Positions 1-64,000 of a DNA stretch of 64,000 nt are shown one piece after another (position 1 is the stretch's first letter; every line of letters begins with the position of its first letter). The DNA comes from Sphingobium arseniciresistens. GTDB lineage: Bacteria > Pseudomonadota > Alphaproteobacteria > Sphingomonadales > Sphingomonadaceae. The translations under genes and the position numbers were made by a program. The notes below the pieces were generated by a model, which made no database searches, was not told the origin of the DNA, and saw nothing but the letters and a program-made list of their open reading frames with translations. The DNA is taken from contig JARFNK010000013.1 of assembly GCA_029167225.1 (NCBI GenBank), forward strand, positions 62,001-126,000. The letters run 5' to 3'.

Positions 1-591
1 GCGGAGATCGGCGCGAAATTCCGCCAGTCCGACGTTTCGCTCAACGTCACCGGCTTCTGGGCGGAAACCAGCGAGCTCAACCTGCAGACGGTCAGCCGTG
101 CCGACGGTACGCTGGGGCTGGACATCATTGCCCGCACCTATCGGGCCTATGGTGCCGAACTGGAGGGCGGCATCCGTCGCGGTCCCTTCAGCCTGACGGC
201 CGGCGCGACCCTGACCCATGCGGAAATCGCCCAGGATTCGCTCAACCCGGTGCTGGAGGGCAACGTCCCCCGCCACCAGGCGAAGCTGATCTTCCAGGCG
301 ACGCCGCAGTTCGAGGTCGAGCAGTTCACTGCGGGCTTCAACGTGGTGGGCACCACCAGCAGCTACACGCAGGACACCAACCAGTTGAAGCTGCCCGCTT
401 TCACTACCGTTGGCGCCTTCCTGCAATATCGTCCCGTGAGCCGGGTCGAGCTGTCGATGAACGTCAACAACCTGTTCGACGTGACGGGCCTGACCGACGT
501 TGCCCAGCCTGCGATCCCCGCGAGCGGCTTCGTATCGGCGCGGGCCATCAATGGGCGGACGATCTCGACATCGCTGCGCTTCACCTTCTGA
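1..591 (+). CDS. TonB-dependent receptor, C-terminal part (5' cut by window edge)
   Basis: The open frame enters at base 1 and runs 196 residues to a stop. It shows the alternating polar/hydrophobic strands of an outer-membrane beta-barrel, the typical late motif ending VNNLFDVTG, and a final aromatic residue (LRFTF), the signature for Bam-dependent assembly. Such receptors import siderophores or other large substrates using TonB energy. The plug domain and signal peptide lie outside the window, so the substrate cannot be inferred. A stem-loop follows 14 bases after the stop. Confidence 0.85.
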   Translation, partial: AEIGAKFRQSDVSLNVTGFWAETSELNLQTVSRADGTLGLDIIARTYRAYGAELEGGIRRGPFSLTAGATLTHAEIAQDSLNPVLEGNVPRHQAKLIFQATPQFEVEQFTAGFNVVGTTSSYTQDTNQLKLPAFTTVGAFLQYRPVSRVELSMNVNNLFDVTGLTDVAQPAIPASGFVSARAINGRTISTSLRFTF

Positions 592-604
592 TTTCGCAAC
601 CGGC

Positions 605-630
605 AGCCGGGGTACTGAGGCGCCCCGGCT
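605..630 (+). terminator. Terminator-like hairpin after the receptor
   Basis: A perfect 8-bp GC-rich inverted repeat (AGCCGGGG / CCCCGGCT) with a 10-base loop sits just after the receptor stop and before the chemoreceptor gene. It lacks a clear T-tract, so intrinsic termination is likely but not certain. Confidence 0.5.
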
Positions 631-666
631 CGCCACCGCGAGCCCAAGGGAACTCAATCAAGAGTG

Positions 667-2532
667 ATGACCATGCTGAAATCAATGAAGATACCGAGGA
701 AGCTTGGGCTGTCCTTCCTCCTGATATGCGCGTCGGCAGCGACGATGATGATCGTGTTCTTCATGAACATCTCGATGATCCGCACATCGACGGACAAGAA
801 CAACCTCAGCCAGTCCATCCATGCCAAGACGCTGACGCTGGAGACGGCTCTGCTTCGACAGAACAGCCAGTTGCGCGGCTTCCTCGTCACCGCGGATGCT
901 TCCTATCTGAAAAGCTATGATGAAGCGCGGGACGAATATGACCAGACTTCAGTCGAGCTGGAAGCGCAGCTGAGCGATCCGGCCCTGCATGATGCCCTGC
1001 TGAAATCGCGCGAGGAGACTCTCTCCTGGCGCAAGAACTGGGGTGATCGGCTGATCGGCCTCGTAAAGGCAGGTCAGCGGGATGCGGCCCAGGCCCAGAC
1101 ACGGAGCGCCGGCAAGGCCGTGCTCGTGAGCGCGGCGGTTCTGCCGTTGCGCGCCATTCGCGACGCACAGGCGACCCTGATCGCAGAGAATTCGGAGCGA
1201 CAGGAAAGCGCCATCCACACCGCCACCGTCGTCCTGATCGTGGGCGGGCTGGTGCTTATCGGCGTCGCCATCACCCTTGCGATCATGCTGAGCGGCATGA
1301 TTGCGCGCCCGATCTCGGGGCTCACCAAGACCATGGCCAGCCTGGCTGCGGGCCAGAACGATATCGCCGTGCCTGATACCGATCGTGGCGACGAACTGGG
1401 CGACATGGCGCGCGCGGTACTGGTCTTCCGCGATGCTGCGATCGCCAAGCAGGCGTCCGATGCGGCGAGCGCGGAGGCGGAGGCTGCACAGAGGCTGGTG
1501 GTCCAGACGATCTCGTCGCATCTTTCCGAAGTGGCCAACTGCAACCTGACGGCAGAGATCAGTCGGGAGTTTCCGGGGGAATATGCGGCGCTGAAGACCA
1601 ATTTCAACGACGCCGTGGCCGCGTTGCGCGGACTGATTTCCTCGGTCATGGAATCGACTGCGTCGATCCGTACGGGATCGGGCGAGATTGCGCAGGCATC
1701 GGAGGATCTCGCGCGCCGCACGGAAGCCAATGCCGCGAGCCTTGAGCAGACGTCGGCCGCAGTCATCCAGATGGATGGGCGGCTGAAGGCTACCGCCGAG
1801 GCGGCCAATCGCACGGTCGAGCGGGCGGACGACACGATGGCGACGGTGAATGGCGGCCGCGAGACCGCCGAGGAAGCCGTGCAGGCGATGACCCGCGTGG
1901 CCGACAGCGCCAAGGGCATCGACAGCGTCATCGAGGGGCTGGACAAGATCGCCTTCCAGACCCGCGTTCTTGCCATGAATGCGGCGGTGGAAGCGGGGCG
2001 TGCCGGAGAGGCCGGTCGTGGCTTCGCCGTCGTCGCCGACCTCGTCTCTGCCTTGGCGATGCGCGCCGAGGAAGAAGCCGGCCGCGCACGGGACCAGTTG
2101 ACCGCGACGCAGACGGACATCTCCACCGCCGTCCAGGCCGTGCAGAAAGTAGATCACGCACTCGCCGACATTTCCGTGGGCGTGGGCGAAGTGCATAATC
2201 TGCTGGGCGACATGGCCGCCGACAATCATGCGCAATCGACCGCGATCACGGAGATCAGCACGGCGATCAGCACCATGGATCATTCGACGCAGCAAAATGC
2301 GGCGATGGTCGAGGAAACCTCTGCCGCGGCGCGGAACCTTGCCAGCGAGGTTACGGCGCTCTCGGACCAGGCCAGCCAGTTCAACGTCGGCAAGGTATCG
2401 AAGGCGACGGGACGGGCAATGGGAGCGGCAGCAGGGCGCTTTGTCGGAAACGTGAAGCCGTTGCCGGTTGCTGCAGTGGCCGCGCTGGCACGACCGCGCA
2501 CGGCTGCGGATGACGACTGGCAGGCGTTTTGA
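667..2532 (+). CDS. Methyl-accepting chemotaxis protein with CHASE3-like sensor
   Basis: This is an inner-membrane chemoreceptor of about 621 residues that would signal to CheA/CheW. In order it has a transmembrane helix (about 15-37), a helical periplasmic region resembling CHASE3 (about 40-180), a second transmembrane helix (about 185-210), a HAMP domain and a coiled-coil signalling domain. The hairpin tip is recognisable (IAFQTRVLAMNAAVEAGRAG), though the usual NLLALNAAVEAARAG is altered in several positions. The C-terminus DDDWQAF resembles the CheR/CheB-tethering pentapeptide. The start is uncertain: GTG 664, ATG 667 or ATG 673 are all in frame, and no strong ribosome site settles it. 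Confidence 0.9.
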   Translation: MTMLKSMKIPRKLGLSFLLICASAATMMIVFFMNISMIRTSTDKNNLSQSIHAKTLTLETALLRQNSQLRGFLVTADASYLKSYDEARDEYDQTSVELEAQLSDPALHDALLKSREETLSWRKNWGDRLIGLVKAGQRDAAQAQTRSAGKAVLVSAAVLPLRAIRDAQATLIAENSERQESAIHTATVVLIVGGLVLIGVAITLAIMLSGMIARPISGLTKTMASLAAGQNDIAVPDTDRGDELGDMARAVLVFRDAAIAKQASDAASAEAEAAQRLVVQTISSHLSEVANCNLTAEISREFPGEYAALKTNFNDAVAALRGLISSVMESTASIRTGSGEIAQASEDLARRTEANAASLEQTSAAVIQMDGRLKATAEAANRTVERADDTMATVNGGRETAEEAVQAMTRVADSAKGIDSVIEGLDKIAFQTRVLAMNAAVEAGRAGEAGRGFAVVADLVSALAMRAEEEAGRARDQLTATQTDISTAVQAVQKVDHALADISVGVGEVHNLLGDMAADNHAQSTAITEISTAISTMDHSTQQNAAMVEETSAAARNLASEVTALSDQASQFNVGKVSKATGRAMGAAAGRFVGNVKPLPVAAVAALARPRTAADDDWQAF

Positions 2533-2547
2533 GGCTATTGACCGCCG

Positions 2548-2583
2548 CCGTGCCGCAACCTTTTCGAAGGGCGCGCGGCACGG
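2548..2583 (+). terminator. Terminator-like hairpin after the chemoreceptor
   Basis: CCGTGCCGC and GCGGCACGG form a perfect 9-bp stem around an 18-base loop, starting 15 bases after the chemoreceptor stop. The loop contains TTTT rather than the 3' side. Confidence 0.45.
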
Positions 2584-2653
2584 TGGCGGGCATGGCTTTG
2601 TCTGATCCAGACCCACTGCTTTGTTGTCGCCGAAGCCGGCGAGGGAATCCTTC

Positions 2654-3700
2654 ATGAACATGATCGCGCATATCGGTGGCTGCGGCGAACTCAAGCGCCA
2701 GGCTATGGTCGCGCGTGATCTTGGCTCGCCCTTTGTCGCTGCCGTACTGGAAGCGGGGGAACGCCAGCTTCACCACGCGCCGCTGACCGCCCAGCTCATC
2801 TTGTGCTGGCCGCATGCGCCCTCGGCCGCTGCGCTCGCAATGCGTTTCAATGCGGCCCTCCACGCGATTGCCCGGCGCGGTTCGGTCCCGATGCTCAGTG
2901 CGCTCTACCGGGGCGAGCACGACAACTTCGATGGCGCGATTGCGGCTGCGCTCGCCGCCGAAGATCAATTCGTCTTCGCCCGGATGCATCACACGCCGCA
3001 GACCAATGAGGTTGGTCGCGCGGCAGCCATCGGTGCTGCGCTGATGGTCGCGCATGGGCGTTTAGGGTTGCCGTTCGAGCTTCTGGAGCTTGGGTCTAGC
3101 TGCGGACTCAATCTCAATCTTGCTCACTATGCCTATGATTTAGCTGGCGTCGTTGCTGGCACAATGGGCTCGGCCGTGCAGGTTATGCCGGCATGGCGTG
3201 GGCCAGCCCCCACCGCCGCGCCGATTGATGTAGACGCCGCGCGTGGCGTGGACCTCAATCCTCTGGACGCGGGGAACGAGGCGACCCGACATCTGCTGCT
3301 CTCCTATGTCTGGGCCGATCAGCCGCAGCGCGCCGCTCGCCTGGAGCAGGCACTCGCCCTTGCACAGCGCCATCCGCCTCGGATCGACAAGGGCAATGCC
3401 GTGAGCTGGCTCGCGGCCCGGTTGAGCGAACCGCAGCAGGCGGGGCGGTGCCGGGTCGTGTTCCACTCCATGGTCCTGCAGTATCTCAGGGACAAGGACC
3501 GGCAGGCTGTCATCGGGATGATCGAGGATGCGGGCACTCGCGCGAGCTGGGAACGGCCGCTTGCATGGATCAGTTTCGAATGGACCCCGACACGGAGCGA
3601 GGTCCAGCTATGGCTCACCTGCTGGCCGAGCGGGGAAGGGCGATTGCTGGCGACATGCCATGCCTATGGCGATTGGATAGAGTGGCAGGGACAAGGCTAA
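2654..3700 (+). CDS. DUF2332 family protein
   Basis: A protein of 348 residues recognisable as DUF2332 by LLELGSSCGLNLNL, DLNPLD, VVFHSMVLQYL and the final HAYGDWIEW. The GSSCGLN segment resembles a nucleotide/SAM-binding glycine loop, but the biochemical role of the family is not known to me. ATG 2654 is preferred over the upstream TTG 2621 because GAGGGA lies seven bases before it. No signal peptide is seen, so it should be cytoplasmic. It appears to be a single-gene unit between two hairpin- or gap-bounded neighbours. Confidence 0.75.
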   Translation: MNMIAHIGGCGELKRQAMVARDLGSPFVAAVLEAGERQLHHAPLTAQLILCWPHAPSAAALAMRFNAALHAIARRGSVPMLSALYRGEHDNFDGAIAAALAAEDQFVFARMHHTPQTNEVGRAAAIGAALMVAHGRLGLPFELLELGSSCGLNLNLAHYAYDLAGVVAGTMGSAVQVMPAWRGPAPTAAPIDVDAARGVDLNPLDAGNEATRHLLLSYVWADQPQRAARLEQALALAQRHPPRIDKGNAVSWLAARLSEPQQAGRCRVVFHSMVLQYLRDKDRQAVIGMIEDAGTRASWERPLAWISFEWTPTRSEVQLWLTCWPSGEGRLLATCHAYGDWIEWQGQG

Positions 3701-3920
3701 AGCGCCTGACCGCCAGTCGGCGATGCAGCCGTGGACGGGCGCCATAAGATATTGAAAAAATGCCGCTTCTCGAATCTCCTGACGAACGGCTCCACCGGGC
3801 GATATCGCGGCGGCGCGATCATTATTATGTTTATCAAAGAAATTCGGGGATGGTTGCGCCGGGCTCAAGCCATATTTAACCTCCAGAAATAATGGGAAGG
3901 GGAAAGGGGCACGAGATATC

Positions 3921-4379
3921 ATGCGGCCAACTGAAATTATCCGGGAATGGTTCGACGCGGAATCTCTCGAAGTTCAGAGTGACATTGCGTTTCTCACCGT
4001 TGCGCAGCTTGCGGACGTATCTTCCGTTCTGGACAGCCCGGCCGGCACGATCGCCGCCCTGCGCGACTGGTTGACGCCGGGCGAGTCGGAAATCAGTTTC
4101 CGTACCGTTGGAAAGGCACTCAGTTTTATCGCCGTGTTCGAAGACACGTTCAACGATCGATTCACCGCCGAAGGATGGCAGGGGCCGCGCAACATTTTTG
4201 ATGATGTCGCCGCCAATCCTCCGCATCAGGCGATCCAGGCAGCGGCCGGTGCCAGCCTTGCAATGATGTCAAGAAAACAGGCGGAATGGGCCGCCGTTGG
4301 GGAGCGGTGGGAGAGCCTCAAGGTCAGGCTGACGCATGAACATTTCGAACGCTGGAGGCTGGGGCGCGTTACCATGTAA
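3921..4379 (+). CDS. Hypothetical protein
   Basis: I do not recognise this 152-residue acidic protein. It is predicted to be soluble and mostly helical, with no signal peptide, membrane segment or metal-binding cluster. The C-terminus has a conserved-looking run of Trp and charged residues (AEWAAVGERWESLKVRLTHEHFERWRLG). A purine-rich GGGAAGGGGAAAGGGG stretch about 11 bases before the ATG supports the start. The ~220 bases before it hold no other gene that I can see; they are locally AT-rich near 3820-3890, which fits a promoter. Confidence 0.6.
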   Translation: MRPTEIIREWFDAESLEVQSDIAFLTVAQLADVSSVLDSPAGTIAALRDWLTPGESEISFRTVGKALSFIAVFEDTFNDRFTAEGWQGPRNIFDDVAANPPHQAIQAAAGASLAMMSRKQAEWAAVGERWESLKVRLTHEHFERWRLGRVTM

Positions 4380-4578
4380 TCGTGGGCCTTTCAGACGGCG
4401 TTCGTCCGCCAGCAGGACATCGCGGGCAACGCTGCGCATTGCGGCAGGCGCTTTATCCGCTCTTTCGCGCGAAATTTCTGGTGATGCCAGAGCGCGTTGC
4501 GGGGTGAGCGATCGCCCATCCCCAACCGTCGACCCATGGCGCCCGGCTATGGCGCGATCGGCCCGCCGCTCAAAGACA

Positions 4579-4606
4579 AGGCGCCCTCCGTTTCCGGAAG
4601 GCGCCT
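4579..4606 (-). terminator. Terminator of the TonB-dependent receptor at 4622-7021
   Basis: AGGCGCC and GGCGCCT form the base of an extended stem (12 positions with one mismatch) around a short loop, 15 bases beyond the receptor stop on the minus strand. It is followed on that strand by TGTCTTTG, a weak T-rich tail. Confidence 0.65.
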
Positions 4607-4621
4607 CGTCCTCTGGAGCGA

Positions 4622-7021
4622 TCAATATTTGATGCGCGCCTCGATACCGAAGGTGCGCGGGTTGATCACGGCCTGCTTGTAGTAGCGCACGACCACCCCG
4701 TCGTTGACGCCAATGCGTGAGCGGTCCTGATCAACCGATGCTACGGCATATTTGTCGAAGATGTTGTTCGCGAACAGGCTGACGCTGTACAATTCCGTCT
4801 CATATGTCAGCGATGCCCGGTGCAGCACATAGCTGGGGATCTTTGTGCCATAGGCACGATCCCAACCGAGCCGTGAAACCACGTTGCCCCGATAGGTTGC
4901 GGTCCAATTGGTGATGAGCTTTCCGTCCATCATCGGCAAGGTGTAGGTTGCGCCAAGGCTACCCGAATTCTTCGCCGAACCCGGCAGGCGGTCCCCCTTG
5001 AGCGCGTCGAGCTGGACGAAACGGTTGCTGTAATCGTTCGGTGTCTCCCGAATGGTGATGATGCCGGGGACATCTTCGGTCAGCTTGGCGTCGGTGTAGG
5101 AATAAGTCCCCTGGATATTCAGGGCGGTTATGGGCCTGAACTGGAATGACGTTTCAAAGCCCTGCGACTTGGCCTTGCCACCGTTCACCGTAATGCCCGC
5201 AATGCCGTTCAGGGTAGCGGAAGCGACCTGAATGCCCTGCCACTTGACCTGGAAGATGTCGAAGTTGAACGACAGCTTGCGATCGAAAAGCTGGGTACGG
5301 ACGCCGATCTCTGCGTTCTTTGTCGTATCCGGACCGTACTGAAGTTCGTCCGGCAGGGCGCAGATATTCTGGCCGGGCGGCAGGGGATCGTCGCAGGGCG
5401 CGACCGTGTTCGGGCCGCCGATGCGATAGCCCTTGCTGTATGTCGCATAGGCCATCAGGTCCGGCGTGAAATTGTAGGATGTGTTGAATTTCCACACCCA
5501 GCCATCCTTCTTCGCGTTGCCGCCATTTACGGTCTTGTCATAGGGGCTGAGCGGCTGCCCGAGCAGCGGCAGAGTCTGGGCGCCTGCGATGCCCGATGTA
5601 TATTTGAAATAGCGGGCGCCGCCGGTGATTTGCCATTCTGGCGTGATCTTGAACGAGCCTTCGCCGAAGATCGCCTTCTCCGTCACCTTTGACGTGGTGT
5701 AGGAGACATATTCAAGCTCGTCGGGGTTGGTGGCGAGATCGACCCAGGGATGTCCGGGGACATGCTCGGAATAGTCGCGCTGCAGTTTCTGCTCGTTGTA
5801 GAAGCCGCCAAGCACCCAGCTGAACGGGCCGCCATGGCGCGAAACGAGGCGGACTTCCTGGTTGAACTGCTTGCGGACGGATTCGCTCTCATTCCAGCTG
5901 GTGAAGGCTGGGAACAGCTCATAGTCATAGTCGAGATCGAGCAGCAGATCGGTATTGTCGCCCTGTGTTCGAACTTTGACATTGGTATAGGCGGTCGTCG
6001 AGACGAGGTCCGCGATATCCGCGATGTTCGCGTTGACTTCCATACTGACGAGGTGCGCGTGACGATTGACCGGCTCGATATAGCGGCTGGCATTCTGGTA
6101 CTTGCCAGTCCCGAGCACGCCGGCGCTGTTGGACTGCGCGCCATCGCTCTTGGTCTGCTGATAGGCGTAGGTGAAATCGACCTTCAGGTCGTCGCTGGTC
6201 TGGAGCAGCAACTGGTTACGGGAGGTGAAAGTCTTCTCGAAATTGAGGTTCTTCTGCTTCCGCAGGTTCGCCGCATAGCCGGCATCCGACACGCTGCTGG
6301 TGCCGCTCGGCTGCGGCAGCGATACCCCCGGCTCCTGGATAAGCAGCGGATAATCGATGAAGCCGGGATCATAATAATAGCCCGTGGCGGTGCGGAACGC
6401 GATGTGATCCTTGACGATCGGGATGTTGACGACGGCATCGGCCTGATAGCCGGGCTTGCTGGCATGGCTCTTGCCGTAGAAGCGCCCATGCGCTTCGCCT
6501 TCGAAATTCTCCAGGTCGGGCCGATTGGGGATATAGCGTATCGCGCCGGCCAGTGTGCCGAGACCGTAAAGCGTGCCCTGCGGCCCGAGCAGCGTTTCCA
6601 CCCGATCGATGTCGATCAGCTTGAAGTCGTAGTAAAGCGGCACTTCACCCAGATAGATGCCCATCGCGGTGTCATAGCTGTTGCCGCTTGCATCCACGTC
6701 GGAAGCGCTCAGACCGCGAAGCACGATCGTTCCGGTCGAGCGCGGGCCGGTATCCGAAATGGTCATGCCAGGCGTGAACGCGGCGAGATCTCCCACATCG
6801 TCGATCCGCTGGCGCGCAAGCTCCTCCGAACCGATTGCGGAGATGTTGATCGGCGTTTCCATGATCGTCGTGTTGCGGCGGGTGCCGGTGACGATGATGG
6901 AATCGGCATCGCTGGCAGCGTCAGCCGGCGCATCCTGCGCGATCGCTGGCGTCACGAGCCCCATGCCCGTGAACATGGTTGCGGATAAGAGCCCCAGTCT
7001 CAGTTTCGCGCGAAATGTCAT
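4622..7021 (-). CDS. TonB-dependent receptor
   Basis: A complete outer-membrane receptor of 799 residues. A Sec signal peptide ends at TPAIAQ (about residue 29). It is followed by a short linker with a TonB-box-like SIIVTGTRR, the plug domain (about 45-160, with GLSASDV and QGTLYGLGTLAGAIRYI) and a 22-strand barrel ending in the aromatic RIKY. GGGGAAGC lies just before the ATG. The pattern of the plug fits the large sphingomonad group that takes up diverse organic molecules rather than one known siderophore. It is co-oriented with the hydroxylase gene upstream, but 192 bases separate them, so it probably has its own promoter. Its position beside the guanidine region suggests, but does not show, a role in importing the relevant substrate. 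Confidence 0.92.
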   Translation of the reverse strand: MTFRAKLRLGLLSATMFTGMGLVTPAIAQDAPADAASDADSIIVTGTRRNTTIMETPINISAIGSEELARQRIDDVGDLAAFTPGMTISDTGPRSTGTIVLRGLSASDVDASGNSYDTAMGIYLGEVPLYYDFKLIDIDRVETLLGPQGTLYGLGTLAGAIRYIPNRPDLENFEGEAHGRFYGKSHASKPGYQADAVVNIPIVKDHIAFRTATGYYYDPGFIDYPLLIQEPGVSLPQPSGTSSVSDAGYAANLRKQKNLNFEKTFTSRNQLLLQTSDDLKVDFTYAYQQTKSDGAQSNSAGVLGTGKYQNASRYIEPVNRHAHLVSMEVNANIADIADLVSTTAYTNVKVRTQGDNTDLLLDLDYDYELFPAFTSWNESESVRKQFNQEVRLVSRHGGPFSWVLGGFYNEQKLQRDYSEHVPGHPWVDLATNPDELEYVSYTTSKVTEKAIFGEGSFKITPEWQITGGARYFKYTSGIAGAQTLPLLGQPLSPYDKTVNGGNAKKDGWVWKFNTSYNFTPDLMAYATYSKGYRIGGPNTVAPCDDPLPPGQNICALPDELQYGPDTTKNAEIGVRTQLFDRKLSFNFDIFQVKWQGIQVASATLNGIAGITVNGGKAKSQGFETSFQFRPITALNIQGTYSYTDAKLTEDVPGIITIRETPNDYSNRFVQLDALKGDRLPGSAKNSGSLGATYTLPMMDGKLITNWTATYRGNVVSRLGWDRAYGTKIPSYVLHRASLTYETELYSVSLFANNIFDKYAVASVDQDRSRIGVNDGVVVRYYKQAVINPRTFGIEARIKY

Positions 7022-7213
7022 ATGCTTCCCCTTTTTTGGTTAAGACCTCCCGTGCCCTGACGCTTCTTCGCCAGAACCTGAGTGTTTTGTTTTGAAAACC
7101 TTGGTCGATATACCGGCCATCGCTTTTGCGGTTATTGGCCGATGCTTTTGCTACCCGACTTTTATAAAATCCCTCTAAGCGTGGCGTGCGACGTTATTAT
7201 CCTGTTCACCCGG

Positions 7214-8254
7214 TCAGTTTGCCGTCGACGGGGCGTCGCCCCGCTTCTCCCTGATCCTCTCGATCAACGGTCGAAACGGAAATGTGAATTGCTCCCAGAT
7301 CGTCAGCCGCTTGCGCTCGTCCTGGCCGACGATGGCAGATTCGCCTTCGCGATAGGTGCCGAAAATGCGATCGATCAGGATCAGCGAGTTGGCGTAGTTG
7401 CAACGGGTGGCCTCGTAATCCACCGAATGATGAAGGCTGTGATGCCGGATCGTCGTGAAGAAGAAGGAGTAGAAGGGCGGCGGATCGGAACGCACATTGG
7501 CATGGGCGAAGCCGGAAACGACGCCCAGGACATTGAAGGCACAGAAAATGGCGGCTTTGTCGAAATCGAACAGCGCGACCACGCTGAGGCTGATCAGAAA
7601 CAGCTCGATGGGATTGCCGACATAGCCCTTCATCGCGTTCAATTGCGTGATGTGATGATGCGGCGCATGGGTGAGCCAGAACGGCGTCGAATTATGCATC
7701 AGCCGGTGCATCCAGTACTGGCCGAATTCGATCAGGAAAATCACCAGCGCGACCTGCGCGAGGAAGGGCATGTGCGCGGTCCATGGCGTCGTGATGCCAA
7801 GGGAGGCCTTGGCGGCTTCCAGTGGCCCATCGGCCAGCGTGCTCGTGAGCCAGGAGATGCCCGTATAGCCGAGAAGCACGTAGAAAAGGTCGGTCGCGAA
7901 CTCACGCTTGTTCAGTCGCCAGCCGGCATGGCGTTCCAGAACCCATTCGAGCGCGAGTATGAATGCCGTCGTAAGGCTGCCCGCAATGACCATGGACCAG
8001 GGATGGTCGATCCAGGATTTGGGGCCGATCGCCCAGAACAGAACGACCGCCACGACCGCGGCTGCTGGAATAAGATTGACCGCCAGTCGCTTAAGGGCGC
8101 CATCGCCGTGCGTCGTTCTGCCATCGCTGGCGTCTGTCGAGCTGGAGGACAGACTGAAATGAGATTGGCCAGAATTCGCGCTAATCTGGGCGACACTGAT
8201 GGTCGATTGCAGATCCCCTGAGAGTGCAGCGTTGCAGGCCGGCTGTTGATCCAT
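7214..8254 (-). CDS. Sterol desaturase / fatty-acid hydroxylase family di-iron membrane protein
   Basis: A 346-residue integral membrane enzyme of the fatty acid hydroxylase superfamily. The histidine clusters that bind two irons are visible: HRLMH, HAPHHH, HAN and HHSLHH, followed by the family's late DRIFGTYRE. Four or more hydrophobic segments flank them. Members hydroxylate or desaturate C-H bonds of lipids or other hydrophobic molecules with O2. GAGGGAGA before ATG 8254 supports the start. About 95 bases upstream lies a copy of the operator shared with the guanidine genes (8350-8379), which suggests co-regulation. The substrate is unknown. Confidence 0.85.
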
Positions 8255-8349
8255 AGAAAATCTCCCTCAAGCCGGCAGCCGGCTTGACCTTTTGATCCTC
8301 TCTCTCTCCTGCTGGTGTCGCTCTCCGGCGTTAGGGCACACGGTATTGA

Positions 8350-8379
8350 TATTACGGAATGGGTCAAGAGTATTATTTG
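8350..8379. promoter_or_regulatory. Operator-like element, copy C
   Basis: TATTAC-N14-GTATTATTTG, upstream of the minus-strand hydroxylase gene. It has the same half-site and exactly the same 14-base spacing as copies at 11788 and 14553. The surrounding 314-base gap (8255-8568) otherwise holds only the hairpin at 8466. Confidence 0.5.
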
Positions 8380-8465
8380 AAGTCGGGGCGATGGTGTCGG
8401 TTCGCCGGAAAAATCCCTCAAAACCGTCATTTTCATAAAATCGACGTAATATGGATTTGCGGCAC

Positions 8466-8497
8466 CCGCCGCCTTGCCTGAGCGGGCAAGGCGGCGG
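8466..8497 (-). terminator. Strong hairpin after the beta-propeller operon
   Basis: CCGCCGCCTTGCC and GGCAAGGCGGCGG form a perfect 13-bp stem with a 6-base loop, 71 bases past the propeller stop on the minus strand. No long T-tract follows on either strand. It likely ends the 11663-8569 operon. Confidence 0.6.
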
Positions 8498-8568
8498 TGG
8501 TTGCATCTCACGCCATCGGCGCGCCACCGCCGATTCGTTCGCTGCCGGTCAGAGCCGGATCGACGCCC

Positions 8569-9513
8569 CTAGTTTTTGCCTTCCGCCGCCTCGCTCCACC
8601 AGGACAAAGTGTGGACGTCATGCGCGGTCGTCCAGAGGCCGGAGGGAGTATATCGCAAGGCACCGCTGCCGGAGGCCTTGCCGGCGCGGGCAAGTATCGC
8701 CAACGAGTTGGGGTCGATCGCCACGAAGGTCTGATCTTCCGTGGTGCGCAACCAGACCTTTCCGCCGCCCGTGTCGATGTCGCCATAGATCAGGGTGGTG
8801 CCGACCTTCACCCGGCCGGACACCGCAACCGTGGAGGGATCGACCCGAGCGACCGTGCCGTCGCCCTGTTCCTGCACCCAGACGGCGCCTTCGCCGGCAG
8901 CAAGAAAGCCCGGCTGCTTGCCCAATGCGATGGTGTGGGACACCGCATCGGCCTTGGGATCGATCCGCTGGAGCGACTGCGCCTTGCCGCTGGCCGCCCA
9001 AAGCGCGTCGAATCCGAAGGCGAGATAGGATGTGCCGGGCGCCACGCTAATGGATGCCACCACCTTATCCGTGGCCGGGTCGATCCGGGCGATTTTTCCG
9101 GTCGTTTCGCTGGGCGCCCATATCGAACCAGCCCCCGCGACGACATTGAGTTCGCCGCTTGGTCCGACGCCGGCCGGGATGGTCGCAAGGACATGGGCAG
9201 TCTTGGGGTCAATCCGGTACACCTCGCCGCCCTTGCAATTGGCGACCCAAAGCGATCCAAAGGCGATTACCATCGCCCCGCATGGCTTCGGCACGGCAAC
9301 GGAGGCCAGCTTGCCCTTGGTCGACCATTGCTCGACCCGCCCGGCGTTGGTTGCCCACACCGTGCTGCCGTCGACCGCCAGAAAGTCGGCGAAGCCCGGC
9401 ACGCTGAGCGCCTGCTCCTTCAGCGCCGCCGGATCTGGCGGCGCAGCAGCAGCCGGCGGGGTGGCAGTGCACAGCGTGGCTACAAACAGCGTTAAACCAA
9501 CGACCTTCTTCAT
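8569..9513 (-). CDS. Secreted beta-propeller protein (virginiamycin B lyase-like / YVTN-like fold)
   Basis: A 314-residue exported protein. A Sec signal peptide (MKKVVGLTLFVATLCTATPPAAAA) precedes about six repeats with a common pattern of the type VW.....G.V.RIDP.T..V...I.VG, as in GEVYRIDPKTAHVLATI, GKIARIDPATDKVVASI and GTVARVDPSTVAVSGRV. This is characteristic of six- or seven-bladed propellers such as SMP-30 and virginiamycin-lyase relatives. No catalytic metal set is obvious. GGAGAAAG precedes the ATG. It is the last gene of an apparent operon with two metallo-beta-lactamase-fold genes, so it may present or bind their substrate in the periplasm. Confidence 0.8.
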   Translation of the reverse strand: MKKVVGLTLFVATLCTATPPAAAAPPDPAALKEQALSVPGFADFLAVDGSTVWATNAGRVEQWSTKGKLASVAVPKPCGAMVIAFGSLWVANCKGGEVYRIDPKTAHVLATIPAGVGPSGELNVVAGAGSIWAPSETTGKIARIDPATDKVVASISVAPGTSYLAFGFDALWAASGKAQSLQRIDPKADAVSHTIALGKQPGFLAAGEGAVWVQEQGDGTVARVDPSTVAVSGRVKVGTTLIYGDIDTGGGKVWLRTTEDQTFVAIDPNSLAILARAGKASGSGALRYTPSGLWTTAHDVHTLSWWSEAAEGKN

Positions 9514-9543
9514 GCGCTTTCTCCTGCCCGGATATCCGGTGCC

Positions 9544-10557
9544 TCAGCTGTAACGATAGGGGTTCTTGTCGATGGTGGTGGTGCCCCGCGTCTGGTTGCA
9601 GAGGAAGACCGTGCCGGTGAAATAGATGCCGGGCTCGGTGATCGTCTGGGCATGGGCGAAGGCCTCGCGCAATTGCTGCACGGTCATTTCCACGGGTGCC
9701 TCTTCGGGCTGGTAGGTCATGCCATAGGCATAGTCCTGCCCGTCCTTGCTGATCTCCACATGGCAGCCCATGACATGCGTCACCGGATGCGTGTCGCAAA
9801 AGTCGATCAGCCGCTTCATGCTGTCGAACCAGGGCTGCCAGAAGCTGATGTAGCAGCGGCCCCGATAGAACATGTCGCCGGTGTAGAGGATCTGGGTGTA
9901 GCTGTCATAATAGGCGAATTCGGAAACGACATGGCCGGGCGAACCCCAGATCAATATGTCGCGCCCGCCCAGGTCGAGCGTTACCCGTTCCTCGGGAAAA
10001 TTGGTCATGCCCCAGAAGCCGACCATCTCTTCATGGGTCAGACCCATATAGCGGGTGTTGGGGCGGTCGGCGAACTGGTTGACCGCGGCATAATGGTCTG
10101 CATGCAGGTGGCTGAATGCGACCAGCAGTTCCAGGCTGGTGGGATCACGGCCATTGCGGCGGCACCAGTCCTCGATCGCGGCGTCCACGACGCCGCGCAG
10201 ATCCCAGTCGTTGCGCAGTTGCACGAACCCCTCGTCGAGCAGCAGCACGCGGTCATTGCCGAAATAGAGCGGGGCGAAGGGCGCCTCGTAGCTATAGGCC
10301 TTGTTCTGCCGCAGGATCGCGGTGTGCGGATTATACCAGTGGACCTGCACGGGCGGGTCGGTGTTGTCCATGCACGAGGACGATCCGCAGATCCATTTCG
10401 CCGGGAAGTTGCCCGTGGCGGGAAGATTGCTCTTGAAATCGATGGGCGCCGGCCGGACGGCGGCCGATGCCGCATCGGCAAGGCCCGTGAGCGCGACGCC
10501 GGAGAGCGGGATGGCCGCGGCTGCGGCGTTGTAGGTCAGGAAGGTGCGACGATCCAT
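9544..10557 (-). CDS. Metallo-beta-lactamase-fold hydrolase, exported, complete metal site
   Basis: This 337-residue protein starts with a Tat-like signal (DRRTFLTYNAAAAAIPLSG...ADAASA). The metal ligands of the fold are present: SHLHADH, then SPGH, TGD and GCHVEI. Such enzymes bind two metals and hydrolyse esters, amides, thioesters or related bonds. The family is too broad to name a substrate. The stop of the paralogous upstream gene lies 17 bases before the start, so the two are probably translated from one message. The paralogue at 10575-11663 lacks the HxHxDH motif. Confidence 0.85.
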   Translation of the reverse strand: MDRRTFLTYNAAAAAIPLSGVALTGLADAASAAVRPAPIDFKSNLPATGNFPAKWICGSSSCMDNTDPPVQVHWYNPHTAILRQNKAYSYEAPFAPLYFGNDRVLLLDEGFVQLRNDWDLRGVVDAAIEDWCRRNGRDPTSLELLVAFSHLHADHYAAVNQFADRPNTRYMGLTHEEMVGFWGMTNFPEERVTLDLGGRDILIWGSPGHVVSEFAYYDSYTQILYTGDMFYRGRCYISFWQPWFDSMKRLIDFCDTHPVTHVMGCHVEISKDGQDYAYGMTYQPEEAPVEMTVQQLREAFAHAQTITEPGIYFTGTVFLCNQTRGTTTIDKNPYRYS

Positions 10558-10574
10558 GGATGCGTTCCTTGTCG

Positions 10575-11663
10575 TCAGAAGGGGCGCGGCGGATTGATAT
10601 TGGGTACGCCCTCGGGCCAGACCTGCGTGCGCTGGTCGGGGCTGACCCCGTTGAAGAGCGCGAAATCGGGCCGGATCAGCATCATGTCCTTGCCCTTGAC
10701 CTCGCGGGCATAGCGCAAGGCCTCGTCGATCAGGGCGGGGACCATCTCAAGCACGCGCTCATAGGGTTTGTAGGTCGCGAAGCGCGGATAATATTTCCCC
10801 GGCACGAACATCATCTCGATATGGCCGCCCAGGATCCATTTCACCGGCCGGCTGGCCGTGAAGCCCTTGAGCCGCTCCAGCGAGGCGACGAAATCCCCGT
10901 CATTGCCGATATTGATCTTGCCGGGGAACAACAGGTCGCCGGTGAAGAGGAAATCGCAATAGGGATCGTAGAAGCTCACGCCATCCTTGTGCGTGCCCGG
11001 CGTCGGGATCACTTCGATCACCCGGTCGCCCAGGTCGATCCTGCCCGTGCCGGAGGGCCAGCTGCTGCCAAGGCTGTAGAAGCGCTTCATCACGTCCAGC
11101 GGCTTGGGGGCGATGGTCGTATCCGGCCGCCCCATGAACTGGACCAGACCCTGGTTCTGCGCGATATCCTCGCCCGAGGTCAGCGCGATCGTCAGCGGCA
11201 CCTTGCTCCGCCCCCGTGCCTGCGCCCAGCGGGTGATGATCGCATCCACCGTTTCGCGCAGCGGATAGTGGCGCGCATCCGCCGTCGCGCCGCTGTCGAT
11301 CAGCAGCGCGCCCTTGTTGCCGAACAGCAGATAGGTGAACGGCGCTTCCCAATGCACGCAGACATTCTGCCGCAGGACGAAGCTGTCTTCATTATACTGC
11401 ACCACCTGCACGCGCGGGTCGCGGTTCTTGGCCGCGACGTTCGAGCCATAGGTCCAGCGGAAGGACAGGCTGCCGGGCGCCGGACCATCGCAGGCATAGT
11501 CATGAACGACCGCGCCCTTGCGATGCAGCGGCACGGCGCTGTCGGTATTGCGGACACCAACGGGATTATAGCCAAGGTCGGGATTGCCGTTGGGATAGGC
11601 GCGCGCCGTTGCCGATTGTGGATTGGCGGACAATGCGGGATTGTGAGCGGAGCCTTGCACCAT
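10575..11663 (-). CDS. Metallo-beta-lactamase-fold protein with degenerate metal site
   Basis: A 362-residue protein clearly related to its downstream neighbour: both share a ..HWEAPF/YEAPFAPLYFGN.. region, a ligand-bearing TPGTH, FTGDLLFPG and GGHIEM. At the HxHxDH position it has TSGEDIAQNQG, so these ligands are all lost while the later His and Asp remain. It may be non-hydrolytic, bind one metal, or form a heteromer with its partner. No signal peptide is seen. ATG 11663 is preferred because GGGAG lies seven bases before it; a longer frame to 11735 has no ribosome site. It is the first gene of the minus-strand operon and is divergent from the ABC transporter genes. Confidence 0.8.
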   Translation of the reverse strand: MVQGSAHNPALSANPQSATARAYPNGNPDLGYNPVGVRNTDSAVPLHRKGAVVHDYACDGPAPGSLSFRWTYGSNVAAKNRDPRVQVVQYNEDSFVLRQNVCVHWEAPFTYLLFGNKGALLIDSGATADARHYPLRETVDAIITRWAQARGRSKVPLTIALTSGEDIAQNQGLVQFMGRPDTTIAPKPLDVMKRFYSLGSSWPSGTGRIDLGDRVIEVIPTPGTHKDGVSFYDPYCDFLFTGDLLFPGKINIGNDGDFVASLERLKGFTASRPVKWILGGHIEMMFVPGKYYPRFATYKPYERVLEMVPALIDEALRYAREVKGKDMMLIRPDFALFNGVSPDQRTQVWPEGVPNINPPRPF

Positions 11664-11787
11664 CAAAATCTCCCAGATCGGCCGGGTGAGGGGCCTAGGA
11701 ACAAATTGCCTGCGATGCATGCCCTCCCGGACCATGCGCCGTGCCGATCGAGCAGGATTTCAGCCAACGCTGCCGCCATAGTATGGA

Positions 11788-11817
11788 TATTACCAAACAT
11801 CGCAATAGTAATAATTG
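11788..11817. promoter_or_regulatory. Operator-like element, copy A (divergent promoter)
   Basis: TATTAC-N14-GTAATAATTG. The hexamers form a perfect inverted repeat. It lies in the 209-base divergent region between the metallo-beta-lactamase operon and the ABC transporter operon, 56 bases before the start of the latter. The 3' decamer is identical to copy B at 14553. NikR-family regulators bind long-spaced AT-rich inverted repeats, which fits the regulator encoded downstream. No guanidine riboswitch consensus was found in this leader. Confidence 0.6.
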
Positions 11818-11872
11818 TACATGGACAACCGTCCGATTTGAGGCAATGCTGCAATGCGAAAGGGGTCGAATC

Positions 11873-12958
11873 ATGCTCAACGGGATTCGTAGCGCGGGAA
11901 GAATGGCACTGATGGCGTGCGCGCTGATGACAGCGTCCTGCTCGCCGTCATCGGACAAGGCGACGGAGCCGCGCACGGAGTTCAGCATTGGATGGTCCAT
12001 CTATGCGGGCTGGATGCCATGGCCCTACGCCCAGCAGGCCGGCATCGTGAAGAAATGGGCCGACAAATATGGCCTGAAGATCAATGTCGTCCAGGTGAAC
12101 GACTATGTGGAATCGGTGAACCAATATACCGCCGGCAAGCTGGACGGCGTAACGGTCGCGAACATGGACGCGCTGACCATTCCCGCCGCCGGGGGCAAGG
12201 ATACCAGCGCGATCATCGTCGGCGACTATTCCAACGGCAATGACGGGATCATGTTGAAGGGCGGTGACACGCTGACCGCCATCAAGGGCCGGCAGGTCTA
12301 TCTCGCCGAGCTTTCGGTTTCTCATTATCTTCTGGCGCGGGGCCTGAGTTCCGTGGGCATGTCGCTGACCGACGTCAAGACGGTGAACACGTCGGACGCG
12401 GACATCGTTGGCGCCTTCGCGACGCCGGAGGTGACGGCCGCCGTTGCCTGGAACCCGCAGCTTTCTGTGATGAAGGCCGCGCCGGGCGCGAAGCAGGTAT
12501 TCAGCTCCGCCGACATTCCCGGCGAGATCCTCGACCTGCTGGTGGTCGACACCGCGACACTGAAGGCGAACCCCAATCTGGGCAAGGCGCTGGCCGGCAT
12601 CTGGTATGAGACGACCGCGCTGATGCAGCGTCAGGATGCGCAAGGAAAGGCTGCCCGCGCGGCGATGGCGAAACTTGCCGGGACCAAGCCGGAACTGTTC
12701 GACAACCAGTTGTCCACCACCTATCTTTATTCCGACCCGAAGGCCGCGGTGGCGGCCACCTCGGCGCCAGCGCTCATCACCACCATGACGCGCGTACGGG
12801 ACTTCAGCTATTCCAAGGGGCTGTTCGGCCAAGGCGCGAAATCCGCCGATGCCGTCGGCATGGCCTTTCCGGGGAACAAGACGCTGGGCGATGCCAGCCA
12901 CGTCACCCTGCGCTTCGACGCCAGCTACATGCAGATGGCTGCCGATGGTAAGCTCTGA
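11873..12958 (+). CDS. ABC transporter substrate-binding lipoprotein of the urea-carboxylase/guanidine type
   Basis: A 361-residue periplasmic binding protein. The N-terminus has a signal with a lipobox-like MTASC, so it is probably anchored in the membrane. The body (IGWSIYAGWMPWPYAQQAGIVKKWADKYGLKINVVQVNDYVESVNQYTAGKLDGV) matches the NMT1/TauA-like binding proteins linked to urea carboxylase genes. In related bacteria these gene sets are now connected with guanidine use. ATG 11873 with GGGG nearby is preferred to an upstream frame to 11741. Permease and ATPase genes follow directly, forming one transporter. Confidence 0.85.
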   Translation: MLNGIRSAGRMALMACALMTASCSPSSDKATEPRTEFSIGWSIYAGWMPWPYAQQAGIVKKWADKYGLKINVVQVNDYVESVNQYTAGKLDGVTVANMDALTIPAAGGKDTSAIIVGDYSNGNDGIMLKGGDTLTAIKGRQVYLAELSVSHYLLARGLSSVGMSLTDVKTVNTSDADIVGAFATPEVTAAVAWNPQLSVMKAAPGAKQVFSSADIPGEILDLLVVDTATLKANPNLGKALAGIWYETTALMQRQDAQGKAARAAMAKLAGTKPELFDNQLSTTYLYSDPKAAVAATSAPALITTMTRVRDFSYSKGLFGQGAKSADAVGMAFPGNKTLGDASHVTLRFDASYMQMAADGKL

Positions 12959-12988
12959 GCGGTTCGGACGGATCGGGGGTAGTTCGAC

Positions 12989-13804
12989 ATGCGCTGGGTA
13001 AACCGACGCATACGGCGGGGCAACAGCATCCTTCTGGGCGCGACCCCGATCCTGCTGTTGGTACTGGTCTATATCGTGGCGGCTGCCGGTCGCCATGCCG
13101 CCAATCCCAATGACAAGATCCTGCCGCTGCCCGGCGCCATGGTCGAGGCGATGTCGACCCTGCTGTTCCAGCCGGATCAGCTTTCCGGGCAGCTGGTCTT
13201 CTGGGCGGACACCATGGCCAGCCTGCAGCGGTTGGGCCTCGGCCTTGGCATATCGACGCTTTCGGCGCTTCTTGTCGGCCTGCTGCTGGGCGTACTGCCG
13301 CCAGTGCGCGCGACCTTCGGCCCGCTGGTGACGGGGATCGCCGTGATACCGCCGATCGCGCTGCTGCCGATATTGTTCATCGCCTTTGGCCTTGGGGAAA
13401 CGGCGAAGGTGGCGCTGATCGTCATCGGCATCGCGCCGTTCATGATCCGGGACATCGCCGCCCATATCGGTGCGCTGCCGCCTGAGCAGATCGCCAAGGC
13501 GCAGACGCTGGGCTCCAGCAGCTGGCAGCTGATGATCAGGGTGGCGCTGCCGCAGGCGATGCCGCGCCTCATCCAGGCGGTGCGCCTATCGCTCGGCCCG
13601 GCCTGGGTGTTCCTGATCTCGGCGGAGGCGATCGCGTCCGATATCGGCCTTGGCTACCGCATCTTCCTCGTCCGTCGCTATCTCTCCATGGACATCATCC
13701 TGCCCTATGTCGCGTGGATCGCGCTGCTGGCGATCATGATGGATGTTCTCCTGACATGGTCCAGCCGCCGCCTGTTCCCCTGGGCACATGGAGCCGGCCA
13801 TTGA
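12989..13804 (+). CDS. ABC transporter permease (TauC/SsuC type)
   Basis: A 271-residue inner-membrane permease with about six transmembrane helices. The cytoplasmic EAA loop that docks the ATPase is clear (PEQIAKAQTLGSSSWQLMIRVALPQAMPRL). It starts 30 bases after the binding-protein gene, with GGGGG about nine bases upstream of the ATG. Its stop overlaps the TTG start of the ATPase gene. Together the three genes encode one importer, most likely for guanidine or a related N-rich cation. Confidence 0.9.
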   Translation: MRWVNRRIRRGNSILLGATPILLLVLVYIVAAAGRHAANPNDKILPLPGAMVEAMSTLLFQPDQLSGQLVFWADTMASLQRLGLGLGISTLSALLVGLLLGVLPPVRATFGPLVTGIAVIPPIALLPILFIAFGLGETAKVALIVIGIAPFMIRDIAAHIGALPPEQIAKAQTLGSSSWQLMIRVALPQAMPRLIQAVRLSLGPAWVFLISAEAIASDIGLGYRIFLVRRYLSMDIILPYVAWIALLAIMMDVLLTWSSRRLFPWAHGAGH

Positions 13805-14583
13805 GCGCGCTGCTGAGTCTTCGCAACATCTGGGTCGAATATGGCGACAAGGTCGTCCTCGAACGGGTGAACCTGGATATCGAGGCGGGCTCCTTCGTCT
13901 CGATCATCGGGCCATCGGGCGCCGGCAAGAGCAGTCTGCTCCGCGTGGTGCTGGGGCAGGAGGTGCCCACCCGCGGTTCGATCCTGCTCGACGACACGCC
14001 GCTCACGCCCGAATGCGGGCCGGATCGCGGCGTGGTGTTCCAGCGCTATTCGGTCTTCCCGCACCTGTCCGTGCTGAAGAACACGATGTTCGGACTGGAA
14101 TGCGCGCAGTCTCCCTTCACCGCGCGGCTTTTCGGCGCACGCCGGCGCGCGGCCATCGCGGAGGCTGAGGAAATGCTCAACGCGGTGGGCCTTGGCGACA
14201 GCCTGCACCTTTACCCTGCGCAGATGTCGGGTGGGATGCAGCAGAGGCTCGCCATCGCGCAGGCGCTCATCAAGCGACCCCGCATCCTGCTTCTGGACGA
14301 GCCCTTCGGTGCGCTCGACCCCGGAATCAAGGCGGACATGCACGCCCTCATCACCCGGCTGTGGAGCGATTATTCGCTGACGGTCATCATGGTCACGCAT
14401 GACATCAGGGAAGCCTTTTCTCTGGGCACGCGCGTTCTGACCCTGGACAAGCGCCGCCGCGATCCGCACGCCCCCCATCGGTTCGGCGCCACGGCGGTCT
14501 ATGATCTGCCGCTAAAAAAACGTGTGCCGGTCTCGACGAATATCGATGAGAGTATTAAACTTGACGATGTTAGTAATAATTGA
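13801..14583 (+). CDS. ABC transporter ATP-binding protein
   Basis: A 260-residue ATPase with Walker A (GPSGAGKSS), Q-loop (VVFQRYS), signature (MSGGMQQRLAIAQAL), Walker B (ILLLDEP) and switch His (MVTHD). Translation probably starts at TTG 13801, which overlaps the permease stop (TTGA) and has GGAG seven bases upstream; no in-frame ATG is suitably placed. The last 14 codons are unusually AT-rich for this genome and contain operator copy B, suggesting that regulatory sequence constrains the C-terminal residues (NIDESIKLDDVSNN). Confidence 0.9.
   Translation: MSALLSLRNIWVEYGDKVVLERVNLDIEAGSFVSIIGPSGAGKSSLLRVVLGQEVPTRGSILLDDTPLTPECGPDRGVVFQRYSVFPHLSVLKNTMFGLECAQSPFTARLFGARRRAAIAEAEEMLNAVGLGDSLHLYPAQMSGGMQQRLAIAQALIKRPRILLLDEPFGALDPGIKADMHALITRLWSDYSLTVIMVTHDIREAFSLGTRVLTLDKRRRDPHAPHRFGATAVYDLPLKKRVPVSTNIDESIKLDDVSNN
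14553..14582. promoter_or_regulatory. Operator-like element, copy B, inside the ATPase gene end
   Basis: TATTAA-N14-GTAATAATTG, ending at the ATPase stop codon and 14 bases before the NikR-like start. The 3' decamer and the spacing are identical to copy A at 11788. It is placed to control an internal promoter for the regulator and the enzyme genes downstream. Confidence 0.55.
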
Positions 14584-14595
14584 GAAGACGGCGTC

Positions 14596-15099
14596 ATGAG
14601 CACCGAACCCACCAGTCTCGCCCGGCTCAGCATGAGCCTTCCTGCAGAACTTTTTCGCCAACTGGACGTGATGGTCGATGAACGGGGCCTGCCGTCCCGG
14701 TCGCAGCTGATCGCCGAGTTGATCCGCCATGCGCTTGCGGAACATGAAGCGCTGACGCGTCCCGAAGACATGCTCGCCGGGACGGTCACGATTGTTTACC
14801 GCGGGGATCGCGGTCGGGTGCGCCAGCAGCTCGCCCAGACCCAGACCGATTATCTTAAGGAAGTCATCTCTTCCCAGCATGTCTTTCTTGAGGATGACCA
14901 GTCGCTCGAAGTGCTGCTGGTGCAGGGGCCGGCCAAGCGGCTGAAGGAACTGTGCGATGCCCTGCGCGGCATTCGCGGCGTGCACCAGTTGCAGCTTGTT
15001 ACGACGACCGCGCTGCTCCCGCCGCTTCACGAGCAGGACGGGTTGGAGAACGTCGTTTCGTCCGACAGGAACCAGACGACCAAGGAAGTCGCGGCATGA
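14596..15099 (+). CDS. NikR-like ribbon-helix-helix regulator lacking most nickel ligands
   Basis: A 167-residue regulator with an N-terminal ribbon-helix-helix DNA-binding domain (about 8-52, LARLSMSLPAELFRQLDVMVDERG...SRSQLIAELIRHAL) and a C-terminal ACT-like NikR domain (about 60-140). Aligning with E. coli NikR, ligands His76, His87, His89 and Cys95 correspond to Thr84, His95, Phe97 and Ser103. Only one of four is kept, so high-affinity nickel sensing is improbable and another ligand is likely. An extra ~30-residue tail follows the fold. GAGAAG precedes the ATG. Its stop overlaps the next start (ATGA). It is the natural candidate to bind the repeated element at 8350, 11788 and 14553. Confidence 0.8.
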   Translation: MSTEPTSLARLSMSLPAELFRQLDVMVDERGLPSRSQLIAELIRHALAEHEALTRPEDMLAGTVTIVYRGDRGRVRQQLAQTQTDYLKEVISSQHVFLEDDQSLEVLLVQGPAKRLKELCDALRGIRGVHQLQLVTTTALLPPLHEQDGLENVVSSDRNQTTKEVAA

Positions 15100-15920
15100 C
15101 GGGGCCTCTCGCCGATCCCATGGCCGCCCGCGACCATGCCCGCGCGATGGCGGGAACGGTGGTGGAAGCGATGCCGCTGCTCCCGCCGGCCGCCGACGAC
15201 CTGCCTGCCGATGTGCCCGCCCAGGACTTGCTCTGGGAGGAAACGATCGCAGCGGGCGGCTATGCTACCCGCCGGCTCGCGCGCGGTTCCCGCCTCCGCC
15301 TGATCGACCTGCAGGGCGACGCTTGTGCCTCCCTGCTACTTTTCAACGCCGAGATGCCGACCGAACGGCTCAATGTCGCCGACACGGTGAAGATCCAGTG
15401 GAACGCCTATCTGGGCGCGGGCAAGCTGCTGCTGTCCGACATGGGCCGCGTGCTCATGAGCATTATCGTGGATGGCGCCGGCAGCCATGATACCTTCTGC
15501 GGAACCTCGAACGCCGCGACCAACGAAGCCAAATATGGTGAAGGCCGCAACAGCGGCACCTTTCCGAACGGGCGCGATCGCCTGCTGCTGGGCGCGGCGA
15601 AGCATGGGCTGGGGCGGCGCGACGTGCATCCATGCGTGAACCTGTTCAAGGGCACCCGGATCGAGGCGGACGGGACGATTACGCCGCTGGTTGGCCCTTA
15701 TGAGGCGGGACGATCGTTGATTCTGCGGGCGGAGATGGACGTGATCGTCATCATCGCCAATTGCCCTCATGTTCTTGATCCGCGTGAGGAATGGACCGTG
15801 ACACCGCTTCGTGTCTCCGCCTGGCGCGGACCTGTCACGCCCGTTGATGATGCGGTCCGTACCGCGACGCCGGAAGGGCTGCGCGCCTTCCTGAATGTCG
15901 AAGACTATTTCCGTCGCTAG
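15096..15920 (+). CDS. DUF1989 urea-carboxylase-associated protein (probable carboxyguanidine deiminase subunit)
   Basis: A 274-residue DUF1989 protein. Family marks include HDTFCGTSNAATN, HPCVNLFKGT and the closing AEMDVIVIIANCPHVLDP; the Cys and His residues are likely metal ligands. In guanidine-degrading bacteria the two DUF1989 proteins form carboxyguanidine deiminase, which turns carboxyguanidine into allophanate and ammonia. The gene starts inside the stop of the regulator gene (ATGA), and the second DUF1989 gene follows after 120 bases. The N-terminal ~60 residues extend beyond the shorter partner. Which subunit (CgdA or CgdB) it is cannot be settled by eye. Confidence 0.82.
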   Translation: MTGPLADPMAARDHARAMAGTVVEAMPLLPPAADDLPADVPAQDLLWEETIAAGGYATRRLARGSRLRLIDLQGDACASLLLFNAEMPTERLNVADTVKIQWNAYLGAGKLLLSDMGRVLMSIIVDGAGSHDTFCGTSNAATNEAKYGEGRNSGTFPNGRDRLLLGAAKHGLGRRDVHPCVNLFKGTRIEADGTITPLVGPYEAGRSLILRAEMDVIVIIANCPHVLDPREEWTVTPLRVSAWRGPVTPVDDAVRTATPEGLRAFLNVEDYFRR

Positions 15921-16040
15921 GGCAGGCTCCGATCCGACCGCATTGGCTCGGCTGCTCCAGCTTTTTCGATTTTACGCGCCTTCCAGGTCAGCAGATGATG
16001 TCGCCTGTTTGGAACGCGCTCTAGGCAGAAAGAGGCCGAA

Positions 16041-16676
16041 ATGACCATCGACCCGCATATCTCGGGCCTTTCCGGCACTGTCGTTCATGACGAGATCGTG
16101 CCCGCGCGCGCGCCATGGCTGCATCACATAGCCGCTGGCCAGACGCTTCGCATCGTCGACCTTGAGGGCAATCAGGCCGTGGATTTTCTCCTCTACTCCG
16201 CCGCCGACGATGCCGAGCGGTACAGCGCGCAGGACACCGTATCGGCGCAGGGCAATCTGTTCCTGCGCAATGGCACCGTGCTGCGATCGAACGAGGGCCG
16301 CCCGATGATGACCATCGCGGCCACATCCGTCGAATATCATGACACCATCGGGGGCGCATGCTCCTGCGAGTCCAACACGCTGCGCTATGGCCACCACACC
16401 AAGTCACAGCATGCCTGCGTGGAGAATTTCCTCGAGGCGAACCTGACCGAGGGTCGCAACAAGCGGGACATCGTCTCCAACATCAACTTCTTCATGAACG
16501 TGCCGGTCGAGGCTGACGGATCGCTGGGTATCGTGGACGGTATTTCCGCGCCCGGGCTGACGGTTGACCTGCACGCCGAGATGGACGTCATCGTCGTCGT
16601 GTCCAATTGCCCTCAGATCAACAATCCCTGCAACGCCTTCAACCCGACGCCCGTTCGGATGATCGTCTCGGCATGA
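16041..16676 (+). CDS. DUF1989 urea-carboxylase-associated protein, second subunit
   Basis: A 211-residue DUF1989 protein paralogous to its neighbour. It has IVDLEGNQAVDFLLY, HDTIGGACSCESNTLRYG, HACVENFLEANL and AEMDVIVVVSNCPQINNPCN. The CSCESN and HACVENF segments carry the conserved Cys/His/Glu set expected at a metal site. With the preceding protein it should form the heteromeric carboxyguanidine deiminase. AGAGG lies before the ATG. Its stop overlaps the start of the carboxylase gene (ATGA), showing tight translational coupling. Confidence 0.85.
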   Translation: MTIDPHISGLSGTVVHDEIVPARAPWLHHIAAGQTLRIVDLEGNQAVDFLLYSAADDAERYSAQDTVSAQGNLFLRNGTVLRSNEGRPMMTIAATSVEYHDTIGGACSCESNTLRYGHHTKSQHACVENFLEANLTEGRNKRDIVSNINFFMNVPVEADGSLGIVDGISAPGLTVDLHAEMDVIVVVSNCPQINNPCNAFNPTPVRMIVSA

Positions 16677-19600
16677 GTTTCGACACAGTCCTGGTCGCGA
16701 ACCGGGGGGCGATCGCCACCCGGATCATCCGCACCTTGCGCCAGATGGGCTTGCGCTCCGTCGCGGTCTATTCCGAAGCGGATGTCGGATCGCTCCACGT
16801 TTCGCAAGCGGACGTGGCGGTCTGCATCGGCCCCGCGCCGGCATCCGAGAGCTATCTCGATACCGCCGCGATCCTGAAGGCGGCGCGGGAAACCGGCGCC
16901 GGCGCGATCCATCCGGGCTATGGCTTCCTGGCCGAGAATGCCGAGTTTGCCGAGGCGTGCGCCGCCGCTGGCATCGTCTTCATCGGCCCCACGCCGGACA
17001 ATATCCGCACATTCGGCCTCAAGCACAGCGCTCGCGCGCTTGCCGCCGCCCATGGCGTGCCGCTTGCGCCCGGCACAGGCCTGCTGACCGACGAGGAGGA
17101 AGCTGCCAGCGCCGCGCGGGAGATCGGTTTCCCTGTCATCCTGAAGGCCACGGCCGGCGGCGGCGGGATCGGCATGCGCATCTGCGAGGATGAGGCCGCC
17201 GTGCGCCAGGGCTTTGCCGGTGTCGCGCGTCTGGGCGAGGGCAATTTCGGCGATGCCGGCGTGTTCCTCGAACGCTATGTCGGCCGCGCCCGCCATATCG
17301 AGGTGCAGATCTTCGGCGACGGTGCCGGCCGGGTCATGCCGCTCGGTGAGCGCGACTGTTCGCTCCAGCGCCGCAACCAGAAGGTGGTCGAGGAGGCGCC
17401 CGCACCGTTGCTGCCAGCCGCGATCCGTGCGGAGCTGATCGCCGCCGCCGTCCGCCTGGGCGAGGCGGCCCGCTATCGCTCTGCGGGCACGGTGGAATTT
17501 CTCTACGATGCCGAGCGGGAGCAGTTCTTCTTCCTGGAGATGAACACCCGGCTCCAGGTCGAGCATGGCGTCACCGAAGAGGTGATGGGCATCGATCTGG
17601 TTGCATGGATGATCCGGGGCGGGGCGGGGGATTTTGCCTTCCTCGATGCGCCCGCGCCGGAGCCGCGCGGCCATTCCGTGCAGGTGCGCCTCTATGCCGA
17701 GGATCCCGCGCTCGACTATCGCCCGACATCGGGCACGCTGACGGCCGTCAGCTTCCCGCAGAACATCCGCGCCGAGACATGGTGCATGGCCGGCAGCACG
17801 GTCAGCGCGTGGTATGATCCTATGCTCGCCAAGCTGATCGTCCATGCGCCGACGCGCGACGCGGCGATCGCGGCGATGCAGGACGCGCTCGACGACAGCC
17901 GGGTCGATGGCATCGAGACCAATCTGCACTGGCTGCGCGATGTCGTTCGCAACGGTCAGTTCGCCAGCGGGGCGGTTTCCACCCGGTTGCTCGACAGCAT
18001 CGCCTATCACCCGCGCAGCATGCGGGTGGTGAGCGGCGGCACCGCGACCACGGTGCAGGACTGGCCCGGCCGGCAGGGCCTTTGGGCGATCGGCGTGCCG
18101 CCGTCCGGGCCGATGGACAACCGTTCCTTCCGCATCGGCAACCGCCTCCTCGGCAATGCCGAGGGCATGGCGGGGCTGGAGATGACCGTCAGCGGGCCGA
18201 CGCTGTTCTTCAACGCGCCCGCGCGGCTGTGCCTGACCGGCGCTGATTTCGGTGCGCGGCTGGACGATGAGCCGGTCGCACGCGGCACGGTGATCGACGT
18301 AAAGGCGGGCCAGACGCTGGCGCTCGGCCGAGTTACAGGCGGTGGCATCAGGGGCTATATCCTCTTCGCCGGCGGCCTCGACATCGCGCCCTATCTCGAC
18401 AGCCAGAGCACGTTCGAGCTTGGCCAGTTCGGCGGACATGCGGCGCGGCGGCTGCTCGCTGGCGACACGCTGCATCTGGGCACGGCGGACGTGGGATCGC
18501 CGCTTTCGGCTCTACCGGTACCAGACTTCGGTGAAACGTGGAGCCTGCGTGTGCTCTACGGGCCGCATGGTGCGCCCGACTTCTTCACCGATGAGGATAT
18601 CGGCACCATCGTCTCTGCCGACTGGCAGGTGCATTACAACAGCAACCGCACGGGCGTTCGGCTCGTCGGTCCGAAGCCGCAATGGGCACGGACGGATGGC
18701 GGCGAGGCGGGGCTGCACCCCTCCAACATCCACGACAATCCCTATGCGATCGGTGCCGTCGACTTTACCGGCGACATGCCGATCATCCTCGGCCCCGATG
18801 GTCCTTCGCTGGGCGGGTTTGTCTGTCCCTTCGTCGTGATCGCGGCGGATCGCTGGAAAATCGGGCAACTCGCCCCCGGAGATCGGCTGAAATTCGTGCC
18901 GGTCACGCTGGAAGATGCGGCGGCTGCGGATGATGCTCCACTGACGACCGTCACCGCGGCGCATTCCTCGCGCGATATTGCGGCGCTGTCGCCGATCCTG
19001 GCCGATATTCCGGCGCAGGGCGCGCGTCCACGCACGGTCTACCGGCAGCAGGGGGACCGCAACATCCTGGTCGAATATGGCCCGATCGTGCTGGACATCG
19101 AACTGCGCATTCGCGTCCACGCGCTCATGGCTGAACTCGAGCAGCGGGCGTTGCCCGGTGTCATCGACATCGTGCCCGGCATCCGTTCGCTTCAGCTCCA
19201 TTTCGACGGCAGGATATTGGACCAGCGCAGCGCGCTCGCCGCCCTGATCGAGGCGGAGGAGCGGCTGGGCGACCTTGAGGATTTCTCCGTCCCCTCGCGC
19301 ATCGTCCACCTGCCGCTCAGTTGGCGCGATCCGGCCACGATCGAGACCATCGAGAAATATATGGGCGCCGTCCGCGACGATGCGCCCTGGTGCCCGGACA
19401 ATATCGAGTTCATCCGCCGCATCAACGGCATGGCCGATGCCGACGCGGTCGAGAACCTGATCTTCGATGCGAGCTATCTCGTGCTGGGGCTGGGCGACGT
19501 CTATCTCGGTGCGCCGGTGGCGACCCCGGTCGATCCCCGGCATCGGCTGGTCACGACCAAATATAACCCCGCGCGTACATGGACGCCGCCCAATGTCGTG

Positions 19601-20260
19601 GGCATCGGCGGCGCCTATATGTGCATCTATGGCATGGAGGGCCCCGGTGGCTACCAGCTGTTCGGTCGCACCATCCAGGTGTGGAACACACACCGGCAGA
19701 CCGACGCCTTCGTCGATGGCAAGCCCTGGCTGCTGCGCTTCTTCGACCAGATCCGCTTCTTCAAGGTCAGCGCCGACGAACTGACCGACTGGCGGCGCGA
19801 CTTCCCCAGCGGCCGGCGCTCGATCCATGTCGAGCAGTCCGAATTTCGCTTGGCCGACTATCGGGCTTTCCTGAGCGAGAATGCGGAGGCTATCTCTGCC
19901 TTCGAGGCACAGCGCCAGGCAGCCTTCGATGAAGAGCGGGCCGAATGGCAGCGCAATGGCGAGTTCGACCGCGTCACCGACTTGACGGAAGGGGCAGACG
20001 CCGGCGCCGCGGTGGCGGCCATCGACGTGCCGGAAGGCGCCGACCTGATCGAGGCGCCCTTTGGCGGCAGCGTCTGGAAGCTGCTGGTCGCGCCGGGCGA
20101 CACGGTCAAGACGGGGGACATCATCGCGGTGATCGAGGCAATGAAGATGGAATGCCCGCTGGAAAGTCCGGGCAGCGGTACGATTGCCGCGCTCTATATG
20201 CAGGAGAAGCAATCCCTGCAGCCTGGCTCACCGATGCTGGCACTCAGGAGGCACGCATGA
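16673..20260 (+). CDS. Guanidine/urea carboxylase, biotin-dependent, single chain
   Basis: A 1195-residue multidomain ligase. The N-terminal ~450 residues are a biotin carboxylase (ANRGAIATRII, glycine-rich KATAGGGGIGM, FFLEMNTRLQVEHGVTE). The middle (about 455-1100) is the KipA/KipI-like carboxyltransferase, including YNPARTWTPPNVVGIGGAYMCIYGMEGPGGYQL. The C-terminus is a biotinyl domain with the acceptor Lys1158 in VIEAMKMECPLESP. It uses ATP and bicarbonate to carboxylate guanidine or urea. Association with two DUF1989 genes and an allophanate hydrolase favours guanidine, as shown for homologous operons. I could not verify the specificity residue by eye, so urea carboxylase activity remains possible. 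Both ends overlap neighbours by ATGA. Confidence 0.88.
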   Translation: MSFDTVLVANRGAIATRIIRTLRQMGLRSVAVYSEADVGSLHVSQADVAVCIGPAPASESYLDTAAILKAARETGAGAIHPGYGFLAENAEFAEACAAAGIVFIGPTPDNIRTFGLKHSARALAAAHGVPLAPGTGLLTDEEEAASAAREIGFPVILKATAGGGGIGMRICEDEAAVRQGFAGVARLGEGNFGDAGVFLERYVGRARHIEVQIFGDGAGRVMPLGERDCSLQRRNQKVVEEAPAPLLPAAIRAELIAAAVRLGEAARYRSAGTVEFLYDAEREQFFFLEMNTRLQVEHGVTEEVMGIDLVAWMIRGGAGDFAFLDAPAPEPRGHSVQVRLYAEDPALDYRPTSGTLTAVSFPQNIRAETWCMAGSTVSAWYDPMLAKLIVHAPTRDAAIAAMQDALDDSRVDGIETNLHWLRDVVRNGQFASGAVSTRLLDSIAYHPRSMRVVSGGTATTVQDWPGRQGLWAIGVPPSGPMDNRSFRIGNRLLGNAEGMAGLEMTVSGPTLFFNAPARLCLTGADFGARLDDEPVARGTVIDVKAGQTLALGRVTGGGIRGYILFAGGLDIAPYLDSQSTFELGQFGGHAARRLLAGDTLHLGTADVGSPLSALPVPDFGETWSLRVLYGPHGAPDFFTDEDIGTIVSADWQVHYNSNRTGVRLVGPKPQWARTDGGEAGLHPSNIHDNPYAIGAVDFTGDMPIILGPDGPSLGGFVCPFVVIAADRWKIGQLAPGDRLKFVPVTLEDAAAADDAPLTTVTAAHSSRDIAALSPILADIPAQGARPRTVYRQQGDRNILVEYGPIVLDIELRIRVHALMAELEQRALPGVIDIVPGIRSLQLHFDGRILDQRSALAALIEAEERLGDLEDFSVPSRIVHLPLSWRDPATIETIEKYMGAVRDDAPWCPDNIEFIRRINGMADADAVENLIFDASYLVLGLGDVYLGAPVATPVDPRHRLVTTKYNPARTWTPPNVVGIGGAYMCIYGMEGPGGYQLFGRTIQVWNTHRQTDAFVDGKPWLLRFFDQIRFFKVSADELTDWRRDFPSGRRSIHVEQSEFRLADYRAFLSENAEAISAFEAQRQAAFDEERAEWQRNGEFDRVTDLTEGADAGAAVAAIDVPEGADLIEAPFGGSVWKLLVAPGDTVKTGDIIAVIEAMKMECPLESPGSGTIAALYMQEKQSLQPGSPMLALRRHA

Positions 20261-22035
20261 CCGGCCCCGCGGACAAACTCGACCGGCGGGGCGTGGCCGT
20301 TATTGCGGACGCGGTCAACAGCGGGGCGTCGAGCGCGCTGACTGTGGCGGAAGAGACGCTGGCGCGGCTCGCGGCCTATGACGCCATCCAGCCGCAGATT
20401 TGGATCAGCCGGATCGCACCCGACGACCTGCTCTCCGCTGCCCGCGCGGTGGATGCGCGGATCGCGGCGGGCGAGCGCCTGCCGCTTGCCGGCGTGCCCT
20501 ATGCGGTGAAGGACAATATCGACGTCGCCGGCTTCGAGACGACGGCGGCCTGTCCCGCCTTTGCCTATCGGCCGGAAGCATCGGCGGGCGTGATCGATCG
20601 GTTGCAGGCGGCGGGCGCCATCTGCGTCGGCAAGACCAATCTCGATCAGTTCGCGACGGGACTTGTCGGCACGCGCAGCCCCTATGGCATTCCCCGCAAT
20701 GCCTATAACCTCGCCTATGTCAGCGGCGGTTCCAGTTCTGGTTCGTCGGTCTCCGTCGCGGCAGGCCTGGTCGGCTTCGCGCTTGGCACCGACACGGCGG
20801 GTTCGGGCCGCGTGCCCGCCGCCTTCAACCATCTCATCGGCTACAAGCCCAGCAAGGGCAGGTGGAGCACGCGCGGGCTCGTCCCCGCCTGCCGCACGCT
20901 CGACTGCATCACCGTGTTCACCGACAAAGTTGCGGATGCCCGGCTGGTCGATGACGTCGTCGCCGGCTTCGATCCGGCCGATCCCTATTCGAAGCCGCTG
21001 GCTGATCGCGCGGTGATGCCCAAACGCATCGGCGTGCCCCGCCGTGACCAGCGCGTGTGGTTCGGCGACAGCGAGTCCGAATATTTCTACGATCGCGCGC
21101 TGGAGAAGCTCGCGGCGACGGCACAGATCGTCGAAATCGACATGGCCCCGCTGTTGGAGGCCGCCCGCCTGCTCTACAGCGGTCCATGGGTGGCCGAGCG
21201 CGCCGCGGCCATGGCCGACCTCCTCGCCAGCAATCCCGATGCGGTCGACGAGACAGTCCACGAGGTGGTGGAGCCGGGCACGACCATCAGCGCGGTCGAG
21301 CTGTTCAACGGCATCTACCGCCTTGCCGAATTGAAACGGCATGCCGATGAGCTTTGGGACACGATCGACGTGCTCGCCTTTCCGACCACCGGCACGACCT
21401 ATCGCGTCGCCGAGCTTGCCGCGGCGCCGGTGGCGCTCAACAGCAATCTCGGCCTCTACACCAATTTCGTGAACTTGCTGGACATGGCGGCGGTGGCTGT
21501 CCCCGCCGGCGTCAGATCGAACGGGACGGGCTTTGGCATTACGCTGATCGGTCCCGCCGATAGCGACCACGGATTGCTTGCCATGGCAGATGACTATCTC
21601 GCGGCGGCCGAACTGCCTCGCCCGCCATCACTCGACCTGGAGGGAAAAATGCAGAGCGTGAAACTGGCCGTCGTGGGTGCCCATCTCAAGGACATGCCGC
21701 TGCACTGGCAGCTGACCTCGAGGGACGCGACCTTCGTGGGCGCCTTCGAGACCGCGCCGACCTATCGTCTCTATGCCATGGCGGACAGCGTGCCGCCCAA
21801 GCCCGCCCTGGTGCACAGCGCGGATGGCGGCCCTATCGCGGTCGAAGTCTACGAGCTTGACGTCGCCGCCTTCGGCAGCTTCGTGGTGGAGGTGCCAGCG
21901 CCTCTGGCCATCGGCACCGTGACCCTGAGCGATGGCACCAGCGTCAAAGGCTTCGTCGCCGAACCCCGCGCCCTGACCGGCGCCGAGGACATCACCGATC
22001 TGGGTGGCTGGCGCGCCTATATCGCGAGAGGCTGA
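20257..22035 (+). CDS. atzF: Allophanate hydrolase
   Basis: A 592-residue amidase-signature enzyme that hydrolyses allophanate to ammonia and CO2, the last step after carboxylase and deiminase. The catalytic triad is visible: Lys85 (YAVKDNID), cis-Ser159 (GGSSSGSS) and Ser183 (DTAGSGR), with the family's 24-residue spacing between the two serines. The C-terminal ~120 residues form the extra domain typical of allophanate hydrolase, with VGAHLKDMPLHWQL and a late YELDVAAFGSFV. AGGAGG precedes the start, which overlaps the carboxylase stop (ATGA). It is the last gene of the operon and is followed by a long nested hairpin. Confidence 0.9.
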   Translation: MTGPADKLDRRGVAVIADAVNSGASSALTVAEETLARLAAYDAIQPQIWISRIAPDDLLSAARAVDARIAAGERLPLAGVPYAVKDNIDVAGFETTAACPAFAYRPEASAGVIDRLQAAGAICVGKTNLDQFATGLVGTRSPYGIPRNAYNLAYVSGGSSSGSSVSVAAGLVGFALGTDTAGSGRVPAAFNHLIGYKPSKGRWSTRGLVPACRTLDCITVFTDKVADARLVDDVVAGFDPADPYSKPLADRAVMPKRIGVPRRDQRVWFGDSESEYFYDRALEKLAATAQIVEIDMAPLLEAARLLYSGPWVAERAAAMADLLASNPDAVDETVHEVVEPGTTISAVELFNGIYRLAELKRHADELWDTIDVLAFPTTGTTYRVAELAAAPVALNSNLGLYTNFVNLLDMAAVAVPAGVRSNGTGFGITLIGPADSDHGLLAMADDYLAAAELPRPPSLDLEGKMQSVKLAVVGAHLKDMPLHWQLTSRDATFVGAFETAPTYRLYAMADSVPPKPALVHSADGGPIAVEVYELDVAAFGSFVVEVPAPLAIGTVTLSDGTSVKGFVAEPRALTGAEDITDLGGWRAYIARG

Positions 22036-22055
22036 ACGCCGGACCAGGCATATGA

Positions 22056-22111
22056 GGGCCAGCCCTTCGACCCGCGCGCACTGGCCGAATCCGCCAGTGT
22101 AGGGTTGGCCC
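22056..22111. terminator. Nested stem-loop between convergent genes
   Basis: GGGCCAGCCCT pairs with AGGGTTGGCCC (one wobble), and inside it CACTGGC pairs perfectly with GCCAGTG. It lies 20 bases after the allophanate hydrolase stop and 15 bases after the stop of the convergent small gene, so it can serve as a two-way terminator. Confidence 0.6.
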
Positions 22112-22126
22112 TTGCCGTATCAGGCG

Positions 22127-22303
22127 TCAAAGGCGCTCGGTTATGAGTGTGGGGAAGAAGGCGATCCCTGCGAGCAGGGCTAACACCAGCGCCCAGACGC
22201 CATATTTCCACTTGGCGATACCCTGCGGCTTTGCCGGCTTGCGGTTCGCGCTGCTATAGACCTCCCATCCGGCGGGCAGCTTGGATTTGGGCTTTCGCTT
22301 CAT
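22127..22303 (-). CDS. Small single-span membrane protein
   Basis: A 58-residue open frame beginning MKRKPKSKLPAGWEVYSSANRK and containing one clear transmembrane helix (WALVLALLAGIAFFPTLI). The basic, soluble N-terminus suggests an N-in orientation. I do not recognise a family. The PAGWEVYS phrase and charge pattern look like a real protein rather than chance, and the frame fills an otherwise empty gap. No strong ribosome site was identified. It lies upstream of nothing on its strand and may follow the peptidase gene at 22357 in the same transcript (53 bases apart). Confidence 0.55.
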   Translation of the reverse strand: MKRKPKSKLPAGWEVYSSANRKPAKPQGIAKWKYGVWALVLALLAGIAFFPTLITERL

Positions 22304-22356
22304 GGGCTCGTCCTGTGGTGCGGGTCATATCGGAAGGATCGGCGTCCCCCAGCCGG

Positions 22357-23226
22357 CTAACGGCTGCGCCCGAATTTTGGCTTTTCCGTCGCAAGTTTTT
22401 CGGCCTCTTCGTCGGCGCGACGCTCGGCAGCGGCATTCACGAACAGCATCACCAGCTGAAATCCGTTCGCCTTGCTGAGGACTTGCATCATGAGGGTGGG
22501 CGGACGGCTATGGCGGGAGAGTGTCAGCCAGTCGCGCGCTTCCGCCGGAAGCCAGGCGATGCGATCACCGGGGGCGAGGGCGCTGACCGATGACGGGACG
22601 GGATCGCCCGTCTGGATGGCAAGCGGCGGAAAGGATCGGGACAGCCGCGCGTATCGCATGGCACCGTCCTTGATAAACAGAAATGCACACATCGTCTGGG
22701 TAAGATCGGCATAGCGGCTGGCGGCCGCTTCCAGCGTGACGTCATAGGCAGCGGCGATTGCCGGAAGGTGCGTTACCGTTGGCTTGCCGAGGCTCTCGAC
22801 GAACGGAGCGAACAGGGGCTTGGGCATCAAAAGGCCGGCAGCAAAGCGATTGGCCTGCATTTCCTCCTTGCGATGTCGCGTGTCGCGCCGGTTTTCCGCC
22901 AGGTCGCGGTTGCTGCACTGCCTGTCGCCGCGCTGCGAGGTGAGTAGAAAATGCCCGAGCTGATGCGCAACAGCAAAGCGCCGCCGCTGCGGGGGCAGGG
23001 CCGCCGCACAAAGAATGATGCCTGTTGTCTTGGCGATGTCGGCCCTCATCGCGCTCGACGATCCGGGCTCTACAAGATCGCCAAAGTCGGTAATGCCCAC
23101 CCGGCGCGCGATCGCTTCAACGTCAATCGGCGCCCGGAGGTCAGGATAATGTTTCAGGATCGCGGCGAGAAGCGTTTCCGGGGAGCCGCAATCCGCCAGA
23201 TCCTTCAGGAGTGCGTCGTTCTGCAT
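22357..23226 (-). CDS. ImmA/IrrE-family metallopeptidase-like protein with HQxxH motif
   Basis: A 289-residue protein of the ImmA/IrrE (COG2856) type. The zinc-motif region reads AVAHQLGHFLL (His88, Gln89, His92) where active members have HExxH, so the catalytic Glu is replaced by Gln. The downstream EEMQANRFAAGLLMP supplies the usual third ligand region. The N-terminal part (PIDVEAIARRVGI) is also typical. Family members cleave repressors in mobile elements or stress responses; this one may be inactive or act as a sensor. It starts 40 bases after an HTH gene, so the pair probably forms an operon. Confidence 0.75.
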   Translation of the reverse strand: MQNDALLKDLADCGSPETLLAAILKHYPDLRAPIDVEAIARRVGITDFGDLVEPGSSSAMRADIAKTTGIILCAAALPPQRRRFAVAHQLGHFLLTSQRGDRQCSNRDLAENRRDTRHRKEEMQANRFAAGLLMPKPLFAPFVESLGKPTVTHLPAIAAAYDVTLEAAASRYADLTQTMCAFLFIKDGAMRYARLSRSFPPLAIQTGDPVPSSVSALAPGDRIAWLPAEARDWLTLSRHSRPPTLMMQVLSKANGFQLVMLFVNAAAERRADEEAEKLATEKPKFGRSR

Positions 23227-23266
23227 CGCTGCGTCCGTATCGCAATCCGCCCTGATGCGCGATGCG

Positions 23267-23749
23267 TCACTTCATTGTGATATCGGAAATATCTGCACCT
23301 GCATCCTTCAACTCGGGAAAGAGGGCCTCGATCTCCGCCTGCAGATCGTCCGAGCCGGGGAGCAGCCCGAAATCGCCCAATAGCCTCTTCACCAGTCGCG
23401 TCCGGTGCGGCCCTATGCCCGGCACCGTTTCCAATCCCGGAAAGTCGCGATCGGCAAGCCTTTCCGCCAGATCGCCCAGCGTCCGATAACCCGATTTCTT
23501 CAAAAGCTGTCGCAATCCGGACGGAAGAGCCAATTGCGTGACGGGCAGGTCGCTATCCGTCGCGTCCGGATTCGTGGAATGCAAGCGCGTCTGCGCGGCC
23601 TTCGCCCGGCGCAAGACCCGCCGGATGCGACCGATCTGGCTGGGCGTCAGCGCCAGCGTGCGCGCGATCTCCCGATATGACAGGCCCGAAGCGCGCAGGT
23701 CACGCGCTTGCTCAAGGTTCAGGGTGGCCTGTTCAGCTTGGCTCAGCAT
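23267..23749 (-). CDS. HTH-domain protein with helix-hairpin-helix-like C-terminus
   Basis: A 160-residue probable DNA-binding protein. Residues 12-50 form a resolvase/sigma-type helix-turn-helix (ARDLRASGLSYREIARTLALTPSQIGRIRRVLRR). The C-terminal part (LKKSGYRTLGDLAERL...GLETVPGIGPHRTRLVKRLL) resembles the helix-hairpin-helix-like fold of the RNA polymerase alpha C-terminal domain. I do not know a named family. It lies just upstream of the ImmA-like gene and is probably its regulator or target. Confidence 0.6.
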   Translation of the reverse strand: MLSQAEQATLNLEQARDLRASGLSYREIARTLALTPSQIGRIRRVLRRAKAAQTRLHSTNPDATDSDLPVTQLALPSGLRQLLKKSGYRTLGDLAERLADRDFPGLETVPGIGPHRTRLVKRLLGDFGLLPGSDDLQAEIEALFPELKDAGADISDITMK

Positions 23750-23959
23750 CGCTTTGTCATGCAGGCTGCAGACTAGGACGGCAACCGCGATGCGCCAATG
23801 GCAGACAGAGATGCTTGACCTTCATATCCGCCGTCAGGCTAGGGGCCGGTGCATCGGGTGGCAAGCATGGGCAGGGTCGCCTTGCTCTTTCAGAGCCTGG
23901 GCACCGCGCCTATATGTCGCCGGGTAACAGCATCATCATGATCGCGGGAGACAGCGGGT

Positions 23960-24685
23960 TTGACGATTGAAGAGACATCCGTTCGATCAATCGCGGATGC
24001 GTTGACCGACCATGGCTTCATCCATCTGCCGGCGTCCGAGTGGCAGGAAACGCCGCATGGGAGCCAGCGGGATTGGTCAAACTTTGCGCAATCGTGGGAA
24101 AGGCTTGGCCCGGATCTCTATATGGCGGACGGAGGCCGTTACCGTCGCCGCAGGCACGCCGTCTTCGACGTGCGGGGAACTGCCCTCTTCCGCAAGCCCC
24201 ACCAGCCGCACTACCAGAGCCGGGATTACAATCCGCTCAACGGCGATGTGCAGCGCTGGTTCGATCCGATCGAAGCCGGGCTGGCCGAGAGCCCGATCAT
24301 GCGGGAAATCTTCGAGAGGTTTACGCCGATCTTCTCGGCTCTCAACGGACGGGATCCCGATGCCCGCTGGCACTGCGAGGTGCATCAGTTCCGTATTGAA
24401 AGTTCGGGAGCGGAGCCCGGCCAGCCCACGCCCGAGGGGCTCCATCGCGATGGGGTGGACTGGGTCGTTGTGATGCTGATCGACCGCCGGAATGTCGAGG
24501 ACGGCGTGACGATTATCGGGGATCTGACTGGCCGGCCGCTTGGTCATTTCACGCTTCGCGATGCCGGCGATATGGTCGTTCTCGATGACCGAAGGATCAA
24601 GCATGGCGTGACCCCGATCCTCGCATCTGATCCGTTGCTGCCGGCGTATCGCGATGCCCTCGTGATAACCTGGCAGGCACACTAA
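23960..24685 (+). CDS. 2-oxoglutarate/Fe(II)-dependent dioxygenase (2OG-Fe_Oxy_2 type)
   Basis: A 241-residue enzyme with the His-x-Asp...His facial triad: LHRDGVDWVVV supplies the first His and Asp, and RRIKHGVTPI the distal His. YRDALVITW follows. This layout matches the family that contains the bacterial L-isoleucine 4-hydroxylase, so a free amino acid or similar small molecule is a reasonable substrate guess. TTG 23960 appears to be the start, with GGGAG nine bases upstream. The gene stands alone and converges with the nitrobindin-like gene. The 210-base gap before it holds no gene that I see. Confidence 0.75.
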   Translation: MTIEETSVRSIADALTDHGFIHLPASEWQETPHGSQRDWSNFAQSWERLGPDLYMADGGRYRRRRHAVFDVRGTALFRKPHQPHYQSRDYNPLNGDVQRWFDPIEAGLAESPIMREIFERFTPIFSALNGRDPDARWHCEVHQFRIESSGAEPGQPTPEGLHRDGVDWVVVMLIDRRNVEDGVTIIGDLTGRPLGHFTLRDAGDMVVLDDRRIKHGVTPILASDPLLPAYRDALVITWQAH

Positions 24686-24719
24686 GCGCCGTCGCCTCTC
24701 CGGAGCGGATGGGGCGTCC

Positions 24720-25388
24720 CTATGCCTGGGACGGAATGACCTTCGCCCGCCGGCTCAGAATCTGCTGGAGGGGATTGGGTTTCCCATGGGCGACGCGCGT
24801 CAGCCGGTTCTGGTCCCGATGTTCGAAGGGATCGGGCCGGCCGTGGACCAGCAGCATGGTCCGTATGTCGTACCGCCACGCATCGTCGCCTTCGAAGGTC
24901 AGGTCGATCCGATAGCTGTCGGTGCGAAAACCATATTCGAGGAACGCGGTCGAACAGATGCCATATTCGGTCTTGCCCCGGCTCGCGGTCAGCGTCAGAT
25001 GGTCGTCGCCTATCTTGGTATGGCCGGATGCCAGCGCCACCTGCCCGCGCGGTATCGCCAGGGTCTGCAGGATCAGCCCGGTCGCCGGTTCCCATAGCCA
25101 ATAGCCGACCTGCTCGTGGAAGGTGATGTCCTCTTCCTCGGTCGTGATGTGAATATGATAGCGCAGGCCGTAAAGAAGCTGCGGGCCATTGGCTTGCGGA
25201 TCGATCGCGTCGAACGCGATCTTCTCGATGAAGGTCCGGCGCTCCGGCGCATCGGCCTTGGGATTGATGTCGATGCCCTTGCGCGCTTCCCATCGCCCGG
25301 CAAGGCGCGTGAGCGGACCAAGATTGGCCAGCGTATCAGGATCGACATCGCTGGGCTCGGTGAAGATATCGTGCGGGAAGGGGTTCAT
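24720..25388 (-). CDS. Heme-binding beta-barrel (nitrobindin/THAP4-like) protein
   Basis: A 222-residue cytoplasmic protein with the DUF1794-type lipocalin-like pattern: GPLTRLAGRWEARKGIDINPKAD, then paired strands, and YGLRYHIHITTEEEDITFHEQVGYWLWEP. It is longer than minimal nitrobindins and lacks a signal peptide. Relatives bind heme and react with nitric oxide or peroxynitrite, but the axial His here cannot be assigned with certainty. ATG 25388 with AGGAC upstream is favoured over a longer frame. It is the last gene in a run with the UBP zinc-finger and reductase genes, 14 bases after the former. Confidence 0.7.
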   Translation of the reverse strand: MNPFPHDIFTEPSDVDPDTLANLGPLTRLAGRWEARKGIDINPKADAPERRTFIEKIAFDAIDPQANGPQLLYGLRYHIHITTEEEDITFHEQVGYWLWEPATGLILQTLAIPRGQVALASGHTKIGDDHLTLTASRGKTEYGICSTAFLEYGFRTDSYRIDLTFEGDDAWRYDIRTMLLVHGRPDPFEHRDQNRLTRVAHGKPNPLQQILSRRAKVIPSQA

Positions 25389-25402
25389 GCGCGTGTCCTG
25401 GA

Positions 25403-25705
25403 TTAGATAAAGCGCGGGATTGGGCCGCGCTGCGGTGTCTGGTCGGGCAGGTCGACCTCGATCTCGTCGACATAGCACCAGCCCCAGCCTTCGGGCGGGT
25501 CATAGCCCTCCATGATCGGATGGCCGGTGGCGCGGAAATGCTTGGTCGCATGGGCATGGGGCGACTGATCGCAGCAGCCGACATGGCCGCAACTACGGCA
25601 TAGGCGCAGATGCACCCAGGCGCTGCCGATCTTCAGGCACTCCTCGCATCCAAGCGCGCTCGGCGTCACCTCGTTGATCGTCATGCTGTGCCTGCAACTG
25701 CTCAT
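25403..25705 (-). CDS. UBP-type zinc finger protein
   Basis: A 100-residue protein with the zinc-binding pattern of UBP/BUZ fingers: CEECLKIGSAWVHLRLCRSCGHVGCCDQSPHAHATKHFRATGHPIMEGYDPPEGWGWCYVDEI. Eukaryotic relatives bind ubiquitin tails, but bacteria lack this ligand, so the partner is unknown. Its ATG overlaps the reductase stop (ATGA), and this pairing of a stand-alone UBP finger with a cNMP-domain reductase suggests a functional complex. Confidence 0.85.
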   Translation of the reverse strand: MSSCRHSMTINEVTPSALGCEECLKIGSAWVHLRLCRSCGHVGCCDQSPHAHATKHFRATGHPIMEGYDPPEGWGWCYVDEIEVDLPDQTPQRGPIPRFI

Positions 25706-27345
25706 ATCTGCTCCCGTGCCGATTGGTCGGCCATCATGCTGTGAATCTGGGCAACGACGGCCGCGCCTTCGCCGACCGCGGCGGCCACCCGCTTGGTCGA
25801 GCCCGCGCGCACGTCGCCAATGGCGAACACGCCCGGTATGCTGGCTTCCAGAGACAGGGCGCCGGCCCCGGTCAGCACGAACCCCTTGCCATCGGTGTCC
25901 GCGCAGTCCCGGATCCAGTCCGCATTCGGATCGGCGCCGATGAACAGGAACAGGTGGCGCAACGGGCAGCGATGGGTCGTTCCATCGGCGCGGTTGCGGA
26001 AGGTGGCGGCCGCAAGGCCATGGGTGAGATCCCCTTCCAGCGCGACGACTTCCGACCCGACATGGATTTCGACATTGGGCAGCGCGGCGATGCGGTCGAT
26101 CAGATATTTCGACATGGTCTCGGACAGGTCGCGCCGAACGAACAGGTGCAGGCGTTTCACCTGGGGCGCAAGGAACACGATCGCCTGACCCGCCGAATTG
26201 CCGCCGCCGACCAGCGCGATTTCCTCGCCTGCGCAAAGCCGTGCCTCGATGGGCGAGGCCCAGTAGGACACGCCATTGCCCTCGAACATGGCAAGGTTAG
26301 GAATGTCGGGGCGCCGGTAGCGGGCGCCCGAGGCGATGACGACGGCCCTGGCCTCAAGCGAGCGGCCTTCGACCAGATGCAGCACCAGCCGCTGGTTTGC
26401 GCAGTCGAGCCGCTGGACCTTGAGCGGCGCCGCGATTTCCGCGCCGAATTTGAGCGCCTGGTTGAAGGCGCGACCGGCCAGCGCCTGACCCGATATACCC
26501 GTGGGAAAGCCGAGATAATTTTCGATCCGTGCCGATGCCCCGGCCTGGCCGCCCATGGCGCGCTCTTCAAGGACAATGACCGAAAGGCCTTCGGATGCAG
26601 CATAGACTGCGGCGGCCAGACCCGCCGGCCCTGCGCCCACGACTGCGACATCATAACGTGCGCCCGGTTCCAGCGTTGGCATCATGCCAAGGCAGGTCGC
26701 GACTTCCAGATCGGTCGGGTTCCGCAGCAGGTTGCCGTTGGGGCAGACGACAAGCGGCAGTTCATGGTCCAGCACGCCGATCCGTTCAACCAGTGCCTTG
26801 CCCTCTGGATCGGTCGCCGCGTCGAGCGTCATATTGGGGAAGCCGCTGCGGGTAAGGAAGCCCTGCAGCCGCACGATCTCGCTGCTTCCCGGTCTTCCGA
26901 TCAGGATCGTGCCGGCACCGCCTTGCTCGATCAGGCCGACGCGGCGCAGGATCAGCGCCCGCATCACGATTTCGCCGACATCGGCGGATCCCACCATCAA
27001 GGCACGCAGATGGGCGGGGTCGAAGGGCAGGGCGGTGCATCCCCCGGCGCCGGCGCGCGCCGCGGCGATCGATGGCCGTCCGGCAAGCTGGTTGACTTCA
27101 CCGGTGAACTGGCCGGCGCTATGGGTGGTGATCGGCGCCTCGTGGCTCAGGCCGTCGCGCCGCGTGATGTCGATCGTGCCGGCAAGCACGAGCCAGGAGG
27201 GCGCGCCTTTCTCGCCGATCGCATAGACGCTTTCTCCCGGTTCAAACCGCCGTTCCGCACCACTGGCGAAGCGCCGTGCGGTTTCGATCTGGATGGCGCT
27301 CAGCACCGGGAACATCTGATATTCGCGTGCGCTCAGACTGCTCAT
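25702..27345 (-). CDS. Cyclic-nucleotide-binding domain fused to thioredoxin-reductase-like flavoprotein, CxxC absent
   Basis: A 547-residue fusion. Residues about 15-140 form a cNMP-binding (CRP-type) domain (FEPGESVYAIGEKGAPSWLVLAGTI). About 145-220 is a short thioredoxin-like region without its own CxxC. From about 230 a thioredoxin-reductase-like module binds FAD (VGAGPAGLAAAVYAASEG) and NAD(P)H (LVGGGNSAGQA). The redox CxxC expected after SYWAS is replaced by SPIEARLC, so it cannot reduce thioredoxin in the classical way. It may signal redox state or use another acceptor. ATGA overlap links it to the UBP finger gene. Confidence 0.85.
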   Translation of the reverse strand: MSSLSAREYQMFPVLSAIQIETARRFASGAERRFEPGESVYAIGEKGAPSWLVLAGTIDITRRDGLSHEAPITTHSAGQFTGEVNQLAGRPSIAAARAGAGGCTALPFDPAHLRALMVGSADVGEIVMRALILRRVGLIEQGGAGTILIGRPGSSEIVRLQGFLTRSGFPNMTLDAATDPEGKALVERIGVLDHELPLVVCPNGNLLRNPTDLEVATCLGMMPTLEPGARYDVAVVGAGPAGLAAAVYAASEGLSVIVLEERAMGGQAGASARIENYLGFPTGISGQALAGRAFNQALKFGAEIAAPLKVQRLDCANQRLVLHLVEGRSLEARAVVIASGARYRRPDIPNLAMFEGNGVSYWASPIEARLCAGEEIALVGGGNSAGQAIVFLAPQVKRLHLFVRRDLSETMSKYLIDRIAALPNVEIHVGSEVVALEGDLTHGLAAATFRNRADGTTHRCPLRHLFLFIGADPNADWIRDCADTDGKGFVLTGAGALSLEASIPGVFAIGDVRAGSTKRVAAAVGEGAAVVAQIHSMMADQSAREQI

Positions 27346-27383
27346 GCCTGTCTCCCATCATATTGGTGGCGCCGGCATCTGCC

Positions 27384-27412
27384 ATCCGGCGGTGGGATTG
27401 CCACCGCCGGAT
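27384..27412 (-). terminator. Hairpin after the alpha/beta hydrolase... upstream of the reductase gene
   Basis: ATCCGGCGGTGG and CCACCGCCGGAT form a perfect 12-bp stem with a 5-base loop, eight bases beyond the hydrolase stop on the minus strand. No T-tract follows, but the stem is strong. It separates the hydrolase transcript from the reductase gene. Confidence 0.65.
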
Positions 27413-27419
27413 CAGGCAC

Positions 27420-28256
27420 TCAATCGCGGATGAACGCAAGCAGGTCCTTGTTGATCACATCCGCATGCGTGGTCAGCATGCCGTGGGGATAGCCCGGATA
27501 GATTTTAAGCGTGGCGTTGGGCAGCAGTTCAGCCTGCACCAGCGCAGCATTGGCATAGGGAACGATCTGGTCGTCATCGCCCTGCAGCACCAGCGTCGGC
27601 ACGTTGATCGCCTTGAGATCGCCGGTCTGGTCGGTTTCCGAAAAGGCCTTGATACCCTGATGATGGGCAAGGGCGCTGCCCATCATGCCCTGGCGCCACC
27701 AGTTGCGCACAATGCCTTCGGATACGGCCGCATCGGGGCGGTTGAAGCCATAGAAGGGACCGGAGGCGACATCCAGGAAGAAGCCGGCGCGATTGTCCGA
27801 CAGCGCCTTGCGGAAGCTGTCGAACACCTGCATCGGCACGCCGTTGGGATTGTCCGGGGTCTGCAGCATCAACGGCGGCACCGCACTTACCAGCACGGCC
27901 TTGGCCACGCGTCCCTGTGGCTGGCCGAACTGTGCGACATAACGGGCGACTTCGCCGCCGCCGGTCGAATGGCCGATATGCACGGCATTGCGCAGGTCGA
28001 GATGCTCGACCACGGCGGAAGCATCGGCGGCGTAATGGTCCATGTCGTGGCCGGTATCAATCTGCGACGAGCGGCCATGGCCGCGGCGGTCATGGGCGAC
28101 GACCCGATAGCCGTTGGCGAGGAAGAACAGCATCTGCGCGTCCCAGTCGTCGGAACTGAGCGGCCAGCCATGATGAAACATGATCGGCTGGGCGTCCTTC
28201 GGCCCCCAATCCTTGTAGAAGATGTCCGCGCCGTCATTGGTGGTGAGTATAGGCAT
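27420..28256 (-). CDS. Alpha/beta hydrolase (chloroperoxidase/arylesterase type)
   Basis: A 278-residue cytoplasmic hydrolase. The early FHHGWPLSSDDWD, DRRGHGRSSQ, nucleophile elbow GHSTGGGEV, acid loop GDDDQIVPY and late YPGYPHGM give a complete Ser-Asp-His triad. This is the pattern of the non-heme haloperoxidase/arylesterase subfamily, which hydrolyses esters or perhydrolyses short acids. It has no signal peptide. Its promoter region is shared with the divergent histidine kinase gene and contains a perfect 15-bp inverted repeat, suggesting control by the neighbouring FixJ-type regulator. Confidence 0.85.
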   Translation of the reverse strand: MPILTTNDGADIFYKDWGPKDAQPIMFHHGWPLSSDDWDAQMLFFLANGYRVVAHDRRGHGRSSQIDTGHDMDHYAADASAVVEHLDLRNAVHIGHSTGGGEVARYVAQFGQPQGRVAKAVLVSAVPPLMLQTPDNPNGVPMQVFDSFRKALSDNRAGFFLDVASGPFYGFNRPDAAVSEGIVRNWWRQGMMGSALAHHQGIKAFSETDQTGDLKAINVPTLVLQGDDDQIVPYANAALVQAELLPNATLKIYPGYPHGMLTTHADVINKDLLAFIRD

Positions 28257-28334
28257 GATGTCCTCCAGAAGTTGCCGGATGCTGGCAATGTTCGCTCCGA
28301 CGCCACTGGATATCGGCTCGGCGTGACGTCACGC

Positions 28335-28377
28335 CTATCATACGCAGGTTTGGGCGACTTATACCTGCGTATGATAG
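28335..28377. promoter_or_regulatory. 15-bp perfect inverted repeat in a divergent promoter
   Basis: CTATCATACGCAGGT and ACCTGCGTATGATAG are exact inverted copies separated by 13 bases, midway between the hydrolase and the histidine kinase gene. A related 13-mer (CTGAGTATGATGG) occurs at 31339 before the last response regulator gene. Binding by the LuxR/FixJ-type regulator at 30704 is the simplest reading. Confidence 0.6.
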
Positions 28378-28428
28378 TCTGCCCGGCGACGATCGGAGAT
28401 CACAAGCCATCACTGCAAGGATGGCCCG

Positions 28429-29097
28429 ATGACCATGGTACAGCATTTCGCCACCAATGATGGCGCCCCGATCGCCGTGTTGCCGGCGCTGGCCGAGCCC
28501 AGCCAGGCGGATGAAGCCAACCACAGGGTCGCCAACAGCCTGCAGTTGCTCGCCGCGATCGTGTCGGTGGAGGCGCGCCGGATGAGCGATCCGGCCGCAG
28601 CCGACATCCTCGACATCACCATGGGGCGGATCACGGCGATCGCCGGGGTGCATCGGCTGCTCTATCAAACGCGAACTGCGACCAGGATCGATCTGGGCGC
28701 CTATCTCGATGATTTGGGAGCCCAACTGGAGACAGGCTGTGCCAATCCGGCAGCCGGTCGCCATGTGCGCGTCAAGGCAGAGGCCGTCCCCGTCCTTCCC
28801 GAAGAGGCGACGGCGGTTGGCGTGATCGTGTCGGAACTGGTCACCAACGCCTGTAAATATGCTTATCCGGCCGGGCAGGCCGGGGATGTGCATGTCACGC
28901 TGTATCGGCTGCCTTCTGGTGGATACAGGCTGGCCGTCCTGGATCAAGGGCGGGGCATGGCGCCCGCCAGCGGCCTGCAGGGCGAAGGGCTGGGGCGCAG
29001 GCTTATCGCCATGATGGCAAGCCGACTGGGCGCCAGTTTCGGCTGGACCGATGCCCGGCCGGGAACATGCTTCACCCTGACCGTCACAAATTGCTGA
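28429..29097 (+). CDS. HWE/HisKA_2-type histidine kinase without sensor domain
   Basis: A 222-residue soluble kinase. The H-box is [23 protein letters not shown], and the ATP-binding domain has the N-box [19 protein letters not shown] and [15 protein letters not shown]. It lacks PAS, receiver or membrane parts, so it must get its input from a partner. AAGGA lies before the ATG. It begins a run of signalling genes with a membrane sensor kinase and two response regulators. Confidence 0.82.
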
Positions 29098-29189
29098 TTA
29101 TCGCGCCTGTGCTGTTGCGATCATCCCGCCGCTCGTCCAGCCTGTCCGTGCGCCCGATCCCGTGGATCGGCGACCTGCAGGAGACGATG

Positions 29190-30707
29190 ATGCGTGAGGA
29201 TGGAACGGGCAGGCCGCTGGCATGGCGCGCGCATGGTGCCGCCGCCATTGCATTGGCGCTGGCCATATTCGCCCTCGATATCCTGAGCCCGCTGCAGGGG
29301 GCAGTCGCGGTGCTCTATACGATCGTGGTGGTGATGGCCGCCCGCAGCCATGATCGCAGCCTGATCATCCTTGCCGGCACGGTCAGCCTGGTGATGGCGA
29401 TCGCCGGCTATGGCCTCAGCCATGGGCATGAGCCGCTCGGGTCTCCGGCCGTCCGTCTGGCGGTCAGCCTGACCACGATCGGCATCACCACATTGCTGAG
29501 CATCCGGCACCATGCCGCGACGGAACAGCGCCGCCTTTCGGAGGAACGTTACCGCACGATCTTCAATGCGGCCGGTCTCCCGATCTGGGAAGGCGACTGG
29601 TCCGCCGCGCATGCCATGCTGCAGGGTGGATTGCCGCCGAGCCTGGAAACGGTCCAGCGCATCGCCAACACGGCGATCATCCATGACGCCAATGACGCGG
29701 CGGCCCGCCTCTTTGGCCTGGCCGACCGGACGGCTCTGGTCGGCGGCACGATCTTTCGCCATCACACGCCTGCTGCCGAAGAGACGCTCGGTCGCATCTT
29801 GATCGCGTTGGCTAAAGGCGATCCGGCGATCGAGGAGGAGACGCAGTTTCTGACCGCTGCCGGCGACGTCATCGACGTGGTTCTGCGCGTGACCCTGCCA
29901 TCGGGCAGCGATGGCTGGAAGCGGGTGCTGGTAATGGCGCTCGACGTCACCGAACGCAACCGTGCGCAGACCCGCCTTGCCCAGTCGCAGGCCGAACTGA
30001 CCCATGTTTCACGGGTGACGACTCTGGGCCAGCTTGCCGCCTCCATCGCCCATGAGGTCAACCAGCCGCTCTCGGCGATCATCACCTATGCGCGCTCGGG
30101 CAAGCGCTGGCTGGCGCGTGAAGCGCCGGATGCGCAGGAGGTTTCCGATTGCCTCGACCATATCGGTAGCAACGGCACGCGCGCCGCCGATGTCATCGCC
30201 CGTGTCCGTGATCTTGCGCTGAAGGCCGATCCCCGGCGCGACCGCCTTGAACTGGTGCCCCTGATCGAGGAAACGGTCGCGTTGCTGCGCCGAGAACTTC
30301 TGATCCACGGGGTCGACATTCGCCTGGCCATCGCCGAGGGGCTGCCGCCGATCGACGGCGATCGGATCCAGATCCAGCAGGTGCTGATGAACCTGATTCT
30401 CAACGCCGAACAGGCCATGGTCGAAACACCGCCGGAGGAACGCGAAATCTGCCTCGAGATGGGCGGGGATGATGCGGGAGTCTGCGTCGAGATACGCGAT
30501 TGCGGCAGCGGAATCGCCGTCGATCCCGACAGCCTGTTCGCGCCTTTCTTCACCACCAAGAGCAGCGGGCTCGGCATGGGGTTGTCGATCTGCCGCTCGA
30601 TCATCGAGCAGCATGGCGGGACATTGGCCGCCGCCAACAATCCCGGCCGTGGGGCGACCTTCCGCTTCAGCCTCCCGGCTGCCGATCGTGAAAAGGTGGC
30701 AGCATGA
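29190..30707 (+). CDS. Membrane PAS-domain sensor histidine kinase (FixL/DctB-like)
   Basis: A 505-residue sensor kinase. About four N-terminal transmembrane helices (residues 10-105) form a MASE-like input module. A PAS domain (about 125-245) precedes the HisKA domain with [18 protein letters not shown] and an HATPase domain with [16 protein letters not shown] and [26 protein letters not shown] 29190 has AGGAG six bases upstream; ATG 29187 is an alternative. Its stop overlaps the start of the cognate regulator (ATGA), so the two should act together. Confidence 0.88.
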
Positions 30708-31342
30708 TCGGGGGCGGGCAGGTTTGCGTGATCGACGACGATGCCGAGATACGCGGCAGCCTGGGCAGTCTGTTGCGCGCAAGCGGACTGGACGTGATGC
30801 TCTACGAGCGGCCGGAGGATTTCCTGGCGGCCGGGGTGCCCGATGTCGCCTCGTGCCTGGTGCTCGACATCCGGCTGCAGAACCAGAGCGGCCTTGATTT
30901 CCAGGAAAAGCTGGCCGCGCAAGGCGTGCATATCCCCGTGATCCTGATCACCGGGCATGGCGACATCCCGATGACGGTCCGGGGCATGAAGGCGGGCGCA
31001 GTCGATTTTCTGCCCAAGCCGTTTGACGACGTCCAGATGCTCGATGCCGTCTCGACCGCGCTCGAGAGGGATCGCGCGCGGCGGGCCGAGGCGGCGGGGA
31101 TGCAGCAGGTGGAGGATTGTTACGCGCGGTTGACGCCGCGCGAGCGGGAAGTGATGGGCTTCGTGGTCACCGGCCTGATGAACAAGCAGGTCGCGGCGCG
31201 CATGGCGCTTTCCGAAATCACGGTGAAGATCCACCGGGGCAATGTGATGCGCAAGATGGAGGCCCAGTCGCTGGCCGACCTTGTACGCATGGCCGAGCAG
31301 TTGGGCGTTCGAGACGCGAGCATCCACCGGTTTAATATCTGA
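30704..31342 (+). CDS. FixJ-family response regulator
   Basis: A 212-residue two-domain regulator. The receiver has the acidic pair VIDDD, phospho-acceptor Asp in [12 protein letters not shown], the ITGHGDI threonine region and KPFDD lysine. A LuxR-type DNA-binding domain follows ([43 protein letters not shown]). It overlaps the sensor kinase gene and is most likely phosphorylated by it. The inverted repeat at 28335 and half-like site at 31339 are candidate targets. Confidence 0.9.
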
Positions 31343-31351
31343 GTATGATGG
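31339..31351. promoter_or_regulatory. Half-site resembling the 28335 inverted repeat
   Basis: CTGAGTATGATGG matches 11 of 13 bases of CTGCGTATGATAG in the right arm at 28365-28377. It lies at the end of the FixJ-type gene and 74 bases before the next regulator's start, placing it where feedback control could act. Confidence 0.35.
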
Positions 31352-31424
31352 CGGCACGCGTTCCGGCACGGCATCTGGAGGGTGCGATCGGACATATTCT
31401 GCCGCTGTCGCTGGAGTAACAGAC

Positions 31425-31799
31425 GTGAGTGCCCCTTTTACAATCGCCATTGTCGACGATGATCCGGACGTCCGGGGAAGCCTCGACAGCCTGATGCGTT
31501 CTGCCGGGTTCATGGCACGCTGTTTCGCCAGTGCCGAGGCATTGCTTTGCGACGCTGCGTATGACGCGCTTGGGTGCATCGTCACTGACGTGCATATGCC
31601 AGGCATGGACGGATTGGACCTTCAGGCCGAAATTGCACGCCGTGGCTGGACCAAGCCGATGATTGTGATGACGGCCTATCCGACGGAAACAGCGCGGGAA
31701 AGGGCCATGGCCGCTGGTGCCCTGGCGTTCCTGACCAAGCCCGTCGATCCCGACATGTTGCTGGAGGCGATCGAAAAGGTCGTTCTTCAAGACCGTTAG
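31425..31799 (+). CDS. Single-domain response regulator
   Basis: A 124-residue FixJ-type receiver with no output domain: IVDDDPDV, phospho-acceptor Asp in IVTDVHMPGMDG, the TAYPT region and TKPVD. Such proteins act as phosphate relays or sinks, or bind kinases directly. GTG 31425 is preferred because CTGGAG lies eight bases before it. It follows the FixJ regulator gene by 82 bases and may report on the HWE kinase at 28429. Confidence 0.85.
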   Translation: MSAPFTIAIVDDDPDVRGSLDSLMRSAGFMARCFASAEALLCDAAYDALGCIVTDVHMPGMDGLDLQAEIARRGWTKPMIVMTAYPTETARERAMAAGALAFLTKPVDPDMLLEAIEKVVLQDR

Positions 31800-31900
31800 A
31801 CGAAGGCCAGATTTTCATCATGAATGCATGGCGGCCCGTCCGTCCAGTCATAGCGCCGGTCCAGCTTGGAAAGCTGGATCATGAAGCCCGGCGCCTTTGG

Positions 31901-32653
31901 CTAACTTTTTTCCATATCGTCAAGTACGGACTGCGGCTCCTGGTCGAGTGGCATGTTAGGGGCGTCATGGACGGCGTCGAGGGCATCGCCCGCGTCCCTG
32001 TCGAGCGCGGCGAACAGTCGATCGAGATCCTCCTGCTCCGGTCCATGTTCCGTGACCAGTTCGAGCGTTTTGTGATCCGCTGCCTGCGATGTCAGGCTTG
32101 AGACCATTACCCGGGCGATCTGACGTCGCCCTACCGCGCCGTCATGGGGTGTCCCGGACTGTCTCTGGTCACCCTGCAGGAACAGAAGTTGCTGCTGGTC
32201 GCCTTCGTTATAGTCGAACCAGCCTGGCCGAACGATAGTGTAGGGGCGGCCGCTGAGGCGAACGAGCCGTTCGGCGCGTCGTTTCCAGTCATGGGCACCC
32301 TTGCGGTCGGTGACGGCAATGGCGGTCATCAGCGCGATCCGCGCCGGGCTGTCCCCAAGGGCGGCAAGGATATTCCGCACCCCGCCATAGTCGACGCGCT
32401 CCGCCTCGCGCACGCTGCCATATGTTCCGTGGGTGAACAGGACGGCGTCCACGCCTTCGACGGCTGCGGACAGTCTCTGGGGCTGGGTGAGTTCGGCTTC
32501 CACGATTTCAAGGCCGGGCTGCGGCTTGACCTTTCCTGCCTTGCGGACGAGCGCGCGCACAATGTGTCCCTGACGCAAGGCTTCCTCGATGACATAGGCG
32601 CCGATGCTGCCCGTCGCGCCGACCGCGAGGATCTTCAAGCTGGCATTATTCAT
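31901..32653 (-). CDS. NAD(P)-binding atypical short-chain reductase (NmrA-like)
   Basis: A 250-residue Rossmann-fold protein with GATGSIGAYVIEEALRQGH at the N-terminus and the YTIVRPGWFDYNEGD region typical of NAD(P)H-binding atypical SDR proteins. The usual YxxxK catalytic pair is not evident, so it may act as a reductase of the quinone-reductase type or as a redox sensor. It is the last of five genes in a minus-strand operon, overlapping the preceding gene by ATGA. Confidence 0.75.
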   Translation of the reverse strand: MNNASLKILAVGATGSIGAYVIEEALRQGHIVRALVRKAGKVKPQPGLEIVEAELTQPQRLSAAVEGVDAVLFTHGTYGSVREAERVDYGGVRNILAALGDSPARIALMTAIAVTDRKGAHDWKRRAERLVRLSGRPYTIVRPGWFDYNEGDQQQLLFLQGDQRQSGTPHDGAVGRRQIARVMVSSLTSQAADHKTLELVTEHGPEQEDLDRLFAALDRDAGDALDAVHDAPNMPLDQEPQSVLDDMEKS

Positions 32654-33735
32654 GGAATTTCCTTCTGTTTGGTTCTGCCATGCATCTGTTTTTCCCAGAA
32701 GCGGACGGCATTGTTGATCCAGCCATGGGCGCTGGTGCCGGCGCCTGTTCCAAAACCATGGCCGACATTGGTGTAGCGATGGAGCTGAGCCGGGGTGCCG
32801 CCCCGGCGCAGGACTGCGATGCGGCTCTGCATGGACGAGGGGGGAGCGATGCGGTCCTGTTCGCCGACGACTGCGAAGGTCGCTGGCTCGTCGGCAGACG
32901 TGTCGGAATGCGCTGTATAGGCTGTCACGACCGTTGAAGGCTTGGGGAGGACATCGCCGCCAAAGGCCGCGACGCCATGCGAGCCGATGGAGGCAGCCAT
33001 GCGAGCGCCGGCAGAACTGCCCCAGAGGGAATAGCCCTCCGTCTCGACCTGTAGTGCCTTGGCATTCCGGAAGATGAAGGAGAGGGCGGCTGCAAGGTCT
33101 TGCGTGGCGATCCGGCCGCCCCGTCCGGCGCGGTATTTGAGGACGAAGGCGTTGTATCCCTGGCGACTGATCTCCTGCGCATAGGGAAGGCCCTCATGGA
33201 CGGAACCGACATAGTCGAACCCGCCACCCGGCGCGATCACCGCAAAGGGCGCGCCGGGCCGTCCGCGGAAGAAGAACAGGCCGGTATGCTGCCTGGCTGG
33301 TTCGGCCTGTTTCTCGGCTTCGCTGTAGATGTCGTAAAAGACTGACCTGCCCAGGGCCACATCGGCAATCATACGGTTCAGCCCGCCAAGGACGACGGCG
33401 AGTTCGACATGGCTATGATAGGGCAGCAACGAGCCGATGTCGCGCAGTGGCAGGCTGACATCATGGATCCGACCATCCCAGGGGAGAATTCGACTGGCAA
33501 AGCCGGCGAAGGACGGGTGGTTCAATATGTCGCCGATTGTGCTGCCTGCGTTCAGCGCAGATATCTGCGCGGCGGGGCCTCGCCGGACCTGGAAGATATC
33601 TTCCGGTTGCTCGACATGCATATCATCCTCGTGCATCGAGGCGTCCTCCCGGGCGTTTGCGAGTGAAGGGAGCAGCAGCCCCGGCAGCAGCGGCATGGCT
33701 CCGGCCAAGCGGATCGGCCCTTTTCGCCCCCTCAT
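32650..33735 (-). CDS. Exported alpha/beta hydrolase (acetyl-esterase-like)
   Basis: A 361-residue hydrolase with a signal peptide (AGAMPLLPGLLLPSLANA). An N-terminal ~90 residues resembling a carboxymuconolactone/antibiotic... no known domain precede the hydrolase core, which has APGGGFDYV (oxyanion loop), GSSAGARMAA (nucleophile Ser), GEQDRIAP (acid) and NVGHGFG (His). It resembles exported acetyl-xylan or lipid esterases. The start is three bases after the FMN-binding gene, and its stop overlaps the next start. Confidence 0.75.
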   Translation of the reverse strand: MRGRKGPIRLAGAMPLLPGLLLPSLANAREDASMHEDDMHVEQPEDIFQVRRGPAAQISALNAGSTIGDILNHPSFAGFASRILPWDGRIHDVSLPLRDIGSLLPYHSHVELAVVLGGLNRMIADVALGRSVFYDIYSEAEKQAEPARQHTGLFFFRGRPGAPFAVIAPGGGFDYVGSVHEGLPYAQEISRQGYNAFVLKYRAGRGGRIATQDLAAALSFIFRNAKALQVETEGYSLWGSSAGARMAASIGSHGVAAFGGDVLPKPSTVVTAYTAHSDTSADEPATFAVVGEQDRIAPPSSMQSRIAVLRRGGTPAQLHRYTNVGHGFGTGAGTSAHGWINNAVRFWEKQMHGRTKQKEIP

Positions 33736-33738
33736 CCC

Positions 33739-34152
33739 TCACATCGCAGCCTGTTGCCTGATCTTGGCGATGGCGTCGTTGAAGCCCTTCGGCGTGCCGC
33801 TTGAGCCCGCGAGCTTGCCGACACGGATCTGGTCGATCGGCTTGCCGACAACAATGCGCGGCACGGCCGCGGCAAAGCTGCGCTGGAGTTCGAGCGAGCG
33901 GGGAACGGTCGCCTGCGGGGCCACCTGCACTGCCGTCACAATCCCGTTCCGCAATGTGACGGTGACGACGATGAATGAAGGCTGTCCCCCATATTGTCCT
34001 CGAGCCGTGTAGGTGCCGTCGGCATACCGGCTGCGTTGTGCCTGCTCCTGGCGTTGCACCGGGCCTGCGGCAGCCACGAGGTTGCAGTGAAGCGCCATCA
34101 TCAGCGCCGCGGGAATGGCAGCGACGGTCTTGCCGGTATTGCGTCTCGTCAT
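33739..34152 (-). CDS. Exported FMN-binding domain protein
   Basis: A 137-residue protein with a signal peptide (KTVAAIPAALMMALHCNLVAAA) and a single FMN-binding domain (RYADGTYTARGQYGGQPSFIVVTVTLRNGIVTAVQV...). The segment where ApbE attaches FMN reads AGSSGTPKGFNDAI, related to but different from the usual SGATxT; Thr in SGT is the probable acceptor. ATG 34152 follows the ApbE gene stop by 16 bases. The pair should form a covalent flavoprotein in the periplasm that carries electrons. Confidence 0.8.
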   Translation of the reverse strand: MTRRNTGKTVAAIPAALMMALHCNLVAAAGPVQRQEQAQRSRYADGTYTARGQYGGQPSFIVVTVTLRNGIVTAVQVAPQATVPRSLELQRSFAAAVPRIVVGKPIDQIRVGKLAGSSGTPKGFNDAIAKIRQQAAM

Positions 34153-34168
34153 GGTCAATATCCTCTCG

Positions 34169-35074
34169 TCAACTGAACAGCGTGCCGTCGAAGTTCTCGG
34201 AAATCTCGGCTCGCCCGTCCGCGAACATGCGCACGAAGGAAAACTGGAATGTCTCGGCCAGACGGTCGGCGCCGGTGAAAAAGAGGGCCGTAGCCAGGCC
34301 ATCGGCGGTGATCGCGTCGTCAGCGACGACCCAGGTCGCGATCACGTCCCGGACGGGCAGGCCCGTTCGCCCGTCGACGATATGATGAAAGTGCCCCCAT
34401 GATCGGCGATTGGTCGCAGACGCACACATGGCCTGGTTTCTCAAATGCGCTATACCGATGGCCAAGGCCGGATTCCTGGGGTCTTCCAGGCCGACTTCGA
34501 GCACCTCTGGCCCGACATGGCGAAGATCGCCGCTTCCATCCACGACATAGGCCTCGTGCCCTTCGGCGCGCAGCATGTCCGTGATGATATCGACGAGATA
34601 GCCTTTGCCGATGGCGCCGACATCGATGACGCCCGGCCGCGCCATGGTGATGCACGTGCCGTCACGTTCGACGTCCACATACCAGGTCCGGCGCTCATGC
34701 GAATAGCGGCCGATCGCCAGCGGATCATGCTCCAGCGAGTAGTGCGCGTCATATCCCAGCAGTTCGAGATCACGGCCGACCAGGGGATCCACGGCTCCGT
34801 CCGTGATCGCGTGCAGGCGATCATAGAAATCGAACAGCGGCACGGAATCCTGGGGGAACCGAAAGGATCGGCCCGGCTGCCCCGTCGCTATCCGGGTGAT
34901 GAGGGAATCTTCGCGAAACCGGGAATATGTCGCATCGAACGCGGCGATGCTGTGATGCATGCGGCTTTCAAGGGACGCGGACAACGCCTTGGACGTGTCG
35001 ATCCTCCAGGCGGTGCCGATGGCTTCGAACGCGAGCGTGTGCATGGGCGCTATGGGGCCAGTGCCGATCGTCAT
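34169..35074 (-). CDS. apbE: ApbE-family FAD:protein FMN transferase
   Basis: A 301-residue ApbE-like protein with AFDATYSRFREDSLI, the Mg/FAD region DVGAIGKGYLVD and HHIVDGRTGLPV. ApbE enzymes transfer FMN from FAD to a Ser/Thr of target proteins. No lipoprotein signal is seen, so export is uncertain. It overlaps the upstream SDR gene by ATGA and lies directly before its likely substrate, the FMN-binding protein. Confidence 0.85.
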   Translation of the reverse strand: MTIGTGPIAPMHTLAFEAIGTAWRIDTSKALSASLESRMHHSIAAFDATYSRFREDSLITRIATGQPGRSFRFPQDSVPLFDFYDRLHAITDGAVDPLVGRDLELLGYDAHYSLEHDPLAIGRYSHERRTWYVDVERDGTCITMARPGVIDVGAIGKGYLVDIITDMLRAEGHEAYVVDGSGDLRHVGPEVLEVGLEDPRNPALAIGIAHLRNQAMCASATNRRSWGHFHHIVDGRTGLPVRDVIATWVVADDAITADGLATALFFTGADRLAETFQFSFVRMFADGRAEISENFDGTLFS

Positions 35075-35910
35075 TCGCCCAGGGGAAAGTCCGTGCTGAT
35101 ACTCAGGCCCTTCACGTCTTCGATTTCCCTCAGTTGCGCCTCGATCTCGTCACCAACGATCTTGACGGCATCGCTTCCAAGCAGGATCCGGGCCGGCAGC
35201 TTGGGCTCCTTCACAAGATTGATGAGAAGCTGGGCGGCCTTGCTGGGGTCGCCCGGCTGCGTGCCGTCCGTCTTGTCGTTTTCCTTGCGCCGCGGGCCGG
35301 CGGTCGAGGCATAATCCGCGATATTCGCCTTGGCCTGCTGAAGGGAGCGTCCGGCAAAGTCCGTGCGGAACGCGCCCGGTTCGACGATCGTCACCCGGAT
35401 GCCGAGCGGCCCGACTTCCTTGCGAAGTGCATCGGACATGCCCTCGACGGCAAATTTGGTGGCAGAATAATAGCCGGATCCAGGTGCGGCGAGCCTTCCC
35501 GCGATGGAAGAAATATTGAGGATCGTGCCGCTGCGCCGCGCGCGCATCCCTGGCAGCGCCGCCTTGATCATCGCGACCGTACCAAAGAAGTTGGTGGCGA
35601 ACAGGTCCGCAACCTCCTGTTCGTCGCCTTCCTCCACTGCCGCGCGGTAGCCATAGCCGGCATTGTTCACCAGTATGTCGATGGCTCCAAAACGCTCTTC
35701 AGCCAGCTTGATCGCAGCATCGACCTGCTGCTTGTCTGTGACGTCAAGCGACGCGGCGAGCGCGGTTTCCGGGAAAGCCGAAGCAAGGTCCTGGAGGGAA
35801 GCGGCGTTGCGCGCCGTGATCACGGCATTCGACCCAGTGTCGAGAACGGCCTGAGCCAGGCTCCGACCCAGTCCGCTGGAACATCCTGTAATCAACCAGG
35901 TGGTCATCAT
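35071..35910 (-). CDS. Short-chain dehydrogenase/reductase
   Basis: A 279-residue classical SDR with TGCSSGLGRSL (cofactor loop), NNAGYGY, the catalytic Ser in ILNISSIAG and YSATK. The fold is complete. The first gene of the operon SDR-ApbE-FMN binding-hydrolase-reductase; the role of the set is not known, but combining a covalent flavoprotein with two nicotinamide-dependent proteins suggests a redox function. Confidence 0.88.
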   Translation of the reverse strand: MMTTWLITGCSSGLGRSLAQAVLDTGSNAVITARNAASLQDLASAFPETALAASLDVTDKQQVDAAIKLAEERFGAIDILVNNAGYGYRAAVEEGDEQEVADLFATNFFGTVAMIKAALPGMRARRSGTILNISSIAGRLAAPGSGYYSATKFAVEGMSDALRKEVGPLGIRVTIVEPGAFRTDFAGRSLQQAKANIADYASTAGPRRKENDKTDGTQPGDPSKAAQLLINLVKEPKLPARILLGSDAVKIVGDEIEAQLREIEDVKGLSISTDFPLGE

Positions 35911-36007
35911 ATCAGCCTTTCTGAAATTTCCGTTGCTCCACCGTGCTCGGCGGCTCGCCAGCTTCCGATACCGCGCGGAGCGACGTTCGACACGGGCGGC
36001 TCAAAAG

Positions 36008-36030
36008 CATCAACAGCTTCTCCGTTGATG
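36008..36030 (-). terminator. Terminator of the MFS exporter gene
   Basis: CATCAAC and GTTGATG form a perfect 7-bp stem with a 9-base loop, 11 bases past the MFS stop. On the minus strand it is followed by CTTTTGAG, a short T-tract. Confidence 0.6.
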
Positions 36031-36041
36031 AGCGCGCGCCG

Positions 36042-37508
36042 TTATCCGGCACATGCGGATGCTTCCGTTTCCACCGCCTCTCCCTGCGACGGATCAGAGC
36101 TTGGGGCGGGTTTTGGCTTCCTTGCCAATACGATCCCGGCGAGCACAACGATAAGCGCCAACACGAGCATGATTGTTCCCGCGTCGAGCGCCGAAGTGAT
36201 GCGGTAGGCGGTGAGCTGGCGTCCTGACAGGCCTGCAGACCCTATGGCGGCGACCGCGACCAGCAGGCTGAGGCCGACGGAGGCGCCCAGCTGGTGGGCG
36301 ACATTGACCGCCCCTGACGCCGCGCCAGCATCACGGTTGTCGACGCCGACCACGCCAGCGGATGTCAGGGGACTGAGGGTCAGGCCCTGGCTGATCCCGA
36401 TCAGGAGCATTGGCAGGGCAACGGACAGGAAATAGCCAGACTCCGCCGAGGCGCGGCTGAGCCAGCCCATGCCGGCGATGCCGATGAGAATGCCGACCAC
36501 CATGATCTGGTTAGGGGTAAAGCGCCGGACAAGCCGCGGCACGGCGATGGCGAACGGGAAATGCAGGATCGTTGCGGGTATGAAGGCGAGACCTGTCAGT
36601 GCCGGGCCGAAGCCGACGACTTCCTGCAGATACAGCGTCGTAAAGAAGAAAAAGCCGACCATGGCGCCGACATAGAGAAAGCGCGCGGCATAGGCGCCGG
36701 AGCGTTCGCGGCTGGAAAACAGCCGCAGCGGCAGGATGGGCTGGCGCGCGCGCCGCTCGACGGAGATGAAAATGGACAGGAGTGCCACTGCGGCCACAAG
36801 CATGGCGATCGTAACGGGATCGGACCATCCCGAGCGTGCGGAGCGGATGAAGCCATAGACCAGGGCGCCTATGCCGGCGGTGGAGGTCAGAGCACCGTAA
36901 ATGTCGAACTGTCCCGGATTTCTGGGCGTTTCGTGAATGTACTTATGCGACGCGACGATCATGCCAATGCCAATCGGCAGGTTGATGTAGAAACCCATGC
37001 GCCAGGAGATCCATTCGGCAAGAATGCCGCCCAGCACCAGGCCGACCGTCGCCGAAACCCCGGCCGCCGCCGCATAATAGGAAACGGCGCGTGTGCGTTC
37101 ATGGCCTTCTGGGAAATTGGTCTGCAGGAGGGCGAGCGTGGACGGCGCCAGGATCGCGGCGCCCATGCCCTGTATCGCGCGCCATGCCAGCATCCAGCCG
37201 GCGGACTGCGATATTCCGATCGCGAGCGATGCCAGAGTGAAGACCGACAGGCCGATACAGAACATCCGGCGACGGCCGAGAATGTCGCCAGCCCGGGCGC
37301 CAAGGAGAAGAAAACCGCCGAAGGTCAGCGTGTAGGCGGTCTGAACCCAGGCCAGGCCGGCCTCCGAGAAGCCCAGCTCGGCGTGGATCTTTGGCAGGCC
37401 GGTGAGCACCACGGAGATGTCGAGGATGATCATCACATAGCTGACGAGGATGATCGCGAGGATCGCGTTCTTATGTTCGGCCGGTCGGGGCTGTGTATCG
37501 ATATTCAT
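36042..37508 (-). CDS. MFS transporter, DHA2-like (14-helix)
   Basis: A 488-residue major facilitator protein with the signature of the multidrug DHA2 subfamily: LDISVVLTGLPKIHAELGFSEAGLAWVQTAYTL, the GARAGDILGRRR loop and a long second half giving about 14 helices. It is probably a proton-driven exporter of toxic compounds. It is transcribed divergently from the LysR gene at 37636, with 127 bases between them, so that regulator may control it. Confidence 0.87.
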   Translation of the reverse strand: MNIDTQPRPAEHKNAILAIILVSYVMIILDISVVLTGLPKIHAELGFSEAGLAWVQTAYTLTFGGFLLLGARAGDILGRRRMFCIGLSVFTLASLAIGISQSAGWMLAWRAIQGMGAAILAPSTLALLQTNFPEGHERTRAVSYYAAAAGVSATVGLVLGGILAEWISWRMGFYINLPIGIGMIVASHKYIHETPRNPGQFDIYGALTSTAGIGALVYGFIRSARSGWSDPVTIAMLVAAVALLSIFISVERRARQPILPLRLFSSRERSGAYAARFLYVGAMVGFFFFTTLYLQEVVGFGPALTGLAFIPATILHFPFAIAVPRLVRRFTPNQIMVVGILIGIAGMGWLSRASAESGYFLSVALPMLLIGISQGLTLSPLTSAGVVGVDNRDAGAASGAVNVAHQLGASVGLSLLVAVAAIGSAGLSGRQLTAYRITSALDAGTIMLVLALIVVLAGIVLARKPKPAPSSDPSQGEAVETEASACAG

Positions 37509-37608
37509 GAATGAATTGCCTCAGCGCTCCGGTGTGATCGAGAGCAGCATTTTACGTTGCACGCCATATTTAGTGCGTGTGGGACGTATATGTTAGATGC
37601 TATAATGT

Positions 37609-37639
37609 GCATGAAGCGATAAGGTGAACTAATGAATGG
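37609..37639 (+). promoter_or_regulatory. LysR-type operator element overlapping the lysR start codon
   Basis: GCATGAAGCGATAAGG-N4-CTAATGAATGG. It contains a T-N11-A LysR box (TAAGGTGAACTAA) and ends on the ATG of the regulator gene. A near-identical copy at 42108 and an inverted partial copy at 42231 flank the molybdenum hydroxylase promoter. Autoregulation by occlusion of the start region is plausible. Confidence 0.6.
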
Positions 37640-38532
37640 CGCATGAAAACTTTAATGATCTTGCTGCATTCGCTGCTGTCGCGAAGGAGAGAAGCTTTAC
37701 CCGTGCGGCAGCAAAGCTTGGCGTCTCGCAATCTGCTCTCAGCCAAACGATCCGCGCATTGGAGGAAAGGATCGGTCTGCGCCTGCTCACGCGGACGACA
37801 CGGAGCGTGGCGCCGACCGAAGCCGGGGAGCGCCTGTTACAGACCGTTGCGCCGCGGTTCGAGGAAATACAGGCCCAGCTGGCGGCCCTGAGCGAGCTAC
37901 GGGAAAAGCCTGCTGGAACGGTCCGTATCACGACCGGAGAGCATCCCGCGATTTCGATTCTGCAGCCTGCGTTGAAGCGGTTCCTGCCCGATCATCCCGA
38001 CATTACCGTGGAGATCATCGTCGACTACGGCCTGACCGATATTGTCTCGGAGGGTTATGACGCCGGGGTGCGGATGGGTGAGCAGGTCGCCAAGGACATG
38101 ATCGCTGTCCCTATCGGGCCGGAAATGCGGATGGCGGTTGTCGCGTCGCCTGCCTATTTCGAGCGGCATCCAATCCCTCAAGTCCCGCAGGACATGATGG
38201 CGCATAATTGCATCAACGTGCGCTTGCCGACCTATGGTGGAGTGATGCCGTGGGGGCTGGAGAAGGACGAGCATGAAGTCAAGGTAAGAGGAGAAGGCCA
38301 GCTCGTCTTCAACAATCTCTGGCTTCGGCTGAATTCGGCTCTGGATGGCTTGGGCCTGTCCTACATGCCGGAAGATCAGGTCCAACCCTATGTTGACGAT
38401 GGGCGGCTGGTCCGTGTTCTGGAAGATTGGTGTCCTTATTTCCCCGGATACCACCTCTATTATCCAAGCCGGAGGCACTCGTCTCCGGCGCTCTCCTTAC
38501 TGGTGGACATGCTGCGTTACCGCGCCCCGTAG
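37636..38532 (+). CDS. LysR-family transcriptional regulator
   Basis: A 298-residue LTTR. The N-terminal winged HTH is clear (FAAVAKERSFTRAAAKLGVSQSALSQTIRALEERIGLRLLTRTTRSVAPTEAG), followed by a two-lobe effector domain (ITTGEHPAISILQPALKRFLPDHPDITVEI). It belongs to the AphB/PA0477-like group. The ATG at 37636 lies inside a repeated operator, suggesting strict autorepression. Likely targets are the neighbouring exporter and the genes of 38.7-45.2 kb. Confidence 0.9.
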   Translation: MAHENFNDLAAFAAVAKERSFTRAAAKLGVSQSALSQTIRALEERIGLRLLTRTTRSVAPTEAGERLLQTVAPRFEEIQAQLAALSELREKPAGTVRITTGEHPAISILQPALKRFLPDHPDITVEIIVDYGLTDIVSEGYDAGVRMGEQVAKDMIAVPIGPEMRMAVVASPAYFERHPIPQVPQDMMAHNCINVRLPTYGGVMPWGLEKDEHEVKVRGEGQLVFNNLWLRLNSALDGLGLSYMPEDQVQPYVDDGRLVRVLEDWCPYFPGYHLYYPSRRHSSPALSLLVDMLRYRAP

Positions 38533-38729
38533 CCGGCTCGCCCGGAACATATAAGCCAGAGCATTACGATAGGCGAAAGGGCTCTCGCCCTCTGTCGCCT
38601 TTCTGTTCCGGACGATCCCCGACCGGCCTGACGCCCCCGCATGAGAAACAAAAAAGGGCCGGATGCTGGCAGGAGCCTCATCGGCAGCAAACGGCAATGC
38701 CGTTCATGCCCCTGGCAACTCGATCACGC

Positions 38730-39200
38730 CTATCGGTGATATTGCTCGTCGGTAACCTTTTCCATCCATTCGACCGACTTGCCGTTGAGCGTTTCCGAGA
38801 CGGCGATATGCGACATGCCATTTTCGGGGCTCGCGCCATGCCAGTGCTTCGTGCCAGGTGGAATCCAGACGACATCGCCTGGCTTGATCTCCTGCGCAGA
38901 GCCGCCCCAATGTTGAACGAGGCCACTGCCAGCGGTGACGATCAGGGTTTGGCCCAGAGGGTGACTGTGCCACGCCGTCCTTGCGCCAGGTTCAAAGGTC
39001 ACGATGCCTCCGCCGACGCGTGCGGGCGCGATGCGCTGAAAACGCGAGTCTACCCGCACGGAACCCGTGAAATTCTCTGACGGGCCGACGGCAGATGGCT
39101 GTGAGCCTGGATGTGTGACCGTCACCGCCGAATTGGACTGAGCGGTCGCCGCTGAAGTGCACAGGGCAATGGAGAGTGTCGCTGTGATAAGGGACTTCAT
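38730..39200 (-). CDS. Exported cupin-domain protein
   Basis: A 156-residue single-domain cupin with signal peptide [21 protein letters not shown]. The two cupin motifs are [17 protein letters not shown] and [10 protein letters not shown], giving the usual metal-binding His residues. It is a close paralogue of the cytoplasmic cupin at 57920, with the same GSQPS...NFTG..RVD.RF start and W(M)xKV(T/S)D ending. ATG 39200 with GGAAG seven bases upstream is preferred. It lies 46 bases after the carboxymuconolactone-decarboxylase-like gene; in other clusters cupins of this type accompany such proteins. Confidence 0.82.
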
Positions 39201-39246
39201 CTGTTTCTTCCAATGCTCTCGTTTCCCGGCAAAATATCGTCGCTCG

Positions 39247-39669
39247 TCAGTTTTTGAAAACCTCACGGGCGACGCCGACTGCAGTGATCGCATTGGGCCA
39301 GCCGGAATAGAAGGCGAGCTGGGTAATTGCTTCAACAATTTCCTCTTCCTTCACCCCATTGCGACGAGCAAGCGCGATGTGGGAGCGGAGCTGTTCAGGA
39401 CGGTTCAGCGCTATGAGTGCTGCGACCGTGATCAGGCTTCGATCTCGTTTTGCGAGGCCCGGGCGTTCCCATACATCGCCGAAAAGCACGTCATCGGTGA
39501 GTTCGGCGAGTTTGGGGGCCACGTCGCCCATCAGTTCCTGGGCACGCGATTTCGGTTGGGCGGGTGTCGCTTGGGGTGGGGTGGAGCTGTTGCTTTGAGC
39601 ATTTGCCATATGGGTACCTGACATAAATAGGCCAATCGAGAGCACGAGGCTTTTGCTGAGGTTCTTCAC
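39247..39669 (-). CDS. Exported carboxymuconolactone decarboxylase-like protein
   Basis: A 140-residue protein with a signal peptide ([22 protein letters not shown]) and the CMD fold: [50 protein letters not shown]...[11 protein letters not shown]. The AhpD-type CxxC is absent, so disulfide peroxidase activity is unlikely. GTG 39669 is the best start, with GAGGAG eight bases upstream. Export is unusual for this normally cytosolic family; its gene neighbours are also exported. Confidence 0.8.
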
Positions 39670-39786
39670 TGAAATGGCTCCTCTGGAATTCGAAGGGGCG
39701 CGACGTCGGCTCGGAAAGCGGAATGGCATGTCGACGTGGGCACTCAGGCCGTCCATCGCGAATATTGAGCGTTGATCATACCATAC

Positions 39787-40881
39787 TCACTTGAGGACAA
39801 GTGTGCGATCAAAGAACGGTACGAGTTTGCCGATCGCCGCATCCACATATTTGGGAACCCAGTAGGTCTCGATATGCTTGGCGCCATCGATGATGAACAG
39901 TTCCTTGTCCGTCGTGCCCGAGGCCTTGGAAAAGGCATCTTCGGTCATGTACAAGGTGTCGGCGTCGCTCCCGGCGATCATCAGCAACGGCATGTGGATC
40001 ATTTCGATCTGATCGGTGGCATCCCAGCGCATCAAATCCAGCAAGCTGCTCATCGTATATTTGAAGGTCGAGCCGGGGTGCGCGTTCGTCTTCCAATAAT
40101 AATGATAGCCCTGCCGATACAGGTCGAACGGCAGCGCAGCAATCTGCGCGTCGGTCAGGTTGGCATCGCCGGCGTAGATAACCTCGCCACCGGCCGCTTC
40201 CTGCGCCCGGGCGGCCGACGCCTGTTGCAGGCGCTGTTCGATGGTGTCCAGTTGTGAGTCCTTGAATCCGTTGCGCCGGACACGACCGGAATTGAACATG
40301 CTGAGCGTCGCGATCGACTTGAAGCGCCTATCTGTTTTCGCCGCGGCGAGCGCATAACCGCCTCCGCCGCAGATCCCGAGCAGTCCCAGGCGCGCCGTAT
40401 CGACCCCTGGATAACCGGTGATGAAATCCGCCGCGCCATGGATGTCCTCGATGCGGAACATGGGCTTGTCGACGCTGCGGGGCGTGCCGCCACTCCCACC
40501 CTGATAGGCGGCATCCGCCGTGATCGCTATGTAGCCCTTTTCCGCGATGCGCTGGGCATACAGACCCGCGACCTGTTCCTTCACCCCGCCATTGGGGTGC
40601 GCGACGACAATCGCCGGATATTTCTGGCCGGCATCATAGTTTGCGGGCGTGTAGATATTGGCGACGATATCGAGGCCGTTGAGCTTGTAGGTGACAGGAT
40701 GAATATTCACCTTGCCTGGCTCGTTCTTGGTGATCGCTCCGTCATAAACCAGCGTGAAGGGGTTTTTCTTATAGTCTGCCGCATCGGACATAGTGGGAAA
40801 TCCTAACATGATGGCTGAAAGAACAAGCGTGGAGGATTGAAGAAAATCACGCCGTTCGATTTTCAAGGATTCGTTTGTCAT
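39787..40881 (-). CDS. Exported dienelactone-hydrolase-like protein with Cys nucleophile
   Basis: A 364-residue alpha/beta hydrolase with a twin-arginine signal (IERRDFLQSSTLVLSAIMLGFPTMSDA). The core has VVAHPNGGVKEQVAGLYAQRIAEKGYI and nucleophile elbow LLGICGGGGYAL, where Cys replaces Ser, as in dienelactone hydrolase. The late GSDADTLYM and GAKHIETY give Asp and His. It may hydrolyse lactone or ester intermediates in the periplasm. The start at 40881 is preferred because the Tat motif follows it. Confidence 0.82.
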   Translation of the reverse strand: MTNESLKIERRDFLQSSTLVLSAIMLGFPTMSDAADYKKNPFTLVYDGAITKNEPGKVNIHPVTYKLNGLDIVANIYTPANYDAGQKYPAIVVAHPNGGVKEQVAGLYAQRIAEKGYIAITADAAYQGGSGGTPRSVDKPMFRIEDIHGAADFITGYPGVDTARLGLLGICGGGGYALAAAKTDRRFKSIATLSMFNSGRVRRNGFKDSQLDTIEQRLQQASAARAQEAAGGEVIYAGDANLTDAQIAALPFDLYRQGYHYYWKTNAHPGSTFKYTMSSLLDLMRWDATDQIEMIHMPLLMIAGSDADTLYMTEDAFSKASGTTDKELFIIDGAKHIETYWVPKYVDAAIGKLVPFFDRTLVLK

Positions 40882-40946
40882 ATCGAAATTCGATCTTCCG
40901 TAATGGAAGGCAGTTTCTCCGGTTAAGCTGTATTTTTCTGCCTGAA

Positions 40947-42029
40947 TTAATCCAATTTCTTCTCGGCAAGAAACCGAGACACTTGATCCGCAATCTGAAC
41001 ATTGTTCAGGTCCGACATCAGGAAGTGGGTGTTGCCGCGAATGCCGATGTCCGTCAGATGGACCAGCCTCGCATCGCCGCCATGCTTGTTGACGGCCTCT
41101 ACCCACAACTTCGCCATGGCCAGCCTGACCCGCCAATTATCCTGGCCACGCTCCGAAGTCGGCTCGGACGGGAAATTATCTCCGTAATAGATGATGATCG
41201 GAATATGCGTCAGCTTCTTGAAGTCTGCCAATGGGACAGTCTCCGGCGCCAAGGTGCCGGCGGCACTCGGCATTTTGGGCGGCTGTTCGCCTTCTGGAAA
41301 AATGAAGCCGCTACCCGGCTCGAACGCGACGATCGCCTTGACGTTGTGGCTTTTTATGGCCGTCAGCCATCCAGGCCCGCCGGCCTGGGAATGGGTGAAG
41401 AGGATGGCCGGGCCGACCTTTGCAAAGAGTGCGGCCATCGCATTTGAGATCACGCCGGCATCATATGGCCCGGTGTTGGGTGTCACCGACCGAAAGAACT
41501 GGTCGAGCGCCTGCGGATCGCGGGAGAACTGGACATTATCGAAGAAATTCGGCCATTTGCCGAACCGGAACTGATCGAAGAAGAGCTGATCGAAAGGCGT
41601 CGGATCGATCGTTGCGGCGACCGTGCTGTTGCCGCTGCGCCCACGGCGCGGCTGGTCGACGACATAGGTTGAAAATTTCCGGCGCAGGAAGATGTTCTGG
41701 AAACCCTCGCGACCGTCCGGCGTGGTCTCCCAACTCCGCCCCGATTGAAATGCGCCGTGCAGCATGACGATGGGGAACGGCCTGTGGTCCTGCGGCACCT
41801 GATAGAAGGCGTAGAGATGGTCCCCGTGGAATGTCTGCCCCTCTGCGGTCGGTGCATTGTTGTTGTAGGTTCCGGGGGTTTGCGACACCGTCCCGCCGGC
41901 ACTGAAGCTGCCTTGCTCCTGCAGGATCAAGGGCTTGGCATTATGAGCCGACTGGGCCATCGCCGCAGGCGCTGCTGCGATGCTTGCCGTTATAAATGAA
42001 GGGGCTAGGACATGTTTCCAAGAACGCAT
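40947..42029 (-). CDS. Exported alpha/beta hydrolase
   Basis: A 360-residue hydrolase with a signal peptide (VLAPSFITASIAAAPAAMAQ). Motifs include VMLHGAFQSGRSWETTPDGREGFQNIFL, VDQPRRGRSG, nucleophile elbow THSQAGGPGW and the late GIRGNTHFLM. The family (COG0596-like, with PRRGRSG) contains secreted esterases. It starts the exported-enzyme run of four genes on the minus strand and shares its promoter region with the molybdenum hydroxylase genes. Confidence 0.82.
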   Translation of the reverse strand: MRSWKHVLAPSFITASIAAAPAAMAQSAHNAKPLILQEQGSFSAGGTVSQTPGTYNNNAPTAEGQTFHGDHLYAFYQVPQDHRPFPIVMLHGAFQSGRSWETTPDGREGFQNIFLRRKFSTYVVDQPRRGRSGNSTVAATIDPTPFDQLFFDQFRFGKWPNFFDNVQFSRDPQALDQFFRSVTPNTGPYDAGVISNAMAALFAKVGPAILFTHSQAGGPGWLTAIKSHNVKAIVAFEPGSGFIFPEGEQPPKMPSAAGTLAPETVPLADFKKLTHIPIIIYYGDNFPSEPTSERGQDNWRVRLAMAKLWVEAVNKHGGDARLVHLTDIGIRGNTHFLMSDLNNVQIADQVSRFLAEKKLD

Positions 42030-42107
42030 GGTCGGGGCTTCCTTCGTGATTTGCCGGTTGAGCTTGATATAGCAGCGCGGTCAGTGCGTCATTAGTCCAC
42101 TATATCC

Positions 42108-42138
42108 GCATGAAGCTATAAGGCTGTCTAATGAATGG
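42108..42138 (+). promoter_or_regulatory. LysR-type operator element, second copy
   Basis: GCATGAAGCTATAAGG-N4-CTAATGAATGG, the same pattern and spacing as at 37609, including the T-N11-A box (TAAGGCTGTCTAA). It lies in the 328-base divergent region between the hydrolase (starts 42029) and the iorA-like gene (starts 42358), a position fit for control of both. Confidence 0.6.
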
Positions 42139-42230
42139 GCCGAGACATGGGCCTAGCGTGATTTTGCCTCCCACATGCCGGATATGAGTGGGTTGGCAGG
42201 AGGGCATTCCAGCGCACCAACCATAATGAC

Positions 42231-42254
42231 CCCATTCATGAATCCCTGTCATAG
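42231..42254 (-). promoter_or_regulatory. Inverted copy of the LysR element
   Basis: On the minus strand CTAT-N11-ATGAATGGG, with the same 24-base frame as CTAT-N11-ATGAATGGG inside the element at 42108. The two face each other about 100 bases apart. Arms of a longer inverted repeat (CATGGGCCTA 42146 and TAGGCCCATG 42252) also lie here. DNA looping between regulator dimers is possible. Confidence 0.4.
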
Positions 42255-42357
42255 GCCCATGCGGAATATCACGGCTGTTCAAGGCGAGCGCCGTAATTTA
42301 TTCTTTCCGAAGCAGTTGGCGCCGCGCCAACCTTGACTGCTGAATGGGACGTTTTCG

Positions 42358-42882
42358 ATGATCAAGCTGAATGTGAATGGAACGCAACGCGCGCTCCGAT
42401 CGTCTCCCGATACGCCGCTGCTTTATGCCCTGCGAAACGAGCTGTCGGTCATGACACCTAAGTTCGGATGCGGTCTGGCGCAGTGCGGCGCATGTTCGGT
42501 CCTGCTGGACGGCGCGGAAGTTCGGGCGTGCATCACGCCGATCTCGGAAGCTGAAGGCAAGGAGGTCACGACCGTTGATGGTCTGCCCTTGCGCTGGGCG
42601 AAGCAGCAAAAGCTATCGCCCGAAAAGGCAAAGGGCGCGCTTCATCCCGTTCAGGAAGCCTGGATCGAGGAACAGGTGCCGCAATGCGGGATCTGTCAAT
42701 TTGGCATGATGATCAAGGTGACGGAATTGCTGGAAGCCAATCCGTCGCCTAACGACGATGATATCAAGGCGGCGCTGACGACCTCCGGGCCTTCGCCGCA
42801 TCTTTGCCGTTGCGGCAGCTATGCCGCAATATTGGACGGCGCCCATCGCGCTGCGAAGATCATGGCGGAGACCAAGGCATGA
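42358..42882 (+). CDS. iorA: (2Fe-2S) subunit of an isoquinoline 1-oxidoreductase-type molybdenum hydroxylase
   Basis: A 174-residue iron-sulfur protein. The plant-type ferredoxin cluster is CGLAQCGACSVLLDGAEVRAC, and the helical second cluster is CGICQFGMM...HLCRCGSY. It transfers electrons from the molybdenum subunit. The stop overlaps the start of the large subunit (ATGA). Only about 60% confident that the substrate is an N-heterocycle; other aldehydes are possible because the family is broad. Confidence 0.87.
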   Translation: MIKLNVNGTQRALRSSPDTPLLYALRNELSVMTPKFGCGLAQCGACSVLLDGAEVRACITPISEAEGKEVTTVDGLPLRWAKQQKLSPEKAKGALHPVQEAWIEEQVPQCGICQFGMMIKVTELLEANPSPNDDDIKAALTTSGPSPHLCRCGSYAAILDGAHRAAKIMAETKA

Positions 42883-45203
42883 CTGTCATCGACACGCTCT
42901 CCGTCCACGGGGCGCAACTCAGCCGGCGTAGCCTTCTCGGGGCGGGAGGCGCCCTTGTCGTAGCATTCGGCCTGGTTCCCTCGCTCGGGCGTGCCGCGAT
43001 CGGCTCGGGCGGCGCGCTCGATGCATCGAAGCCGTCTTCGTGGATCGAAATCCATGCGGACGACAGCATCATCATCCGCACTGGCAAATGCGATTTCGGC
43101 CAGAGCTCGATCTACACGGCCTATCGGCAGATCGTGGCTGAAGAACTGGGTGTTCCGGTCGAGGCGATCACGACAGTCGTCACCGGAGACACGGATACGA
43201 CCCCCGATGGTGGCGGAACATTCGGGCTGCTGCGCGGATCCGGCAATCTGCGCAAGGCGGCCGCCTATACGCGCGAGGCCGTGCTGGAAGTTGCCGCGCG
43301 CAAATTTGGCGTTGCGCGCGCAAGCCTGACGGTGAGCGACGGCAAGATTACCGGCGGCGGCAAGTCTGCGAGCTATGGCGCGCTGGTTGCCGGCCAGGAT
43401 CTTCAACTGACCATTCCGGTGCAGGGCAGTCTGACGAGCTTTTTCGGGTTGCAGATTACGGGCAATCCACCTCTCAAGCCTGTTTCCGATTACAAGGTTG
43501 TGGGCCAGCCCGTAAAGAACCCCATTCTTCGCCCCAAGATTTCGGGGCAGACGGTCTGGGTCAACGACGTGAAGCTTCCCGGGATGCTGCATGCCCGGGT
43601 CATCCATCCCGCAACACTGGGATCCACGCTCATTTCCGCGGGCAAGGTCGATCGCACTGCATTCCCCACGGCCAAGGTCGTGGTGATCGGCAATCTCGTC
43701 GGCGTGGTCGCCGAGGACGAGTGGGAAGCGATCCAGGCTGCGCAAGCGGTAGCCGGCGACACGAAATGGTCGGAATGGAAGGCACTGCCCGCCCATGACA
43801 AGCTGTTCGATCATCTTCGCGAAAAGGTGAGCTGGCAGGAAATCCCCGCGAGCAAGGGCGCGACCAAGGGCGACGTCAAAGTCGCCAAGCCCGTTGCTAT
43901 CCATGAGGCGACATATTTCGTCCCCTATATGAAACATGCGCCCATCAGCCCAACCGTGTCGTTGGCGGATGTGAAGATCGATGGCTCGGTCGTGCTGCAC
44001 ACACATAGCCAGAATCCGCAGTTTCTGCGCAGCGGCATCGCCATGATGCTCGGCAAGCCGGAATCGGACGTTGTGATCCGTACCTATCCTGGCGCCAGCC
44101 ACTTTGGACGCTCGAATGGCGGCAATGCTGGATCGGAAGACGAGGCGGTCTTGCTGTCCCGTGCGGTGGGACGGCCCGTGCGGGTGCAGTGGATGCGCGG
44201 CGACGACATGCAGTGGTCAACGCAGTCGCCGACGTCCATGTCCCGGATCAGCATCGGTCTCGACGCCCAGGGCAAGATCCAGTCCTATCAAGCGGATCAT
44301 AATGGTCCGCCCATGCAGGACGATCGCCTGATTGGCGCAGTTCTGGCGGGCTTGCCGACAATCGGTGCACCGACCCCCGACAACCGGCTTGGGCTACAGC
44401 GACTGTCGATGGGCGTATCCGACCGCTGGGTCTATGACGAGGTGCCCAATGTTGCCGAACTCGGCCATGCCACATACCAGCTCGGGCAACGTGAATCCTC
44501 GCTTGCGATCGGTCTGCGCGATCATTCGATGCGCACGCCGATCCAGTTCCAGCAGAACTTCCCGCGCGAGCTGGCGATGAGCGAAGCGGCTGCTCTTGCC
44601 AAGGCAGATCCGATCCAGTTCCGTATCGATCATGTCAAGGATGAGCGCTTCAAGACCATTCTGGGGCGTCTGCGGGAGGAATCCGGCTGGCAGTCCAGGC
44701 CGTCACCATCGCCCGCGGCGCGCGCGACGGGCTCCGAGGTGGTGCGAGGGCAGGGCGTTTCAATCATGCTGCGTGACAACGGCTATTGGGCCTGCGCCGC
44801 CAACGTCGCGGTTACGCCGGAAACCGGAGAGGTGAAGGTGGAGCGCATCACCATCGTCATGGATCTGGGGATTGTAGTCAATCCGCTGCAGCTCAAGCGC
44901 CAGGTGCAGGCGGGGTGCCTCATGGGTGTCAGTCAGGCACTGCACGAGGAACTCATGTTCGACGAAGGCGCGATCACGTCCAGCGACTGGTCCAGCTATC
45001 CGATCCTGACAATGCAGGAGATGCCGGAGCTGAAGGTCGTCATTCATTCAAACCCCGCCGTCGGTGAATATGGCCAGGGTTCGGAAAGTGCAAATGCGCT
45101 GGCTGCTCCGGCCATCGTGGCGGCCTTTTTCGATGCGACGGGCAGGCGCGCGCGCCGCATCCCGCTAAAGCCGGAATATGTGCAGGCGGCGCTTACGGCA
45201 TAG
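42879..45203 (+). CDS. iorB: Molybdopterin-binding large subunit (isoquinoline 1-oxidoreductase beta / aldehyde oxidase type)
   Basis: A 774-residue periplasmic enzyme with a Tat signal (SRRSLLGAGGALVVAFGLVPSLGRA). It carries the xanthine-oxidase family MoCo segments: GGGTFGLLRGSGNLRKAA, FGRSNGGNAGSEDEAVLLSRAVGRPVRVQWMR, and the terminal GEYGQGSESANALAAPAIVAAF with the catalytic Glu. No cytochrome c subunit gene, which often completes the three-subunit enzyme, lies nearby. GAAGGCATG overlaps the previous stop. Confidence 0.87.
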   Translation: MTVIDTLSVHGAQLSRRSLLGAGGALVVAFGLVPSLGRAAIGSGGALDASKPSSWIEIHADDSIIIRTGKCDFGQSSIYTAYRQIVAEELGVPVEAITTVVTGDTDTTPDGGGTFGLLRGSGNLRKAAAYTREAVLEVAARKFGVARASLTVSDGKITGGGKSASYGALVAGQDLQLTIPVQGSLTSFFGLQITGNPPLKPVSDYKVVGQPVKNPILRPKISGQTVWVNDVKLPGMLHARVIHPATLGSTLISAGKVDRTAFPTAKVVVIGNLVGVVAEDEWEAIQAAQAVAGDTKWSEWKALPAHDKLFDHLREKVSWQEIPASKGATKGDVKVAKPVAIHEATYFVPYMKHAPISPTVSLADVKIDGSVVLHTHSQNPQFLRSGIAMMLGKPESDVVIRTYPGASHFGRSNGGNAGSEDEAVLLSRAVGRPVRVQWMRGDDMQWSTQSPTSMSRISIGLDAQGKIQSYQADHNGPPMQDDRLIGAVLAGLPTIGAPTPDNRLGLQRLSMGVSDRWVYDEVPNVAELGHATYQLGQRESSLAIGLRDHSMRTPIQFQQNFPRELAMSEAAALAKADPIQFRIDHVKDERFKTILGRLREESGWQSRPSPSPAARATGSEVVRGQGVSIMLRDNGYWACAANVAVTPETGEVKVERITIVMDLGIVVNPLQLKRQVQAGCLMGVSQALHEELMFDEGAITSSDWSSYPILTMQEMPELKVVIHSNPAVGEYGQGSESANALAAPAIVAAFFDATGRRARRIPLKPEYVQAALTA

Positions 45204-45218
45204 TGAGGGCGACGGTCT

Positions 45219-45265
45219 GGGCATGACGCTGCGGTAGGCTCTCCGTCGACCGCAGCGCCGTGCCC
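45219..45265 (+). terminator. Terminator-like hairpin after iorB
   Basis: A 16-bp stem with one wobble and one mismatch (GGGCATGACGCTGCGG / CCGCAGCGCCGTGCCC) around a 15-base loop begins 16 bases after the stop. No T-tract follows. Confidence 0.5.
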
Positions 45266-45556
45266 GCCCGGTTGACGGGCCGGCGCCGCTCGCGGCGATG
45301 CGGGCCGCGCAAGCGTCTCTCGGTTCGATATCGACGATGTCGCCCGAGACCAAGTCACCGGCGAGTTTTTCGCCAACGCCCGTCTTTTCGATTGCAGGCT
45401 TGGTCATCAAGGCGGCCAACTCGCCGGGCTGCCGCTCTTTGGAAGACCAGCAGCGTTTCCGATGACGGAACACGCCGCCAGATGTCCCTCAGCCTGTCTC
45501 CTGCCCGGTTATCGGTGGCCTCCGATCTCGATGATCATGGCAGGTCAGACCTCCGC
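45266..45556. other. Gap without a supported gene
   Basis: About 290 bases between the hairpin and the acyl-CoA dehydrogenase stop. A minus-strand frame through 45240-45430 reads KERQPGELAALMTKPAIEKTGVGEKLAGDLVSGDIVDIEPRDA, with good codon use, so a decayed gene is possible. I see no start or conserved family, and I do not call a gene. Confidence 0.3.
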
Positions 45557-47296
45557 TTAGAAGGCATCGCTCTCCATCGCCATGATCGGCGCTGCACCAA
45601 TCGCGATGTTCGCCGCCAGGGATTGAGCGCGAGGCAGGATTTTCTGTGCGAAGAAGTCGGCCATGATCATCTTGTCGCGAAGATGCGGTGTCAGCGCTGG
45701 CTCGGCTGCCACTGCCATGCGCGTCCACATCCATCCCATGACGACAAGGGCGAACAGGTGGAGGTAATCGACCGCTGCGGCGCCGACCTCTTCGATGTCT
45801 GCCCCGATCAGTGACGGCGTCACCTGCTGCAACTGCGCCAGCGCGTCGGATGTCCGCGCTGCGATGAGACGATCGCCCGCGCCCTCGAGGTCCGCAGCGA
45901 TAAGCGCGAACAGGCGCTGGACAGCCTCGCCGCCAGCGGCCGGCAGCTTGCGGCCGACCAGATCCATCGCCTGGACGCCGTTGGTGCCTTCGTAGATCTG
46001 GGCGATGCGCGCGTCGCGAACATATTGCTCCATCCCCCATTCGCGAATGTAGCCGTGCCCGCCGAAGACCTGCTGCGCCTGAACGGCGCTCTCGAAACCG
46101 AAGTCCGTGAACGATGCCTTGATCACGGGGGTGAGCAATGCCACCAAAGCGTCCGCCTTGGCCCGTTCACCTGCCTCAGGATGTCCGTGCGACCGGTCCA
46201 GTTGCAAGGCCGTCCATCCAGCCAAGGCACGGCCCGCCTCGACGAATGCGCGGATGTTCAGCAGCATCCGTCGCACATCGGCATGTTCGATAATGGCCAC
46301 GGGGCCAGTGCCTCCGGTCGAACCGCGACCTTGGAGGCGATCCTTGGCATAAGCTGCGGCTTGCTGATAGGCGCCGCCTGCGACGCCCAGCCCCTGGATC
46401 CCGACGAACAGACGTTCCGCGTTCATCATCGTGAACATCGTGGCCAGGCCGCGATGCGCTTCGCCAACCAGCCAGCCTGTCGCATCATCATAATTCATCA
46501 CGCAGGTCGGCTGAGCGTGAATCCCCATTTTCTTTTCAAGCGCGCCTACGGACATGGTGTTCCGCACCGTGAAGCCACCTTCAGTATCGGGCAGGAACTT
46601 GGGCACCAGGAAAAGACTGATGCCTTTTACGCCGGGCGGTGCATCGGGCAGGCGCGCAAGCACCAGATGGATGATATTGCCGCCAAAATCATGATCGCCC
46701 GACGAGATGAAGATTTTTGTGCCGGTGACGGCGTAACTGCCGTCGGGCTGGGGCGTGGCCTTGGCCTTGAGCAATGCAAGGTCCGTTCCCGCGCCGCTCT
46801 CGGTCAGCGCCATGGCGCCGGTCCACTCGCCGCTCACCATGGGCGCCAGCCAGATCTGCTTCAACTCATCCGAGGCATGCGCGACGATAGTCTCACTGGC
46901 GCCACGCGTCAGCCCGGAGAAAAGCCCGAACGAGAGGTTCGTGGCAGACATCATCTCGTCGACCCACAGCTGCAGGATGAAGGGCAGGCCTTGTCCTCCA
47001 TGGGCGGGGTCAGCCGAAAGGGAAGGCCAGCCGGCCGCAACGAAGTCGCGATACGTCTCCGCGAACCCTGCGGGGGTGTGAACCTCTCCGTCGATCAACC
47101 GACTGCCTTGCTCGTCTCCCTCGCGATTGATCGGATGGAGGCGGTCCGTACACATCCGACCTGCTTCCTCCAGCACCGCAAGCGCAAGATCGATTTCCAC
47201 ATCCTTCCCGAGTTCGGACATCGCGCCATCAAAGCCGAGCACTTTTTCAAGGAGGAACCGGTAATCTTCGATCGGCGCGGCATAGCTTTGCATCAT
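45557..47296 (-). CDS. Acyl-CoA dehydrogenase, long DmdC-like form
   Basis: A 579-residue flavoprotein longer than the usual ~390-residue dehydrogenases, because of an extended N-terminus and a C-terminal helical addition like DmdC (3-methylmercaptopropionyl-CoA dehydrogenase). Signatures are GAMALTESGAGTDLALLKAKA, GGHGYIREWGMEQYVRDARIAQIYEGTNGVQAMDL with the catalytic Glu in IYEGTN. It would introduce the alpha-beta double bond into an acyl-CoA. ATG 47296 is favoured by GGGAG nearby. It lies 213 bases downstream of the CoA-transferase gene on the same strand. That 213-base gap holds nothing I can support. Confidence 0.9.
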   Translation of the reverse strand: MMQSYAAPIEDYRFLLEKVLGFDGAMSELGKDVEIDLALAVLEEAGRMCTDRLHPINREGDEQGSRLIDGEVHTPAGFAETYRDFVAAGWPSLSADPAHGGQGLPFILQLWVDEMMSATNLSFGLFSGLTRGASETIVAHASDELKQIWLAPMVSGEWTGAMALTESGAGTDLALLKAKATPQPDGSYAVTGTKIFISSGDHDFGGNIIHLVLARLPDAPPGVKGISLFLVPKFLPDTEGGFTVRNTMSVGALEKKMGIHAQPTCVMNYDDATGWLVGEAHRGLATMFTMMNAERLFVGIQGLGVAGGAYQQAAAYAKDRLQGRGSTGGTGPVAIIEHADVRRMLLNIRAFVEAGRALAGWTALQLDRSHGHPEAGERAKADALVALLTPVIKASFTDFGFESAVQAQQVFGGHGYIREWGMEQYVRDARIAQIYEGTNGVQAMDLVGRKLPAAGGEAVQRLFALIAADLEGAGDRLIAARTSDALAQLQQVTPSLIGADIEEVGAAAVDYLHLFALVVMGWMWTRMAVAAEPALTPHLRDKMIMADFFAQKILPRAQSLAANIAIGAAPIMAMESDAF

Positions 47297-47509
47297 GTTG
47301 CTCCCGTGGGCTTGCAAGCCCCATTGGCGTTTATTCGGTTGATGGCGGCGATCCGCGGCGCCAACATTACCGTGCTTCGTGCCGGCTTTCCGGCAGTAGC
47401 CGGCCAGGCGGTACAGTGAACGATCCGTTGGCTGCAACTGAAGGAGATTGCGGTCAACCCAGGCGGCAGGTCGCAACGATCGATCTTCATCGATCGCCAC
47501 GCGCGCGCC

Positions 47510-48751
47510 TCAGCCTATTGCGCCGGCAGCCTTGATTTCTGCCAGTTCTTCGGCTTTCAGCTTTAGCAGTTCGACGAGAACTTGTTCCGTATGCTCGCCC
47601 AGTTCCGGCGGATCGCTCAGTTCGCGCAGAGGCGAACCCATGTAACGCATGGGGCTATTGGGAAGGGCGACCATGCCGGCTTCGGTCATTCGGTCCGTCA
47701 GGAAGCCGCGTTCCCGCAGATGCACGTCGTTCAGCAGTTCCATGACGTCCCGCAGGGGAGCGGCGGCGACCTGATTCTTGTCGCACAGATCGCAGATCTG
47801 TTCACGGGTCTGGGTCTTGGTCCAGGCTGAAACAGCGGCCGTGATCTCTTCGATATGCGCCACGCGCCCACTGAGGGTCCGCAGGGTTTCGTCCGCCGTG
47901 AGGTCTGGGCGGTTCATCGCTTGGGTCAGCTTGAGCCAATGATCGTCATTCGCGCAGACGATCGCAACCCAGCCATCGGAGGTCTCAAAAGTATCGAACG
48001 GGACGTAGGAGTCTGCGACATGCCGATTTCCAGTCCGCTCGGGAACGCTATTGCTTGAGTAGACATGGCCGATCGATGGCAGCATCGGAGCGAATACCGA
48101 TTCAAGCATCGACAATTCTATCGCGCGGCCAAGGCCGGTGCGCTCACGCTCGAACAGGGCCGACACGATCGCGCCATACAGATGGGCGCCGGACATGAAG
48201 TCGGCGACAGGAGCCCCCGCCTTGAGCGGACGGCCGCCCGCTTCGCCGGTCGTGCTCATGAAGCCGCTCATGGCCTGAATCGTCAGGTCGAGCGCGCGCT
48301 TGTTGGCATATGGGCCGGTGGCGCCGAAACCGGACGCGGACGCATAAATGAGCCTGGGATTGATCTTCAGCAGATCGTCCGGGCCCACGCCAAGGCGGGC
48401 CATCACGCCGGGTGCGAAATTTTCCACCAGCACATCGGCAGACTTGCACAATTCCTTCAGCAAGGCCTTGCCCTGCGATGTCTTGAGGTTCAGCACGATG
48501 CCGCGTTTGCTACCGTTGAGGGCCCGAAACGGATAATCGCCGTCACGCGCTCGCTTGCGGGTAACGTCCCCCGTCGGCGGTTCGACCTTGATGACATCGG
48601 CACCGGCCATTGCCATCAGAAATGTGGCGTAGGGGCCTTGGAAGACATGGCCAAGATCGAGAACTCTTACTCCTGATAAAGGGAGTGGCCGTTCCATTTT
48701 TGGGTCAATCGGCATGGTGTCCGTGTAATTATCTTTGGCCGTATTTTCCAT
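47510..48751 (-). CDS. CaiB/BaiF family CoA-transferase
   Basis: A 413-residue class III CoA-transferase. Marks are LPLSGVRVLDLGHVFQGPYATFLMAMAGADVIKVEPPTGD, LNLKTSQGKALLKEL, ENFAPGVMARLGVGPDDL and GPYANKRALDLTIQAMSGFMS with the catalytic Asp in ALDLTIQA. It swaps CoA between an activated acid and the pathway's acid without ATP. An IclR-type operator pair lies about 210 bases upstream. It and the acyl-CoA dehydrogenase should handle the acid arising from the alcohol and aldehyde oxidation genes. Confidence 0.9.
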   Translation of the reverse strand: MENTAKDNYTDTMPIDPKMERPLPLSGVRVLDLGHVFQGPYATFLMAMAGADVIKVEPPTGDVTRKRARDGDYPFRALNGSKRGIVLNLKTSQGKALLKELCKSADVLVENFAPGVMARLGVGPDDLLKINPRLIYASASGFGATGPYANKRALDLTIQAMSGFMSTTGEAGGRPLKAGAPVADFMSGAHLYGAIVSALFERERTGLGRAIELSMLESVFAPMLPSIGHVYSSNSVPERTGNRHVADSYVPFDTFETSDGWVAIVCANDDHWLKLTQAMNRPDLTADETLRTLSGRVAHIEEITAAVSAWTKTQTREQICDLCDKNQVAAAPLRDVMELLNDVHLRERGFLTDRMTEAGMVALPNSPMRYMGSPLRELSDPPELGEHTEQVLVELLKLKAEELAEIKAAGAIG

Positions 48752-49397
48752 TTATAGAGCGTCCATATCTTGTCTGTTCGTGAAACAGGCTCGGTGTGAT
48801 CTTCATTGTTATCGGAAATAATTTGATGTGTTGAGGATTGTTACATCACTTATGGCATGATCTTGGATTTTGCGTCTTCAGCATTTGCCTGAATAGGCGC
48901 GCCACACATGACGAACGGCGCGAGCTGCATGCCATCTGAACCAACCTCCTCGCCAATTGTTCGTATATAAGTACCAAATGTCGGATATACGTCATTCTTG
49001 CTCAATATGCCAGAACTGTCAATGGGACAGTTTTGCAGATATCGCGGCAGCTGAAGGGCAGCTTGATGTGCTTCAGGCCTTTCCATTTCATCGAAGCCTT
49101 CTCGCGACGATCGTTACGTGCGCTCTACGGTCGTCAGGAAACTGACGCTGAAACGCCGGATCGGCCTACACGGTGACGCGAGCAGCCGCTGTAGCGAGAT
49201 TCTCCACGAGTTGCAGGCCGCTACGGGTCGGGTTGGCGGACCAAGGCCTGAACGCAAATATTGTGCATTCCGCGATTATGCGCCGTTCCATGCTGGTCTT
49301 TCCGGCACGGGATTGAGGGCGTTCTCATGCTTCATCGGGGCGCTACCATCTTGCCGCGTTCTGGCCCGCATTGCCGTCGGATCTGGAGCGCAATGCG
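48752..49397. other. 646-base gap with a regulatory site
   Basis: No gene supported on either strand; the short frames lack conserved patterns. The one notable feature is the operator pair at 48959-48991. The region 48770-48850 is AT-rich and suits a promoter for the CoA-transferase. Confidence 0.5.
48959..48991. promoter_or_regulatory. Paired palindromic operator (IclR-regulon type), upstream of CoA-transferase
   Basis: GTTCGTATATAAGTAC at 48959 (core CGTATATAAG at 48962) and core CGGATATACG at 48982, exactly 20 bases apart. The arrangement is shared with six other promoters of the cluster. Confidence 0.55.
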
Positions 49398-50933
49398 TCA
49401 GCGTGCATTGAGCGCATGCACGACATCCGCCGCGAATTTCTGAATGCGGAATGGCGACCCGTCATCGAAGCCCCGGCGCACGATGACGATATCGGCGGAC
49501 GGAATGATCACGGCATATTGCCCCATTGCCCCGAAGGCGGAGTAGGCGTCGGGTGGCAGTCCTTCCATGCCGCCAAACAGCCAGAACTGCGCGCCATAAC
49601 CTGCATCGCCGCCTATGCTGGGTTTGACCGGCTGGGCCGGTGCCGGGGTCGAAACATAGCGACTCCAGTCGGCCGGCAGCAGTTGTTCTCCCGCCCATTG
49701 CCCATTCGACAGGTAGAGCAGGCCCAGTCGCGCAAAATCCCGTGCGGTGCTCCAGCACTGGCCAGAAACGATGAAGTCGTTGTTCCAGTCCGTCTCTACG
49801 ATCGTGCGCGTCATGCCGATCTTCCAGAGCAACTGCTCGTAGGGAAAGGCGGGATAGTGTTGATCGTCGGCAAAAGCGGTTCTCAGGGCCCGCATCGCCA
49901 GATTGGTATCGGTGCCGGCGTAGACAAATCGCGCGCCCGCTTTTGCGTCCACCATGTTGCGCGCGCCTGCTTCCCCGATCGAGGCACCCGATCGATAGAT
50001 TTCGTGCTGGGGGTCTTGCGCTCCGTCGCTGTAAAGGCCGCTCGCCATGTGAAGCAGGTCATTCACGGAGATGTCGCCACGCGGATCACCCGGCGTGCGC
50101 CATTCCGGCAGAACCGCCTTCCGTTTCAGATCGATTAATCCCTTCCGCACGCCGACACCGACCAATGTGGCGCCCAGGCTCTTGCACATGGAATTGGTCC
50201 GCGCCGCGACATGCTCCGAAAAGCCATGTTGATAGCGTTCGGTGACGATCTTGCCGCCCTTCAGGATCAATATCCCCCAGCTGACCCCGCCATAGAGCCC
50301 AGCTTGGTCGCGAAATGCCTCGGCAATGAGAAGGTCAAGCGCCTTTTGGCGGGAACGCGGCAGGTGCTGGATGGCATCCCTGTCACCCATGGGCCATGCC
50401 TTGTCGTCCATGCGGGGCGCCATGAGCGTGGGACGGAACAGGCCTTGGGCAAGCTCATGGGAAGCGCCGATCGGCAGCATGGTGCAGCCCATGCCGCTCC
50501 GATATACGGCGATCCTTGGCGGGAGCAGATCGTCGAACCGCACCGATACCGATTTTGCCTGTTCGTCAACCTTGATTTCGAGCTTTCGCTTGGCCGCGTC
50601 GGGGGCGTTGGCGCTGATAGTCTGATCGACCAGCGCCCTGGGCGCTTCTGTCGCAAAATATCCAGAACATATATGGAGCGCCCGCAGCCCTGCGTCCTGC
50701 GCGAGGCTATGCCGGTCAGTGCCCGGGGCCCGCGCCGCGGTGGCGGAAGGGGACAACGCCGTCAGCGCCAATGACAATAACGCGCTGGATCGCGCGAGGC
50801 CATGTTTCAGCGACTTGGTGGACGAACGAGGCGCGGCGCGCCCGACAGCATGGCATCGTTCTTCAGGCCGAGTGAAAGAGCGGGACGCATCCTGAAGGCT
50901 CATCCGGGAGGTTTCCGCTTCCCGCTGTCGCAT
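49398..50933 (-). CDS. Exported serine hydrolase (class C beta-lactamase fold)
   Basis: A 511-residue protein with an N-terminal signal-like segment at about 45-65 (ARSSALLSLALTALSPSATA). The serine beta-lactamase fold is shown by TNSMCKSLGATL (SxxK), YAGTDTN (YxN-like) and HMASGLYSDG. These enzymes in catabolic clusters usually act as esterases. The start is ambiguous (50933 or 50903), with no clear ribosome site, and an unusually long N-terminal stretch before the signal region. An operator pair lies 60 bases upstream of 50933. Confidence 0.78.
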   Translation of the reverse strand: MRQREAETSRMSLQDASRSFTRPEERCHAVGRAAPRSSTKSLKHGLARSSALLSLALTALSPSATAARAPGTDRHSLAQDAGLRALHICSGYFATEAPRALVDQTISANAPDAAKRKLEIKVDEQAKSVSVRFDDLLPPRIAVYRSGMGCTMLPIGASHELAQGLFRPTLMAPRMDDKAWPMGDRDAIQHLPRSRQKALDLLIAEAFRDQAGLYGGVSWGILILKGGKIVTERYQHGFSEHVAARTNSMCKSLGATLVGVGVRKGLIDLKRKAVLPEWRTPGDPRGDISVNDLLHMASGLYSDGAQDPQHEIYRSGASIGEAGARNMVDAKAGARFVYAGTDTNLAMRALRTAFADDQHYPAFPYEQLLWKIGMTRTIVETDWNNDFIVSGQCWSTARDFARLGLLYLSNGQWAGEQLLPADWSRYVSTPAPAQPVKPSIGGDAGYGAQFWLFGGMEGLPPDAYSAFGAMGQYAVIIPSADIVIVRRGFDDGSPFRIQKFAADVVHALNAR

Positions 50934-50992
50934 ATAGAGCAATTCAGACCCTCCCCCGCTGTTGCCATTTCGGCAATCATGCTTGATATATT

Positions 50993-51025
50993 GTGCGTAT
51001 ATAAGAGCGAAATGCCGTATTTACG
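50993..51025. promoter_or_regulatory. Paired palindromic operator upstream of serine hydrolase
   Basis: Core CGTATATAAG at 50996 and core CGTATTTACG at 51016, 20 bases apart. The spacer bases (AAG..C.AAATG.CG) are also alike those at 48971-48983. It lies 60 bases before the serine hydrolase start. Confidence 0.55.
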
Positions 51026-51202
51026 CGACCGGAAAAATATTGTCTCGTCAACGCTTATCCTATTCGGTTCGACCTCGTCCAGCACAAACTAAAGGTGGTT
51101 CCTGCGCAATTGTCCTTGTATTTCGGGAACGCAGGCCGCCTTTTGTGATGCTGCGGCCCATCGCTGCACTCGATTGACATTATGGACAATGCCTGCAATG
51201 AT

Positions 51203-51235
51203 CGATAATACGTCCATAAGTTCATAAATACGGAC
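51203..51235. promoter_or_regulatory. Paired palindromic operator upstream of iclR
   Basis: GTTCATAAATACGGAC at 51220 (core CATAAATACG at 51223) with a second core CGATAATACG at 51203, 20 bases apart. It is about 355 bases before the IclR start, so it may instead serve the divergent serine hydrolase. The rest of the 657-base gap 50934-51590 holds no gene I can support. Confidence 0.45.
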
Positions 51236-51590
51236 GATTTTAGGGGTGCCCAGGACGGTGTTCGCTCGCCGACGAAAGGGGAGGATTATGTCCAGTCAGT
51301 TTTCCAAGATCTCGGCTTATGAATTTGTTCCGCAGCAGGCTGGATTCTGGCGGCGGGCATGATCGCGAGACTGCAATCTCGCCTGCTGCCCGTCGGGGTC
51401 GCTATCGGGATCCATCGCGGGGGCGCTTTATTACTCTGACAGTGGCGGCAGGTTAATCCTGCTCTTGGCTTGCGTGACTGTCGGCATTCTGATGCGCGCA
51501 ACCCGTCTTCGATATCTCGCTCTCGGCCTTTCGTCATGCTAGGCTAGGGGATTGTATAAAGCGGAGAAGAAGTATTTGTCTGACAAGCAT

Positions 51591-52367
51591 ATGGATATGT
51601 TGCCGGAATCGGGCGCTGCAGTTGGCAGGCAACCTAGCCATCATCGCACGGTCGATCGCGTGACCCAGATATTGGAAGAGGTCGTCTATCGCCCCGGAAT
51701 GACATTTGCCGAGCTCGCCCGCACATTAGGCGCGCCCAAAAGTTCGGTGTACGGCTTTGTGCAGGGCTTGCTCGCGACCGGCTGGCTGTATGAAAATGAC
51801 AGGCAATTCTACCTGGGGCCTGCTGTCCATGGCCTGACTCTTGCCAGCGGTCATGTACGCGCCGGGATCGTCAGCCACGAAAGGCTGGCTGAACTGCATG
51901 AGGAGACGGGGCTGGCCGTATTCCTTGGTGTGGAGGCCGGGGACCACCTGATTTATATTGCCGAAGCCGGTGGGGATTCCATTGCCGACATCGAGGCGCG
52001 CCGCAATATCCGTCGTACGCTCCTCGCCACGGCGACGGGCAAGGCGTTGCTGGCGGCCAAGCCTCAGGATGAACTCGACGCTTTCCTCAGGCGCCATCGG
52101 CGCACCGAGCCCGAGGCTGTCGAGGCGTTTCTAAGCGAGTATGAAGCGATCAAGAGCACTGGCGTTGCAACCAATCTCCGGCTCGGTGGCACCCGATTGG
52201 CGATAGCGACGATCCTGCCGGGCCAGTCCGGCCGAAGCCCGGCCGCCGTGGCGCTCGTTGGTTCGGCGACAAAGGTCAAGCCGAAGGTTCGCAAATTGTC
52301 GGAGTTGCTCGTCGAAAGGGCGGCACTTTGGGCGCGCCGAAAGGTGAGCGCACGGGAGGCGATTTAG
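51591..52367 (+). CDS. IclR-family transcriptional regulator
   Basis: A 258-residue regulator with an N-terminal winged HTH (SHHRTVDRVTQILEEVVYRPGMTFAELARTLGAPKSSVYGFVQGLLATGWLYEN) and a C-terminal IclR effector domain (HERLAELHEETGLAVFLGVEAGDHLIYIAEAG...RRTLLATATGKALLA). IclR proteins bind short palindromes as dimers or tetramers, fitting the paired cores in this cluster. ATG 51591 is used; TTG 51576 with GGAG upstream is an alternative. It is the only one-component regulator among 45-64 kb. Confidence 0.9.
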   Translation: MDMLPESGAAVGRQPSHHRTVDRVTQILEEVVYRPGMTFAELARTLGAPKSSVYGFVQGLLATGWLYENDRQFYLGPAVHGLTLASGHVRAGIVSHERLAELHEETGLAVFLGVEAGDHLIYIAEAGGDSIADIEARRNIRRTLLATATGKALLAAKPQDELDAFLRRHRRTEPEAVEAFLSEYEAIKSTGVATNLRLGGTRLAIATILPGQSGRSPAAVALVGSATKVKPKVRKLSELLVERAALWARRKVSAREAI

Positions 52368-52422
52368 GCTCCGCGGATCAGTCGGCGCGACCACCCGGTT
52401 TCTGTAATGTGGCTGTTTTGCG

Positions 52423-52462
52423 GCCAGCCAGCATTCAGGGCGCACCCGTTTGCCTGGCTGGC
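52423..52462. terminator. Hairpin between convergent iclR and MFS genes
   Basis: GCCAGCCAG and CTGGCTGGC form a perfect 9-bp stem with a 22-base loop between the two stops. On the minus strand no T-tract follows, so it is only a candidate two-way terminator. Confidence 0.4.
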
Positions 52463-52475
52463 TGCAATGCTCTGC

Positions 52476-53765
52476 TCATTCGGCCGCGCCGGCTATGGCG
52501 GCTATGTCCATGTTCGCGTTCTTGCGGGTCCGCGTCCCGCTGATCGCATACCAGAAGCTGGCGGCTGCGATCAGGTTGAAGCTCAATGTAGCACCCAGGG
52601 CCAGGCTGACGGAATCCCGCCCGCCAAGATAATCTGAAATCATGCCTGTGAGCAGAGGGCCAATTGCCGCCCCTACCATATTGGCGAACAGTTCCTGCAT
52701 GGCTGCGACCGAGCCGCGCATATTGCTGGGCGTCGCCGTCATAATCGCGGCCTTGGGCGCTGCATAATGCGTTCCCAGTGTCAGGCCGAGGGCAAACACG
52801 AGGATGGCAGCGATGGCGGGGGAGGGGGCAAGGGCGATCCCGAACGCCACCGGCACAGACAGGGTCAGCGCGCATGAGGGGACGATCCACAATCGATCGA
52901 CGCGGCCCTTGGCGATCCAGTCGCCCAGGAATCCTGAGAGCAATGCGGACGCGAATTTCATGACGCCGGCGGCAATGCCGACGATCAATCCGGCATGGGC
53001 GAGGCTGAATCCCTGCTCACGAATGAGGATCGGCGAAATCCAGATCCATACGGAGGCGACATTCATTGCAACGATCGCCAGCCCGATCGTGTTGAAGAAC
53101 ACTGGCCGAGACCCGATGAAAAATTTGGTTACTTCCCACATGGAAGCAGCGGCACCGGCATTTTCTTCGCCTTCTGCCGCGCGTGCCGGCTCGCGAAAGC
53201 GTGCCCACATCACTGCGGCCAGGATGATCCCCGGCAAGCCGACGATGAAGAAGACCGCCCGCCATCCCCAATGCTGTGCGACATAGCCGCCGATGACAAA
53301 GGCAAGGCCCGTTCCTATAGCGAGACCCGAATATACCAGTCCCATGGCACTGGCTCGCTGATTGACCGGAAATATGCTGGCGACGAGCGACTGCGTACCT
53401 GCCGACGTGGACGATTCCGCGGCTCCGACGACGACGCGCATCAGGAAAAGGTGCCAATAGCCTGAAGCGAGAGCGCCGAGCGCGGTGACCGCGCTCCAAA
53501 GGGCCAGCATCGCTGACAGGAATTTGACTCGGTTCGTCCGATCCATCAGCCAGCCTACGGGCAGGATGCAAATCGAAAAGCCGATCGCATGAGCTGTGCC
53601 GGCTATGGCGCCGAGTTGGGAGTCGCTAAAGTGGAATTCATGGCGAATAGGCTCGATGATCACACCGATAACGTAGCGATCGAGGGAATGAAGTGTGTAA
53701 ATCGCCAACAGAATGATCGCGGCACCCCATCGGCCATTTTTCCATATGCTCGATTTCTCTGACAT
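52476..53765 (-). CDS. MFS transporter (ACS-type, probable acid or aromatic importer)
   Basis: A 429-residue, 12-helix major facilitator protein. Marks include LHSLDRYVIGVIIEPIRHEFHFSDSQLGAIAGTAHAIGF, GWLMDRTNRVKFLS (loop 2-3 motif) and RVVVGAAESSTSAGTQSLVASIFPVNQRASAMGLVYSG. This resembles the anion:cation symporter group that imports organic acids. A paired operator lies 123 bases upstream, so expression should follow the catabolic genes. Confidence 0.85.
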   Translation of the reverse strand: MSEKSSIWKNGRWGAAIILLAIYTLHSLDRYVIGVIIEPIRHEFHFSDSQLGAIAGTAHAIGFSICILPVGWLMDRTNRVKFLSAMLALWSAVTALGALASGYWHLFLMRVVVGAAESSTSAGTQSLVASIFPVNQRASAMGLVYSGLAIGTGLAFVIGGYVAQHWGWRAVFFIVGLPGIILAAVMWARFREPARAAEGEENAGAAASMWEVTKFFIGSRPVFFNTIGLAIVAMNVASVWIWISPILIREQGFSLAHAGLIVGIAAGVMKFASALLSGFLGDWIAKGRVDRLWIVPSCALTLSVPVAFGIALAPSPAIAAILVFALGLTLGTHYAAPKAAIMTATPSNMRGSVAAMQELFANMVGAAIGPLLTGMISDYLGGRDSVSLALGATLSFNLIAAASFWYAISGTRTRKNANMDIAAIAGAAE

Positions 53766-53887
53766 TTATTGCATCCTCTCGCGCATCCAGCGAGTCCATG
53801 AGCATGAAATGACCAAGGCTATTCATGCCAAATCGTCCGCGTTCGCTTCACCTGGTCCGCCCAGAAACTGGGAACGAAACCCTAAAA

Positions 53888-53920
53888 GTTCTTATATACG
53901 CATGAAGAAACGTAATTGCG
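53888..53920. promoter_or_regulatory. Paired palindromic operator upstream of MFS gene
   Basis: GTTCTTATATACGCAT at 53888 (core CTTATATACG at 53891) and CGTAATTGCG at 53911, 20 bases apart. It lies 123 bases before the MFS start. Confidence 0.5.
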
Positions 53921-54210
53921 TATTTATAGGTTGAGCAGGAAGGCGAGGTCAAGGCATGTTTCGCCGGATTATCCGTCGGCGATAGAGCGGGTTGCCCTTT
54001 TCATCCCATGCTTCAGGAACAGTTGGAGAGCATGATGGCGCGCGACCACTCTCAGGAGTATTCTGACGCATCATCATTGGGAGATATGCGCAATTTGAAG
54101 ATCCGGTTCCTGCGCTGGAGCATCATCGATACTGGGTGACGCAGGGGTTAAGGCCGAACGCCATGCGCTGTAATCGGAAAAAGCTTGACCAAAATTTCGG
54201 CAAGTCTGAT

Positions 54211-54246
54211 AATCGTAGATACGTACCATAAATCGTATATGCGAAC
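54211..54246. promoter_or_regulatory. Paired palindromic operator upstream of MaoC gene
   Basis: AATCGTAGATACGTAC at 54211 and AATCGTATATGCGAAC at 54231, 20 bases apart; each matches the consensus GTTCGTATATACGAAC at 12 and 13 of 16 positions. It lies about 200 bases before the MaoC start. Confidence 0.55.
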
Positions 54247-54448
54247 CAAAGGAATGCTGGGATTGAAGTGCATATGCTTGGCGAAATCGCCCATCAGGCG
54301 GTGTGGGGATGTCTCAAGACAGATGCCGTTCGTCATGCTGAGGGGCATGTGATCTTTCGGCGCGAACATTCGAGGCCGCGAAAATTGTGAAAATCCGCCA
54401 CTTGAACAAGATGAGCAAAATGTGGCGATAGGAAAGGCGAGATAGAAA

Positions 54449-55594
54449 ATGTCTGAAACTGTACAAATTACCAAGGAGCTTGCGCAGGGCAAGTTTACCG
54501 ACGAACTCCTTGATCACATGCGCGGCATGATCGGGACGGAACTGCGGACCGATTCATGCGTCAACAACGAATATGCCACGCGCATCGCTATCCTTCGCTT
54601 TTGCGAGGGCATCGGTGACGACAATCCGCTTTGGACCGATCAGAATTATGCTGCCGGTACGCGCTACGGCCAGCTGATTGCGCCGCCGAGCTTCATTTTC
54701 GCATGCATGGCTTCGGTGCAGTTTGGCTGGCCTGGCCTTGGCGGTTTTCATGCCGAGACCACGATGGACTTCTTCAAGCCCATCAAGGAAGGGGACAGGA
54801 TTACCGCGAAGGTCGTGTTCGACGGTTTCGATGGCCCTACCGAAAGCAGCTTCGCCGGTCGTCGTATCAAGGACTATCTGCGACAGGAATATTATAATCA
54901 GGACGGTGAACTGGTGACCCGGTTCATTTGCTCCCGGATGCGTTTTGAGCGCACCGAAATGCAAAAGCGCCGCGAATCGCGCAAGATTGAACTGCCTCAT
55001 CCGTGGACCGATGATCAGGTGGCGGCGATCGAGGCCGATATCCTGGCGGAAACGCCTCGCGGTGCAACGCCGCGCTACTGGGACGATGTCGAAGTCGGCG
55101 ATGAGCTGGATCTGATCACCAAGGGCCCCATCGGCCTTACCGATGAGATTGCGTTCGTCTCTGCCGGCGCTGCGCCGATACCCAGGCTTGCCGCCCACAG
55201 GGTCTCGCTCAAGCGCTATCACAAGCATCCGAAATGGGCGTTTCGCGATCCGAACACCCATGCCCTCGAACCGGTCTATTCCGTCCACTATAACGACTAT
55301 GCAGCCAGCTTGCAGGGAGCCCAGGCTGCCTATGACGTGGGCGTCCAGCGGACATGCTGGCAAATTCATTCGCTCACGCACTGGATGGGTGACGATGCGT
55401 CGCTCAAGCGTGCCACCTCGCAATATCGTTCGCATGTCTATCTGTCGGATGTCGTGCGGCTCGGTGGACGCATCGAGTCCAAGGAGATCGACGAAGATGG
55501 CGACGCAGTCGTGCATGTCACGACATGGGCGACCAACCAGCGCGGCGATAACGTCATGCCTGGCACTGCCATCGTGAAGCTGCCCCGCCGCTGA
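54449..55594 (+). CDS. MaoC-like / FAS1-dehydratase-like double-hotdog protein
   Basis: A 381-residue protein with two hotdog halves. The first (about 20-170) has NEYATRIAILRFCEGIGDDNPLWTD (hydratase-2 like helix) and GQLIAPPSFIFACM. The second (about 200-381) has RYWDDVEVGDELDLITKGPIGLTDEIAF and a closing WATNQRGDNVMPGTAIVKLPRR. It probably hydrates or dehydrates an enoyl-CoA, next to the acyl-CoA dehydrogenase step. No ribosome site is obvious, although GGAAAGGCGAG precedes the start. Confidence 0.8.
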   Translation: MSETVQITKELAQGKFTDELLDHMRGMIGTELRTDSCVNNEYATRIAILRFCEGIGDDNPLWTDQNYAAGTRYGQLIAPPSFIFACMASVQFGWPGLGGFHAETTMDFFKPIKEGDRITAKVVFDGFDGPTESSFAGRRIKDYLRQEYYNQDGELVTRFICSRMRFERTEMQKRRESRKIELPHPWTDDQVAAIEADILAETPRGATPRYWDDVEVGDELDLITKGPIGLTDEIAFVSAGAAPIPRLAAHRVSLKRYHKHPKWAFRDPNTHALEPVYSVHYNDYAASLQGAQAAYDVGVQRTCWQIHSLTHWMGDDASLKRATSQYRSHVYLSDVVRLGGRIESKEIDEDGDAVVHVTTWATNQRGDNVMPGTAIVKLPRR

Positions 55595-56060
55595 GCGTCG
55601 GTCGCTTAGACAGAAGCCAACCTGCGGGGCATTGCCGCGCAGGTTGGCTGACGGCATTTGGAGCCATACTGGTCCCCAGGTCTATTGGATCAAGGATCAT
55701 CGCGTTGGAGATCGTCGTCGGTGATACATGCAGCATGTATGTCGATCGGCCGCGTCGCTTGCAGCGTCTCGAAGCCGCAGTGGCTCGCGGCAGCCAAGCA
55801 CTCAGGGCTGACGAATATTGCTGCTCTCATCGCGCGAGGACAGGCGCGAGCGTTGGGGCCAAGTCCTGCCTGTTTCAACCGGCACGACCGCTGATCTCTT
55901 GGTAATTTGCCTGCTCAGTTTGAAGAGCGCAGTGACCCGGGGAGCGTGGAGCAACGGTGTCAACAGGATGACGCCGGGACTATCCGATCCTTGAAGGAAC
56001 TGTTCGTCGGCCTGGTTTGAAGACGTGATCAATTCTAATGTGCGAGGCGCAATTTTTGCC
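55595..56060. other. 466-base gap with a 17-bp palindrome
   Basis: No gene supported. It contains ATACATGC-A-GCATGTAT at 55724-55740. No clear copy of the paired cores was seen, though the next gene belongs to the cluster. Confidence 0.4.
55724..55740. promoter_or_regulatory. 17-bp perfect palindrome
   Basis: ATACATGC and GCATGTAT flank a single central base. It lies about 320 bases before the next start. Its regulator is unknown and its sequence is unlike the repeated operators of this cluster. Confidence 0.35.
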
Positions 56061-57236
56061 ATGAATACGCTATCCAGCTACCAGCATGTCACGCCGCCTT
56101 TGCGGGTATTCAGTGGCGCGCAATGTCTTGGCACATTTGAGCGGGAATTGAAGCGCCTGGGCGTCGAGCGCGCCATGATCTTCTGTGGTCGTACGCTTGG
56201 GCGTCCAGGGTCTCCGCTCGATCTCGTTCGAGCTACACTGGGAGATCGTCTGGCGGGCGTGTTTTCGGGCGTTCGCGCGCACAGCCCGGTGCCGGATGTC
56301 GAAGCGGCAGTGCAGGCGCTACGCGACGCGGGAGCCGATGGCGTAATTGCGGTGGGCGGCGGCTCGGCGATCGTCACGGCGCGCGCCGCCAGCATCCTTC
56401 TCGCGGAAGGTCGTCCCGCTGCCGATCTGGCCACTTCGCGCACCGATGATGGCAAGCTCTTCAGTCCAAGGCTTGAAGCATCCAAGATTCCGCAGATCAT
56501 CATCCCGACCACGCCGACGACCGCGATCGTGAAGGCGGGATCGGCGATATTCGACCCGGTCGGTAAAGTCCGCCTGGCGATGTTCGATCCCAAGACCCGC
56601 GCGCAGAGCGTGTTCATTCACCCGGATATGATCGCGTCAGCGCCTGATTCCCTCGTCCTGAGTGCAAGCTACAATGTTCTGGCCATGGCAATCGAAGGGC
56701 TGATGTCCCTGGGTGGCGATCCGATCGCAGATGGGCAGCTGATGCATGCGCTGCGGCTGGTGGCCGAAAGTTTCAGCGCTGGAACTGCTCTGGATGAGAG
56801 CACGCGCGGCGATCTGATCATCGCGGCGATGCTGTGCGGGCAGGGGACCGATCACTCCGGCGCCGGCGCGGTTACCGTGCTGGGCCATGCCGTAGGCGTG
56901 CCGCATAATGTGGAGAATGGTATCGTCAATGCGATCGTCCTGCCGCATGTCATTGCGTTCAATGCCAACGCCGCGCCTCGCGGCCTTGCCAAGATCGGTG
57001 CGGCGCTTGGTATATTCGAGGGCGATGCCGAGGCCCTGCTGGGTGCCGTCCTGGTTCGTCTTCGCGCGCTGCTGAAAGGTCTGGGAGCGCCCGCGCGATT
57101 GCGGGATGTGGGCGTGCCCACAGAAGCGCTGCGCGATATTGCAGAACATGCGATGGATGACTGGTTCCTTCGCGGCAATCCCCGCCCGGTAGCAGGCCCG
57201 AGTGAACTGGAGCAACTTCTGGGAGAAGCCTGGTGA
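56061..57236 (+). CDS. Iron-type alcohol dehydrogenase / maleylacetate reductase-like protein
   Basis: A 391-residue protein of the iron-dependent alcohol dehydrogenase superfamily, with a nucleotide loop GVIAVGGGSAIVTARAAS, IIIPTTPTTAI, and the pair GHAVGVPHNVENG. At the first metal pair (usually D-x-x-x-H, as in DALAHAIE) it has SYNVLAMAIEG, so Asp becomes Asn and His becomes Met. The second pair of His residues is kept. It may bind metal weakly or act without it, as reported for some reductases. ATG 56061 is chosen over the GTG upstream, since that start leaves an odd tail. Confidence 0.78.
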   Translation: MNTLSSYQHVTPPLRVFSGAQCLGTFERELKRLGVERAMIFCGRTLGRPGSPLDLVRATLGDRLAGVFSGVRAHSPVPDVEAAVQALRDAGADGVIAVGGGSAIVTARAASILLAEGRPAADLATSRTDDGKLFSPRLEASKIPQIIIPTTPTTAIVKAGSAIFDPVGKVRLAMFDPKTRAQSVFIHPDMIASAPDSLVLSASYNVLAMAIEGLMSLGGDPIADGQLMHALRLVAESFSAGTALDESTRGDLIIAAMLCGQGTDHSGAGAVTVLGHAVGVPHNVENGIVNAIVLPHVIAFNANAAPRGLAKIGAALGIFEGDAEALLGAVLVRLRALLKGLGAPARLRDVGVPTEALRDIAEHAMDDWFLRGNPRPVAGPSELEQLLGEAW

Positions 57237-57793
57237 ACGAGGGCAGTGACATAGCCGAGCGGGAAGAACTGCATACGCGGACGATCGAGATGCGTGGGTT
57301 CCGCCGCGCCGACGGGCTATTCGAAGTCGAGGGGAGGGTGATCGATACCAAGCCCTTCGACTATCGTCCACGATCGGGCGAATATGAGGTGCCCAAGGGG
57401 CAGAGAATTCACGACATCACATTGACCCTCGTGCTTGATGAGCGACTGGAGGTGAAGGATGTGCGCACGCACATGCGTTCCACGCCCTATGATATCTGTC
57501 CGGCGGCGGGGTTGGCGATGCGCGCTCTGATAGGGCTCAGGATCGGGCCAGGCTGGAATTCGGAGGCGCGCAAGCGGCTCCTTCCGGCGGAGCGATGCAC
57601 GCATCTGGCCGAGCTGCTCGGCCCCATGGCGACGACCGCGCTACAGGCTTTGAGCGTCATCCGCAGGGATCAGCCCGAACCTGTGAATTCAGCGGGCCGT
57701 CCGCTGAAGATCGACAGTTGTTTCGCCTACAGCGCCGGCCGCGATCTGGTGCGTCGACGGTGGCCGCAATTCCACGAGGATGGCCAAGGATGA
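57233..57793 (+). CDS. DUF2889 family protein
   Basis: A 186-residue cytoplasmic protein matching DUF2889 by HTRTIEMRGFRRADGLFEVEGRVIDTKPFD, the HDITLTLVLDERLEVKDV strands and MRSTPYDICPAA. The family is common in aromatic and alcohol degradation clusters, but its role is unknown to me. It starts at GTG 57233, overlapping the preceding stop (GTGA), so the two products are made in step. Confidence 0.8.
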   Translation: MNEGSDIAEREELHTRTIEMRGFRRADGLFEVEGRVIDTKPFDYRPRSGEYEVPKGQRIHDITLTLVLDERLEVKDVRTHMRSTPYDICPAAGLAMRALIGLRIGPGWNSEARKRLLPAERCTHLAELLGPMATTALQALSVIRRDQPEPVNSAGRPLKIDSCFAYSAGRDLVRRRWPQFHEDGQG

Positions 57794-57817
57794 ATGCGAC
57801 CTTCAAGGGAAATTTCG

Positions 57818-57846
57818 CCGCGCAGATTTTGGGGATTTCTGCGCGG
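57818..57846. terminator. Hairpin between DUF2889 and cupin genes
   Basis: CCGCGCAGA and TCTGCGCGG form a perfect 9-bp stem with an 11-base loop, 25 bases after the DUF2889 stop and 74 bases before the convergent cupin stop. No T-tract follows. Confidence 0.55.
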
Positions 57847-57919
57847 GCTGGATGAAAAGGCGGCCACTGCGCAGAATATCCTGTTCCGACCCGCTCGTGA
57901 CATCGGCAAATAGCGCCGC

Positions 57920-58309
57920 TTAGCTATTATATTCCGCGTCGCTGACCTTGTTCATCCATGTGACAGCGGTCCCGTCCTGCTTCTCGGCGATTGCGACATG
58001 CGCCATGGCGCAATTCGGTGCAGCGCCGTGCCAGTGCCGTTCGCCTGGCTCAAAGAAGACGATGTCGCCGGGCCGGATTTCCTCGACAGGCCCGCCATCC
58101 CTCTGCACGCGTCCATAGCCCGAGATCACGAGCAACGTCTGTCCCAGCGGGTGAGCGTGCCAATCGGTACGCGCACCAGGTTCGAACGTGACGGTCCCCG
58201 CGCTCAGTTCACCGCTCCCTGAAAATCGACCATCGACTCGGGCCGCTCCGGTGAAGTTCGCAGAAGAGGCTGGCTCTGACGGCTGTGATCCTGCGCGTGT
58301 GATCTGCAT
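57920..58309 (-). CDS. Cupin-domain protein
   Basis: A 129-residue single cupin: DWHAHPLGQTLLVISGYGRVQ and GERHWHGAAP supply the metal His residues. The start MQITRAGSQPSEPASSANFTGAARVDGRF is shared with the exported cupin at 38730, but this copy lacks a signal peptide. Start by ATG 58309. A paired operator lies 22 bases upstream, between it and the divergent alcohol dehydrogenase. Confidence 0.85.
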   Translation of the reverse strand: MQITRAGSQPSEPASSANFTGAARVDGRFSGSGELSAGTVTFEPGARTDWHAHPLGQTLLVISGYGRVQRDGGPVEEIRPGDIVFFEPGERHWHGAAPNCAMAHVAIAEKQDGTAVTWMNKVSDAEYNS

Positions 58310-58330
58310 CTTTCTCTCGCTTCAAAAACT

Positions 58331-58366
58331 GTTTGTAAATACGATCTTGTGTTCATATTTAGAACG
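58331..58366. promoter_or_regulatory. Paired palindromic operator between cupin and alcohol dehydrogenase
   Basis: GTTTGTAAATACGATC at 58331 (13 of 16 consensus positions) and GTTCATATTTAGAACG at 58351 (11 of 16), 20 bases apart, upstream of both divergent genes. Confidence 0.5.
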
Positions 58367-58538
58367 AACCCGTTCGAGATCAAGCCTTCTTGCGGCTGGA
58401 CGATTTCACAATGCGACGGCGATCCAGCTCTGTTTGGATCTCGTTCGATCGCTGCGGGCCACAGATGCCGATCAGTATTGTCGCCGGCAGCCTGGGGCGT
58501 CAGCACACCCTCGAGCGTCATCATGGAGAAGATGTTAT

Positions 58539-59669
58539 ATGCGTATGAAAGCGGCGGTTTTGCATGAATTGGGGCTTCCGGTGCCCTATGTCGAGAGCAA
58601 GCCATTCGTGATCGAGGATGTCGACCTAGACGGACCGGGCGATGACGAGGTTCTGGTCGAAATCCACGCGGCAGGGCTGTGCCATTCGGATCTGTCGATC
58701 GTCGCGGGTCTTCGCAAACGCACTCTGCCAACCGTCGGCGGGCATGAAGGGGCGGGCGTGGTCCGTGAAGTCGGCCGAGGCGTGAAGGGGCTCAGGCCGG
58801 GCGACCATGTCGTCATGACGGTCGGGGCTGGATGCGGACATTGCCGGCCGTGTTATGATGGGCGATCGGGGCTGTGCGACGAGATCGTCGCGTCGCGGGT
58901 GCAGGGGGTGCTGCCCAACGGGTCACGACGATTGCATCTGGGAGACGATCCGCTCTTCCACTTCAGCAGTGTATCTTCCTTCGCCCAATACGCAGTCACC
59001 GTGCCGGAGACGTTGGTCAAGATCGATCCGGCTATCCCGCTTGATGTTGCGGCCATGTTTGGATGCGCGGTCGTGACCGGGGTTGGCGCTGTCTTCAATT
59101 CGGCCAAGGTGCGGCCCGGACAGAATGTCGCGATCATTGGCCTGGGCGGTGTCGGGTTCAACGCGGTCATGGCGGCGCGCATTGCTGGAGCGTCGCAGAT
59201 CATCGGCGTGGATATCAACGAGGACAAGTTTGAGCTGGCTCGTGGATTGGGTTGCACTGCGACCCTTTCAGCCAGGGCTCCGAACCTGATCGAGCAGATC
59301 ATGGATCTGACGGAAGGCGGCGTCGATTTCGCCTTCGAAGTGTCCGGGACAAAGCCCGGCGTCGCATCGGCGATCGCGATGACCCGGAAGGCCGGAGAGG
59401 TCGTTTGCGTCGGCCTTGGTTCGGCCAGCGAACTGTATGAGTATAACCATGCATCGCTGGTGCTCAAAGAAACCGTGATCCGCGGATCATTGATGGGCGG
59501 AGGCGTCGCGGCGCGCGACATTCCCCAATATCTGAGGCTTTATCAGGAAGGCCGCTTGCCGGTGGACCGGCTCAAGAGCGGGGCGATCGGTTTTGATGGG
59601 TTGAACGAGAGCCTTGATCTTCTGCATCGCGGTGCCGTGCTGCGACAGATTCTCCTGCCACATGGCTGA
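58539..59669 (+). CDS. Zinc-dependent alcohol dehydrogenase
   Basis: A 376-residue medium-chain dehydrogenase. Catalytic zinc ligands are in AAGLCHSDLSI and GGHEGAG; the structural zinc motif is CGHCRPCYDGRSGLC. The NAD(P) loop is GLGGVGFNAVM. The class (formaldehyde-dehydrogenase-like) oxidises long or aromatic alcohols. ATG 58539 with GGAGAAG seven bases upstream is used. It begins a catabolic run with two aldehyde dehydrogenases and a second alcohol dehydrogenase. Confidence 0.9.
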   Translation: MRMKAAVLHELGLPVPYVESKPFVIEDVDLDGPGDDEVLVEIHAAGLCHSDLSIVAGLRKRTLPTVGGHEGAGVVREVGRGVKGLRPGDHVVMTVGAGCGHCRPCYDGRSGLCDEIVASRVQGVLPNGSRRLHLGDDPLFHFSSVSSFAQYAVTVPETLVKIDPAIPLDVAAMFGCAVVTGVGAVFNSAKVRPGQNVAIIGLGGVGFNAVMAARIAGASQIIGVDINEDKFELARGLGCTATLSARAPNLIEQIMDLTEGGVDFAFEVSGTKPGVASAIAMTRKAGEVVCVGLGSASELYEYNHASLVLKETVIRGSLMGGGVAARDIPQYLRLYQEGRLPVDRLKSGAIGFDGLNESLDLLHRGAVLRQILLPHG

Positions 59670-59788
59670 TGCGGGTCGTCGACAGGGCGGGATGGAATGC
59701 GAGCTTCGGCCATGTTGCATTTTTCCATGACCATTGGCGAGTCCGCTCCGGCCTTGGTTGACTTGCATTTCGCGGGTGCCTATCAAAG

Positions 59789-59821
59789 CATAATTACGCA
59801 CGATGGTTCGTATATAAAAAC
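59789..59821. promoter_or_regulatory. Paired palindromic operator upstream of aldehyde dehydrogenase
   Basis: CATAATTACG at 59789 and GTTCGTATATAAAAAC at 59806 (core CGTATATAAA at 59809), 20 bases apart. It lies 98 bases before the ALDH start. Confidence 0.5.
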
Positions 59822-59918
59822 ATTCTTGAAGAGCGTGCCGCTCCGCTGATGACAGCGGGAGAGCGATTTCGGCTCGCCGAGCTTGGGATAATGTCCCGCT
59901 GCTAGAGGAGATATGCAA

Positions 59919-61406
59919 ATGGATCAGATCGCGACAGTTCGATCGGCTATCCGGCATCCTGACAGGTTTTTCATTGGTGGGCGATGGGTCGAGCCGAGCT
60001 CGGGCAAAATGATCTCCGTCGTCGACTCGGCGTCAGAACAGCCATTCCTTTCCGTTGCCGAAGCGCAGGCGGCCGACATGTCGCAGGCGATTGCAGCAGC
60101 GCGCGACGCGTTTGACAACGGCCCCTGGCCAAGGATGAGCCATGCCGAACGGGCTGGTTACATGCGCGCGCTCGCGGTCGCTCTGCGCAAGCGCGGCGCC
60201 GATATTCGTGAGCTCTGGCCGCGTGAAGCCGGCGCGCTCGCCTCGCTTGCCCAACCCTATACGGATCGTGCGGCAAACGAGTTCGACTATTATGCCGGCT
60301 TTGCCGACACCTATGCTTTTGAAGAATTTCACAAGCCTACCGCCGGCGAATTCGGGTTGCTGGTGCGTGAGCCGGTAGGCGTGGTCGGCGCGATCGTGCC
60401 GTGGAATGGTCCGGTTGTCGCGATCTCGCACAAACTTGCGCCGGCCTTGATCTGCGGCTGTACTGTAGTGCTCAAATCCTCCCCTGAGGCGCCCGGAGAA
60501 GGCCTGATCTATGGCGAGATCGCCGAAGAGATCGGCCTGCCCCCGGGGGTGTTCAATGTCGTGACGGCCCATCGCGAAGTATCCGAAATGCTGGTGACCG
60601 ATACGCGAGTGGACAAGATCTCGTTCACTGGTTCAACCGCGACCGGCCGGCGTATCGGCGCGCTGTGCGGCGAGCGCGTTGCGCGTTGCAGCCTGGAACT
60701 GGGCGGGAAGTCGGCGGCCGTGATCTTGGACGATGCGGATATCGAAAGCGCAGCGGAGGCACTTGCGCGGGCGGAGTGCGCCATCAATGGGCAAGTCTGC
60801 GCGTCGTTGACGCGCATCATCGTTTCACAGCATCGGCACGATGCCTTTGTGGAAGCGCTTTCTGCGTCCTTCTCGCGCGTACGGGTTGGCGATCCCTATG
60901 ATCCGGCGAGCGAGATGGGGCCGTTGGCCACAAAGGTTCAGCATGACAAGGTGCTGGGCTATATCGCCAAAGGCATCGAGCAGGGCGCCCGCCTGGTTAC
61001 CGGTGGCCAACGCCCGGCCATGTTGGATCGTGGTTATTATGTCGAGCCGACGATTTTTGCATCCGTCGCGAGCAATCACGTCATTGCGCAGGAAGAGATA
61101 TTCGGCCCCGTGCTGAGTGTGATGCCAGCGCGTGACGAGGGCGAAGCGGTTCGGATCGCGAACGACACGATATTCGGGCTCAACGCCTCGGTCTTCACGC
61201 CAGATGTCGACCGCGCACGCGCCGTGGCCGCGCAGTTGAGATCCGGCACGGTCGGGCATAACGCTTTCCGCATCGATTTCGGCATCGCTTTTGGTGGCTT
61301 CAAGCAGTCCGGCATCGGACGCGAAGGCGGCACGGAGGCGCTGGCTGGATATACCGAAGCGAAGACGATCATCCTGGATGGGCGACCGGCGAGCTTCAAG
61401 GAGTAA
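59919..61406 (+). CDS. Aldehyde dehydrogenase
   Basis: A 495-residue NAD(P)-dependent enzyme. Catalytic parts are WNGPVVAISHKLAPAL (Asn), SLELGGKSAAVI (Glu) and AINGQVCASLTR (nucleophile Cys). It would turn the aldehyde from the alcohol dehydrogenase into an acid for CoA attachment. ATG 59919 is chosen over ATG 59913 because AGAGGAG lies 8 bases before it. Confidence 0.92.
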   Translation: MDQIATVRSAIRHPDRFFIGGRWVEPSSGKMISVVDSASEQPFLSVAEAQAADMSQAIAAARDAFDNGPWPRMSHAERAGYMRALAVALRKRGADIRELWPREAGALASLAQPYTDRAANEFDYYAGFADTYAFEEFHKPTAGEFGLLVREPVGVVGAIVPWNGPVVAISHKLAPALICGCTVVLKSSPEAPGEGLIYGEIAEEIGLPPGVFNVVTAHREVSEMLVTDTRVDKISFTGSTATGRRIGALCGERVARCSLELGGKSAAVILDDADIESAAEALARAECAINGQVCASLTRIIVSQHRHDAFVEALSASFSRVRVGDPYDPASEMGPLATKVQHDKVLGYIAKGIEQGARLVTGGQRPAMLDRGYYVEPTIFASVASNHVIAQEEIFGPVLSVMPARDEGEAVRIANDTIFGLNASVFTPDVDRARAVAAQLRSGTVGHNAFRIDFGIAFGGFKQSGIGREGGTEALAGYTEAKTIILDGRPASFKE

Positions 61407-61514
61407 AGCCCGGCAAGCCGTGACGGCGACCCCGCCTTAGCCCAGACCGAAAACAGCAAGGCACCCACGTGCCGTTTACGACAAGCGGATAACCGCATGA
61501 ATGGAGAATGCCTG

Positions 61515-63008
61515 GTGACGAAATCTTCCGAATTTCGCGAAGCATCGTTGAACCATCCCGAACAGGCCGACCGGCGATCCGGCACGCCGGCGATAGGCGA
61601 CCAAATGCGGATTTATGTCGATGGGCAGTGGGTTGCCTCGACGGGAACGGAAAGCATTGCCGTCATTGATCCAGCGACAGAAGAGACGATCGGCTCGGTC
61701 ATTCGCGGCACGGCTGAGGATGTCGACCGTGCGGTCCAGGCCGCGGCCGGTGCATTTGACAGCTGGTCGAACAGTTCACTTGAGGATCGCAAGGCTATCT
61801 TTCGCAAGCTTGCGGAGCTGACCGCGCAGCGTGTCGATGAGATTACGCGGACCATCGTCGCCGAGGTTGGCCAGCCGATTTCGTCTGCCCGTGTTTCGCA
61901 AAGCGCGGGCGCCGTCGATGAACTCAGGATCATGGCCGACGCGCTGGATGAGATTTCTTGGGTGGATTCCTATGACGGTGCCGAAGTGCGGCGTGAGGCG
62001 GCCGGCATAGTAGGTGCGATTACGGCGTGGAATGCGCCATTGCGCTCGATCATCTCGAAAGCCGGCGCAGCGATGGCCGCGGGCTGTACGGTTGTGCTCA
62101 AGAGCAGCGAAGTTGCACCTTTCAGCGCGTATATCTTTGCGGAAATGGCAGAGGAGGCGGGGATCCCCGCCGGTGTCTTCAACCTGGTGACGGGGACTGG
62201 CCCTGAAGTGGGCGAAGCGATCGCGCAGCATCCCCTGATCGATCTTGTGTCGCTGACTGGCTCGGTACGCGCGGGTCAGAGGGTGATGACGCTGGCTTCC
62301 GAAACGGTGAAGCGCGTCCACCTTGAGCTTGGCGGCAAGTCTGCGAACATGATTTTCGAAGGGGCCGATTTCGAGCAAGCGATATCGACCGGCATTGCCG
62401 ACGCCTTTCGCAATGCGGGGCAGGTTTGTGGTGGGCTTACGCGCGTGTTGGTGCCGCGTACCCGGCTGGCTGAAGCGGAAGAACTCGCTGTGGCCGCTGC
62501 AAATGGCTATGTCATCGGTGATCCTTTCGATCCGGCGACGACGCTAGGGCCTGTCATTACCGCCGTGCAGCGTGAGCGCATCCGGGATTTCATTCGCTCT
62601 GCGCCGGGGGAGGGCGCACGGCTTCTGACAGGCGGCGCGGAGATGCCGGAGGGCATGGAGCGGGGCTTCTATGTACGGCCCACCATATTCACCGGCGACA
62701 ATTCGATGTGCATCGCCCGAGAGGAGATTTTCGGGCCGGTCGTCACGATCATCCCTTTCGATACCGAGGATGAGGCTTTCGCGATCGCGAACGACTCTTC
62801 CTACGGCCTTGCCGGCGGCATCTGGGCAGAAACGCCCGAACGCGCCCGCGCGATGGCCAGGCGATTGCGGACCGGCCGCATCCGCATCAACGGCGCGCCG
62901 ATCAGCAAGCTGGCCCCGCACGGTGGCTTCAAGCTGTCCGGCATCGGCCGTGAATGGGGACGCTATGGGGTGGAGGAGTTTCTCGAATATAAGTCGGTAA
63001 ACGGCTGA
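61515..63008 (+). CDS. Aldehyde dehydrogenase (second copy)
   Basis: A 497-residue enzyme of the same family, about as distant from its neighbour as separate genes in such clusters usually are. WNAPLRSIISKAGAAM, HLELGGKSANMI and FRNAGQVCGGLTR supply Asn, Glu and Cys. GTG 61515 is favoured because GGAGA lies eight bases before it; ATG 61497 is an alternative. It follows the first ALDH by ~110 bases and ends within the next start (TGATG). Two ALDHs suggest two aldehyde steps or two substrate classes. Confidence 0.92.
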   Translation: MTKSSEFREASLNHPEQADRRSGTPAIGDQMRIYVDGQWVASTGTESIAVIDPATEETIGSVIRGTAEDVDRAVQAAAGAFDSWSNSSLEDRKAIFRKLAELTAQRVDEITRTIVAEVGQPISSARVSQSAGAVDELRIMADALDEISWVDSYDGAEVRREAAGIVGAITAWNAPLRSIISKAGAAMAAGCTVVLKSSEVAPFSAYIFAEMAEEAGIPAGVFNLVTGTGPEVGEAIAQHPLIDLVSLTGSVRAGQRVMTLASETVKRVHLELGGKSANMIFEGADFEQAISTGIADAFRNAGQVCGGLTRVLVPRTRLAEAEELAVAAANGYVIGDPFDPATTLGPVITAVQRERIRDFIRSAPGEGARLLTGGAEMPEGMERGFYVRPTIFTGDNSMCIAREEIFGPVVTIIPFDTEDEAFAIANDSSYGLAGGIWAETPERARAMARRLRTGRIRINGAPISKLAPHGGFKLSGIGREWGRYGVEEFLEYKSVNG

Positions 63009-64000
63009 TGCCGATCACGAGCCATGCACGATGCGTCTGCCACCGTGGCGGGCCCTTTGTCCCCACCACCATCGAGCGGCGGGATCCCGGCCCACATGAT
63101 GTCGTGATCAAGATTGCCTATGCGGGCATCTGTCATTCGGATCTGGAGCATGTCCACGCCAAGCGCGGCAATCCCACCTTCCCCATGGTGCCCGGGCATG
63201 AGATCGCAGGCGTCGTCACTGCCGTTGGTGGGGCTGTTACCAAGGTCGCCGTAGGGGACCATGCCGGTGTCGGCAACATGGTGGATTCCTGCCGCCGCTG
63301 TTCAAGTTGCCTGGCCGGCCTGGAGCAATATTGCAGTGGCCGGCGCGTGCTGACCTATAACTCGATCGATCATGATGGCGAGACCACCTATGGCGGTTAC
63401 AGCGAACTGATCGTGGTCGATGAGGCCTATGTCATTACAATCCCTGATGGCATGGCGCTATCCCAGGCCGCTCCATTATTTTGCGCCGGAATTACTGTCT
63501 ATTCGCCGTTGCGGCATTGGCGCGCGGGACCGGGGCGGCATGTCGCCATTGTTGGCTTTGGCGGGTTGGGTCATGTCGGTGTCCAGATTGCGCATGCGCT
63601 GGGCGCCCGTACGACAGTGCTGGACCTTTCCCCCGCAAAGCGGGAGGACGCTTTGAGGCTGGGCGCTGACGAATATGTCGTGTCATCCGAGCCCGGCGCC
63701 ATCGAGGCGCTTCAGGGCGCGTTCGACCTTATCATTTCCACGGTCCCCGCAAATGTCGATATCGACGCGTTTCTCTCCATGCTGGCGGTGGATGGGACGC
63801 TTGTCACCTTGGCCATCCCCGAAAAGCCCCTTACGTGCCTGGCGGCTTCCCTGCTGGCAAATCGGCGCTCGATCGCCGGCACCCGCAGCGGCGGCATCGC
63901 GGAGACGCAGGAGATGATCGACTTTTGTGCCACCCACGGGATCGGCGCGGAGGTCGAGATTATCGCCGCCGACGAGATCGATCGCGCCTATGAGCGCCTG
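63008..64000 (+). CDS. NAD(P)-dependent alcohol dehydrogenase, cinnamyl-alcohol-type (3' cut)
   Basis: At least 331 residues of a medium-chain dehydrogenase continue to the window end. Catalytic zinc ligands are in AYAGICHSDLEH and VPGHEIAGVV, the structural zinc motif is CRRCSSCLAGLEQYC, and the cofactor loop is GFGGLGHVGVQIAHALGA. This is the pattern of the YahK/CAD subgroup that works with aldehydes and NADPH. Its ATG overlaps the preceding stop by one base, so it is in the same operon as the second ALDH. Confidence 0.9.
   Translation, partial: MPITSHARCVCHRGGPFVPTTIERRDPGPHDVVIKIAYAGICHSDLEHVHAKRGNPTFPMVPGHEIAGVVTAVGGAVTKVAVGDHAGVGNMVDSCRRCSSCLAGLEQYCSGRRVLTYNSIDHDGETTYGGYSELIVVDEAYVITIPDGMALSQAAPLFCAGITVYSPLRHWRAGPGRHVAIVGFGGLGHVGVQIAHALGARTTVLDLSPAKREDALRLGADEYVVSSEPGAIEALQGAFDLIISTVPANVDIDAFLSMLAVDGTLVTLAIPEKPLTCLAASLLANRRSIAGTRSGGIAETQEMIDFCATHGIGAEVEIIAADEIDRAYERL

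Follow-up and report, generated by a model that had tools for sequence, protein, structure and literature searches.

IclR-family regulators of group 1 recognize a palindrome with the consensus GKTYCRYW3-4RYGRAMC, an even-length subgroup follows NGTYCRAW4TYGRACN, and regulators from 94 orthologous groups have been described with tandem palindromes 18–22 nt apart, centre to centre (Suvorova and Gelfand 2021, PMC8222616). The same work cites TtgV for tetramer binding and describes the operators of PcaU, PobR and HmgR, in which three boxes alternate in direction (PMC8222616). In Sphingobium sp. SHPJ-2, the IclR-family repressor PheR gives a 44-bp footprint that runs from +23 to −21 and so spans the start site of a degradation operon; its target is a phenanthrene operon with a reported minimal core of GCAACG, and TonB genes rise in the deletion mutant (PMC13273656).

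Our analysis of the window, the whole 64-kb stretch of DNA under study, shows that seven of its promoters carry a double site of this kind. The original prediction had placed paired cores 20 bp apart at these promoters, assigned them to a probable IclR regulon and taken them as the boundaries of one degradation pathway. All seven pairs are present, with first cores at 48962, 50996, 51203, 53891, 54214, 58334 and 59789; all are intergenic, and no other such pair (a pair of 10-mers at 20-bp spacing whose matches to CGTATATACG sum to at least 14/20, with at least 6 each) occurs in the window. The double-site observation is thus confirmed, and the neighbouring genes are those originally named. Each operator below has a core pair, a bit score and leave-one-out support.

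48957..48993, minus strand: operator 1, before the CoA-transferase gene (22.6 bits)
50991..51026, minus strand: operator 2, before the serine hydrolase gene
51198..51235, plus strand: operator 3, about 340 bp before iclR
53886..53923, minus strand: operator 4, before the MFS transporter gene
54210..54247, plus strand: operator 5, before the MaoC-like gene (25.1 bits, the best score)
58330..58364, no strand assigned: operator 6, between the cupin gene (minus) and the Zn-ADH gene (plus)
59787..59823, plus strand: operator 7, before the first ALDH gene

The operator consensus is a 38-bp double palindrome of four boxes; in every operator the 16-bp palindrome GTTCGTATATACGAAC occurs twice in imperfect form, with centres 20 bp apart. 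The predicted agreement with GTTCGTATATACGAAC holds for the consensus of the sites and not for exact copies, which are found in 0 of 14 palindromes, and between 3 and 8 of the 8 half-site letters agree in any one box. The both-strand consensus of the seven sites fits the group 1 palindrome except at the outermost G, with individual sites imperfect, and the spacing is exactly 20 in 7/7 sites, within the published 18–22 nt. Motif class and spacing are therefore those of the published group 1 tandem operators, whereas the inner letters are not those of the even-length subgroup (PMC8222616); a motif of this class with tandem spacing of about 20 nt is already published for the family, and such regulation is ordinary for it. 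The boxes alternate in direction as in the PcaU, PobR and HmgR operators, and at the centre of a 20-bp tandem site there is also a group 2-like pair, GAAC-N4-GTTC. Unlike those three-box operators, the window operators have four boxes, of which the promoter-side outer one is usually weak in this genome: among the 12 own sites to which a direction was assigned, it is weaker than its gene-side counterpart in 11, and C65:6716 shows the opposite order. A weak box is not general in relatives, where it is weaker in 5, stronger in 2 and equal in 4 (n = 11).

The operators lie at a consistent distance from −35-like hexamers:

49017..49022, minus strand: TTGACA, operator 1 (6/6, gap 25)
51046..51051, minus strand: TTGACG, operator 2 (5/6, gap 20)
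51174..51179, plus strand: TTGACA, operator 3 (6/6, gap 23)
53947..53952, minus strand: TTGACC, operator 4 (5/6, gap 26)
54185..54190, plus strand: TTGACC, operator 5 (5/6, gap 23)
59758..59763, plus strand: TTGACT, operator 7 (5/6, gap 25)

Of 12 own promoter orientations, 9 have a TTGACN that ends 20–26 bp upstream of the operator, against 0.39 expected, and none of 2,000 shuffles did as well. This count leaves out a thirteenth row, that of a TonB receptor (4/6 hexamer at gap 18), as well as C65:11084, which is not in the table. With the hexamer at this distance, the operator would cover the −10/start region, so that the regulator is likely to act as a repressor. The family does include activators and dual regulators (PMC8222616), and the hexamer is absent in 3 of 12 orientations, namely both sides of operator 6, where neither flank has a −35 of 5/6, and C65:6716, which likewise lacks one at the usual distance; the IclR protein might then bind these operators and yet activate, or do both. 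We regard this as unlikely, since a place downstream of the −35 in 9/12 orientations favours blocking.

The candidate repressor is encoded within the cluster:

51591..52367, plus strand: IclR-family regulator (PF01614, PF09339), with an in-frame TTG at 51576 as an alternative start candidate

It carries an IclR helix-turn-helix (HTH) domain (PF09339, 36.6 bits against a cut-off of 22) and an IclR C-terminal effector domain (PF01614, 44 bits against 24), and thus belongs to the family. It scores far below the cut-offs of the PcaR/PcaU/PobR subfamily (TIGR02431, 47.8 versus 284.75 bits) and of BhcR (NF045644, 57.4 versus 350 bits). TtgV (PDB 2xrn/2xro) matches it with weak similarity (E 9.3e-6) and, unlike it, controls efflux pumps. 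PheR is likewise an IclR-family protein of a sphingomonad and differs in its GCAACG core and phenanthrene operon. Ser30 and Gly33 correspond to a strong and a weak published preference of even-length motifs, respectively, whereas Arg and Thr at HTH positions 1 and 2 depart from those preferences and count against such a match. By sequence position, operators precede both iclR and neighbouring genes, so that the protein may control its own gene and adjacent operons. Operator 3, about 340 bp upstream of iclR, is far for simple autoregulation, a point against the proposed reading.

Conservation supports a link between the sites and this protein. A similar site lies 12–26 bp before the MaoC orthologue in 10/10 examined genomes with an IclR homologue (54–69% identity), two of them weak (13.4 and 12.0 bits, found by local search only and not reaching a genome-wide E of 0.5). 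The local search covered 10 of 13 relative loci, three on short MAG contigs having been left out; the core-pair scan itself found pairs in only 8/13. An Oceanicola MAG (IclR 54%) had a core-pair score of 12 at spacing 20, no better than at other spacings. The seven-site model at E ≤ 0.01 matched 0 of 148 other family genomes in a control that was run with stricter filters and whose draw may or may not include the S. natans genome. The recognition helix K-S-S-(V/I)-(H/Y)-G is present in 15/15 rows, the window protein included, and not in a 26% paralogue.

Inheritance of the cluster as one piece confounds this association. Sites and IclR travel with the same genes, so that association alone cannot decide the regulator; LysR, TetR and LacI genes also lie in the region, where annotation covered only part of the frames, and one of these or another nearby regulator could bind the sites with IclR as a fellow traveller. 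That is very improbable in our judgement: a palindrome and a tandem spacing of this kind are the published pattern for IclR proteins, conservation of the recognition helix accompanies that of the sites, and at 1e-12 the relative loci, which were themselves chosen by IclR, contain no homologue of LysR, TetR or LacI. Assignment of the seven sites to the IclR protein as its putative operators is well supported computationally.

The intergenic DNA of the region (3,167 bp) contains 7 pairs, compared with a mean of 0.037 and a maximum of 2 in 1,000 dinucleotide shuffles, an enrichment on which the original prediction had been made to depend. Whole-window shuffles (n = 60) give a mean of 0.4 and a maximum of 2, and spacings from 8 to 44 other than 20 give 0 to 4 pairs each in the 64-kb window. 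As the CGTATATACG core had come from the sites themselves, a leave-one-out test followed, in which held-out operators score 19.0 to 36.0 and none of 63,322 positions elsewhere reaches the score of the omitted site. A chance or AT-rich promoter pattern chosen by eye, suggested by a consensus read off the same sites and by single cores (≤2 mismatches) at about twice expectation (21 versus 9.5 in the window), is contradicted by leave-one-out, the shuffles, the 148-genome control, the own-genome scan and untrained sites in this genome and in relatives, and its probability is negligible.

The IclR reading is well supported by motif class, spacing, recognition helix and conservation in IclR-bearing genomes; the claim that the sites bound the pathway is not supported. 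The genome-wide motif scan proposed with the prediction, using a wider model (R2) at E ≤ 5, found 13 places in the 6.6-Mb, 120-contig genome, all on contigs C26 and C65; 10 of the 13 had gone into building R2. Six lie outside the window, so the proposed boundaries are wrong. Three are also found at E ≤ 10 by the model from the seven window sites alone, R1 (C26:156510, C26:156771 and C65:6716), and three are weaker R2 candidates (C26:141983, C65:6845 and C65:11084); those on C26 are some 16 to 31 kb past the window's right end. Both models hold both strands of each site, which builds in the consensus symmetry, and their E-values are rough. A MaoC paralogue on C77 (73%) has no site. The predicted set of controlled genes is larger than first proposed: outside the window it would include an MFS/amidohydrolase/SDR unit, a carboxymuconolactone-decarboxylase-like unit and a periplasmic Fer2/FAD oxidoreductase on C65, with a TonB receptor and two further C65 places as weaker candidates. 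Within the window, the genes of the cluster are:

45557..47299, minus strand: acyl-CoA dehydrogenase (Pfam)
47510..48751, minus strand: class III CoA-transferase (PF02515)
49398..50906, minus strand: serine hydrolase, beta-lactamase family (PF00144), frame open to 50942
52476..53765, minus strand: MFS transporter (PF07690)
54449..55594, plus strand: MaoC/FAS1-like dehydratase (Pfam), the target whose operator is kept in relatives
56025..57236, plus strand: iron-containing alcohol dehydrogenase (Pfam), without an operator directly upstream
57233..57793, plus strand: DUF2889 protein (PF11136)
57920..58309, minus strand: cupin protein (PF07883)
58542..59669, plus strand: zinc alcohol dehydrogenase (Pfam)
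59919..61406, plus strand: aldehyde dehydrogenase 1 (PF00171), first start at 59913
61497..63008, plus strand: aldehyde dehydrogenase 2 (PF00171), without its own operator

The acyl-CoA dehydrogenase and CoA-transferase genes are possibly cotranscribed as one unit. In an NCBIfam scan of 22 protein entries, the only enzyme to reach an equivalog cut-off was a cupin-CMD protein on C65 (146.9 against 140 for the mandelonitrile lyase model), and a TonB receptor exceeded the cut-off of a subfamily model. The nearest solved structures give enzyme classes only, and in the literature accessible to our search no published cluster fitted, DUF2889 included. Gamma-resorcylate-type and resin-acid pathways were considered and dropped, with no dioxygenase among the annotated proteins. 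A plasmid origin was also rejected: nothing in the plasmid collection closely matches the 11-kb region, and at E ≤ 1e-40 the IclR protein matches a single plasmid record, from Paracoccus (47% identical).

Very probably, then, the sites are operators of the IclR protein encoded at 51591–52367, a likely repressor, and belong to a regulon that extends past the window. Two palindromes 20 bp apart would allow two dimers, a tetramer, to sit on one DNA face at each operator. At most promoters the operator would start at or just past the −10 and extend over the transcription start, where bound protein should block RNA polymerase. We infer that a pathway metabolite releases the protein, which would induce in concert the regulator itself and the functions for uptake, oxidation of alcohols and aldehydes, CoA activation and a beta-oxidation-like branch.

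A broader proposal, to which we give somewhat less than even confidence, is that this IclR protein, a rare one, represses an undescribed degradation pathway leading from an alcohol or ester to acyl-CoA, through at least 10, perhaps 13, modules of TTGAC, a gap of about 20 to 26 bp and an operator. In the operators of this genome three boxes would be good and the outer one on the promoter side weak, and the three-box and tandem operators of the family may be one four-box design from which the box clashing with the −10 has been lost. Tying an uncharacterised regulator to a defined operator would list the scattered genes of one pathway, including some that lie tens of kilobases off or on a different contig, and the operator set may offer a cheap route to its substrate.

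The seven paired-core sites between window positions 48957 and 59823 are very probably operators of the IclR protein encoded at 51591-52367, which would act on them as a repressor; we stop short of greater confidence because co-inheritance of the cluster limits what association can show. All seven promoter sites of the original prediction, described as cores 20 bp apart in a probable IclR regulon, are present at that spacing, and they are all such pairs in the window. With a pair defined as two CGTATATACG cores (summed match at least 14/20 letters, at least 6 in each), spacing 20 yields exactly seven across the whole window, and other spacings from 8 to 44 yield 0 to 4. Dinucleotide shuffles of the region's 3,167 bp of intergenic DNA gave a mean of 0.037 pairs (maximum 2 in 1,000), bearing out the expected enrichment. 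Because the core had been derived from the sites themselves, a leave-one-out test was run; held-out sites score 19.0 to 36.0, values matched by none of 63,322 positions elsewhere in the window.

The predicted gene neighbours were also confirmed, with operators 1 to 7 preceding, in order, the CoA-transferase, serine hydrolase, iclR, MFS, MaoC, cupin/Zn-ADH and first ALDH genes. By the core-pair scan of the window, neither the Fe-ADH/DUF2889 pair nor the second ALDH gene has an operator of its own. With both strands aligned, the seven sites give the consensus TGTTCGTATATACGAACNATNGTTCGTATATACGAACA, organized as four half-sites of alternating direction; the middle of this consensus becomes NNNN once sites from relatives are added. 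Individual boxes match the half-site at 3 to 8 of 8 letters, and none of the seven sites is perfect. Between operator 3 and iclR lies a 24-codon reading frame (window 51289-51363) with a strong ribosome-binding site, a possible leader peptide or remnant.

Across the 6.6 Mb, 120-contig genome, a profile of the seven sites (R1) recovered these and C26:156771 (22.2 bits), C26:156510 (16.1) and C65:6716 (15.3), with no further match at E<=10 (150 of 193 first-look candidates scored); C26 is the contig that holds the window, at 62001-126000. A second profile that includes sites of relatives (R2), scored on 150 of 195 candidates, gave 13 places at E<=5, every one of them on C26 or C65. Three lie outside R2's building set: C26:141983, C65:6845 and C65:11084. 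Scored with a simple matrix derived from the window's seven sites, they reach 20.4, 18.8 and 20.6, against at most 13.6 elsewhere among the matches listed (the top four of the five stretches scanned). These weaker sites are candidate operators. The neighbouring genes are as follows.

C26, 156.5-156.8 kb: MFS/amidohydrolase/SDR unit, beside sites 156510/156771
C26, 156.5-156.8 kb: carboxymuconolactone-decarboxylase-like/hydrolase/hydroxyisobutyrate-dehydrogenase-like unit, beside sites 156510/156771
C26, after 141983: TonB receptor, beside the candidate site
C65: Fer2/FAD oxidoreductase, PQQ dehydrogenase and CMD-cupin protein, beside the C65 sites

Directly behind one candidate operator on C65, a short frame (L032:6900-7208) has, by eye, an aldehyde dehydrogenase-like N-terminal start and is possibly a remnant. 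The last C26 site lies about 6 kb from that contig's right end, and C26 and C65, which share one regulon's sites, may be adjacent in the genome.

An IclR relative is present at 13 loci, eight of which contain pairs by the core-pair scan. Ten of these genomes were searched whole: nine have an R1 match at E<=0.5, and eight a match 12-26 bp upstream of the point where the MaoC orthologue starts to align, with IclR and MaoC genes on separate contigs in G398 and G401. Local search of G402 (Azohydromonas) and G406 found weaker matches (13.4 and 12.0 bits) 12 and 20 bp before that orthologue. In 9/10 genomes no spacing from 14 to 30 scores above 20, the exception being an Oceanicola MAG, whose IclR is the most divergent (54%). 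At E<=0.01, R1 matched none of 148 other family genomes, and the organism's own MaoC paralogue (G000:C77:166804-167934, 73% identical) lacks the operator. Homologues of the distant-site genes (CMD, hydroxyisobutyrate-dehydrogenase-like, amidohydrolase, Fer2) lie near IclR homologues in some relatives, and S. natans has a weaker paired site upstream of its Fer2 homologue. S. natans (G171:C6:587573-627415) also has both the IclR and the MaoC gene in duplicate, and about 30 kb separates its two IclR genes. In Azohydromonas, seven matching places span 116 kb of one contig (G402:C9:113653-229724), whereas both of the genome's IclR homologues (E<=1e-40) are on other contigs; this may be a large, dispersed regulon.

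A consensus scan showed a weak excess of sigma-70-like promoters (8 versus 4.9, sd 2.2, in shuffles), one abutting each of operators 1, 3 and 5. A TTGACN hexamer ends 20-26 bp upstream of the first core in 9 of 12 own orientations (the window operators, with 6 counted both ways, and two each on the further stretches L031 and L032), against 0.39 expected; mononucleotide shuffling of the 60 bp ahead of the operators never reached nine in 2,000 rounds. Operator 6 (in either direction) and C65:6716 account for the three orientations lacking it at that distance. Outside this count, the TonB receptor site has a 4/6 hexamer at gap 18; of 11 sites of relatives, eight reach 5/6 or better, with gaps of 25-29, their operator sitting slightly further downstream. 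This position would place the operators over the -10/start region, an arrangement that favours repression. The promoter-side outer box is weaker than the gene-side one in 11 of 12 own sites with assigned direction, likely reflecting overlap with the -10 element; in relatives (n=11) it is weaker in five, stronger in two and equal in four.

The regulator carries both IclR domains and is rare, occurring at E<=1e-60 in 2/397 family genomes and 2/398 in a phylum draw, own genome included each time. Its recognition helix has Pro27, Lys28, Ser29, Ser30, Tyr32 and Gly33 (aligned to TM0065, 1mkm; PMC8222616 numbering), and K-S-S-(V/I)-(H/Y)-G is kept in 15/15 rows, window included, after a variable position. 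The motif here is even-length, a class for which PMC8222616 gives a strong preference for Ser30 and a weak one for Gly33; the residues at positions 1 and 2 of this regulator (Arg, Thr) are not among the preferences it gives.

The genes suggest a putative pathway from alcohol or ester to acid, CoA activation and beta-oxidation-like breakdown, for which no described match appeared among the papers listed in literature searches. PMC8222616 describes the IclR motif class, with three-box sites and tandem palindromes 18-22 nt apart in 94 orthologous groups, and PMC13273656 shows by experiment that PheR of Sphingobium, an IclR-family protein, is a repressor and leaves a 44-bp footprint across the start site. 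The mechanism is therefore known in kind; the analysis adds one further IclR member, along with a list of its probable target genes and the geometry of their promoters.
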